Of a stretch of 64,000 nucleotides of DNA, positions 1 to 64,000 are shown piece by piece. A program made the position numbers and the translations under genes. The first letter of the stretch is position 1; each line of letters starts with the position of its first letter. The notes under the pieces are model-generated. The model saw only the letters and a list, made by a program, of their open reading frames with translations, was not told the origin of the DNA and searched no databases. Source of the stretch: Saccharopolyspora sp. NFXS83. Lineage in GTDB: Bacteria > Actinomycetota > Actinomycetes > Mycobacteriales > Pseudonocardiaceae. The stretch lies in assembly GCF_026241095.1 (NCBI RefSeq), contig NZ_JAPFGB010000009.1, positions 1 to 64,000 on the forward strand, in the 5' to 3' direction.

Positions 1-146
1 CTCGGGGGGTGGTGGGTGGGGTTTACGGGGTGTGGTTTTTTGTTGCTGTGGGTGTGTGGTTGTTTACGAAAAGGTTGCGAATGCGGGTTTTGGGGTTGTT
101 GGTGATTGTCGGTCGTTCGTGTTGGGGGTCACGCTGGGGAGCGTTT
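1..146. other. GT-skewed non-coding stretch upstream of lipase
   Basis: No convincing gene is seen here. Roughly the first 120 bases on the + strand are very rich in G and T and poor in C and A, with several G runs, unlike the balanced GC-rich DNA that follows. It may be the tail of an intergenic region of the gene to the left. Nothing more specific can be supported. Confidence 0.4.
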
Positions 147-162
147 CCTACTGGGTAGTAGG
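147..162. promoter_or_regulatory. Candidate palindromic operator upstream of lipase
   Basis: CCTACT-GGGT-AGTAGG is a perfect 6-bp inverted repeat with a 4-nt spacer, 30 bp upstream of the lipase start codon. The size and symmetry suit a dimeric repressor such as a TetR or GntR protein. This is inferred from symmetry and position only; the regulator is unknown. Confidence 0.35.
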
Positions 163-192
163 TTTCGGTTCGCACTCAATGAGGAGTTGCCC

Positions 193-1506
193 GTGAACCT
201 CCGTCCGTTCCAGCGCGCGGCTGCGACCGTGGTGACCACCGTGGTCGGGGTGTCGTTCGCCGTTGCGACCGCGTCCGCCGCTTCCGCTGAGGAGCGTCCG
301 CCGTTCTACGAGCCGCCCGCCGAGTTGCCGGGGAGCAACGGTGATCTGGTGCGCTCCGAGCCGTCCGAGTACTTCCTGGATCCCTTGAAGGCGATCAAGG
401 TCGATGCCGACGTGCAGCGGGTGATGTACCGGTCCAGCGATCGCGGCGGTGCGCCGATCGCGGTGACCGGCACGGTCATCACGCCGCGCGGCGAATGGCA
501 GGGGGAGGGCGAGCGTCCCGTCGTCGGCTACGCGCCGGGTACCCAGGGCATCGCCGACCGCTGCGCGCCTTCCCAGCAGCTCGCCAACGGAACCGAGTAC
601 GAAGGCGTCTTCGTGAAGGCCATGCTCAGCAAGGGCTACGCGGTCGCGATGACCGACTACCAGGGCCTCGGCACGCCGGGCGTGCACACCTACATCAACC
701 GCGAGGTCAGCGGCAACGCGGTGCTCGACGCGGTGCGCGCCGCGCAGCGGCTGCCCGGAGCGGACGTCCCGGACGGCGGTCCGGTGGTGCTCTACGGCTA
801 CTCCCAGGGCGGCGGAGGCGTGGCGGGGGCGGCCGAGCTCGCCTCGGCCTACGCGCCGGAGCTCGACATCCGGGGTGCCGCGGCCGGTGCCGTTCCCGCC
901 GAGCTGGGCGGGGTGGGTGCCAACCTCGACGGCGGCTTCTACGCCGCGTTCCTCGGCTACGCCGTGGCGGGGATCGCCGCCGGTTACGACATCGACCTGG
1001 AGCCCTACCTCAACGACGAGGGCGAGCGGTTCCGCGAGGACGTCGAGAACTCGTGCACCATCGACGGGATCGCGCAGTTCGCGTTCGCGCAGTCGAAGGA
1101 CTTCACCGAGGACGGCAGGCCGCTGACCGACTACCTGGCGGAGGAGCCGTTCGCGAGCGCTGTCGGCGAACAGCGGATCGGGAACGGCAAGCCCGGCTTC
1201 CCCGTGCTCGTCGCGCAGAGCCGGTTGGACGACGTGATCCCCTTCGATCAGTCCGAGACCCTCGCCGGCGACTGGTGCGCCCAGGGGGCGGACGTGCAGT
1301 TCGCGCCGAACCTCGGGCCGACCCACATCGGCGGTGCGATCGCCTCCTTCCCGCGCGCGTTCGCGTGGCTCGACGACCGCCTCGCCGGCGAGCCGACCCA
1401 GCCGAACTGCGGGAACACCGAGCAGGCTCCGGTCGACCCGGAGATCCCCGTCGACGAGCGGCAGCCGCTGCTGCCCCAGCTGTCCGAGCGGCTGAACCTG
1501 GAGTGA
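193..1506 (+). CDS. Secreted lipase (LIP family, alpha/beta hydrolase)
   Basis: A 437-aa exported esterase/lipase of the secretory lipase family. The GTG at 193 is chosen over the upstream TTG at 106 because GAGGAG lies at 181-186, 6 nt before it, and because the protein then starts with a proper signal peptide: positively charged N-terminus (NLRPFQR), a hydrophobic stretch, then an Ala-rich cleavage region (ATASAASA) near residue 30. The nucleophile is Ser204 in GYSQG. A downstream Asp in DDVIPF and a His in PTHIGG complete a plausible triad. Expected role: hydrolysis of acyl esters outside the cell. It is convergent with the TetR gene and followed by a strong hairpin terminator. The family is clear; the substrate is not. 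Confidence 0.85.
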   Translation: MNLRPFQRAAATVVTTVVGVSFAVATASAASAEERPPFYEPPAELPGSNGDLVRSEPSEYFLDPLKAIKVDADVQRVMYRSSDRGGAPIAVTGTVITPRGEWQGEGERPVVGYAPGTQGIADRCAPSQQLANGTEYEGVFVKAMLSKGYAVAMTDYQGLGTPGVHTYINREVSGNAVLDAVRAAQRLPGADVPDGGPVVLYGYSQGGGGVAGAAELASAYAPELDIRGAAAGAVPAELGGVGANLDGGFYAAFLGYAVAGIAAGYDIDLEPYLNDEGERFREDVENSCTIDGIAQFAFAQSKDFTEDGRPLTDYLAEEPFASAVGEQRIGNGKPGFPVLVAQSRLDDVIPFDQSETLAGDWCAQGADVQFAPNLGPTHIGGAIASFPRAFAWLDDRLAGEPTQPNCGNTEQAPVDPEIPVDERQPLLPQLSERLNLE

Positions 1507-1569
1507 GCGCGGGGCCGGGTCGCCGCCCAGGCGCCCCGGCCTCCCATCGCCCCAGGCGATCCGCAGGCC

Positions 1570-1613
1570 GACCGCGTGCCGTCCCTTCCCGCTCGGGGGG
1601 ACGGCACGCGGTC
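1570..1613. terminator. Strong bidirectional hairpin terminator
   Basis: A perfect 16-bp stem: GACCGCGTGCCGTCCC (1570-1585) pairs with 1598-1613 around a 12-nt loop that can itself form a CCC/GGG pair. It is followed by GTTTCGG. It lies between the convergent lipase and TetR genes and probably ends transcription from both sides. Confidence 0.75.
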
Positions 1614-1685
1614 GTTTCGGTCGGCGGCGATGCGCGCGAGCTCGTCCGTGCGGCGCCGCGGGCCGCCGAGGCCGCCGTCGGGTTC

Positions 1686-2369
1686 CTACGTCCCCGCTGC
1701 GGGGTGAGCGGGGTTCGTCGAGGACATCGGGTGGACCTCCGACACCTGCAAGGGGTGGCCGGGGAGTTCGGTCGAATGCCGGTGCGGGCGCAGGCCGTCG
1801 AGCATGATGTGCAGCGCTCGTTCCGCGATGCGCTGCTGAGCGGGATCCGACGGGCGGCGCAGCAGCATCGAGTACATCGCCGCGATGTCGCCGGCGCCCA
1901 CGTCCGTGCGCAGCGAGCCCTCGGCCTGGGCGGTGCCGACCACGCCGTCCAGCACCTCCAGCAGGGAGTCCCGGAGCCCTTGGGTGACCTGGTCGCCTTT
2001 GACGACGTCCCAGGCGCGCGGTGAGGTCATGCCGAGGCGGACGCTGAGCTGGAGTTCGTCGGAGCTCTTGAGCAGGCGCACCAGCGCGTTCCAGCCGGTC
2101 GTCTCCTCGGTGGCCGCCGCTTGCGCGTGGGTGAGCGCGTTGGTGAAGTTGTCCCTGGCGACGGCGCGGATCAGCGCCTCGCGGTCGGGGAAGCGCCGGT
2201 AGAGGGTGCCGACGCCGACTCCGGACCGGCGCGCGATCTCCTCCATCGGGGCGTCAGGACCTTCGGCGGCGAAGATCGCTTTGGCCGCGCTGATGATCTG
2301 GTCGCGGTTGCGGCGTGCGTCGGCGCGCAGCGGGAGCTCGCCTTCCGGTGCCGAAATGTCCGAGTTCAC
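1686..2369 (-). CDS. TetR/AcrR-family transcriptional regulator
   Basis: A 227-aa repressor-type regulator. The N-terminal helix-turn-helix is typical (RRNRDQIISAAKAIF, then MEEIARRSGVGVGTLYRRF), followed by a C-terminal ligand/dimerisation domain that resembles no specific subgroup I can name. GTG at 2369 is chosen because the protein then begins about 18 residues before the HTH as is usual. The longer reading frame back to 2438 would run through the palindromic operator and lacks a family-like N-terminus. The gene is divergent from a P450 gene starting at 2474, and a nested palindrome sits between them, so autoregulation and control of the P450 are likely. Start-site confidence is moderate because the ribosome binding site is weak. 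Confidence 0.85.
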   Translation of the reverse strand: MNSDISAPEGELPLRADARRNRDQIISAAKAIFAAEGPDAPMEEIARRSGVGVGTLYRRFPDREALIRAVARDNFTNALTHAQAAATEETTGWNALVRLLKSSDELQLSVRLGMTSPRAWDVVKGDQVTQGLRDSLLEVLDGVVGTAQAEGSLRTDVGAGDIAAMYSMLLRRPSDPAQQRIAERALHIMLDGLRPHRHSTELPGHPLQVSEVHPMSSTNPAHPAAGT

Positions 2370-2411
2370 CGGTGGATTCTCGCATCCACCCGTTCGCAGG
2401 TGGACGGAGTG

Positions 2412-2445
2412 CTTCCGCTTCAGTACTTTCGAGTACAAGCGGAAG
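2412..2445. promoter_or_regulatory. Nested palindromic operator between tetR and P450
   Basis: The outer arms CTTCCGCTT (2412-2420) and AAGCGGAAG (2437-2445) enclose an inner perfect palindrome GTACT-TTCG-AGTAC (2423-2436). A 2-nt insertion offsets the left outer arm. The site lies in the divergent promoter region, 29 bp before the P450 start and 43 bp before the tetR start, and is the obvious binding site for the neighbouring TetR protein. Confidence 0.7.
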
Positions 2446-2473
2446 GTTTTCTTCCATATTGGGAGGTCGCACC

Positions 2474-3685
2474 ATGCCCGAGGTCACCGATGAGCCAGTG
2501 CGGGAGTTCCCCGTCGCGCGGCGATGCCCGTACGCGCCACCCGAGGAGTACGCGCAGCTGCGCGAATCGGCGCCGGTGTCCCAGGTCAGAACGCCGACGG
2601 GCTCGGCGGCGTGGGTGCTCACCCGGCACGAGGACGTCCGCTTCGCGCTGTCCGACCCGCGGTTCAGCGCCGACCGGCGCAACCCGGCGTTCCCGTTCCT
2701 CGCCGCCGGTCAGCAGGAGTCGATCAGCGCGTTCCGGCCGAACATGCTGTCCATGGACGAGCCGGAGCACGGCCCGGTGCGGCGCTCGGTGCTCGGTGAG
2801 TTCACCGTGCGGCGGATGCGGGAGATGCGGCCCCGGATCCAGCGGATCGTCGACGACTGCCTCGACTCGATGCTCGCCGGACCGAAACCCGCCGACCTGG
2901 TCGCCGAGCTGGCGTTGCCGGTGCCCTCGCTGGTGATCTGCGAGCTGCTCGGCGTCCCGTACGCCGACCACGACTTCTTCCAGGAGTGCTCCTCGGCGAT
3001 GCTGCGGCGCACCACCCCGGCCGAGGAGCGCGTGCGCGCCGCCGCGGAGGTGCGCTCCTTCCTCCGCGACCTGATCACCGCGAAGAAGTCCGCCCCGGGC
3101 GACGACCTGCTGAGCCGCCAGCTCGCCAAGCAGCGCGAGGAGGGCATCGAGGACGACGAGGACCTGGTCGCGACGGCCACGCTGCTGCTGGTCGCCGGGC
3201 ACGAGACGACCGCGAACATGATCTCGCTGGGCACGCTCACGCTGCTGGAGAACCCCGACGACATCGCGGCCATCAGGCAGGACCCGCGGCGCACGCTCGG
3301 CATGGTCGAGGAACTGCTGCGCTACCTGACGATCGTGGAGACGGTGACCTCGCGGGTGGCGACCGCCGACGTCGAGGTCGGCGGCACGCTCATCCGCGAG
3401 GGCGAGGCCGTCATCGCGCTCGGCCACACCGCCAACCACGACCCGGCCACGTTCCCGGAGCCGTCCGAGTTCGACATCGATCGAGGCGCCCGCCAGCACG
3501 TGGCGTTCGGCTACGGGCCGCACCAGTGCCTCGGGCAGAACCTGGCGCGGATGGAGCTGCAGATCGTGTTCGACTCGCTGTTCGGGCGGATCCCGTCGCT
3601 CGCGCTGGCCGGGCCGCGCGACGAGCTGCCGTTCAAGGACGACGCCGTCATCTACGGCGTGTACTCGATGCCGGTCACCTGGTAG
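2474..3685 (+). CDS. Cytochrome P450 (bacterial soluble class)
   Basis: A 403-aa soluble heme monooxygenase. ATG at 2474 is set by GGGAGG at 2461-2466. Diagnostic motifs are present: I-helix AGHETT (oxygen activation), K-helix EELLRYL (ExxR) and the heme loop FGYGPHQCLG with the axial Cys352. The layout resembles the CYP105/CYP107 group, which oxidises small hydrophobic molecules using a separate ferredoxin and reductase; neither is encoded next to it. It is divergent from the TetR gene and convergent with the carboxylesterase (12-bp gap). It lies about 11 kb before the polyketide cluster and is more likely a local TetR-controlled detoxification or catabolic enzyme than a tailoring enzyme. 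Confidence 0.9.
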   Translation: MPEVTDEPVREFPVARRCPYAPPEEYAQLRESAPVSQVRTPTGSAAWVLTRHEDVRFALSDPRFSADRRNPAFPFLAAGQQESISAFRPNMLSMDEPEHGPVRRSVLGEFTVRRMREMRPRIQRIVDDCLDSMLAGPKPADLVAELALPVPSLVICELLGVPYADHDFFQECSSAMLRRTTPAEERVRAAAEVRSFLRDLITAKKSAPGDDLLSRQLAKQREEGIEDDEDLVATATLLLVAGHETTANMISLGTLTLLENPDDIAAIRQDPRRTLGMVEELLRYLTIVETVTSRVATADVEVGGTLIREGEAVIALGHTANHDPATFPEPSEFDIDRGARQHVAFGYGPHQCLGQNLARMELQIVFDSLFGRIPSLALAGPRDELPFKDDAVIYGVYSMPVTW

Positions 3686-3697
3686 CGCCGGGGCGCT

Positions 3698-5158
3698 TCA
3701 CCAGGCCGCGCGTTCCAGCGGATTCGGGTCCGCGACCACCTCGGGTGGCCGGCCGAACCGCCGCACGGGGCGCCGGGGCGTGGTGTGGCGCTCCCAGCCG
3801 GGATCGCCGGAGGTGGCGAAGCGGACCCAGGCGGCGTGGACCTCGGCGCCCAGCTCGGACGGGTGCTCCGTGCCGAGCAGGGCGTTCGGGCCGTGCAGTC
3901 CGGGTTCGCCCGCGATGTCGAAGACGAACGGGAGCTCCACGCCGTGCGCGGCGCCCAGCGACCCGCCGAGCGCCGACGAGCGCCAGGCGAACTCGTAGCG
4001 GTAGGTCGCCGCCGCGTGCGCCGAGTGCGCGTCGGCGAGCGCGCGGGTGCCCGCGCCGAACAGGGCATCGCCGAGCACCGCCGACCGCAGCTCGCCCGCG
4101 GCGGCGGCCGGGCGCTGCGCCCGGTACGCCGCGACGAGCCGGTCCGGGTCCGGATGGGCTCGCGCCGCAACGGAACGCACGTCGTCCATCGTGGACTCGT
4201 CCAGGTCGCCGCCCGGGGCCAGGTAGAGGTTGCCCTCCTCGGTGTTGTTCCCGATGAGCAGGTCGATCTCGGCCCCGGCCCCGGCGGCGACCGATGTCGC
4301 GGGCTGCCGCCGCAGGACGAGACCGAACGGGCTGAGCCGCAGCAGCGGATCCGGTCGCCCGTCGACCGCGAGGTCCAGCCCGCGCAGCCCCGCGGTCGCC
4401 GCGAGCAGCCGCTCGTCGGGCACCTCGGCCAACTCCGCGACCGGCATGTCCAGGACCGCGCCGAGCCGGTGCGCGACGAGTTCGGCCTGCGCGGGCACGA
4501 ACGCGCCGAGCCCGTTGCCGCTCTGGCTGATCACGCGGCGGAACAGCCCGCTGTCCGCGTGCTCGGCCAACGCCGCGTCGACGATGGTGGCTCCGGCGGA
4601 CTGCCCGAACAGCGTCACGTTGCCCGGATCGCCGCCGAACGCCTCGATCTCCTCCTGCACCCAGCGCAGCGCGGCCAGCACGTCCAGCAGTCCCCGGTTG
4701 TCGGGAGCTCCCGGCAGCGCGAGCCACCCGGGGGCGCCGAGCCGGTAGTTCAGCGCCACCAGGACCACGCCATCGCGGGAGAAACCGGCGCCGTCGTAGA
4801 GCGCGGCCTGCGCCGAACCGGACACGAAGCCGCCGCCGTGCACGAACACCATCACCGGCAGGCCGCGGGTGGCGGTGTCCGGCGTCGACACCGTCACCGT
4901 CAGGTAGTCCTCGCCGCGGACCCAGCCGGGGCCGAAGAACGGCACCATGTCCAGCGCGCCGAACGCCCGCTCCGGCGACGGCGCGGTGGGGCCGGGCCGC
5001 GTCGCGTCCCGCTCCCCGTCCCAGCGCGGAGCGGGCCGGGGGGCGGCGAACCGCGCGGGGCCGACGGGGGCGGCGGCGTAGGGGATCCCGGAGAACACCA
5101 GGCCGTCGCCGTGCCGCCTGCCCCGGACCCGGCCCGCGGTGGTCGTCACCGAGGTCAT
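3698..5158 (-). CDS. Type B carboxylesterase
   Basis: A 486-aa alpha/beta hydrolase of the carboxylesterase type B family. The nucleophile is Ser187 in GQSAG and the oxyanion-hole segment is HGGGFVSG around residue 107. The sequence ends with a normal C-terminal domain (EFAWRS, then HGVELPFVF with the likely catalytic His). ATG at 5158 is chosen because it forms an ATGA overlap with the stop of the metallo-beta-lactamase-fold gene and has GGAG 8 nt upstream; ATG at 5170 is an alternative. It is the second gene of a two-gene operon with 5155-6114. The probable role is hydrolysis of an ester or carbamate substrate, possibly the same molecule handled by the partner hydrolase. Confidence 0.88.
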   Translation of the reverse strand: MTSVTTTAGRVRGRRHGDGLVFSGIPYAAAPVGPARFAAPRPAPRWDGERDATRPGPTAPSPERAFGALDMVPFFGPGWVRGEDYLTVTVSTPDTATRGLPVMVFVHGGGFVSGSAQAALYDGAGFSRDGVVLVALNYRLGAPGWLALPGAPDNRGLLDVLAALRWVQEEIEAFGGDPGNVTLFGQSAGATIVDAALAEHADSGLFRRVISQSGNGLGAFVPAQAELVAHRLGAVLDMPVAELAEVPDERLLAATAGLRGLDLAVDGRPDPLLRLSPFGLVLRRQPATSVAAGAGAEIDLLIGNNTEEGNLYLAPGGDLDESTMDDVRSVAARAHPDPDRLVAAYRAQRPAAAAGELRSAVLGDALFGAGTRALADAHSAHAAATYRYEFAWRSSALGGSLGAAHGVELPFVFDIAGEPGLHGPNALLGTEHPSELGAEVHAAWVRFATSGDPGWERHTTPRRPVRRFGRPPEVVADPNPLERAAW

Positions 5159-6114
5159 CGGTTGCTCCATTCCGGCCGGTCGAACGCGGCCCAGTCCACG
5201 ATCTCGAAGCGGTTCCCGGCACGGCGGACCTCAGCGGCGCCGTGCCCGCCGAAGTGCGCGGGCACGACCAGCGCGGTGTTGTCCGCCGCGAACTCCAGCA
5301 GCCGTCGCCGGGAAGCTCGGGCGGTGGCAGGGTCCTCGTCGAAACCGCAGTTGTGCACCGGATCCCGCAGCTGCACCGGGGTGTGCAGCAGGTCGCCGAT
5401 GAACACCGCGCGGTCCGAACCGGAACTCAGGTGCAGCACCGACGAACCGGGCGTGTGCCCCGGAGCGGGCAGCAGCCGCAGGTTCTCGTCGATGACCCGC
5501 TCGCCCTCCCACAGCTCGGTGAGCCCCGCCTCGTGGACGGGCGCGACGCTGTCCTCGAACACGTTCTGGTGGCTGCGCGCGCTCTTCGGCCGGTGCTCGC
5601 CCAGCGGGTTCCAGTAGTCGAAGTCGAGCCGTGGCACCAGGTAGGTGGCGTTGGGGAAGGTCGGTACCCAGTCCCGGCCGACGAGGCGCGTGTTCCACCC
5701 GACGTGGTCCACGTGCAGATGCGTGTTGATCACGATGTCGACCTCGTCCGGGTCGACGCCCGCGGCGGCGAGGCTGTCGAGGTAACCGGTGTCGAGGTGC
5801 CGCCAGTGCGGCGAGTACGGCCGTTCCTTGTGGTTGCCGACGCCGGTGTCGACGAGGATCGTGCGCCCCGCGCTGCGCAGCACCCAGGTCTGCACGGCCG
5901 CGGTGAACCCGTTGTCGGCGGGCGACCAGAAGTCCGGGGCGAGCCAGGACCGCTCGGCCTCGAACACGTCGGCGGGGATGTCGGGGAAGAACTCGTCCAT
6001 GCCCATCGCGCGCCCGTGGAACTCCAGCACTCGCGTGACTTCGACGTCTCCCAGCGTGATGCTCTGCATGCCGAGAAATATGCGCCGCGCACCAGGTCGT
6101 GGGGTATCCGTCAC
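5155..6114 (-). CDS. Metallo-beta-lactamase-fold hydrolase
   Basis: A 319-aa zinc hydrolase of the MBL superfamily. The metal site is complete: HLHVDH (HxHxDH), then GHTPGS, GDLLH and the late His in VPAHFGG. The overall form resembles the quorum-quenching lactonase/N-acyl hydrolase group, but substrate cannot be assigned. GTG at 6114 is used; ATG at 6069 (QSITLGDVEV) is a possible alternative because homologues often start near this point, and neither has a strong ribosome binding site. It is the first gene of an operon with the carboxylesterase and is divergent from the LAL regulator, which may control it. Confidence 0.85.
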   Translation of the reverse strand: MTDTPRPGARRIFLGMQSITLGDVEVTRVLEFHGRAMGMDEFFPDIPADVFEAERSWLAPDFWSPADNGFTAAVQTWVLRSAGRTILVDTGVGNHKERPYSPHWRHLDTGYLDSLAAAGVDPDEVDIVINTHLHVDHVGWNTRLVGRDWVPTFPNATYLVPRLDFDYWNPLGEHRPKSARSHQNVFEDSVAPVHEAGLTELWEGERVIDENLRLLPAPGHTPGSSVLHLSSGSDRAVFIGDLLHTPVQLRDPVHNCGFDEDPATARASRRRLLEFAADNTALVVPAHFGGHGAAEVRRAGNRFEIVDWAAFDRPEWSNR

Positions 6115-6164
6115 GTGACTGCACCTGTGCGGGCGGGGCTACAGTCGGCGGGCGGGAGGCGGTT

Positions 6165-8771
6165 GTGCTGCAGCAGATCATCGGCCGGGAAGCGGAGCTC
6201 GCGCGCGTGGTGCGGGCGGCCCGCGGCACCGGGCAGGTGCTGATCGTCACCGGCGATCCGGGCATGGGCAAGACGACGCTGCTCGACGCGGCGGCCGAAC
6301 CGGGCGCGCTGCGGGCCACCGGCAGCGAGAGCGAGGCGAACCTCGCGTTCGCCGGACTCCACCAGCTGCTCGCGCCGACCCTGCGCCGGGCTCGGCCGGA
6401 GTCGTCGCGGCTGCTCGGGGCGTTCGGCATGGGGGAGTGCTCGGCCGAACCCGACGTGATGCGCCTGGCGCTGGAGGTGCTGGTGCTGCTGTCCGACACC
6501 GGTGGGCCGCTGATCGTCGACGACGCGCACTGGCTGGACCCCGCCAGCTTGGAGGTGCTCGCGTTCTTGGCCCGCAGGATCGACGCGGAGCCGCTGAGCC
6601 TGCTCATCGGTGCCCGCGAGGACCAGCCGCTGCCCGGCTTCGACGGCCTCCCGGTGCTGCACCTGGGACCGCTCGACGACCTCGACGCGAACCGCGTCCT
6701 CGACGAGCTGCCGCAGCCGCCGACCGGCGCGCACCGGCTGCGGGTGCTGGCCGAGGCCGGCGGCAATCCGCTGGCGCTGGCCGAACTCGCCGCCGTGCCG
6801 CAGGAGATCGGCCCGGGGCCGCTGGTCACCACCGAACGGCTGGAGAAGATCTTCGCCGCGCGGGCGCAGGAACTGCCGGAGCGGAGCCGGGAACTGCTGC
6901 TGGTGCTGGCCGCCGCGGACACCTCGGACCCGGTGCGGGTGCCGGAATCCGGTTGGGAGCCCGCCGAACGCGCCGGGCTGGTGCGCTGGACGGGGTCCCG
7001 GTTCCGGTTCCGGCACCCGCTGGTCAGGTCCGCGCTGTACCACTCGGCGCCGGTCGCGCGGCGCCGCCGGGCGCACCTCGTGCTGGCGGAGGCGACCGCG
7101 GACGAACCGGATCGGCACGCCTGGCACCTGGCCGCCGCCGCGAGCGGTCCCGACGAGGACGTCGCCGCGCTGCTGGAGGACACCGCCGAACGCGCCCGCC
7201 GCCGAGGTGGCCACGCGGCTGCGGCGACGGCGCTGGAACGCGCCGCCGAACTGAGCCCGGACCGCGGGGAGCGCGCTCGGCGGCTCGTGCTGGCGGCGGA
7301 CGCGGCGCTGTTCACCGCCCAAGCCGGGTGGCTGGAGGACTTGGCGGCACGGATCGCGGGCCTCACCGACGAGCCGGAGCTGCTCGCCGTCGCCGCGCTG
7401 CGGGCCGGGCAGGCGCTCACCGTCACCACCCGGCACGCGGCGGCGTTCGCGCAGCTGTTCCGCACCGCGACCGCGCTGGCGCGGCAGGCCCCCGACACCG
7501 CGCTCACGGCGTTGGCGGGCGCGGCCGTCGTCGCCTACTACTCGGCCGAACCCGGCCGCCGCGAGCAGGTGCTCGCCGCGCTGCCGGAGATCCCCGGCCC
7601 GCAGGACCCGGTGACCAGGGCGTGGGTGCTGACCGTCGCGGACCCCGTGGGCAGCAGAGCGGAAGTGCTGCCGCTGCTGTCCGAGCTCAGCTCCGCGGAG
7701 TCCGGCCCGGGGCAGGCCATCGCGGTGGCGACCATCGCCTGGCTGCTGGACGAGGCGCCGCTGGCCGAGCGGCTGTTCGAGCAGGCCTTCGACCAGTGGC
7801 GGATCCGGGGCCCGCTGCCGGAAGGGCTGGGCTGCGCGCACGGGTGGACGTTGTTCGAGACCGGTGGCTGGACGCAGGTCAGGAGCATCGCGGCCGACGC
7901 GGTGAGCAACGGCGCCCGCGCTGAACTCCCGCACGTCATCGCGGGATCGAAGACGATGGACGGTGCCGTGCTGGCCTTGCGGGGCGACTCGGCGCGAGCC
8001 GGGGAACTGGCCACCGCGGCACTGTCCATGGTGGACCCGGCGGCGAGCCGGATGGTCGCGGTGCGGGCCAGGTACGTGCTGGGCATGATCGCGGTGGCCG
8101 ACGGCGACCACGCCGCCGCGCACGCGCAGTTCCGCCGGATGTTCACCGCCGATGGGGAATTTGAGCACTACCACCAGTCCGCGGTGGCGCTGCCCGAACT
8201 GGCCGCCGCCGCGGCACGCCTCGGGACACCGCACGACGCCGAGCGCGTCGTGCGCGCCGCCGAGCGGCGGCTGGGCGACGGTGCTTCGGTGCGGATGCGG
8301 GCGCTGGTCGATCACGCTCGCGCGATGCTGGCCGACGATCCGGAGCCGCTGTTCGCCGCCGCGCTGGCCGACCCCCGCACCGGGCAGTGGCCGTTCGAAC
8401 GCGCGCGGACCCTGCTGCACCAGGCCGAATGGCTGCGCCGCGCCCGCCGCATCGCGGAGTCCCGCGCCCCGCTGGCGGAGGCGCTGGAAACGTTCCGCAG
8501 GCTCGGCGCCCGTCCGTGGGCCGCCAGGGCCGAGGCGGAGCTGCGGGCGTCCGGGGGCGCGGATCCCGGCCCGGCCGCCTCCGGCGTGCTCGACGGGCTC
8601 AGCCCGCAGCAGCAGGAGATCATCCGGCTGGCCGCGCGCGGCCTCACCAACCGGGAGATCGGGGACCGGCTGTTCCTGTCACCGCGCACCGTGGGCTCGC
8701 ACCTGTACCGGTCGTTCCCGAAGCTCGGTGTCAGCACCCGCAACCAACTGCGCGACCTGCTGCCGAACTAG
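6165..8771 (+). CDS. LuxR-family regulator of the LAL type (large ATP-binding)
   Basis: An 868-aa transcriptional activator of the LAL/MalT type. It has an N-terminal AAA-like ATPase domain with Walker A GDPGMGKTT and Walker B LIVDDAHWLD, a long alpha-helical TPR-like middle, and a C-terminal LuxR helix-turn-helix (QEIIRLAARGLTNREIGDRL, then SPRTVGSHLYR). GTG at 6165 is preceded by GGGAGG at 6154-6159, 5 nt away. The longer frame from 6099 would overlap the start of the divergent MBL gene. By position it probably regulates the divergent MBL/carboxylesterase operon. It is separated from the polyketide cluster by several housekeeping genes and a tRNA, so a role in the cluster is not indicated. 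Confidence 0.9.
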   Translation: MLQQIIGREAELARVVRAARGTGQVLIVTGDPGMGKTTLLDAAAEPGALRATGSESEANLAFAGLHQLLAPTLRRARPESSRLLGAFGMGECSAEPDVMRLALEVLVLLSDTGGPLIVDDAHWLDPASLEVLAFLARRIDAEPLSLLIGAREDQPLPGFDGLPVLHLGPLDDLDANRVLDELPQPPTGAHRLRVLAEAGGNPLALAELAAVPQEIGPGPLVTTERLEKIFAARAQELPERSRELLLVLAAADTSDPVRVPESGWEPAERAGLVRWTGSRFRFRHPLVRSALYHSAPVARRRRAHLVLAEATADEPDRHAWHLAAAASGPDEDVAALLEDTAERARRRGGHAAAATALERAAELSPDRGERARRLVLAADAALFTAQAGWLEDLAARIAGLTDEPELLAVAALRAGQALTVTTRHAAAFAQLFRTATALARQAPDTALTALAGAAVVAYYSAEPGRREQVLAALPEIPGPQDPVTRAWVLTVADPVGSRAEVLPLLSELSSAESGPGQAIAVATIAWLLDEAPLAERLFEQAFDQWRIRGPLPEGLGCAHGWTLFETGGWTQVRSIAADAVSNGARAELPHVIAGSKTMDGAVLALRGDSARAGELATAALSMVDPAASRMVAVRARYVLGMIAVADGDHAAAHAQFRRMFTADGEFEHYHQSAVALPELAAAAARLGTPHDAERVVRAAERRLGDGASVRMRALVDHARAMLADDPEPLFAAALADPRTGQWPFERARTLLHQAEWLRRARRIAESRAPLAEALETFRRLGARPWAARAEAELRASGGADPGPAASGVLDGLSPQQQEIIRLAARGLTNREIGDRLFLSPRTVGSHLYRSFPKLGVSTRNQLRDLLPN

Positions 8772-8775
8772 CCGA

Positions 8776-10749
8776 TCACTCGTCGGCCTCCTCCAGGGCG
8801 CCGATCCACAGGTAGTCGCGGGCGCGGGTCGTGGCGACCAGCAGTTGTCGTTGCAGCGCTTCGAGTTCGTCGCGGTGGAAGCCGATGGACCGGTGCTCGT
8901 CGGGCAGGAACACGGCGCGGAACTCGAATCCCTTCGCCTCCTGCAACGTCCCCACCCGCACCGCCGCCGGGTCCGAAGACCACGGGGTGAGCCGCCCGGC
9001 GGGGACGTCGTTGCTGCGCAGCACTTCCAGCCACTCCTCGGCGGCGGAGCGGGTGCGGGTGAGCACGGCTGCTCCGGTGTCGTCGCCGAGCTCGCGCAGC
9101 GCCGCCAGCAGCGCCTCCTGCTGCGCGGCGCCGTTCCACCGCACCACTTTGCCGCCGCTGAGGACCGGCAACGCCGAGCGCAGCGTCACCGGTGGCCCGC
9201 CGTCGATGTCGTCGAACCGGTTCACCGCGTCGAGCTCACCGGCGGCGTCGACGATCGCGGCCCGGTTGCGGTAGTTGCGGCGCAGCACCTCGCTCCGGCC
9301 GCGCAGCGAGATCCCCGCCTCCGACAGCCGCCAGCCGCCCGCGAACACCTGCTGCTGACCGTCCCCGATCAGCAGCAACCGGTTCGGGCCCTCACCGCTG
9401 ACGGCGTGCACGAGCCGCAGGCCGACCAGCGTCAGGTCCTGCACCTCGTCGACCGCCACCACCGAGTAGCCGCGGCCCAGGGGTTTGCGGCCGAGTTCGT
9501 CCCACGCGCGGATCAGCACGTCGTTGCGGTCGTAGATGCCGCGTTCGCACAGCTCCCGCTCGTACTCGCAGTAGAACTCCCAGACGTGCGCCCGGAAGGC
9601 GGGGCTGAGCTGGCCGCCGCGACCGCGTCGCGGAGCGGACTTGTACGACTCCAAGGTGCCCAGGCCACGGCCCTTGATCACCCGGTCGATCTCGTCCTTC
9701 CAGTAGTGCCGCGAGGGCCGCGCGCCCGCCAACGGCCCCGGACGTCCCGAGCGCTCCCACACCGCCGCGAACGCCGCCTCCACCCGCGGTTCGTCCACCT
9801 CCGCGTCCCGGCCGCGCTCGGCGAGGAGGTCCGCGGCCCACGCATGCAGGTTCCGGAACTCCACGCGGTGCGCCACCTGCGGCGCCAACGCGCGGAACTG
9901 CTCGCGCGCGAGCTCCGGCAACGCGTCCAGGTGCGTGGTGAACAGCAGCTTGCCGGGGCTGCGCCGCGCCAAGTACGCCAGCCGGTGCAGCGCCAGCATG
10001 GACTTCCCGGTGCCTGCCGGGCCCGAGATCCGCGCGGGCCCGCCGTACTGCCTGCGCACCGCGCCGAGCTGCGTGTCGTCGAGGAACAGCCGCCAGTCCA
10101 ACGCGGAATCCTGCGGGGGGTGCTCGGCCCGCTCCTCGGTCAGCCGCCGGACCTCGAACAGTCCGGAGGAGCGTTCCGAGGATCCCACTTCGCCCGCGCC
10201 CCGCGGTTGCGGAATCCGGTACGGGTTCCAGGCGATCGGGGTCAGGTCGAACGTGCGGTTGTCCAAGTGCCGGGCCGCGGCCAGGGCGTCCGCCGCGTCC
10301 AGCAGCGGCTCCTCCCGCACCAGCACCCGGTCCAGCTCGGACTCGGTCACCACCAGGTGCTCGCCGTCGCTGACGGTGCCGCGCCCGCCTTCCGGGAACA
10401 CCACGACGGTGCGCAGCGCGGCCTCGGTGAGCAGCCCGTGCGGCGTGGCCAGGCCCGCCAGCAGCTCCGCGGTCCACACGAACGCCGCGCGCGTCGCCTC
10501 CGGGTGCGGTTCGTGATCGCGCAGCAGCACCACGAGCACCCCGCCGGGACCGATGAGGACCACGTCCGGCCGGTTGTCCGGGGTGTGCGGGGCGAACTGG
10601 TTCAGCAGCGTGTACCAGCCGGTGCCGCGCTCCACCGCGAACCGCTCCACGACCCGCTTCTGCCAGGTCGGCAACGGGGGGCGTGCGCGGAGCTGCTCGT
10701 CGGCCTGGCGCCGCAGCCGCTCGCGGTGGTGATCGTATGTCCCTGTCAC
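8776..10749 (-). CDS. UvrD/Rep-like superfamily 1 helicase with N-terminal NERD-like domain
   Basis: A 657-aa DNA helicase-like protein. The first ~220 residues resemble a nuclease-related (NERD-like) domain (DVVLIGPGGVLVV, then TAELLAGL). The SF1 motifs follow: Walker A GPAGTGKSMLAL, motif II VAVDEVQDL, motif III LLLIGDGQQQVF, QEAKGFEFRAVFLP and motif VI LLVATTRARD. GTG at 10749 is chosen because GGGAG lies 6 nt upstream; ATG at 10788 (13 codons earlier) is possible but has no clear ribosome binding site. Expected role: ATP-dependent unwinding in DNA repair or stress. It is convergent with the LAL gene (4-bp gap) and divergent from the GNAT gene. The NERD assignment is less certain than the helicase. 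Confidence 0.85.
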   Translation of the reverse strand: MTGTYDHHRERLRRQADEQLRARPPLPTWQKRVVERFAVERGTGWYTLLNQFAPHTPDNRPDVVLIGPGGVLVVLLRDHEPHPEATRAAFVWTAELLAGLATPHGLLTEAALRTVVVFPEGGRGTVSDGEHLVVTESELDRVLVREEPLLDAADALAAARHLDNRTFDLTPIAWNPYRIPQPRGAGEVGSSERSSGLFEVRRLTEERAEHPPQDSALDWRLFLDDTQLGAVRRQYGGPARISGPAGTGKSMLALHRLAYLARRSPGKLLFTTHLDALPELAREQFRALAPQVAHRVEFRNLHAWAADLLAERGRDAEVDEPRVEAAFAAVWERSGRPGPLAGARPSRHYWKDEIDRVIKGRGLGTLESYKSAPRRGRGGQLSPAFRAHVWEFYCEYERELCERGIYDRNDVLIRAWDELGRKPLGRGYSVVAVDEVQDLTLVGLRLVHAVSGEGPNRLLLIGDGQQQVFAGGWRLSEAGISLRGRSEVLRRNYRNRAAIVDAAGELDAVNRFDDIDGGPPVTLRSALPVLSGGKVVRWNGAAQQEALLAALRELGDDTGAAVLTRTRSAAEEWLEVLRSNDVPAGRLTPWSSDPAAVRVGTLQEAKGFEFRAVFLPDEHRSIGFHRDELEALQRQLLVATTRARDYLWIGALEEADE

Positions 10750-10885
10750 GGCGACTCCCGGATTCGCACGCAGGTGCTCTAGCGACATTACGGTCTTCCG
10801 GCGCGATTTCGAGAGTTGCGAACTCGGATCACCTTAATGTCGCAGGCGGATACGAAACTCGGGCGGAGACCTCCACAATGGACGT

Positions 10886-11710
10886 GTGGACCCGCTGCAC
10901 GATCCTGACGACGACGCCCTGCTCCACCCGCGCCAAGCGCGGGAACTGGCTGGGCTGGTCGAGAACGCCCGCCTCGCCTCCGGTGCCGTCCGGTACGGCC
11001 GCATCGGCCGGGTCGGCGCGGCCACCGTGGTGCTCAACCAGGACAACCCGCTGCCCACCGCGAACCACGCCTGCGGCCTGTGGGGAACGCTGGCCGAGGT
11101 CGCCACGACGCTGCTCGCCCTGGAGCAGTCCTTCGCCGACGCGGGCCGCTCCGAGGCCGTCGTGTACGCCTCGCCCACCACGGTCGGGGAGATCGAGGGC
11201 ATCGCCGACGACTCCGGCTGGCGCGCGGTGGAGGAGAACATGGCGCTGCTGCACCGCAGTCGCAGGACCCCCACCAGCCCCGTGCGCCCCGCCACCGACG
11301 ACGACCTGCACGGCATCGCCGAACTCATCGCCGACGACGCGGGACTGTCCGACTCCGGCGAACGACGCCTGGTCCGGACCCTGGCGCACCGCGGCGACGA
11401 CCCGCGCTGCGTGCTGCGAGTGCTCGACGACCCCGAGGCAGACCGCCTGGCCGGATTTGCCCAGGGCTTCGTCGAACACGGCGTAGGCCTCGTAGAACAC
11501 GCCGTGGTCCGCCCCGGTCGAAGGCGCCGAGGCGCAGGATCCTCCCTGGTGGCCGACGTGGTCGACGAGCTGTACGCCAAGGGCGCCCGCCTCATAGCCG
11601 CGCACAGCGACGAGGGAGGACCAGCAGAGCGCTTCGCGGAAACCTGCGGCTTCGAACCCGTCTACCCGGTCACCGCCTACGCGCGCCGAGTAGACGAACT
11701 ACTCGACTGA
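10886..11710 (+). CDS. GNAT-family N-acetyltransferase
   Basis: A 274-aa protein with a C-terminal GNAT acyl-CoA binding fold. RRRGAGSSL matches the R/Q-x-x-G-x-G/A pyrophosphate-binding loop, and FAETCGFEPVYPVTAYAR is the usual final strand/helix. The N-terminal half (to ~residue 130) is a second, weaker GNAT-like half as in two-domain acetyltransferases of actinomycetes. The GTG start at 10886 has no strong ribosome binding site, but no better in-frame start is visible. The substrate is unknown. Its stop codon lies only 2 bp before the inverted-repeat element at 11713. Confidence 0.8.
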   Translation: MDPLHDPDDDALLHPRQARELAGLVENARLASGAVRYGRIGRVGAATVVLNQDNPLPTANHACGLWGTLAEVATTLLALEQSFADAGRSEAVVYASPTTVGEIEGIADDSGWRAVEENMALLHRSRRTPTSPVRPATDDDLHGIAELIADDAGLSDSGERRLVRTLAHRGDDPRCVLRVLDDPEADRLAGFAQGFVEHGVGLVEHAVVRPGRRRRGAGSSLVADVVDELYAKGARLIAAHSDEGGPAERFAETCGFEPVYPVTAYARRVDELLD

Positions 11711-11712
11711 CA

Positions 11713-12014
11713 CTTCCGCGGCTCGTCCTGCTCGGGTGTCCGGGTGGCGGAACCTCAGCGGCTTCCTCGCTGCCGAAGGTCGTGCTTAGCGGCGAAGCCG
11801 TGCAGTAGGCGGCGAAGCCCGCCTGCCTCGCGGCGTAGCCGTGCCTTGCGGCCGAAGGCCGTGCAATGGGCGAGCGAAGCGATGCTTGCCTTGCGGCCGA
11901 AGGCCGTGCCTGGATGCGCGAAGCGCATAGCCACGTCCACAAGCCGCTCACCCGCGGGTTCTCAGCCGCTGAGGTTCCGCTACCCAGACACCAGAGCAAA
12001 AAGAGCCGTGGAAG
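11713..12014. repeat. ~300-bp element with 51-nt terminal inverted repeats
   Basis: The left arm 11713-11763 and the right arm 11964-12014 are inverted repeats matching at 44 of 51 positions; the innermost 17 bases are identical (GCGGAACCTCAGCGGCT on the left). The arms enclose 200 bp filled with mini-hairpins. No credible protein is encoded, although open frames run through on both strands. The form suggests a MITE-like or REP/BIME-like mobile or structural element, or a very large cruciform. No clear target-site duplication is visible. Confidence 0.6.
11772..11928. repeat. Array of G-N-A triloop mini-hairpins
   Basis: Eight short palindromes share a GAA (one GTA) triloop closed by C-G: 11772-11780, 11790-11800, 11811-11819, 11831-11841 (GTA), 11849-11861, 11874-11880, 11894-11906 and 11914-11928. 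Two are the same longer unit, CGGCC-GAA-GGCCG within TTGCGGCCGAAGGCCGTGC. The unit GCGAAGC is known as an exceptionally stable DNA mini-hairpin. All lie inside the inverted-repeat element. Confidence 0.65.
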
Positions 12015-12243
12015 CAATCACTGAAGAAGACCTTCCACCGCACCACAGCAACCACACGCCCAACAGGGGAAGGCTCCAGAACCGCGACCACACGCCCAAC
12101 CGGGGGGCGGCCCTGCAACCCGCCCCGTCAAGCCGAGCGAGACTCCGAAGCCCGGACCAGGTGTCCACCCTCCTCGTTCGGGGTATGTCGTCCTTGGCGC
12201 TGACGAACGCAGTGCCCGAGTCCGCGGCGAGGTGGTGATCACG
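12015..12243. other. C/A-rich intergenic region upstream of whiB3-type gene
   Basis: No gene is supported here. It holds a direct repeat, ACCACACGCCCAAC followed by (A/C)GGGG, at 12051-12069 and 12087-12105 (36-bp period). It presumably also contains the whiB promoter, which I cannot place. The + strand is C- and A-rich. Confidence 0.45.
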
Positions 12244-12543
12244 ATGACGGCGACTACCCGGCTGCCCAAACCGGTGGCCGAGACGTGGGAGTGGCAGTTG
12301 CAGGCGGCTTGCCGGGACTTGAGCACGAGCACGTTCTTCCACCCGGAGAACGAGCGGGGCAGCGCTCGCAGCAACCGCGAGGAGCAGGCTAAGCAGATCT
12401 GCCACCGCTGTCCGGTGATGTTGTCCTGCCGGGAGCACGCGTTGGCCGTGCAGGAGCCGTACGGGGTGTGGGGCGGGCTCAGCGAGCGGGAGCGGCAGGA
12501 GCTGCTGGCGAAGCGGGTGCCGAAGCAGCGCGCCGCGGCGTGA
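12244..12543 (+). CDS. WhiB-family iron-sulfur regulator (WhiB3/WhiD type)
   Basis: A 99-aa Wbl protein. The four cluster ligands are Cys23, Cys53, Cys56 and Cys62 (C...CxxC...C) and the turn motif GVWGG is at 74-78. The segment WEWQLQAACRD...FFHPENERG is closest to WhiB3 of mycobacteria and WhiD of Streptomyces, which bind a [4Fe-4S] cluster and sigma factor region 4 and control redox response or spore maturation. ATG at 12244 is used, with AGGTGG about 8 nt upstream; GTG codons at 12232 and 12235 are alternatives. It is the first gene of a likely operon with the DUF6158-like gene and ndh. A link between a redox-sensing regulator and NADH dehydrogenase is plausible but inferred. Confidence 0.9.
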   Translation: MTATTRLPKPVAETWEWQLQAACRDLSTSTFFHPENERGSARSNREEQAKQICHRCPVMLSCREHALAVQEPYGVWGGLSERERQELLAKRVPKQRAAA

Positions 12544-12560
12544 CGGCAGGGGGAGCGGAG

Positions 12561-12797
12561 ATGAGCACCGGAGTGCCCGGCACCGACCTCACCGAGCAGG
12601 ACCTGCTGCGGGAGATCGAACAGCTGCACGTCACCCGGAACGAGACGTTCCTGCACGGCTCGCACGACGCGTTGCGCGAGCACACCGCGCGCTCGTTCGC
12701 GTTGGAGCAGGAGTACCTGCGCAGGCACCCGGATCGCGACGTCGATCCGCGGCGGACCCGCGCGGGCGCGAGAGGAGGCCCGGTTCATGGCCAGTGA
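12561..12797 (+). CDS. Small DUF6158-like protein of unknown function
   Basis: A 78-aa charged protein (LTEQDLLREIEQLHVTRNETFLHG, then SFALEQEYLRRHPDRDVDPRRTR). It resembles a small family commonly found next to WhiB or respiratory genes in actinomycetes and annotated as DUF6158. No catalytic motif or membrane segment is seen; the middle is probably helical. ATG at 12561 follows GGGAGCGGAG directly. Its last codons overlap the ndh start at 12787 by 11 bp, so the two are translationally coupled. Function unknown. Confidence 0.75.
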   Translation: MSTGVPGTDLTEQDLLREIEQLHVTRNETFLHGSHDALREHTARSFALEQEYLRRHPDRDVDPRRTRAGARGGPVHGQ

Positions 12798-14190
12798 CGC
12801 GGACCAGCAGATCCCCGAACAGCAGTCCACCGGTCCGACCCCAGGTGAGGGGCGCCGGAAACCGCGGATCGTGATCGTCGGCGGCGGCCACGTCGGGCTC
12901 ACGGTGGCCATGCGCCTGCAGAAGGAGCTGGAGCCCGGCGAGGCGCGGATCACGGTGATCGATCCGCAGTCGCACATGACGTACCAGCCGTTCCTGCCGG
13001 AGGCGGCGGCCGGTTCGATCGAGCCCCGGCACATCGTGGTCCCGCTGCGCCAGACGTTGCGCCGCAGCGAAGTCCTCACCGCGCAGGTCACCTGCATCGA
13101 CCACGGAGAACGTGAACTCACCGCGACGCTGGCCGACGGCACGGAGGAGCACTTGACCTTCGACGTGCTCGTCGTGGTGCCGGGTTCGGTCTCGAAGGCG
13201 CTGCCCATTCCGGGTTTGAGCGAGCGCGGCGTCGGGTTCAAGACGATCGGCGAGGCCATCTTCCTGCGCAACCACGTGCTGTCCCGGCTCGACATCGCGG
13301 CGAGCACGTCGGACGTGGAGTTGCGGCGGCGCCTGCTCACGTTCGTGTTCATCGGCGGCGGCTACGCGGGCATCGAGGCCATGGCCGAGTTGGAGAGCAT
13401 GTCCCGCGAGGCCGTCCGCAGCTACCGGACCCTGGACACCGGTGACATGCGCTGGATCATGGTCGAGGCCACCGGCCGCATCATGCCGGAGGTCAGCGCC
13501 CCGATGGGCGAGTACACGCGTCGCCGCTTGGAGGAGCGCGGCATCGAGGTGAAGACCGGCACCACCGTCAAGTCGCTCACCGACGGGCACGTGATCCTCT
13601 CCGACGGCGACGAGTTCGACGCCGACACCATCGCCTGGACCGCCGGGGTCAAGCCGCACCCGATGCTGGAGGACTCGGACCTGCCCCGGGATGCCAGGGG
13701 CCGCGTCGAATGCACCCCGAAGCTCCAGGTGCGCGGCACCGAGGACGTGTTCGCGGCCGGGGACTGCGCCGCCGTCCCCGACTTGACCAGCGACGACGAG
13801 GACGCCCTGTGCAGCCCGTCGGCCCAGCACGCGGTGCGGCAGGCGAAGGTGCTGGCCGACAACGTGGTCGCTTCGCTGCGCGGCCACGAACTGCGCGACT
13901 ACCGGCACCGCCACGCCGGTTCCGTTGCCGGCTTGGGCCGGTTCCAAGGGGCAGCGGAGGTCTACGGCATCAAGCTGAAGGGCCTGCCCGCCTGGCTGCT
14001 GCACCGCGTGTACCACCTCGCGAAGCTGCCCACGTTCCGCTTGAAGGCCCGGATCCTCGGGGACTGGCTCTTGGAGCTGCCGCTGAGCAGGCAGACCGTG
14101 GCTTTGGGTGAACTGCACGATCCGCGCGCCGAGTTCGTCCGGGCCGCCAACACCCGGGGCCTCCCCGGTGAGCACGGCAGAGCAGGCTGA
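12787..14190 (+). CDS. ndh: Type II NADH dehydrogenase (NDH-2)
   Basis: A 467-aa flavoprotein that oxidises NADH and reduces quinone at the inner face of the membrane without pumping protons. The two Rossmann motifs are clear: FAD site IVIVGGGHVGLTVAMRL near residue 30 and NADH site FVFIGGGYAGIEAMAEL near residue 185. The second FAD contact is EDVFAAGDCAAVPD near 318. The C-terminal region holds the amphipathic membrane-anchor helices expected of the family. ATG at 12787 is preceded by AGGAGG. It ends the whiB3-type operon and is followed by two hairpins. Confidence 0.92.
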   Translation: MASDADQQIPEQQSTGPTPGEGRRKPRIVIVGGGHVGLTVAMRLQKELEPGEARITVIDPQSHMTYQPFLPEAAAGSIEPRHIVVPLRQTLRRSEVLTAQVTCIDHGERELTATLADGTEEHLTFDVLVVVPGSVSKALPIPGLSERGVGFKTIGEAIFLRNHVLSRLDIAASTSDVELRRRLLTFVFIGGGYAGIEAMAELESMSREAVRSYRTLDTGDMRWIMVEATGRIMPEVSAPMGEYTRRRLEERGIEVKTGTTVKSLTDGHVILSDGDEFDADTIAWTAGVKPHPMLEDSDLPRDARGRVECTPKLQVRGTEDVFAAGDCAAVPDLTSDDEDALCSPSAQHAVRQAKVLADNVVASLRGHELRDYRHRHAGSVAGLGRFQGAAEVYGIKLKGLPAWLLHRVYHLAKLPTFRLKARILGDWLLELPLSRQTVALGELHDPRAEFVRAANTRGLPGEHGRAG

Positions 14191-14220
14191 CCTGGCGAGC
14201 TGTTCCGGGAGGTTTTCGCA

Positions 14221-14256
14221 GCGCACGGCCTTGGCGAGGATCGCGTGGCCGTGCGC
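14221..14256. terminator. Inverted repeat after ndh
   Basis: GCGCACGGCC (14221-14230) pairs perfectly with GGCCGTGCGC (14247-14256), a 10-bp stem with a 16-nt loop, about 30 bp after the ndh stop. It may be the first part of the ndh terminator region. Confidence 0.5.
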
Positions 14257-14275
14257 GGGCCTGCGATGATGATCT

Positions 14276-14293
14276 AAAGGGGACCCCCCTTTT
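14276..14293 (+). terminator. Rho-independent terminator of ndh operon
   Basis: AAAGGGG-ACC-CCCCTTT followed by T is a 7-bp stem with a T tail, rare in this GC-rich DNA. A second hairpin GCCCCC-CA-GGGGGC (14297-14310) follows directly. Together they insulate the tRNA gene from ndh. Confidence 0.7.
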
Positions 14294-14381
14294 CCGGCCC
14301 CCCAGGGGGCTGTTGTACGGTATGCAGGCACGCGATGAACGGGACCGAAACACCGGAACCGAACACCGCACAAGTGAATCA

Positions 14382-14454
14382 GGGGCTGTGGCGCAGTTGG
14401 TAGCGCACTTGACTGGCAGTCAAGGGGTCACGGGTTCGAATCCCGTCAGCTCCA
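14382..14454 (+). tRNA. tRNA-Ala (anticodon GGC)
   Basis: The 73-nt cloverleaf is complete: acceptor stem GGGGCTG/CAGCTCC, D arm GCGC-AGTTGGTA-GCGC, anticodon stem CTTGA/TCAAG with loop CTGGCAG (anticodon GGC), and T arm ACGGG-TTCGAAT-CCCGT. The third acceptor pair is G-U, the classic alanine identity element. The 3' CCA is not encoded. It sits at the left border of the polyketide cluster, but no integrase or repeated tRNA end is visible in this window. Confidence 0.95.
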
Positions 14455-14460
14455 CTCGGA

Positions 14461-14500
14461 GGAGTCTGGTCGACGCTTGTGCGTCTTCCGGGCTCCTTTT
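14461..14500 (+). terminator. Terminator of tRNA-Ala
   Basis: GGAGTCTGG (14461-14469) pairs with CCGGGCTCC (14488-14496 region) with G-U pairs and is followed by TTTTCG, a few bases after the tRNA 3' end. Confidence 0.6.
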
Positions 14501-14506
14501 CGTTTG

Positions 14507-14527
14507 TGCGGGGGTCGAGCCCCCGCA
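14507..14527. terminator. GC-rich hairpin downstream of tRNA
   Basis: TGCGGGGG-TCGAG-CCCCCGCA is a perfect 8-bp stem with a 5-nt loop. It has no T tail on the + strand. Its function is uncertain; it may back up the tRNA terminator. Confidence 0.4.
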
Positions 14528-14653
14528 GGCCCCCCGGCGCGGTGGCTGGGGTGCGTCGGCTTCTTCCGCTGGGGTGCGTTCCCGGCCTGCTCGCCGACCA
14601 GCGGTTCGGTGTTCGAGCAAGCTCCCCCAGCCTCCACGTTGAAGTGGCAGATC

Positions 14654-14687
14654 ACAGGGCCGATGTTCTACGGAACATCGGCCCTGT
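14654..14687. terminator. Perfect 15-bp hairpin at cluster boundary
   Basis: ACAGGGCCGATGTTC (14654-14668), loop TACG, then its exact complement (14673-14687), followed by TTCCGTT. It lies 47 bp beyond the end of the leftward sugar operon that ends at 14735 and after the tRNA, so it can terminate in both directions. Confidence 0.75.
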
Positions 14688-14734
14688 TTCCGTTCTGGGG
14701 GACAACTGCGAGGAGTGGGTCCCGGTCAGGATGG

Positions 14735-15931
14735 CTAGACGAGCGTGTCGCGCACGGCCGGCGCCTGTTCGACCAGGGCGCGGACCACCGCGCAGACCTC
14801 GTCGACCTGTTCTACCGAGATACCCAGGCCGGTCGGCAGCAGCACGACCCGTGCACTGAGTGTCTCGGTACGTGGCAACGGCCGGGGAGCGTGCAGCCGC
14901 CCGGCACCGGCGTAGGGCGGCGTGCGGTGACAGCCGGGGTGGAAATGGTCGCGCCCCAGCACGTTCTCGGCGTGCAGCGCGGTGATCACCTGGTCCCTGG
15001 AGAGCCCGGCAGAGCGGCTGTCCACCTCCATCACCACGTACGAGTGGTTGACGCGGTCGCCCGCCTCTGGGCGCCGCAGGCTGATGCCGGGCACCCCGTC
15101 CAGCCCGGCCGCGTAGTGCGCGTGCCGTTCGGTGTTCACCCGGATCAGCTCTTCCTTGCCTTCCAACGAGGCCAGGCCCATCGCGGCGGCGAGCTCGGTC
15201 ATCTTGGCGTTGGTACCCAGTCCCTGCACCACACCGGCCTTGTCACGGCCGTAGTTGTGCAGGGCGCGCACGTGGGCGGCCAGGTCCGGGTCGTCGGTGA
15301 CCACCGCGCCGCCTTCGGAGGCGTTGAGGAACTTCGTCGCGTGGAAGCTGAACACCTCGGCCCGCCCGAATCCGCCGATCGGCTTGCCCTGGTGCGCGCT
15401 GCCGAAGGCGTGCGCGCTGTCGTAGAACAGCGCCAGCCCGTGTTCGGCGGCGATTCCTGCCAGCGCGTCGACCGGCGCCGGATTGCCCCACAGGTGCACG
15501 CCGAGGATCGCGGTGGTCCGCGGCGTGATCAGCCGCTGGACCTCCTCCGGGTCGAGCTGCCCGGTCGTCAGGTCCACGTCGCAGAAGATCGGGGTCAGGC
15601 CTTCCCAGCGCATGGTGTGCGCCGTGGCGATGAAGGTGTAGGACGGCATGATCACTTCACCGTGCAGCCCCAGCACCCTGGCCATGATCTGCAGGCCGAT
15701 CGAGGCGTTGCACAGTGCCACGCAGTGCGCCACGCCCGCGGCGTCGGCGATCCGGCGCTCGAACTCGGTCACCAGCGGCCCGGAGTGGGTCAGCACGTAG
15801 CTGTCCATGGCCTGCTTGACCAGGTCCAGCACCCGTTCCGGGTTCGAGATGTTGGGCTTGCCGACGTGCAGCTTCTCGGCGAAAGCCGGCGTACCGCCCA
15901 GGACGGCCAGCGGCCTGCCCACCGCGGTCAT
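14735..15931 (-). CDS. NDP-4-keto-deoxyhexose 4-aminotransferase (DegT/DnrJ/EryC1 family)
   Basis: A 398-aa PLP aminotransferase. The PLP Schiff-base lysine is Lys200 in FHATKFLNASEGGAVVTDD, the form seen in 4-aminotransferases such as DesI and SpnR. The pyridine-binding Asp is in FYDSAHAFG near 171. Expected reaction: transfer of an amino group, usually from glutamate, to C-4 of an NDP-4-keto-2,3,6-trideoxyhexose. ATG at 15931 makes an ATGA overlap with the upstream 3-dehydratase stop and has GGGAGG before it, so the two form one operon. With the 2,3-dehydratase, 3-ketoreductase and 3-dehydratase it makes a forosamine-like pathway. The C-terminal ~40 residues are normal. The exact sugar is inferred. 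Confidence 0.88.
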   Translation of the reverse strand: MTAVGRPLAVLGGTPAFAEKLHVGKPNISNPERVLDLVKQAMDSYVLTHSGPLVTEFERRIADAAGVAHCVALCNASIGLQIMARVLGLHGEVIMPSYTFIATAHTMRWEGLTPIFCDVDLTTGQLDPEEVQRLITPRTTAILGVHLWGNPAPVDALAGIAAEHGLALFYDSAHAFGSAHQGKPIGGFGRAEVFSFHATKFLNASEGGAVVTDDPDLAAHVRALHNYGRDKAGVVQGLGTNAKMTELAAAMGLASLEGKEELIRVNTERHAHYAAGLDGVPGISLRRPEAGDRVNHSYVVMEVDSRSAGLSRDQVITALHAENVLGRDHFHPGCHRTPPYAGAGRLHAPRPLPRTETLSARVVLLPTGLGISVEQVDEVCAVVRALVEQAPAVRDTLV

Positions 15932-17241
15932 CGGTGACCTCCCACGAACTCCCGGATGGCGGCGACCATGTAGTCGATCATCTCCGGGGTGATCTTCGGG
16001 AACACGCCGATCCAGAAGGTCCGTTCGGTCACCACGTCGCTGTTGACCAGCGTGCCGGAGACGCGGAAATCCTGACCGAGGTAGGCCGGGTGCCGGGTGA
16101 GGTTGCCCGCGAACAGCAGCCTGGTGCCGATCCTGCGTGACTCGAGGAATTTCACGATCTCGGATCGGGCGAACGGGGCGTCCTCGGCGATGGTCAGCAC
16201 GAAGCCGAACCAGCTCGGCTCGCTGCCGGGGGTGGCCTCGGGCAGCAGCAGGTGCGGCACCCCCTCCAGGCCGCGGCGCAGCCGGTTCCAGTTCCGGTTG
16301 CGCGCTTCACCGAACTCGGTCAGCTTGGTCAGCTGCGAGGAGGCCAGCGCCGCCTGGACGTCGGTGGCCTTCAGGTTGTAGCCGATGTGGGAGAAGATGT
16401 ACTTGTGGTCGTAGCCCTCGGGCAGATCACCGAGCCGGTAGCCGAACCGCTTGTGGCAGGTGTCGCTTTCGCCTGGTTCACACCAGCAGTCCCGGCCCCA
16501 GTCGCGCAGCGACTCCACCACGCGCGCCAGCGCGAGGTTGTCGGTGAGCACGCAGCCGCCCTCCCCGGCCGTGATGTGGTGGGCGGGGTAGAAACTGACC
16601 GTGCTCAGGTCGCCGAACCCCCCGGTGAGTTCGCCCCGGTAGCTGGCCCCCACCCCGTCGCAGTTGTCCTCGACGAAAAGCAGGCCGCGTTCGTCGCAGA
16701 GATCGGCGATCTCCCTGGCCTCGAACGGGTTACCCAGTGCGTGCGCGATCATCACCGCCTTGGTCCTCGGCCCGATCGCGTCCGCGACCCGTTGCGCGGT
16801 GGTGTTGTAAGTACCCAGCTCGATGTCGACGAAAACCGGCTTCAGCCCACATTGCACGATGGGGTTGACGGTGGTGGGAAATCCCGCGGCGACGGTGATG
16901 ACCTCGTCCCCGGGCCGCAGCCGCCGCTCGCCCAGCTCCGGCTGGCACAGGGAGGCCATCGCCAGCAGGTTCGCCGACGACCCTGAGTTCGTCAGGTGCG
17001 CCTTGCGCAGCCCGAGGGTCCGGGCGAAGTCCCGTTCGAACTTCCTCGCCGACGGGCCCGCGGTGATCCTCATGTCCAGCGCGGCTTCCACCATCGCCAC
17101 TCGGTCGTTGGCGTCCAGTGTCGCCCCCGACGGCCAGATCGGTGTCACACCCGGCTGGAACGGTCGCTCCGCGACTTCCTTGTCGTAGTCGCGCACGAGC
17201 TGCAGCACCCGGGCTTTCAGTTCCGCGCCATGGTCGCTCAT
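15928..17241 (-). CDS. NDP-4-keto-2,6-dideoxyhexose 3-dehydratase (SpnQ/E1-like, PMP and [2Fe-2S])
   Basis: A 437-aa C-3 deoxygenase. Its PLP-fold active site reads SFYPAHHITAGEGG: the aminotransferase lysine is replaced by His221, the hallmark of PMP-dependent 3-dehydrases. Cys194, Cys252, Cys254 and Cys262 fit exactly the C-X57-C-X1-C-X7-C [2Fe-2S] motif known for E1 and SpnQ. ColD, the GDP-colitose enzyme, lacks this motif. The enzyme removes the C-3 hydroxyl by a PMP and electron-transfer mechanism and needs a reductase, none of which is encoded nearby. ATG at 17241 is chosen because GGAGGA lies about 7 nt upstream; the GTG at 17247 is less likely. It is the first gene of the leftward operon and is divergent from a glycosyltransferase, sharing a regulatory box at 17298-17313. 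Confidence 0.9.
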   Translation of the reverse strand: MSDHGAELKARVLQLVRDYDKEVAERPFQPGVTPIWPSGATLDANDRVAMVEAALDMRITAGPSARKFERDFARTLGLRKAHLTNSGSSANLLAMASLCQPELGERRLRPGDEVITVAAGFPTTVNPIVQCGLKPVFVDIELGTYNTTAQRVADAIGPRTKAVMIAHALGNPFEAREIADLCDERGLLFVEDNCDGVGASYRGELTGGFGDLSTVSFYPAHHITAGEGGCVLTDNLALARVVESLRDWGRDCWCEPGESDTCHKRFGYRLGDLPEGYDHKYIFSHIGYNLKATDVQAALASSQLTKLTEFGEARNRNWNRLRRGLEGVPHLLLPEATPGSEPSWFGFVLTIAEDAPFARSEIVKFLESRRIGTRLLFAGNLTRHPAYLGQDFRVSGTLVNSDVVTERTFWIGVFPKITPEMIDYMVAAIREFVGGHR

Positions 17242-17297
17242 CAGCACTTCCTCCCCGGGTGGCGGGATACGGTGACCTCATACTTCCGTACGCAGGA

Positions 17298-17313
17298 CTG
17301 GGTTTTTCCCCAT
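17298..17313. promoter_or_regulatory. PAS-LuxR-type operator box 1 (divergent promoter)
   Basis: On the minus strand ATGGGGAAAAACCCAG, matching 13 of 16 positions of the PimM-type consensus CTVGGGAWWTCCCBAG as I recall it. The centre is 32.5 nt from the rightward glycosyltransferase ATG (17338) and 64.5 nt from the leftward 3-dehydratase ATG (17241). Confidence 0.55.
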
Positions 17314-17337
17314 ACTCGGGTTACCTAGCATCGCAGG

Positions 17338-18600
17338 ATGCGAGTGCTGATCGCGATCTCCGCCTGGCCGGGACACTTCATGCCGATGGTGCCGCTGGGC
17401 TGGGCTCTGCGCAGTGCCGGGCACGATGTGCGGGTGCTGTGCAGCCCGCAGGAGGTCGACGCGGTCGTCCGGACCGGTCTGCACCCCGACCCGCGCCTGC
17501 TGGGTTTACCGATGGTGTGGTCCACCAGGCTGATGAACCTTTTCAGCGCCTACCACGGGACCTGGCGCTACCCGGCCCGGCCGCTGCACCCCGACACCGG
17601 GGAGCCGCTGGACCTGGACACCTTCGACATGGGCGGCTGGTGGTCCGCCGCCGTGGACACGTTCGGCAGGCGATGGCGCCAGGACGCGGAGACGGCCGCG
17701 GCCTACGGCCGGGAATGGCGGCCCGACCTGGTGGTCCACGACCCGTTGAGCGCCGAAGGACCGCTGGCGGCGCACGCGGCCGGGGCCCTCAGCGTGGTGC
17801 ACCTGTGGGGACCGACCGGAACAGAGGAACCACTGTGCACCACCGGCGGCTTCGGCGAGGGCGACCCGAGCCGGAACTCCCGCGCCAGGGACTCATTCGG
17901 CCCGGACAGCCCGTTCGGGTCCGCGGAGCTCGCCTCGGTGCTGGACCAGCAGCTCACCCAAGTGCTCGACCCGTGTCCCGGCGAGTTCGGGCTGAACAGC
18001 GTCGGCGCCAGGCTGCCCATCAGGTTCGTTCCGTACAACGGTCCGGGAACCCTCCCCGAGAAACTCCCCGAACGCGACGGCCGTCCACGTGTGTGCGTGG
18101 TGTGGGGCCGCACCACCACGCGTGGCTTCGGGCCGGTGGCGAACAAGGTTGAGCAGGCGGTCACCGCCGCGACCGAGCTCGGTGCGGAAGTGCTGCTGCT
18201 GGCCTCGGAATCCGACGCCGGCAACGCGGAACTGCCCGGGCAGGTGCACCGGCTCAGCGAGGTGCCGCTGCACCTGGTGTTGCCCACCTGTGACGCGGTG
18301 ATCCACGCGGCAGGTGGCGGTTCCATCCTGACCTCGATGGTCTGCGGGGTGCCCCAGCTCATGCTGACGGTCGCCGAGAACGCCGAGAAGTGGTCGGCTG
18401 GAAGACTGGAACGGGCCGGTTGCGGGTTGTCCGTGCGCAATTACGAGGCCGACGTCCCCGCGATCAAGGTGGAGCTCGAACGTCTGCTGTCCGAACCGGC
18501 GTTCGCCGAGTCGGCTCGCCGGCTCGCCGGTGAGGCGCAATCCATGCCCTCCCCGGCCGCGGTGGCCGGTCAGCTGGAATCGCTCGTCTCGGCGCGGTGA
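17338..18600 (+). CDS. Macrolide-type glycosyltransferase 1 (GT1 family, DesVII/SpnP-like)
   Basis: A 420-aa GT-B glycosyltransferase that should transfer a deoxysugar from its nucleotide to a hydroxyl of the polyketide. The N-terminus MRVLIAISAWPGHFMPMVPL and the donor-site motif IHAAGGGSILTSMVCGVPQL (residues ~320-340) are typical of actinomycete macrolide transferases. It is closer to the DesVII/EryCIII/SpnP type, some of which need a P450-like helper; no such heme-less helper is in the window. The ATG has no true ribosome binding site (GCAGG touches it) and lies 32.5 nt from the centre of box 1, so the transcript may be leaderless. Acceptor and sugar are not determined. Confidence 0.88.
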   Translation: MRVLIAISAWPGHFMPMVPLGWALRSAGHDVRVLCSPQEVDAVVRTGLHPDPRLLGLPMVWSTRLMNLFSAYHGTWRYPARPLHPDTGEPLDLDTFDMGGWWSAAVDTFGRRWRQDAETAAAYGREWRPDLVVHDPLSAEGPLAAHAAGALSVVHLWGPTGTEEPLCTTGGFGEGDPSRNSRARDSFGPDSPFGSAELASVLDQQLTQVLDPCPGEFGLNSVGARLPIRFVPYNGPGTLPEKLPERDGRPRVCVVWGRTTTRGFGPVANKVEQAVTAATELGAEVLLLASESDAGNAELPGQVHRLSEVPLHLVLPTCDAVIHAAGGGSILTSMVCGVPQLMLTVAENAEKWSAGRLERAGCGLSVRNYEADVPAIKVELERLLSEPAFAESARRLAGEAQSMPSPAAVAGQLESLVSAR

Positions 18601-18637
18601 TCCGCCGCACCAAGTCCAATGTGGACAACTCGACAAG

Positions 18638-18650
18638 CTGGGATTAAACC
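18638..18650. promoter_or_regulatory. Weak, degenerate operator-like site before 2,3-dehydratase
   Basis: CTGGGATTAAACC keeps one GGGATT half-site and a CC remnant of the cluster box and is centred about 49 nt upstream of the 2,3-dehydratase ATG. It lies in the 92-bp gap after glycosyltransferase 1. It is too degenerate to claim alone. Confidence 0.2.
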
Positions 18651-18692
18651 TACATCTTTCCCGATACAACTGTGCTGTCAGGAGGTGGGTTC

Positions 18693-20123
18693 ATGGCAAC
18701 GGTGGAAGGACCCGTCCTGCGGGTGCCCGACGACACGCTGACGGGTCGGCTCGCACTCTCCGCGTCCACGGTGGACGGTGGCGTCAACTCCCTGGCCGAC
18801 ATCCGTTCCTGGCTCGCGCGGCGTCGTGCCAGTCAGCTCCACCACGTGGAGCGCATCCCGTTCTCCGGTCTGCGATCCTGGCGGTTCGAGGAAGGCTCGG
18901 CCGACCTGTGCCACGACAGCCACAAGTTCTTCCGTATCCAGGGATTGCGGGTCCACTCGGACTACCGGCACGTCCGGCAGTGGACGCAGCCGATCATCAA
19001 CCAGCCGGAGATCGGCATACTCGGCATCCTGATCCGGGACATCGACGGGGTACCGCACTGCCTCATGCAGGCGAAGGCCGAGCCGGGCAACGTCAACGGG
19101 GCGCAGATCTCCCCGACGGTGCAAGCCACGCGGAGCAACTACCTCCGGGTGCACGCGGGAAACACCGTGCCGTACCTGGAGTACTTCCAGAACCTGCAGT
19201 CCGGCAGCGTACTCGCCGACGTGCTGCAGTCCGAGCAGGGCGCGTGGTTCTACCGCAAGCGCAACCGCAACATGATCGTCGAGGTGGACGGGCCGGTCGA
19301 GGCAGGCGACGACTTCTGCTGGGTGACCCTCGGGCAGCTGCACGTCCTTCTCGGTGAGGACAACACCGTCAACATGGACACCAGGACCGTGCTGGCCTGC
19401 ATGCCGGGCGGTTTCGAAGGTGCCCTGGGTGACCAGGACGAGTTCATGTCGGCTCTGGTCAGCTCCTGCGACCCGGCGCGCGGCGGGCTACGCACCAGGA
19501 CCGAGGCGATGAGCTGGATAACGTCCCGGGAAGCCCAGCACGACGTGCGGACCGAGCTGCTCGGGCTGAACGAGGTGCGGGAGTGGCGCCGTACCGAGGA
19601 CGTCATCCGCCACGAGGAGGACCGCTTCTTCCGGGTCATGGCGGTGTCGGTGCGGGCGGACAGCCGCGAGGTGGCCGGCTGGACCCAGCCGCTGATCGAG
19701 CCCGTCGGTGTCGGCTCGATCGCGTTGCTGGTCAAACGAGTGGCCGGAGTGCTGCACGCGCTGGTGAGCGCACGGGTCGAGCCCGGCTACCGCAGCACCA
19801 TCGAACTGGCGCCGACCCTGCAGTGCATCCCGGCGAACTATGCGGGATTACCGAGGGAACTGCACCCGCCGTTCCTCGACTACGTCCATGATCGTGATCC
19901 GCGCCAGGTGTGGTTCGACGCCGAACTGTCCGAGGAGGGCGGGCGCTTCTACCACGCCCGCAACCGGTACCAGATCATCGAGGCACCGGAAGACTTCCCG
20001 GACGGCGACCGGCCGGACTTCCAGTGGCTGACCCTGCACCAGCTCAACAGCCTGCTGATGCACTCGAACTACGTCAACGTCCAGGCCAGGACCTTGGTCG
20101 CGTGCCTGCGGGGGCTGCGGTGA
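18693..20123 (+). CDS. NDP-hexose 2,3-dehydratase (SpnO/TylCVI-like)
   Basis: A 476-aa enzyme for the first step of C-2 deoxygenation: it removes water from an NDP-4-keto-6-deoxyhexose to give an unstable 3,4-diketo-2-deoxy sugar. The protein is a tandem duplication of a ~210-residue unit, as in the family: QWTQPIINQPEIGILGI in the first half matches GWTQPLIEPVGVGSIAL in the second, and QISPTVQATRSNY matches ELAPTLQCIPANY. ATG at 18693 has GGAGGT at 18681-18686. Its stop overlaps the start of the next gene (GTGA at 20120), and the unstable product is expected to be passed to that 3-ketoreductase. Confidence 0.92.
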   Translation: MATVEGPVLRVPDDTLTGRLALSASTVDGGVNSLADIRSWLARRRASQLHHVERIPFSGLRSWRFEEGSADLCHDSHKFFRIQGLRVHSDYRHVRQWTQPIINQPEIGILGILIRDIDGVPHCLMQAKAEPGNVNGAQISPTVQATRSNYLRVHAGNTVPYLEYFQNLQSGSVLADVLQSEQGAWFYRKRNRNMIVEVDGPVEAGDDFCWVTLGQLHVLLGEDNTVNMDTRTVLACMPGGFEGALGDQDEFMSALVSSCDPARGGLRTRTEAMSWITSREAQHDVRTELLGLNEVREWRRTEDVIRHEEDRFFRVMAVSVRADSREVAGWTQPLIEPVGVGSIALLVKRVAGVLHALVSARVEPGYRSTIELAPTLQCIPANYAGLPRELHPPFLDYVHDRDPRQVWFDAELSEEGGRFYHARNRYQIIEAPEDFPDGDRPDFQWLTLHQLNSLLMHSNYVNVQARTLVACLRGLR

Positions 20124-21106
20124 CCGCGCGGCTCTCGCTGGGCGTGCTCGGCTGCTCGGCCATCGCCCGGCGGCGCACGATTCCCGCGCTGGACTCGCTC
20201 GGCAACGTCCGGCTGGCCGCTGTCGCCAGCCGCTCGGCGGAGAAGGCGGAGCGATTCGCCGCGGCGTTCGGTGCCGAGCCGTGCGGCTACGTCGAGCTGA
20301 TCGAGCGGCCGGACGTCGACGCGGTGTATCTCAGCCTGCCCAACATGCTGCACCACGAGTGGGCCAGGCGGGCGTTGCTGGCCGGCAAGCACGTGCTGTG
20401 CGAGAAGCCGCTCACCGGCGACCCGTCCACCACCGAGGAACTGATCGACCTGGCTGCCGAGCGGGGCCTGGTGCTGCGGGAGAACTTCGCCTTCCTGCAC
20501 CACCCCCAGCACGCCAGGGTCCGGGAGCTGATGGCCGACGGAAGGCTCGGCGCGATCCGCACCCTGAGCGTGGCGTTCACCATCCCGTCGCTGCCGTCCG
20601 ACGACATCCGCTACAACGCGGCACTCGGCGGCGGCTCACTGCTCGACCTCGGTGTCTACCCGCTACGGCTGGCGTGGCTGCTGTTCGGCGACGGGCTGTC
20701 GGTGGCGGGCGCGGCACTGCGGGTGGACGAGCGGCTGGGCGTGGACGTGGCGGGGCAGGCCCTGCTGGTCTCCCGCGGCGGTGTGTTCGTCGACCTGCAA
20801 TTCGGTTTCCAGCACTCCTACCGGTGCCGGTACGAGGTGTGGGGGAGCACCGCCTCGCTGAGCCTGGACAGGGCGTTCACCCCGCCGCCGGAACACCGGC
20901 CGGCCATCGTCGTCGAGGAACAGGACCACGACGAGCGGTTCTTCCTGCCGCCGGCTCACCAGTTCCGGCTCTCGGTCTCGTCGTTCGCCGACGCGGCGCT
21001 GCGCGGGGCGGTGGCGAGCGAGGAGGAGCGCTGGCTGACCGGCGCCCTGGAGACCGCCCGGCTGGTCGAGGACGTCCGGGCGGCCTCGGCGGGGCACCTG
21101 GCCTGA
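20120..21106 (+). CDS. NDP-hexose 3-ketoreductase (SpnN-like, Gfo/Idh/MocA family)
   Basis: A 328-aa NAD(P)H-dependent reductase. It has a Rossmann start (LGVLGCSAIARR), the family motif CEKPLT near residue 95 and a C-terminal alpha/beta domain (GGGSLLDLGVYPLR). It should reduce the C-3 ketone formed by the adjacent 2,3-dehydratase to give an NDP-4-keto-2,6-dideoxyhexose. GTG at 20120 overlaps the stop of the dehydratase gene by 4 bp, which indicates translational coupling. The gene ends 11 bp from the convergent thioesterase gene. Confidence 0.9.
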   Translation: MTARLSLGVLGCSAIARRRTIPALDSLGNVRLAAVASRSAEKAERFAAAFGAEPCGYVELIERPDVDAVYLSLPNMLHHEWARRALLAGKHVLCEKPLTGDPSTTEELIDLAAERGLVLRENFAFLHHPQHARVRELMADGRLGAIRTLSVAFTIPSLPSDDIRYNAALGGGSLLDLGVYPLRLAWLLFGDGLSVAGAALRVDERLGVDVAGQALLVSRGGVFVDLQFGFQHSYRCRYEVWGSTASLSLDRAFTPPPEHRPAIVVEEQDHDERFFLPPAHQFRLSVSSFADAALRGAVASEEERWLTGALETARLVEDVRAASAGHLA

Positions 21107-21117
21107 GCACGGCGAGG

Positions 21118-21867
21118 TCAGGACCCCGCCAGTGCCTCGCCGATCCGGTCGCCGACCTCGGCGGCGTGGTCGACGAGGTAGAAATGGCCGCCGGGGAAGA
21201 TGTGCTGCTGGAATCCGCCGGTGGTGTGCTCGCGCCACGAGGCGGCTTCCGCCAGGCTCACGTTCGGGTCCCTGTCGCCGATGAGCACGGTGACGGGGCA
21301 GGTGAGGCCGTGGTCGACGGTGGTGGAGTAGGACTCGATCGCCCGGTAGTCACCCCGGATGACGGGCAGCGTCATCCGCAGCACGTCCTCATCCTCCAGG
21401 AGTGCCTGTGGGGTGCCCTCCAGCCGGCGCAGCTCGGCGAGCACACCGTCGTCGTCGCGGTGCCCCACGCCGTCGTCGCGGGGCAGCGACGGGGCCCGCG
21501 AGCCGGACACCAGCAGGACACCGGGGCCGTGGTCGGCCCGTTCCAGCCGCCAGGCCGTCTCGAACGCGACCGCGGCGCCCATGCTGTGACCGAAGAACAC
21601 CGTCGGCTTGGCGGGTTGTTCCCGCAGCTCCTCGGCGATCAGGTCAGCCAGGAGCCCGATGTCCTCGACGCACGGTTCGTGTCGGCGATCCTGACGACCC
21701 GGGTACTGGACGGCCACGACGTCCACCTCGGGGGCGAACCGTGCCGACACGGGGTGGAAGAAGCTCGCGGACCCGCCGGCGTGCGGGAAGCACACCAGCC
21801 GCCGGGTGCTCCGTGGCGCGGGGTGGTAGCGGCGCAACCAGGCCGTAGTGTTCTCGGTGATCGTCAC
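21118..21867 (-). CDS. Type II thioesterase
   Basis: A 249-aa alpha/beta hydrolase that removes stalled or wrong acyl groups from PKS carrier proteins. The nucleophile is Ser95 in GHSMG, the N-terminal motif is CFPHAGGSASFF and the catalytic His is in GGHFYLV near the end. GTG at 21867 is chosen because the protein then starts like its family (TITENTTAWLRRYHP); the longer frame to 21963 runs through the regulatory box and adds a non-homologous leader. There is no strong ribosome binding site. Box 2 is centred 31.5 nt upstream, suggesting a leaderless transcript. Confidence 0.9.
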   Translation of the reverse strand: MTITENTTAWLRRYHPAPRSTRRLVCFPHAGGSASFFHPVSARFAPEVDVVAVQYPGRQDRRHEPCVEDIGLLADLIAEELREQPAKPTVFFGHSMGAAVAFETAWRLERADHGPGVLLVSGSRAPSLPRDDGVGHRDDDGVLAELRRLEGTPQALLEDEDVLRMTLPVIRGDYRAIESYSTTVDHGLTCPVTVLIGDRDPNVSLAEAASWREHTTGGFQQHIFPGGHFYLVDHAAEVGDRIGEALAGS

Positions 21868-21890
21868 AGTCCCAGTGAAGTCGCCGTGGG

Positions 21891-21906
21891 GCGGGCAAAA
21901 CCCTAG
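21891..21906 (-). promoter_or_regulatory. PAS-LuxR-type operator box 2 (thioesterase)
   Basis: Minus-strand CTAGGGTTTTGCCCGC matches 12 of 16 positions of the recalled PimM consensus; the CTAGGG half is perfect. It is centred 31.5 nt before the thioesterase GTG. Confidence 0.5.
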
Positions 21907-21940
21907 TTTTGGCCGTAGTGGGTCACGTGCTTCGCGTTCC

Positions 21941-21960
21941 GGCCCGCAGCACAGCGGGCC
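21941..21960. terminator. Hairpin between GDP-mannose dehydratase 1 and thioesterase
   Basis: GGCCCGC-AGCACA-GCGGGCC is a perfect 7-bp stem. It lies downstream of the leftward dehydratase gene and may contribute to its termination. Confidence 0.4.
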
Positions 21961-21990
21961 CACCCGGTGAGCAACGAGCGGGCTCTCCGC

Positions 21991-22011
21991 TTTCCCCGGG
22001 ACATGGGGAAA
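21991..22011 (-). terminator. Terminator of GDP-mannose dehydratase 1
   Basis: TTTCCCC-GGGACAT-GGGGAAA is a 7-bp stem 9 bp past the stop codon at 22021 on the minus strand. Confidence 0.55.
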
Positions 22012-22020
22012 TCGCTTGGG

Positions 22021-23052
22021 CTACCAGGCCGAATTCAGCGTCAGCTCGGCGTACTTCTGCTTCCACTCGGCCTGTCGGAGGTCCGACTCGACCATGGTCT
22101 GGATCAGCTCTTCGAAGGACAGGGTGGGTTTCCAGCCGAGTTCGGTGTGGGCTTTGGTGGGGTTGGCGCACAGCGTTTCGACCTCGGCGGGGCGGATGAG
22201 GTCGGGGTCGACGACGACGTGGTCGCGCCAGTCGAGGTCGACCGCCTCGAACGCGATGCGGGCGGTCTCCTGGACGGAGTGCATCGTGCCGGTGCCGATC
22301 ACGTAGTCGGTGGGGATGGGCTGCTGGAGCATGAGGTGCATGGCTTTGACGTAGTCGCCGGCGTAGCCCCAGTCGCGTTGGGCGTCGAGGTTGCCCAGAT
22401 GCAGCTCGTCCTGGTGGCCGAGTTTGATGTTGGCGGCGGCGAGGGTGATCTTGCGGGTGACGAATTCGGTGCCGCGGCGGGGTGATTCGTGGTTGAACAG
22501 GATCCCGGACACGGCGTACATGCCGAAGGATTCCCGGTAGTTGCGGGTGATGTAGTGACCGTAGGTCTTGGCGACTCCGTACGGGCTGCGCGGGTGGAAG
22601 ATGGTCGTCTCGTGCTGGGGTGTTTCGGCGACCTTGCCGAACATCTCCGACGAGGACGCCTGGTAGAAGCGAATGTCGCTGCTGTTGCTGGTGCGGGACT
22701 TGTCGAGCCCGCTGACCAGCCGGATGGCCTCCAGCATGCGCAGCACGCCCATGCCGTTGATCTCGGTGGTCAGTTCTGCCTGCTGCCAGGACAGCGGAAC
22801 GAACGAGATCGCCCCGAGGTTGTAGACCTCGTCGGGCTGTACCTGATCGATCGCGGACACCAGACTGCCCTCGTCCATCAGGTCTCCATCCACGAAGGAC
22901 AGATCGGCCATCAGCTGGCTGATGCGGGACTTCCTCGGATTCGCCTGACCACGGATCATGCCCCATACCTGGTAACCGAGACCGAGCAGGTGCTCGGCGA
23001 GGTAGGAGCCGTCCTGGCCGGTGATACCGGTGATCAACGCACGTTTGGGCAC
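22021..23052 (-). CDS. gmd: GDP-mannose 4,6-dehydratase-like enzyme, copy 1
   Basis: A 343-aa short-chain dehydrogenase/reductase-fold enzyme (GMD family). It should convert GDP-mannose to GDP-4-keto-6-deoxymannose. The nucleotide motif is [14 protein letters not shown], the catalytic segment is ASSSEMFGK and the Tyr/Lys pair is in [15 protein letters not shown] at 23052 is chosen because GGAAGGAG lies 7 nt upstream and the family starts here (PKRALITG); the frame back to 23178 has no homology. It differs from copy 2 in the N-terminal ~130 residues and in a C-terminal extension ([15 protein letters not shown]), but 22081-22679 is almost identical to copy 2. A box lies 114.5 nt upstream. Confidence 0.88.
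22081..22679. repeat. Near-identical block shared by the two gmd copies (copy A)
   Basis: This block and 23461-24059 (offset 1380) differ at only about 8 of 599 positions by direct reading, at 22091, 22096, two near 22465, three between 22573 and 22618, and the last base. Outside both ends the similarity falls sharply. It encodes the C-terminal ~200 residues of both dehydratases. Confidence 0.9.
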
Positions 23053-23158
23053 GGGCTTTCTCCTTCCGGCACCGTAGGCCAGCTTGCCGACCTCGGTTGA
23101 GGACACCGACTGCGCACATTTCTCGGTACGCCACTGCCACGATTGAACGCGATCGAGA

Positions 23159-23174
23159 CTAGGGATTCCTCCAG
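23159..23174. promoter_or_regulatory. PAS-LuxR-type operator box 3 (gmd copy 1)
   Basis: CTAGGGATTCCTCCAG matches 14 of 16 positions of the recalled PimM consensus. It lies 114.5 nt (centre) upstream of the leftward gmd copy 1 start and directly adjoins the insertion-sequence remnant. Confidence 0.55.
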
Positions 23175-23381
23175 GCATCAGCGGTCATCCTCGTGGGCCT
23201 GGAGTTCTCCCTGCGCCGGTGGCGGGCGAGTCGAACCCGGTGAGGAACTCGTACTTGCTGATTGATGCCGAGCTCCCGAGCACCATGTGAAAACGGCCTG
23301 CCCGACGACATGGCCAGCCGAACCGCTTCCTCGCGAAACTCCGGCGAGCGCAAAATCACGCGTCCCACTGAATTGCTTCCT
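23175..23381 (-). pseudogene. Transposase fragment (IS3-like OrfA N-terminus), degenerate
   Basis: The minus-strand frame from 23368 reads SPEFREEAVRLAMSSGRPF, then GARELGIN, typical of the N-terminal helix-turn-helix of IS3-type OrfA transposases. After about residue 38 the similarity is lost; arginine-rich traces in other frames suggest a frameshift. No complete transposase, terminal repeats or target duplication is seen. It lies between the two gmd copies, so it may mark a past rearrangement there. Family placement is tentative. Confidence 0.6.
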
Positions 23382-23436
23382 CATTCCCTGAACAAAGACG
23401 CCTCATTGGGCCCCTGTCCGAGAACTTCGAGGCACC

Positions 23437-24429
23437 TCAGCCGGCGGTCAGCCTGCGCAGGTCCGACTCGGCCATCGTCTGGATCAGCTCTTCGAAGGAC
23501 AGGGTGGGTTTCCAGCCGAGTTCGGTGTGGGCTTTGGTGGGGTTGGCGCACAGCGTTTCGACCTCGGCGGGGCGGATGAGGTCGGGGTCGACGACGACGT
23601 GGTCGCGCCAGTCGAGGTCGACCGCCTCGAACGCGATGCGGGCGGTCTCCTGGACGGAGTGCATCGTGCCGGTGCCGATCACGTAGTCGGTGGGGATGGG
23701 CTGCTGGAGCATGAGGTGCATGGCTTTGACGTAGTCGCCGGCGTAGCCCCAGTCGCGTTGGGCGTCGAGGTTGCCCAGATGCAGCTCGTCCTGGTGGCCG
23801 AGTTTGATGTTGGCGGCGGCGAGGGTGATCTTGCGGGTGACGAACCCGGTGCCGCGGCGGGGTGATTCGTGGTTGAACAGGATCCCGGACACGGCGTACA
23901 TGCCGAAGGATTCCCGGTAGTTGCGGGTGATGTAGTGACCGTAGGTCTTGGCCACGCCGTACGGGCTGCGCGGGTGGAAGATGGTCGTCTCGTGCTGCGG
24001 TGTTTCGGCGACCTTGCCGAACATCTCCGACGAGGACGCCTGGTAGAAGCGAATGTCGCCGCTGCCGGCAGCGGACTCGTCGAGTCCGCAGACGACGCGG
24101 ATGGCCTCCAGCACGCGCAGCACGCCCATGCCGTTGACCTCGGTGGTCAGCTCCGCGTGCTGCCAGGTGGTGGGCACGTATGAGGTACCTGCCAGGTTGT
24201 AGATCTCGTCGGGCCGAGCCCGCTCCACGGCGGCCACCAGGCTCGCGCTGTCGTCGAACTCTGCCCTGGTGAACGACAAGTCGTCGACGAGGTGCGCGAT
24301 CCGGGAGGTCGCCGGATCGCTGTCGCGCCGGAGCACGCCCCACACCTGGTACCCGAGGTCGAGCAAGTGTTCGGCGAGGTAGGAGCCGTCCTGGCCGGTG
24401 ATCCCCGTGATCAACGCGCGCTTGGCCAT
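23437..24429 (-). CDS. gmd: GDP-mannose 4,6-dehydratase-like enzyme, copy 2
   Basis: A 330-aa paralogue of the enzyme at 22021-23052, with the same motifs ([35 protein letters not shown]). ATG at 24429 has GGAAGGGGAG just upstream. It lacks the C-terminal extension of copy 1, ending DLRRLTAG. Its N-terminal ~130 residues differ from copy 1 at many positions (for example RRDSDPATSRIAHLVDD), while the rest is nearly identical at the DNA level. Both copies keep their catalytic residues, so either could be active. It is divergent from glycosyltransferase 2 and its promoter region holds box 4. Confidence 0.88.
   Translation of the reverse strand: MAKRALITGITGQDGSYLAEHLLDLGYQVWGVLRRDSDPATSRIAHLVDDLSFTRAEFDDSASLVAAVERARPDEIYNLAGTSYVPTTWQHAELTTEVNGMGVLRVLEAIRVVCGLDESAAGSGDIRFYQASSSEMFGKVAETPQHETTIFHPRSPYGVAKTYGHYITRNYRESFGMYAVSGILFNHESPRRGTGFVTRKITLAAANIKLGHQDELHLGNLDAQRDWGYAGDYVKAMHLMLQQPIPTDYVIGTGTMHSVQETARIAFEAVDLDWRDHVVVDPDLIRPAEVETLCANPTKAHTELGWKPTLSFEELIQTMAESDLRRLTAG
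23461..24059. repeat. Near-identical block shared by the two gmd copies (copy B)
   Basis: Partner of 22081-22679 at offset 1380 with about 8 mismatches in 599 bp. The sharp edges of identity inside two otherwise diverged genes point to recombination rather than simple recent duplication of the whole gene. Confidence 0.9.
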
Positions 24430-24514
24430 GTCTCCCCTTCCTGCGGGCGGAGCGCTCTGCGGCGCGGCGCCGCCCTGCCGGACAGCGTCCGCGCCTCACG
24501 TTAGCCGAGGGTGA

Positions 24515-24530
24515 CTGGGCGTTTTCCCAC
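24515..24530. promoter_or_regulatory. PAS-LuxR-type operator box 4 (gmd copy 2)
   Basis: The minus strand GTGGGAAAACGCCCAG matches 12 of 16 positions of the recalled PimM consensus. The centre is 93.5 nt upstream of the gmd copy 2 ATG. Confidence 0.45.
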
Positions 24531-24543
24531 ACCGCCCGTGCAA

Positions 24544-24559
24544 CTAGGGGTTTTCCAGC
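24544..24559 (+). promoter_or_regulatory. PAS-LuxR-type operator box 5 (glycosyltransferase 2)
   Basis: CTAGGGGTTTTCCAGC has a perfect CTAGGG half-site and about 11 of 16 matches overall. The centre is 32.5 nt before ATG 24584, the same distance as for glycosyltransferase 1. Confidence 0.45.
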
Positions 24560-24583
24560 ACCGGCCGCGCGATGCTGTGGCCC

Positions 24584-25999
24584 ATGAACTCCGTTCGGCG
24601 TCCGATCCTGTTCGTCAGCATGCCCGAGAGCGGCCTGCTCAACCCGCTGCTGGTGCTAGCCGGCGAGTTCGCCCGGCGCGGCGTTCCGGACCTGGCCTTC
24701 GCGACCGACGAGACCCGCCGGGCGGACGTGGAGCGGCTGGACGGGGTCGAGTTCGTGTCCATGGGACGCGCCCCGGCCGGGTTGACGCCGTCCACGATGG
24801 ATGCCGAGACCTTCCGCGCCGCCGCGCAGCCGAACCGGTTCCGGTCCCTGCGCGCCGGTGTCGAGCTGATGTACCAGCCCGACCGGCAGGCGGATGGCAT
24901 GCGAGCCCTGCGCACCGCGGTCGACGAGCGGCGCCCGGCGCTGATGGTGATCGACAGCATGAGCATGTTCCCGATCGCGCTCGCGGTCAGCAGGGGGATC
25001 CCGTTCGTGGTGAGCAATCCGTTCCTGCCGAGTCATGCGATGACCTGGCACGTGCCGTTGCCGTTCGGATCACACCTGCCCAAGGGCTTCCCGGCGCCCA
25101 ACACCGGGCTGCCGCATCCGATGAGCGCACGCCAGCGGCTGGCCAACCGGCTGTTCCAGCTGCGCGGCCTGACCATGCTGTTCGGCTCCAGGATGCGCGA
25201 ACGGTTCGGCGCGTACACGCGGCTGTGCCGCGAGCTGGACATCTCACCGGAGGCCCAGCGCCCCCGGGTGTCGGCCGACGTGGCGGAGCTGGTGCTGACC
25301 TACTCGGTCGCCGAGCTGGAGTACCCGGTCGACCTCCCGTCGACGATGCGCCTGGTGGGCACCATGCTGCCGCCGCTGCCGGAATCGGCAGGCGACGACG
25401 ACATCACCGCCTGGCTCGACGCGCACCCCTCGGTCGTCTACGTGGGGCTGGGCACGATCACGCAGCTCACCAGGGACGACGTGCACGCTCTGATCGAGGT
25501 GGCCCGCCGGCTGGACGGCCGCCACCACGTTCTCTGGCGGCTGAGCGAGCGGCAGCAGGAGTTGCTGCCGCCGGTCGACCGCCTGCCCGCGAACCTGCGG
25601 GTCGAGTCCTGGCTGCCGTCCCAGCTCGACGTCCTGGCTCACCCCAGCATCAAGGTGTTCCTCACCCACGGGGGCAGCAACGGCTTCCACGAGGCACTCT
25701 ACTTCGGCAAACCGATGGTCATCCGTCCATTGTGGACAGACTGTCACGACGTCGCGGCCCGCGGCCGCAGCGCGGGGGTGAGCCTCACCCTGGACCGGCC
25801 CCACCGCACCGACCCGGACGACATCACCGGCAAGCTGGAGGCGGTGCTCGGCGACGACTCCTACCGGCAACGCGCCGACCGCCTCGCCACCCTGCTGGGT
25901 GCGGCGGGCGGGCGGAGTGCGGCAGCCGACGCCGTCCTCGCGCTACCGGCGCTGACCGGCGACACCGCGCCGGTGACCGGCGCCGCGGGCGTGGAGTGA
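24584..25999 (+). CDS. Macrolide-type glycosyltransferase 2 (GT1 family)
   Basis: A 471-aa GT-B glycosyltransferase of the UGT/MGT type. The donor-site motif LTHGGSNGFHEALYFGKPMV near residue 360 and PLWTDCHD after it are the family signature. ATG at 24584 (NSVRRPILFVSMPESG) is preferred to ATG at 24572 because box 5 would place the transcript start at about this base; neither has a ribosome binding site. It differs clearly from glycosyltransferase 1, so the product probably carries at least two sugars, or one sugar plus a self-resistance glycosylation. It is followed 4 bp later by the ABC transporter operon. Confidence 0.85.
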   Translation: MNSVRRPILFVSMPESGLLNPLLVLAGEFARRGVPDLAFATDETRRADVERLDGVEFVSMGRAPAGLTPSTMDAETFRAAAQPNRFRSLRAGVELMYQPDRQADGMRALRTAVDERRPALMVIDSMSMFPIALAVSRGIPFVVSNPFLPSHAMTWHVPLPFGSHLPKGFPAPNTGLPHPMSARQRLANRLFQLRGLTMLFGSRMRERFGAYTRLCRELDISPEAQRPRVSADVAELVLTYSVAELEYPVDLPSTMRLVGTMLPPLPESAGDDDITAWLDAHPSVVYVGLGTITQLTRDDVHALIEVARRLDGRHHVLWRLSERQQELLPPVDRLPANLRVESWLPSQLDVLAHPSIKVFLTHGGSNGFHEALYFGKPMVIRPLWTDCHDVAARGRSAGVSLTLDRPHRTDPDDITGKLEAVLGDDSYRQRADRLATLLGAAGGRSAAADAVLALPALTGDTAPVTGAAGVE

Positions 26000-26003
26000 T
26001 GCC

Positions 26004-27734
26004 GTGCTGATCCGCCTGCTCCGCCGGTACCTGCGCCCCTACCGGGGGATGGTCGTGCTCGCGGGGCTGCTCCAGCTGGTCGAGGTCGTGGCGATGCTGC
26101 TCCTGCCGACGCTGAACGCCAGCATCATCGACCGCGGGGTGGTCGCCGGCGACCAGGGGCACATCCTGTGGATGGGCGCGCTGATGGTGCTGGTCGCGGC
26201 TGCGGCGGCGGGGGCGGGGATCGGCTCGGTCCTCTGTGGCGCGCGGGCGGCCCTGTCGCTGGGCCGCGACCTGCGGTCGGAGGTCTTCTACCGGGGCCAG
26301 GGCCTGTCCACCCAGCAGGTGGAGCGGATCGGCGGGTCGTCACTGACCACCCGCAGCACCAACGACGTGCAGCAGGTGGAGACGGTGGCATTCGACGGTC
26401 TCACCGCCCTCGCCGCGGTGCCGGCCATCTGCCTGGGCAGCGTCGCGCTCGCGCTGTCGCAGGACGTGCCGCTGTCGTTCGTGCTGCTGGCGTTCATCCC
26501 GGTGATCATCGTGCTGGTCTGGGTCGCGCAGCGCAGGCTGACCGCGGTCTACGGCCGGATCCAGTCCGCGATCGACCGGTTGAACCGGATCGTCGGCGAG
26601 CAGGTCTCCGGGGCAAGGGTGGTGCGGGCCTTCGCCCGCGACGCCCACGAACGCGAGCGGTTCGGGCGCACCAACGCCGAACTCCTCGGCCACTCGCTGC
26701 GGGCCGGACGGCTGTTCGCGCTGATGTTCCCCGCCGTCTCACTCGCCTCCGGCATCGGCACCGTCGCCGTCGTCTGGCTCGGCGCGGTCCGGGTGGACGG
26801 CGGTGAGATCGGGATCGGCACGGTGAACGCCTTCGTCGAGTACCTGGTGTACATCACCTGGTCGATCACCATGGCGACGTTCGTGTTCCTGGTCGTGCCG
26901 AGGGCGAGCGTGTCGGCACGGCGGATCCGCGAGGTGCTCGACACCGAGCCGGACGTGACGCCCCCCGTGCCCGCCCGGACGGGCCGCTCCCGCGGCACCC
27001 TGCTGCTGCGCGGCGTGACGTATCGCTATCCCGGCGCGGAACTCCCGTCGGTGCACGGTGTGGACCTGCGGGCCGGGCCGGGGGAGACGGTGGCGGTGAT
27101 CGGCAGTACCGGCAGCGGCAAGACCACCCTGCTCAACCTCGTGCTCCGCGGCGTCGACGTCACCGAGGGAGCGGTACTGGTCAACGGGGTCGACGTCCGT
27201 GAGCTGGACCCGGAGGAGCTGACGGTGACCGTCGGTGTCGTGCCGCAGCGGGCGCAGCTGTTCTCCGGCACCGTCGCCGCCAACCTCCGCTTCGGCGACC
27301 CGGATGCCACCGACGCCGAACTCTGGCGCGCGCTCGACGTCGCCCAGGCCCGCGAACTCGTCGAGAACCTGCCCGGCGGCCTGGCCGCGGAGATCGCCGG
27401 CGGCGGCGCGGACCTTTCCGGCGGGCAGCGGCAGCGGATCACCATCGCCCGGACGCTGGTGCGACGGCCGCCGGTCTACCTGTTCGACGACTGCTTCTCC
27501 GCGCTCGACCCGGCCACCGAAGCGGCTCTGCTGGCGGCGTTGCGTGCGGAGACCGCGTCGGCCACGGTGCTCGTCGTCGCCCAGCGGGTGAGCACGGTCC
27601 GGCACGCGGACCGGATCGTCGTGCTCGACGAGGGCAGGGTGGTCGGCTCCGGCCCGCACGAGGAACTCCTCGCCACCTGCGAGATCTACCGCGACATCGC
27701 GTCCTCGCAGCAGGCCGGGATGGGTGCCCGGTGA
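26004..27734 (+). CDS. ABC exporter subunit A (half transporter, degenerate ATP site)
   Basis: A 576-aa fusion of a six-helix membrane domain (residues ~1-310) and an ATPase domain. Walker A GSTGSGKTTLL and signature LSGGQRQRI are canonical. The Walker B end is FDDCFSALD, with Asp in place of the catalytic Glu, and the switch residue is Gln in VVAQRVSTV instead of His. These changes are typical of the partner that forms the inactive site in heterodimeric exporters. GTG at 26004 has GGAG 7 nt upstream. Its last bases overlap the start of subunit B (GTGA at 27731). The pair probably exports the finished glycosylated polyketide or gives self-resistance. Confidence 0.9.
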   Translation: MLIRLLRRYLRPYRGMVVLAGLLQLVEVVAMLLLPTLNASIIDRGVVAGDQGHILWMGALMVLVAAAAAGAGIGSVLCGARAALSLGRDLRSEVFYRGQGLSTQQVERIGGSSLTTRSTNDVQQVETVAFDGLTALAAVPAICLGSVALALSQDVPLSFVLLAFIPVIIVLVWVAQRRLTAVYGRIQSAIDRLNRIVGEQVSGARVVRAFARDAHERERFGRTNAELLGHSLRAGRLFALMFPAVSLASGIGTVAVVWLGAVRVDGGEIGIGTVNAFVEYLVYITWSITMATFVFLVVPRASVSARRIREVLDTEPDVTPPVPARTGRSRGTLLLRGVTYRYPGAELPSVHGVDLRAGPGETVAVIGSTGSGKTTLLNLVLRGVDVTEGAVLVNGVDVRELDPEELTVTVGVVPQRAQLFSGTVAANLRFGDPDATDAELWRALDVAQARELVENLPGGLAAEIAGGGADLSGGQRQRITIARTLVRRPPVYLFDDCFSALDPATEAALLAALRAETASATVLVVAQRVSTVRHADRIVVLDEGRVVGSGPHEELLATCEIYRDIASSQQAGMGAR

Positions 27735-29512
27735 CCGGGCGGGCGGACGCGGAGCCGGGTACCGCGCGTCAGGTGCTGGCCAGGCTGGCCCCGTACCGGT
27801 GGCTGCTGGGTGTGCTGGTCGTCGCCGGGATCGGTGGCGCGACGATGAGCGCGCTGGTCGTGCCCGCGATCCTCGGTAAGGCGACCGATCTGGTCGTCAG
27901 CGGCGCACGCGGGAACGGGGTCGACTTCGGGGCGCTCGGGGAAATGCTGGTCCTGTTGCTCGTTCTGTACGCGGCGGGCGCCATCCTCGGTTGTGCGCAG
28001 GCGTGGCTCGCCGCCGTGGTCGTCCGGCGGGTGATGTTCGACCTGCGCCGGGACGCGTCGGCGAAGCTCGGCCGGTTGCCACTGCGTTACTTCGACGGTC
28101 ACTCCCGTGGCGACCTGATGAGCAGGCTGACCAACGACGTCGACACCTTCCAGCAGTCGTTGCAGCAGGTGGTGGAGCAGTTCACCGTGCGGTCGTTCAC
28201 GATGGTCGGCGGTGCGGTGATGATGTGTGTCTACTCGCCGCTGCTCGCCGTGATCGTGCTCTGCTCGCTGCCACTGGCCGGTCTGCTCACCGCGCGGATC
28301 ATGCGGCAGGCGCGGGCCCGTTTCGACGAGCAGCGTACGGCCACCGGGGCGCTGACCGCGCACGTCGACGAGTCTTACACCGCGCACTCGCTGATCACCG
28401 CGTTCGGCCGCCGTGGCCGGATGAAGCGGGATTTCGACCGGCACAACGACGCCGTGCGTGCCGCCGGACTGCGTGGTGAGGTCGCCGCGAAGGCCGCCGA
28501 GCCGGTGATGTACCTGATCACCAACCTGACCTACGTGGTGGTCGCCGTCATCGGGGCGCTGCGGGTGGTGGCCGGCTCGCTCACCATCGGCGACGTGCAG
28601 GCGTTCGGGCTCTACAGCGGCAGGTTCGGCGTCGACGCGGGCATGACCGCCGGGATCGTCGGTGACGCGCAGGCGGGGCTCGCCGCCGCCGGGCGGATCT
28701 TCGCGTTCCTGAACGCGGCCGAACAGGAGCCCGACCCGCCCGCCCCGCCGCGGCCGTCACCAGGCCGGGGCCGGGTGGTGTTCGACCGGGTCTCGTTCCG
28801 GTACACACCGGAGACACCGCTGATCGAGGACCTGTCGCTGACCATCGAGCCCGGCCGGACGGTGGCGCTCGTCGGGTCGACCGGTGCGGGCAAGACCACG
28901 CTCGCCAACCTGCTGATGCGGTTCTACGAGGTGGACGGCGGCAGCATCCTGGTCGACGGCACCGACATCGCCGCGCTGCGCCGGGAGGACGCGCGCCGGC
29001 TGAGCGGGTTGGTGCTGCAGGACACCTGGCTGTTCCACGGCACGATCGCGGACAACATCGCCTACGGCAGGCAGGGCGCGACCCGGGCGGAGGTGGAGGC
29101 CGCCGCCCGTGCCACCCGGGTGGACCGCTTCGTGCGGACGCTGCCCGACGGGTACGACACCGTGCTCGGCGAGTCGGCCGGGATCAGCGCGGGGGAGCGG
29201 CAGCTGATCACCGTGGCCAGGGCGTTCCTGGCCGATCCGCCGGTTCTCGTGCTGGACGAGGCGACCAGTTCGGTCGACACCCGCAGCGAGCTGCACGTCC
29301 AGCGGGCCATGAAGGCCGTGCGGGCCGGCCGGACCAGCTTCGTGATCGCGCACCGGCTGTCCACCATCAGGGACGCGGACCTGATCCTCGTGCTGGAGTC
29401 CGGCCGCATCGTCGAACGCGGCACACACGACGAACTGCTCGCCGCCGGCGGGCGCTACGCCCGGTTGCTCGCCGCTCAGCGGACCTCGTTCTGGTCCAGA
29501 ACCGGGGTGTGA
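27731..29512 (+). CDS. ABC exporter subunit B (half transporter, catalytic Walker B)
   Basis: A 593-aa partner of subunit A with the same membrane-ATPase order. Walker A GSTGAGKTTLA, Walker B VLVLDEATSSVD with the catalytic Glu and switch His in VIAHRLSTI are intact, but the signature is ISAGERQLI instead of LSGGQ. In the heterodimer this weak signature faces the weak Walker B of subunit A, so one site is fully active and the other degenerate. GTG at 27731 is coupled to subunit A. The gene ends 102 bp before the P450 gene. Confidence 0.9.
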   Translation: MTGRADAEPGTARQVLARLAPYRWLLGVLVVAGIGGATMSALVVPAILGKATDLVVSGARGNGVDFGALGEMLVLLLVLYAAGAILGCAQAWLAAVVVRRVMFDLRRDASAKLGRLPLRYFDGHSRGDLMSRLTNDVDTFQQSLQQVVEQFTVRSFTMVGGAVMMCVYSPLLAVIVLCSLPLAGLLTARIMRQARARFDEQRTATGALTAHVDESYTAHSLITAFGRRGRMKRDFDRHNDAVRAAGLRGEVAAKAAEPVMYLITNLTYVVVAVIGALRVVAGSLTIGDVQAFGLYSGRFGVDAGMTAGIVGDAQAGLAAAGRIFAFLNAAEQEPDPPAPPRPSPGRGRVVFDRVSFRYTPETPLIEDLSLTIEPGRTVALVGSTGAGKTTLANLLMRFYEVDGGSILVDGTDIAALRREDARRLSGLVLQDTWLFHGTIADNIAYGRQGATRAEVEAAARATRVDRFVRTLPDGYDTVLGESAGISAGERQLITVARAFLADPPVLVLDEATSSVDTRSELHVQRAMKAVRAGRTSFVIAHRLSTIRDADLILVLESGRIVERGTHDELLAAGGRYARLLAAQRTSFWSRTGV

Positions 29513-29527
29513 CCGCGGTACCGCGGT
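29512..29527. repeat. 16-bp perfect palindrome after ABC operon
   Basis: ACCGCGGT twice in tandem gives a perfect palindrome starting at the last base of the subunit B stop codon. Possible weak terminator or protein site; nothing decisive. Confidence 0.35.
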
Positions 29528-29542
29528 GCTCCCGTTGTCACT

Positions 29543-29558
29543 CTAGGGATTTCCCGAC
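29543..29558 (+). promoter_or_regulatory. PAS-LuxR-type operator box 6 (P450-PKS operon)
   Basis: CTAGGGATTTCCCGAC matches 15 of 16 positions of the recalled PimM consensus CTVGGGAWWTCCCBAG and is the best box in the window. The centre is 64.5 nt before the P450 ATG, the same spacing as box 1 to the 3-dehydratase. Confidence 0.65.
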
Positions 29559-29614
29559 TGGCGCCGGACGAGACTCGCAACGAACCCCGAGCGAGCCGAG
29601 AAGGTGGACTGACA

Positions 29615-30814
29615 ATGACAGTGTCAGAGGAACTGCCCGCCCTGGAGTCCTTGCGCTCGCCCGCACTCGGTGAGAACCCCATGTTGCGTTCCATGCAGGA
29701 GCAGAAGCCGATCTGGCGGGTGCGCACGGAGACCAGGGACGAGGCCTGGCTGGTTCTCGGCGCCGACGAGGTCAAGAAGCTGATGCTCGACCGCAGGCTC
29801 GTCCGGACCCACCCCAAGCCCGACGATGCGGCCCAGTTCACCGACAACCCGATCTTCCGCATGATCGCCGGCGGCACGGGCGACGGCGGGGACGCCCACC
29901 CCTACGACGTGCACGCCCAGCAGCGCTCGCTGCTCATGCCGTTGTTCACCCACAAGAAGATGGCGGCGTTGCGGCCCAAGGTCGAGAAGATCGTGCACGA
30001 GGCGATCGACCGGATGCTCACCATGACACCGCCGGTGGACCTGCAGGCCGCGATCTCCGTGCCGGTGCCACTGGTCGTGCTGTGCGAGCTGATGGGCGTT
30101 CCCGAGGACGAGCGCGACCACTTCGCCGTCCTGCTCGACCGGATGCACCTCGTCGGTGACGACTCCGGCCAGGCCGACTTCTTCGGTTACCTGATGGAAC
30201 TGACCGCGCGCAAACGGTCCGAGCCCGCCGACGACGTGCTCTCCACCGTCGCCGCCATCCCGGGCTGCACGGACGCGATCACCGCGACCACCGCCTGCCT
30301 GCTGGTGTTCGCCGGGCACGAGAGCGTCTCGTCGCACATCAGCAACGGAATGGCCCGGCTGCTGACCCGGCCGGACCTGCGCGCGCAACTGACCGCCGAC
30401 CCGGACCTCATCGACAACGCGGTCGAGGAACTGTTGCGCACGGCCAACTTCGGCGGCGGCTGGCAGCCGCACTACGCGTACGAGGACATCGAGATGTGCG
30501 GTGTGACCATCCGCGCGGGTGACCTGGTGCTGCCCGACTTCGCCATGGCCAACTACGACCCGCGCGCCTTCGACGCCCCGGACGAGATCGACTTCCACCG
30601 CGCGCCGAACAACCACCTGACCTTCGCGCACGGGGTGTGGCACTGCGTCGGCGCCTCGCTGGCGCGGCTGGAGTTGCGCATCGTGTTCAGCCTCCTGCTC
30701 GAGCGGCTGCCGACCCTGCACCTGGCGATTCCGCCGGAGGAACTCGGTGCCCGCGGCGAGGACGAACCCGAGCGCCTGGCCTCCACCCTGTCCCGTCTCC
30801 CGATGGCCTGGTAA
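29615..30814 (+). CDS. Cytochrome P450, probable polyketide tailoring hydroxylase
   Basis: A 399-aa soluble P450. The heme loop is [10 protein letters not shown] with axial Cys344, and ExxR is in EELLR near residue 273. The I-helix motif is AGHESV: Ser takes the place of the usual oxygen-activating Thr. ATG at 29615 follows GAAGGTGG. It is the first gene after box 6 and its stop is only 5 nt before PKS1, so it is co-transcribed with the PKS and very likely oxidises the aglycone or its glycoside. The Cys ligand is intact, so it is not one of the heme-less glycosyltransferase helpers. Confidence 0.9.
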
Positions 30815-30819
30815 CCCCC

Positions 30820-54128
<23,309 letters not shown>

Positions 54129-54132
<4 letters not shown>

Positions 54133-57100
54133 CCGCACCGAGCGAACAGGTCGTCGGCGCACTGCGTGCCGCGCTCAAACAGGTCGACAGCCTGCGCGAG
54201 CACAACCGGCAGCTCACGGAGGCCGCGACCGAACCGATCGCGATCGTCGGGATGGCCTGCCGCTACCCCGGCGGCGTCCGGTCGCCCGAGGACCTGTGGC
54301 GGCTCGTCGACGACGGTGTCGACGCGATCGGCCCGATGCCGGGCGACCGGGGCTGGGACCTGAGCGCGCTGGACGCGTTCGGACCGGAGCGGGGCGGCCC
54401 GGTGGTGCCGAGAGAGGGCGGTTTCCTCGACGACGCCGCCGGTTTCGACCCGGGCGTCTTCCGGATCTCGCCCCGCGAGGCCCTGGTGATGGACCCCCAG
54501 CAGCGGCTGTTGCTGGAGGTGGGCTGGGAGGCGATGGAGCGGGCCGGCATCGACCCGGCCTCGCTGCGCGACGGCGACACCGGTGTGTTCGTCGGCGGCG
54601 GCACCGGCGACTACCGGGCCCCCACGTACGGCATGGAGTGGTCGACCGCCCAGTCGGGCAGCCTGCTGTCCGGCCGCCTCGCCTACACCTTCGGCCTGCG
54701 CGGGCCGAGCATGTCGGTGGACACCGGGTGCTCCTCTTCGCTGGTGGCGCTGCACCTGGCGATCCGGGCGCTGCGCGCGGGGGAGTGCTCGCTGGCGCTG
54801 GCCGGCGGGGTCACCGTGATGTCCACCCCGGCCGTCTTCGTCGAGTTCGCCGTGCAGGGCGCGCTGTCGCCGGACGGGCGGTGCAAGGCGTTCGGCGAGG
54901 GAGCCGATGGCACCGGCTGGTCCGAGGGCGCCGGCATGCTCGCGGTCGAACGGCTTTCCGACGCGCGGCGCAACGGGCACCGGGTGCTCGCGTTGCTCGC
55001 CGGGTCGGCGGTCAACGCCGACGGCGCCTCCAACGGGCTGACCGCCCCGAGCGGACCCGCCCAGCGGGCGGTCATCTCCGCCGCGCTCGCCGACGCGCGG
55101 CTCGGGCCCGCGGACGTGGACGTGGTGGAGGCGCACGGAACCGGGACCAAACTGGGTGACCCGATCGAGGCGCGGTCGCTGTTGGCCACCTACGGCAGGG
55201 ACCGGCAGCGACCACTGCTGCTCGGCTCGCTCAAGTCGAACATCGGCCACACCCAGTCGGCGGCCGGGGTGGCCGGGGTCATCAAGATGGTGATGGCGAT
55301 GCGGCACGGCATCGCGCCCCGGACGCTGCACGCAGGCACGCCCTCGCCACACGTCGACTGGTCGGCCGGGACGGTGTCGCTGCTGACCGAGCCCACGCCG
55401 TGGCCCGAGACCGGCCGGCCGCCGCGCGCCGCGGTCTCATCGTTCGGTGCCAGCGGCACCAACACTCACGTCGTGCTGGAGGAGGCCCCCACCGAGCCCG
55501 CCGACGCGGAGCCCGCCACGGTGGTGCCCCGGGTGGTGCCGCTGGTCCTGTCCGGGCGCGGCGCCGAGGCACTGCGCGCACAGGCGGTCGCCGTCGCGTC
55601 CCGTGTGGACAGTTCGGGCACCGGGACACCGCTGGACATCGGCTACTCGCTGGCGACCACCCGGTCGGCCTTCGAACACCGGGCGGTCGTGCTGGCCACC
55701 GGTCACGCGGGTGCGGCCGAGTCGCTGGCGGCGCTCTCCGAGGGTGGACGCGACGCCAACGTCGTCGAGGGTGTGTCGGCCGGTGGGCGGACCGCGTTCG
55801 TGTTCTCCGGCCAGGGATCGCAGCGGCTCGGCATGGGCCGCGAACTGCACGGCCGGTTCGGCGTGTTCGCCGAGGCCTTCGACGCCGTGGCCGCCGAACT
55901 GGACGGCCACCTCGGCACGCCGCTGCGCGACGTCGTGTGGGGCACCGCCCAGGCCCGGCTGGACGACACGGCGTGGACCCAGCCCGCGTTGTTCGCCGTC
56001 GAGGTGGCGCTGTACCGGCTGCTGCGGTCCTGGGGTGTCCGGCCAGACCTGCTGCTCGGGCACTCCATCGGGGAAGTCGCGGCAGCGCACGTGGCCGGTG
56101 TGCTCTCCCTGGCCGACGCGTGCGTGCTGGTGTCCGCGCGTGCCCGGCTGATGGGCGCCCTGCCCGCGGGCGGTGCGATGGTCGCGGTCGGTGCGGGCGA
56201 GGCCGAGGTCCTCGACCTGCTGGCCGGTCACGAACACCGGATTTCGGTCGCGGCGGTCAACGGCCCGGACGCCCTGGTGCTGTCCGGGGAACTGGCCGCC
56301 GTGACCGAGCTCAGCGAACAGCTGTCGGCCCGCGGTCACCGGACGAAGCGCCTGCCGGTGAGCCACGCGTTCCACTCGGCGCTGATGGACCCGATGCTCG
56401 ACGACCTGCGGGCCGCGCTGGCCGGCATCTCGTGGCATCCCCCGGAGATCCCGGTCGTCTCCGCCCGCACCGGCACGACCGTGACCGACGAGCTGGCCAC
56501 GGCCGGGTACTGGGTGTCGCAGGTGCGCGAGCCCGTGCGTTTCGGCGACGGTGTGCGGACGCTGGCAGCCTCGGGCGTGCGGGTGTTCGTGGAGGTCGGG
56601 CCGGGCAGCACGCTGTCCTCGTCGGTGCACGACACGCTCGCCACCGTGGCCGAGTCCGAAACCGAGGACGTGGCACGGGTCGTGGTGCCGGTGCTGCGCG
56701 ACGACCGCGACGAGGAGCCGGCCGCGGTGCACGCACTGGCCGAGCTGCACGCGGCGGGCGTGGCGGTGGACTGGCGGGCGTTCTTCGCCGGCACTGGTGC
56801 CTCCACGGTGGACTTGCCGACCTATTCGTTCCAGCGGGAGCGGTTCTGGCCGGTGACGGGCTCGCGGATGACCGACGCCGGCGGTCTCGGACTGGTCCCC
56901 GTCGAGCATCCGCTGCTCGGTGCGGCAGCCGTGCCCGCGGGCGGGGGAGCGGCCATGCTGACCGGCAAGCTGTCCGTCGCCACCCACCCGTGGCTGGCCG
57001 ACCACGTCGTCGGCGGCGAGGTACTGCTCCCCGGGACCGGGTTCCTCGAACTCGTCCTGTGCGCGGCCGACCAGGTCGGCTGCGACCGGGTGGATGAGCT

Positions 57101-60100
57101 GACCCTGTCCGCGCCGCTGATCCTCGGCGAGCGCGACCACATCGCGGTCCAGGTGTGGCTCGGCGTGCCCGACGAGACCGGCGGCCGTGAGGTGCGGGTG
57201 TACTCGCGACCGGCCCAGCTGGTGGACGGCGATTGGACGATGCACGCCGGCGGGACGCTCTCCCGTGCCGCCCGGCCGCTGGGAACGACCACAGCGGACA
57301 CCGTCGAATGGCCGCCTGCCGGAGCGGACGAGGTGGACATCGACGGCCACTACGACCGGCTCGCGACCACCGGACTGGTGTACGGCCCGGTCTTCCACGG
57401 ACTGCGCTCGGTCTGGCAACGCGACGGTGAGATCTTCGCCGAGGTCGCGCTGCCCGAACCGGACGGTCGCAGCCACAAGGCAGGTGCCTTCGGCCTGCAC
57501 CCCGCGTTGCTGGACGCCGCGTTGCAGGCCAGCGCGTTCCTGCCGGCCAACGCCGGGCGCAACCTCATGCCGTTCTCCTGGCGGGGCGTGAGCCTGCACG
57601 CCGCCGGAGCCTCGGTGCTGCGGGTGCGCTGGGCCGGCGACGGCACAGGTATCGCGCTGTCCGCGGTGGACTCCGTGGGCGAGCCGGTGATCTCGGTCGA
57701 GTCGCTGGCCCTGCGGGAGGCGCCGGGCCGACTGGACGCGACGGCCCGGCCCGGGGTGCGGGACGGAATGTTCCGGATGGACTGGCCCGCCGCCCCCGGC
57801 GTCGAACCCGCCGGAGCCGTCGAGGTGCTCGACGAGCTTCCCGGCGCAGACGTTCCGGCGGTGGTGTGCGTGGCGGTCGCCGGGTCCGGCGTCGGCCCGG
57901 ACGGCGTGCACGAGGTGACCAGCCGGGCGCTGGAACTGCTCCAGGCGTGGCTCGTCGGGGAGCGGTTCGCGGATTCGCGGCTGGTGCTGGTGACCCGTGG
58001 TGCCCAGGATCGCGATCTCGGCGCGGCGGCGGTGTGGGGTCTGGTGCGCTCGGCGCAGTCGGAGCACCCCGGCCGGTTCGCCCTGGTCGACGTGGAGGCA
58101 GACGAGGACGTAGCACTGGCCCTGCCGTTGCTGGACGACGAGCCGCAGGTGATGGTCCGCGATGGCGTGGCGCGGGTGGCCAGGCTGGCCCGCCTGGCTT
58201 CCGGCGCGGAACCGGAAACCGCCCGTGAGTGGGACCCCGAGGGCACGGTGCTGATCACCGGCGGCACCGGTGGCCTCGGTGGTGCGCTCGCGCGGCACCT
58301 GGCGGAGCGGGGCCAGCGTCGGGTCGTGCTCGTCAGCAGGAGTGGCCCGGACGCCCCCGGGGCGGCCGAGCTGACCGAGCTGGGCGCGGAGGTCCTCGCC
58401 TGCGACGTCTCCGATCGCGACGCCGTGCACGCGCTGGTGGCCGGGATCCACGACCTGACAGCCGTCGTGCACGCCGCCGGCGTGGTCGACGACGGTGTGC
58501 TGGAGTCGTTGACGCCGCAGCGGATCGACGCGGTGCTGCGGCCGAAGGTGGACGCGGCCTGGTATCTGCACGAGGCCACCGCCGACCGGCACGACCTGGC
58601 CGGGTTCGTGGTGTACTCCTCGGCCGCCGGGGTCTTCGGCAGCCCCGGGCAGGGCAACTACGCCGCGGCCAACGCCTACCTGGACGCGCTCGCCGCCTAC
58701 CGGCGTGGACTGGGCTTGCCCGCCGTCTCGCTCGCCTGGGGCCCGTGGGCGACCGAGGCGGGCATGACCGGCGAGCGCACCGCCGACTCCGGCGTGACGC
58801 TGATCGAGACAGGGCACGGCCTGGCCATGTTCGACCTCGCCACCGCGGTCGGTGTCCCGCTGGTGGTCGCCACCGCGGGCATGAGCGGTGCCCCGGCCCC
58901 GGCCGCGGTGCCGTCCGTCCTGCGCGACCTGGTCCGCACGGGCCGCCGGACCGCGGCCTCGCACGCCGTCGAGACGTCGGCAGCGGACCTCCCCGGCCGC
59001 CTGGCCGCCCTGCGTCCGGCGAAGCGGCCGGCGTTCCTGACCGACCTGGTGCGCGCGGAGGCCGCCCAGGTGCTCGCCCATGGTTCGGCCGACGCCATCG
59101 GCCCCCGGCAGGAGTTCCAGAACCAGGGTTTCAACTCGCTGACCGCGATCGAACTGCGCAACCGGCTCGCCGCCGTGACCGGCCTGCGCCTGCCGGCGAC
59201 TCTCGTGTTCGACTACCCCAACCCGGCCGTGCTGGCCACCTACCTGCTGGACCGGCTCGGCGGCGAGGTCAGCGCGGCAGTCCCCGGCGGTGTGGTGCCC
59301 CCGACCCCGGCCGTCACCGGCGACGACCCGATCGTCATCGTCGGAATGGCCTGCCGCTTCCCCGGCGGTGTGCGCAGCCCCGAGGACCTGTGGAACCTGG
59401 TGTACGAGGAGCGGCACGGGATTTCCGGCTTCCCCGCCGACCGCGGCTGGCAGTTCGGCCCGTACGACACCAGTGCCGCCCGCGGCGGCTTCCTGCACGA
59501 CGCCGCCGACTTCGACGCCGAGTTCTTCGGCGTCTCCCCGCGCGAGGCCGTCGCCATGGACGCGCAGCAGCGGGTCGTGCTGGAGACCGCGTGGGAGGCC
59601 ATCGAACGCGCCGGGGTCGACCCGCGGTCGCTGGCGGGCAGCGCGACCGGTGTTTACCTCGGCGCCACCGACGTCGGCTACGCCCACCTGCTCGGCGCCT
59701 CGGCCGAGGGCTTCGTGATGACCGGCACCATTGCCGCCATCGTCTCCGGGCGCGTGGCCTACAGCCTCGGGCTGGAGGGCCCTGCCGTCACCGTGGACAC
59801 CGCCTGCTCGTCGGCGCTGGTGTCGATGCACCTGGCGGCACAGGCGCTGCGGGCGGGGGAGTGCTCGCTCGCGCTCGCCGGTGGTGTCTCGGTGCTCGCC
59901 TCCCCCGCGCCGTTCCTGGAGTTCGCCCGCCAGGGAGGTCTCGCCGCCGACGGGCACTGCAAGGCGTTCTCCGACAGCGCCGACGGCACCGGATGGTCGG
60001 AGGGGGCCGGGGTGCTGGTGCTGGAACGGCTTTCCGACGCGGAACGCAACGGGCACCGGATCCTGGCGGTGCTGCGTGGCTCGGCGATGAACTCCGACGG

Positions 60101-63100
60101 TGCCTCGAACGGGCTGACCGCGCCGAACGGGCCGGCGCAGCAGCGGGTCATCCGCCAGGCGCTCGCCACCGCCGGGCTCGCGGCGTCCGATGTGGACGTC
60201 GTGGAGGCACACGGAACCGGGACGCGGCTAGGTGACCCGATCGAGGCGCAAGCCCTGCTCGCCACCTACGGTCAGGACCGCGACCGCCCGGTCCTGCTGG
60301 GGTCGGTGAAGTCCAACCTCGGTCACACCCAGGCCGCCGCCGGTGCCGCCGGGGTGATCAAGATGGTGCAGGCGATGCGGCACGGCGTGGCGCCCCGGAC
60401 CCTGCACGTGGACGCCCTCTCGTCCCAGGTGGACTGGACCGAGGGTGCGGTGACCGTGCTGAGCGAGCGGACCGAATGGCCCGCCGTCGACCGGCCAAGC
60501 CGCGCCGGGGTGTCCTCGTTCGGGGTCAGCGGCACCAACGCGCACGTGATCCTCGAACAGGCGCCGCCCGTGCCGGAGCGGCCACCCGCGACCAGCCGGC
60601 TGGTTCCGCTGGTGGTGTCCGGGCGGACCGAGGCGGCGCTGCGGGCACAGCTCGACCGGCTGACCCCCGGTCCGTCCGCTGTGGACACCGCGTTCACGCT
60701 CGCCACCGGGCGTACCGCGTTCGACCACCGCGCGGTCCTGCTGGCCGGTGCCGGCGAGCCGGTCGAGGTGGCCAGGGGCTCGGTCACACCGGGCAAGCTC
60801 GCGTTCGTCTTCTCCGGGCAGGGATCGCAGTGGCTCGGCATGGGCCAGGAGCTGTACGCGCGCTACCCGGCGTTCGCCGAGGCGTTCGACGCGGTGACGG
60901 CCGGACTGGCCGAGCCGGTGCGGGACGTGATGTGGGGCACGGACCCCGGCCCGCTGGACGACACCGGGTGGGCGCAGCCCGCGCTGTTCGCGCTGGAGGT
61001 CGCGCTCTACCGGCTCGTCGAGTCCTGGGGTGTCGTGCCCGACGTCGTGATCGGGCACTCCGTGGGTGAGATCGCCGCCGCACACGTCGCGGGCGTGCTC
61101 ACCCTCGCCGACGCCTGTGCGGTGGTAGGTGCCCGCGCGAGGCTCATGCGGGAGCTGCCCCGCGGTGGTGCCATGGTGGCGGTCGGCGCGGCTGAGGCCG
61201 AGGTGAGCGCGCTGCTCGTCGACGGGGTCACGCTCGCCGCGGTCAACGGGCCGGAGTCGGTGGTGCTCTCCGGCGAGGAGGGCCCGGTCGCGCGGGTCGC
61301 CGCGGCTCTGGCCGGGCGCGGGTACCGGACCCGGAAGCTCGTGGTGAGCCACGCGTTCCACTCGTCGCTGATGGACCCGGTCCTCGACGACCTCGCGCGC
61401 GCGCTCGACGGCCTGGAGCCGGGGGAACCGCACATCCCCATCGTGTCGGCGGTGACCGGCGAGCACGCGGGCGCGGAGGTGTACACGGCCGGGTACTGGG
61501 TGTCGCAGGTGCGGAGCACGGTCCGGTTCGGTGACGCGCTGCGCTCGGCGGTCGACGCCGGTGTCCGCACGGTGCTGGAGATCGGGCCGGACGGCCCGCT
61601 GTGCGCCGCCGCGCACGAGGTGCTGCCGATGGAATCGGCCGCGGTTCCCGCGCTGCGGCCCGACCTGCCCGAGGAACACGCCCTGCTGCGTGGGCTCGCC
61701 GCGCTGCACGTCGCCGGCGTGGACATCGACTGGCACGCCTTCTTCGCAGGCACCGGCGCGTCGCTCACCGACCTGCCGACGTACGCGTTCCAGCACGAGC
61801 GGTTCTGGCCCGCCACCACGCACCGCCCCGGGGACGCGGCCGGCCTCGGGCTGGTCGCCGCCGAGCACCCGCTGCTCGGCGCGGCCGTGCCGCTGGCTGA
61901 CGGCGACGGGGTGGTGCTGGCCGGCCACCTGTCGGCGGCGGCGCAGCCGTGGCTGGCCGACCACCGGGTCGGCGGCGCGATGCTGGTGCCCGCCACGGCG
62001 CTGCTGGAACTGGCCGTGCGGGCCGGCGACGAAGTGGGCCGTGCCCGGGTCGAGGAGCTGACCCTGCTCACCCCGCTGGTGCTGCCGGACAACGGCGGTG
62101 TCCAGGTCCAGGTCCGGGTCGCCGACCAGGACGAGACCGGACGGCGGATCATCACCGTCCACTCGCGGCCCGACGGCTCCGACAGGTGGATCCAGCACGT
62201 GACCGGCGCGCTGCTGCCCGGTGACGCCGACGGTTCGGCCGCCGAGCCGGGCTTCGCCGAGGTCTGGCCGCCGGAGCACGCCGAGCCGGTCGACCTGGCC
62301 GGCTGCTACGGGCGGTTCGCCGCGGCGGGGTTCGGCTACGGGCCCGCCTTCCACGGCCTGCGTGCCGTGTGGCGGCGCGACGAGGAGCTGTTCGCCGAGG
62401 TCGAGCTGCCGTCCGCGGTGGCCGACCAGGCGGGTTCGTTCGGGCTGCACCCGGCGCTGCTGGACTCGGTGCTGCACGCGCTGCTGGCGACCCGGCCGTC
62501 CGACGGGACGCCGCGGCTGCCGTTCGCCTGGGAAGACGTCACCCTGCACGCTTCCGGCGCCGCGGCACTGCGGGTGCGCTTGGTCGAACGGGGCGGTGAC
62601 GCGGTCGCCATCGAGGCCGCCGACGTCGCGGGCCGTCCGGTGCTCTCGGTCGGCGCACTGCGCGACCGCGCGGTGACCGATGAGCTGAGCGCACCGTCCA
62701 CTCCGGACTCTGCGGAGCTGTTCACCCTGACCTGGACGGACGCGCCCGCGGCGGCGGTGACGCCCGATCCCGTGCCGGTGCACGACCTGGCCGCCGGCTT
62801 GCCCGAGGGTGACGTGCCCCGGGTCGTGTGCGTCTCGGTGGCCGGAGCCGGTGACGACCCGGCCGGCGTGCGGGAGCTGACCGGCCGGGTGCTGGAGTCG
62901 CTGCGGGAATGGCTGGCCGAGAAGCGCTTCTCGGACTCCTTGCTGGTGCTGGTGACCCGCGGTGCGCCGGACGCCGATCTGGGCGCTGCCGCGGTGTGGG
63001 GCCTGGTGCGCTCGGCGCAGTCGGAACACCCCGGCCGGTTCGCCCTGGTCGATGTGGAGTGCGACGAGGACGTCGCGGTGGCGTTGCCGCTGCTGGTCGA

Positions 63101-64000
63101 GGAACCGCAGGTCGTGGTGCGCGACGGGGTGGCCAGGGTCGCCAGGCTGACCCGCCTGTCGTCCGCCGGGGTGCTGGAGCTGCCCGCCGGTGGCTGGCGG
63201 CTGGACGCCGGTTCCCGGGCCAGCCTGGCCGAGCTGACCGCGATTCCCAGTCCCGAGGCCGACGCGGAGTTGCGGGGCAGGCAGGTCCGGCTCCGCGTGC
63301 TCGCCGCCGGGCTGAACTTCCGGGACGTGCTGAGCGCGCTGGGGATGTACCCCGGCGAGGCGGGCGCGCTGGGTGCCGAGGCGGTCGGCGTGGTGACCGG
63401 GGTCGGCCCGGACGTGCGCAACCTGCGCCCGGGGGACCGGGTCATGGGGATCGTGGCGGGCGGGATGAGCTCTGCCGCGGTCGTGCTGGACGAGGGGGTG
63501 CTGACCACCGTGCCCGCGGATTGGTCCGACGAGGTCGCCGCGTCGGTGCCGCTGGTGTTCCTGACCGCGTGCTACGCCTGGACCGACCTGGCCGGGCTGC
63601 GGCCGGGAGAGCGGGTGCTGGTGCACGCAGGCGCGGGCGGCGTCGGCATGGCGGCGATCCAGCTGGCCCGGCATCTCGGTGCCGAGGTGTTCGCCACGGC
63701 CAGCGAGTCCAAGTGGGACGCCCTGCGGGAGCTGGGCCTTCCCGAAGACCACATCGCGTCGTCGCGGAACCTGGAGTTCGCCGCGAGGTTCCCGCGGGTG
63801 GACGTGGTGCTGAACTCCCTGACCGGTGAGTTCATCGACGCGTCCCTCGGCCTGCTCGGGCCGGGTGGACGGTTCCTGGAGATGGGCAAGACCGACATCC
63901 GCGACGGCGGGCTGCCCGACGGGGTGACCTACCGGGCGTTCGACCTGGCCGACGCGGGCCCTGACCGCATCGGCTCGATGCTCGGCGAGTTGCTGGAGTT
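54129..64000 (+). CDS. Type I modular polyketide synthase PKS2 (two modules seen, truncated by window)
   Basis: More than 3290 residues, cut at the window end. ATG at 54129 overlaps the PKS1 stop (ATGA) with GTCAGGA in front, so translation is coupled. The N-terminus is a short coiled-coil docking helix ([19 protein letters not shown]) matching the C-terminal docking region of PKS1. The order is KS-AT-DH-KR-ACP, then KS-AT-DH-ER and onward. Both ATs carry HAFH (malonyl). PKS2 continues the chain from PKS1. The rest of module 7, any later modules and the release domain are beyond the window. Confidence 0.95.
54234..59270 (+). other. PKS2 module 6: KS-AT(malonyl)-DH-KR-ACP
   Basis: KS reads VDTGCSSSL (Cys codon at 54729), Gly for the usual Ala, with EAHGTGT intact. 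AT has GHSIGE and HAFH. DH has [10 protein letters not shown] and [12 protein letters not shown] has [17 protein letters not shown] (B-type) and [14 protein letters not shown] reads GFNSL with Asn for Asp before the phosphopantetheine Ser (codon 59136). Predicted product: a trans double bond. Confidence 0.9.
59320..64000 (+). other. PKS2 module 7: KS-AT(malonyl)-DH-ER-(KR-ACP beyond window)
   Basis: KS has VDTACSSAL (Cys codon at 59805). AT has GHSVGE and HAFH. DH has [10 protein letters not shown] and [11 protein letters not shown] has [15 protein letters not shown] and NADPH motif [14 protein letters not shown]; the Tyr in GMYPG is the residue associated with 2S methyl products, irrelevant here because the extender is malonyl. 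The window ends inside ER. Predicted product, if KR is intact: a fully reduced methylene. Confidence 0.88.

Follow-up and report, generated by a model that had tools for sequence, protein, structure and literature searches.

The stretch of DNA considered here (the window) comprises the first 64,000 nucleotides of contig C70 of the soil bacterium Saccharopolyspora sp. NFXS83, and its boxes and all C70 positions share one numbering (Table 1). Behind native DNA at its left end, the window carries what appears to be an antifungal (polyene macrolide) cluster, with a modular PKS, an AmphDI-type glycosyltransferase (GT), GDP-mannose dehydratase, a cytochrome P450 and ABC exporters, the PKS genes being assigned by homology and length. 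The type name of the SelSV-type GT is taken from the description of the Amycolatopsis suaedae cluster (PMC8944477). The Gfo/Idh-type oxidoreductase is a probable sugar 3-ketoreductase. The true start of the thioesterase gene probably lies downstream of box 2, and that of gmd1 is probably further inside the gene than annotated.

Table 1. Genes and boxes of the polyene cluster in the window and the PAS-LuxR gene on contig C34; scores are matches out of 16 to CTVGGGAWWTCCCBAG, and distances of hexamers are measured from the box.
Feature	Position	Strand	Remarks
Last native gene before insert	12787..14190	plus	96% to G003, 93% to G004
DegT-family sugar aminotransferase	14735..15931	minus	last cluster gene on this side
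RfbH-like PLP 3-dehydratase	15928..17247	minus	NF011936, 637.8 bits, cut-off 423
Box 1	17298..17313	both	CTGGGTTTTTCCCCAT, 13/16; nAnnnT 12 nt away, either side
EryCIII-like glycosyltransferase	17338..18600	plus	SelSV-type GT
NDP-hexose 2,3-dehydratase	18672..20123	plus	PF03559
Gfo/Idh-type oxidoreductase	19910..21106	plus	annotated start overlaps preceding gene; NCBIfam hits all under cut-off
Thioesterase	21118..21963	minus	
Box 2	21891..21906	minus	CTAGGGTTTTGCCCGC, 12/16; upstream of thioesterase; TTCACT at 11 nt, not nAnnnT
gmd1, GDP-mannose 4,6-dehydratase	22021..23178	minus	annotated start sits on box 3
Box 3	23159..23174	both	CTAGGGATTCCTCCAG, 14/16
gmd2, GDP-mannose 4,6-dehydratase	23437..24429	minus	
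Box 4	24515..24530	minus	GTGGGAAAACGCCCAG, 12/16; upstream of gmd2; TAACGT at 11 nt; identical in A. suaedae
Box 5	24544..24559	plus	CTAGGGGTTTTCCAGC, 11/16; upstream of GT2; GATGCT at 11 nt
GT2, AmphDI-like glycosyltransferase	24572..25999	plus	53% to GT at C70:74700
Two ABC exporter genes	26004..29512	plus	
Box 6	29543..29558	plus	CTAGGGATTTCCCGAC, 15/16; upstream of P450-PKS operon; GAGACT at 11 nt
Cytochrome P450	29615..30814	plus	first gene after box 6
Modular PKS genes	30637..64000	plus	run beyond window to C70:122506
PAS-LuxR regulator	C34:225575-226261	minus	228 aa, PAS_4 + GerE, beside LAL regulators

The initial annotation had listed six 16-nt boxes with 11 to 15 matches to CTVGGGAWWTCCCBAG, which is said to be the consensus of PimM of pimaricin, and all of them are found at their coordinates with scores in this range, at or slightly inside the annotated 5' ends of the genes to which they had been assigned. 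The six are real but the list was incomplete, as two more boxes outside the window, at C70:76146 (minus, towards GT1) and 76253 (plus, towards PKS), flank the next PKS promoter. A −10 hexamer (nAnnnT) lies 11-12 nt downstream of both added boxes and of all window boxes except box 2, and the window boxes would lie at the predicted −35 region. Box 1 lies in a divergent promoter, with the RfbH-like 3-dehydratase gene on the minus and the SelSV-like GT gene on the plus strand. Box 3, which had been assigned to gmd1, does face this gene on the minus strand, with TTCAAT at 11 nt (not nAnnnT); its main target, however, is missing here, since on the plus strand, with CATCCT at 11 nt, it faces in A. 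suaedae a four-gene operon that is absent from the window cluster.

Four of the six boxes (21891, 23159, 24515 and 29543) are identical in A. suaedae, and the other two are altered, box 1 being one C shorter there and box 5 differing by three changes (CTGGGGTTTTCCCAGC). Box 2 is identical although the DNA immediately upstream diverges, and box 6 is identical while the alignment upstream of it collapses within about 10 nt; box 3 is also identical in a further genome (G045, 147907). In addition, boxes occur at the promoter orthologous to that of the GT behind box 1 in three genomes of the same genus (G003 4551982, G004 1912703 and G005 1914113). Taken singly, boxes 6, 3, 1 and 4 are strong and box 5 is fair, while box 2 is the weakest; by score, box 2 and box 5 are both weak. 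A further box at 22003 (13/16) was rejected as an operator, as it has no −10 and is not conserved. Because of their position, the −10 hexamer 11-12 nt downstream and their conservation in A. suaedae, the six boxes are credible predicted operators of a PAS-LuxR protein.

The consensus score by itself is a weak discriminator of the six boxes: 148 sites on the plus strand of the window score at least 11/16 (123 at 11, 20 at 12, 3 at 13, 1 at 14 and 1 at 15). The claim that there are no such boxes in the housekeeping half (1-14700) holds at 13/16 or more (0 sites) but breaks down lower, where 40 sites score at least 11 and 6 at least 12. Boxes scoring at least 13/16 are present in 7 of 14 promoters of the C70 cluster versus 8 of 206 background promoters taken from C70, C34 and the flanks in the relatives (Fisher 4e-6); the seven rest on five places (17298, the rejected 22003, 23159, 29543 and 76253) because divergent promoters share one box. 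When a score of at least 12 is combined with nAnnnT 11-12 nt downstream, the proportions are 5/14 and 2/206. Since this spacing was first noticed on the boxes of the window, the fair test is given by the native clusters of the three relatives, in which 8 of 46 promoters have the combination (p 2.4e-5). Moreover, an independent matrix was built solely from native-cluster boxes of the relatives (9 sites, 6 distinct, that is, nine of the ten composite hits of box and −10, G004:1825153, at 244 nt from its gene, being excluded), and with it promoters of the window cluster rank 1, 2 and 3 among 151 promoters of their own genome and take five of the top six places (14 cluster versus 137 other promoters, p 4e-5), while the score of C70:167884, a site outside the cluster, falls among those of the cluster's own sites. 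Across the genome the consensus is matched at 33 places with at most two mismatches. On C70 a −10 accompanies those at 29543, 23159 (plus strand) and 76253; among the 28 outside C70, 15 are inside predicted coding DNA and none has both a position before a predicted gene and a −10.

As the initial annotation had stated, no PAS-LuxR gene was found within the window, and its prediction of a single PAS-LuxR-type regulon with the regulator outside is supported by the 228-aa protein with PAS and LuxR-HTH domains encoded elsewhere in the genome. The gene is not where it had been expected, beyond the PKS genes: these end near C70:122506, and a search of C70 from 64001 to its end at 251684 found no PAS-LuxR gene. 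The regulator, with PAS_4 at residues 32-136 (40.0 bits) and GerE at 153-204 (40.4 bits), both above cut-off, is encoded on a different contig, C34, and is the sole PAS-LuxR match in the assembly at a threshold of 1e-10 (a draft of 70 contigs, 97.47% complete). Its orthologues in G003, G004 and G005 (97%, 95% and 92%) lie beside polyene PKS genes, and further relatives are found in the A. suaedae cluster (55%) and in a Streptomyces noursei genome (54%). The DNA-binding region is identical at 46 of 58 positions to that of the A. suaedae protein, and at 41-47 of 58 to those of seven relatives from other genomes; the PAS domains of the C34 and A. suaedae proteins share only 49 of 109 residues, therefore the sensed signal could differ. 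The dN/dS against G003 is 0.09 (0.0139/0.152), and values among G003, G004 and G005, which retain their cluster, are 0.08-0.13; the C34 regulator is intact and under constraint. Where it differs from its family is in location and not in the kind of protein: its gene is outside the polyene cluster which it is predicted to control.

The window cluster shares 86-96% identity with the A. suaedae cluster, and those window genes which have counterparts in the native clusters of the genus show 41-76% identity to them. The insert (C70:14575-123922) is bounded by native DNA, and contamination or a misplaced contig is rejected on sequence grounds because the flanks on either side of it have 93% and 85% identity to G003. 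At the left junction the DNA matches G003 to 14574, short pieces match G004 to 14710 and homology to A. suaedae begins at 14742. In A. suaedae the last of the sugar genes is followed by a PAS-LuxR gene and three LAL-like genes, which lie beside the aminotransferase, at the end opposite to the PKS; the sugar genes of the window end at 14735, and the homology stops 378 nt short of the A. suaedae PAS-LuxR gene. It is well supported that the window cluster is closely related to the one in A. suaedae and was inserted into a Saccharopolyspora-group chromosome at a variable site.

The regulator block on C34 consists of four LuxR-type regulators of LAL size and the PAS-LuxR protein. In G003, G004 and G005 the LAL/PAS-LuxR block adjoins a polyene cluster different from that of the window, but along C34 the match to G003 jumps from 4547273 to 4592418 and from 4593210 to 4642499 (G003 coordinates), so that about 94 kb of the native polyene cluster is missing in two pieces. 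The regulators, a ferredoxin between the gaps (98% to G003) and a P450 remnant are left over. Two more genomes, G001 and G002, retain the block without an adjoining polyene cluster, their block regulators being 51-67% identical to those of C34 and most neighbouring genes 67-92%; this state is thus found in three of the six genomes examined, including that of the window. At 1e-30 no polyene GT was matched in G001, which means that the block is able to persist in a genome lacking any such cluster.

It is proposed that a PAS-LuxR activator of the PimM/AmphRIV type uses the boxes as its operators, each box lying where the −35 region is expected. The polyene cluster would have come in without PAS-LuxR and LAL genes into a genome in which the biosynthetic genes of a different, native polyene cluster are deleted but its regulator block is retained; the C34 PAS-LuxR protein would bind the boxes of the incoming cluster and activate it in trans, and the resident LAL proteins would act above it. 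The insertion and the deletion are well supported; we infer the binding, activation, hierarchy and order of events. As the sites are present, the activator gene is absent and the sole such activator found is encoded where another cluster was deleted, the leftover switch probably runs the other cluster, and we hold with some assurance that the incoming cluster, having no regulators of its own, is activated in trans by the resident one that the deleted cluster left behind. That the LAL/PAS-LuxR block is a free-standing regulatory island, outliving its own cluster and taking over incoming polyene clusters with the common operator, is put forward tentatively, as a possibility falling a little short of even.

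The block may instead have been retained because it acts elsewhere, for instance on the adjacent PTS/1-phosphofructokinase operon, the window cluster being silent and its boxes relics of an A. suaedae-type regulator. A box-like site between the PAS-LuxR gene and the pfkB-PTS operon (CTCAGGTTTTCCCGAA, 13/16) does persist, identical in G003 and with a counterpart scoring 15/16 in G004 (TTCGGGAAATCCCGAG), and the persistence of the block in G001 and G002 points the same way; however, the letters, read by eye, have no nAnnnT at 11-12 nt from this site, and the identity of four window boxes in A. suaedae speaks against silence. Interchangeability of PAS-LuxR proteins among several polyene clusters is reported (PMC4700089), therefore a regulator under constraint whose operators are intact would be expected to act if it is expressed, and this alternative is regarded as unlikely. 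Control by a second PAS-LuxR protein that the draft assembly lacks, or by a LuxR protein of another kind (the LAL-type protein encoded at window 6099-8771, for example), is considerably less probable still: the genome has 52 GerE matches and the assembly is not complete, but only one PAS-LuxR protein was found, and a neighbouring regulator gene cannot hide in a gap, as the two ends of the insert are within one contig. The LAL protein was rejected as the cluster regulator since it is native (93% in G003), with counterparts in G003, G004 and G005 (part-gene comparison in the latter two), and the sole AmphDI-type GT found in G003 is that of the native cluster; LAL proteins are not expected to use PAS-LuxR-type operators. 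Chance matches to a permissive consensus, which the 148 window sites, the 33 genome-wide places and the 15 of 28 within coding DNA might suggest, are the least credible explanation, given the promoter enrichment with the independent matrix, the −10 at fixed spacing and the conservation in A. suaedae and at the orthologous promoters of the relatives.

Cluster-situated regulators are usually thought to travel with their clusters, and this genome suggests that the two can be separated: the biosynthetic part of one polyene cluster and the regulatory part of a second survive in the same cell, joined solely by a common 16-nt operator. The conservation of the PAS-LuxR operator across polyene clusters would then matter to horizontal transfer, since clusters can be acquired regulator-less and perhaps still be switched on. 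For genome mining, this means that polyene clusters lacking a regulator are not necessarily dead, and that the switch should be looked for at the scars of deleted clusters. If the regulatory island is real, this would be a natural regulator swap, placing the cluster genes under the sensors of the deleted cluster.

Family-wide, 90 GT rows (66 genomes) were compared with 115 PAS rows (98 genomes; matches of 1e-45 or better). A PAS-LuxR match lies within 150 kb of 51 of the 90 GT loci and farther away on the same contig for 12; for 22 it is on a different contig, many of these being in drafts, so that the figure is not a count of trans cases, and 5 are in genomes without a match. The arrangement of an incoming cluster and a leftover regulator was not found in the mostly open-access literature searched on PAS-LuxR proteins, polyene clusters, unlinked or orphan regulators and cluster loss. 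The regulator, the operator and the idea of cross-regulation are already known, and it is the arrangement that is new. PimM, AmphRIV, NysRIV and PteF have the same protein architecture as the C34 PAS-LuxR protein, with LAL partners in LAL-PAS-LuxR systems too, and the same 16-nt dyad, reported at −35, in the same kinds of target promoters (GT, gmd and P450/PKS); however, the PimM-type regulator is encoded in the cluster it controls, whereas the regulator considered here is found on a different contig, where a cluster was deleted, and the cluster predicted to be under its control encodes no such protein. According to PMC5143413, FscRI of Streptomyces albus S4 is a PAS-LuxR protein of a polyene cluster that acts in trans on antimycin via the same motif, as is likewise proposed here. 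Unlike the C34 regulator, whose home cluster is gone, FscRI still governs its own candicidin cluster; the target proposed here, moreover, is a second polyene cluster, whose own regulators were lost or did not come with it. Finally, the tetraene cluster of A. suaedae (PMC8944477) matches that of the window nearly gene for gene and has the same boxes, but it retains the PAS-LuxR gene, the three LAL-like genes and the four-gene operon with an extra glycosyltransferase, all of which are absent from the copy in the window.

All six palindromic boxes that the initial annotation read as PAS-LuxR operators are in place (Table), and the consensus CTVGGGAWWTCCCBAG that it used agrees with the published one (PMC9774167, PMC4700089). 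The consensus score alone is weak evidence for the boxes, because 148 sites in the window reach 11 or more of 16 matches and 33 places in the 6.9 Mb genome lie within two mismatches, against 4 for a reversed control pattern. The case for the boxes comes from their context.

A box with at least 13 matches is found in 7 of 14 cluster promoters as against 8 of 206 other promoters; the seven rest on five box places, one of which, 22003, was rejected. Read toward the gene, a -10-like hexamer, nAnnnT, lies 11-12 nt downstream of boxes 17298, 23159 (+), 24515, 24544 and 29543, where box 21891 has TTCACT. Such spacing would fit a box that overlies the -35 region. Beyond the window, the divergent GT1/PKS promoter holds two more boxes with nAnnnT at 11-12 nt. 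Since the spacing rule was derived from the window's own boxes, it was tested on three relatives in the genus: in their native polyene clusters 8 of 46 promoters agree with it, versus 2 of 206 other promoters (p 2.4e-5). In addition, a matrix built only from the relatives' boxes gives window-cluster promoters the first three places among 151 own-genome promoters. Fourth comes a non-cluster site (C70:167884) before a subtilase gene, with both promoter position and -10, a possible extra target. Of the 33 genome-wide places, 28 lie outside C70, the window's contig, with 15 inside predicted coding DNA and 9 before or at a predicted start; none of the 28 combines the latter position with a -10, gene prediction being crude in these 3-4 kb stretches.

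A PAS-LuxR activator had been predicted beyond the PKS genes, and such a protein exists, on another contig, C34, where GerE and PAS profile searches of the genome coincide in one short frame. Its 228-aa product has PAS_4 and GerE domains, and the genome gave no second PAS-LuxR match. Three LAL (large LuxR-type) regulators lie upstream, and a fourth protein of LAL size lies on the other side. Even if the two contigs were neighbours, some 136 kb would separate the gene from the cluster; in the one-contig relative G003 the distance between the two sites is 4.0 Mb in one direction and, if the contig is circular, 2.8 Mb in the other. Compared with G003, dN is 0.0139 and dS 0.152, and the gene is still constrained. 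A box-like site beside it possibly links sugar uptake to polyene control. The LAL gene in the window's "housekeeping half" has counterparts in G003 (93%) and in the relative G004 (90% over 275 aa of a partial stretch), and is native to the genus, outside the polyene cluster.

Table. Positions of boxes, regulators and related features (C70 and C34, contigs of the genome; C9 and L124, Amycolatopsis suaedae)
Feature	Position	Remarks
Box	C70:17298	13/16
Box	C70:21891	12/16
Box	C70:23159	14/16
Box	C70:24515	12/16
Box	C70:24544	11/16
Box	C70:29543	15/16
Box outside window	C70:76146	minus
Box outside window	C70:76253	plus
Non-cluster box	C70:167884 (L036:3884)	14/16; CAAGAT at 11 nt; 149 nt ahead of subtilase gene
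LAL-type LuxR regulator	C70:6099-8771	890 aa; AAA_16 + GerE
Scar of four-gene operon	C70:23178-23437	promoter box 23159 retained
PAS-LuxR gene	C34:225575-226261	minus
Three LAL-type proteins	C34:226687-235374	upstream of PAS-LuxR gene; AAA_16 + GerE
pfkB, PTS genes, alcohol dehydrogenase	C34	other side of PAS-LuxR gene from the three LAL genes
Fourth LAL-size protein	C34:218544-221201	pfkB/PTS side; GerE match, LAL by size
Box-like site	C34:225482 (L044:5482-5497)	between PAS-LuxR gene and pfkB-PTS operon; G003 has the same site, G004 a stronger one (TTCGGGAAATCCCGAG)
A. suaedae PAS-LuxR gene	C9:19951-20646	after aminotransferase
A. suaedae LAL-like genes (three)	C9:20889-29139	after PAS-LuxR; one with AAA_16 below cut-off
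A. suaedae genes between gmd1 and gmd2	L124:6294-10894	GT, 3-hydroxyacyl-CoA dehydrogenase, ketosynthase III, alcohol dehydrogenase; absent from window
PAS-LuxR C-terminal piece in G002	G002:5975604 (L081:15604-15930)	108 aa, 93% to C34; beside P450 fragment

The window cluster sits between native flanks. C70 up to 14574 aligns at 93% identity with G003 up to 664984, and C70 from 123923 aligns at 85% with G003 from 669219; the two flanks are 4.2 kb apart in G003. G004 too matches short pieces of 14410-14710, so the junction lies at or just before 14742. The cluster genes are 86-96% identical to those of A. suaedae versus 41-76% to their native-cluster counterparts in the same genus, where the aminotransferase, 3-dehydratase and ABC genes find matches of only 27-35%. 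The aminotransferase adjoining the GT in native clusters has no close counterpart in C70:14735-123000 (best 31-32%), so that the GDP-sugar attached in the product may be neutral.

A. suaedae has four of the six boxes unchanged, and around 29543 and 21891 the DNA ceases to be similar beside the conserved box. Box 23159 faces a four-gene operon there, of which the window keeps only remnants. Homology stops at 14742, 378 nt before reaching the A. suaedae PAS-LuxR gene. Judging by the window's gene order, the two A. suaedae contigs probably adjoin. Between the C34 and A. suaedae proteins, 46 of 58 residues agree in the DNA-binding region and 49 of 109 in the PAS domain, so the same operators may by now respond to another signal.

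The relatives G003, G004 and G005 have PAS-LuxR orthologues 97, 95 and 92% identical to the C34 protein, and a polyene cluster next to the regulator block (TE, gmd, PKS genes, P450, GT, PKS genes, SelSV-like GT, 2,3-dehydratase), followed by genes matching C34 at 217 kb and below. In G003 coordinates, C34 runs up to 4547273, then 4592418-4592478, 4592728-4593210 (ferredoxin) and 4642499 onward; hence the losses come to about 45 kb and about 49 kb, with the regulators retained, and the C34 stretch examined contains no N. Moreover, the block stands without an adjoining polyene cluster in three of six genomes. G001 and G002, apparently close relatives of one another, have it at the same site with no cluster adjoining; compared with C34, their regulator proteins show 51-67% identity and the PTS protein 78%, so in these two the block has diverged more than the genes around it. 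G001 gave no GT match at 1e-30. G002 also has an apparently incomplete polyene cluster, judged on the 120 kb examined there, 0.6 Mb from its full-length diverged PAS-LuxR block; a C-terminal PAS-LuxR piece lies nearby. Among genomes of few contigs, G092, G116, G143, G147 and G194 carry at least one polyene-type GT locus that is either over 400 kb away from the PAS-LuxR matches at 1e-45 or on a different contig, and more trans cases may exist in the family.

The observation was right and the regulator class was right, and the predicted place was wrong. The operators are in place and conserved, the cluster has no PAS-LuxR gene, and one intact, constrained PAS-LuxR gene stands elsewhere with LAL partners. 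Two polyene clusters appear to have lost complementary parts and to be linked now through an operator common to both, a reason for the wrong place that is more interesting than the original prediction. The LAL proteins would raise PAS-LuxR expression, and PAS-LuxR would bind the boxes at -35 and aid RNA polymerase at the sugar, export, P450/PKS and GT promoters. PAS-LuxR proteins are reported to be interchangeable between polyene clusters (PMC4700089), and FscRI is reported to act on a second cluster (PMC5143413). However, overexpression of the rimocidin PAS-LuxR gene gave no significant rise in product (PMC9942304), which counts against an easy transfer of the idea.
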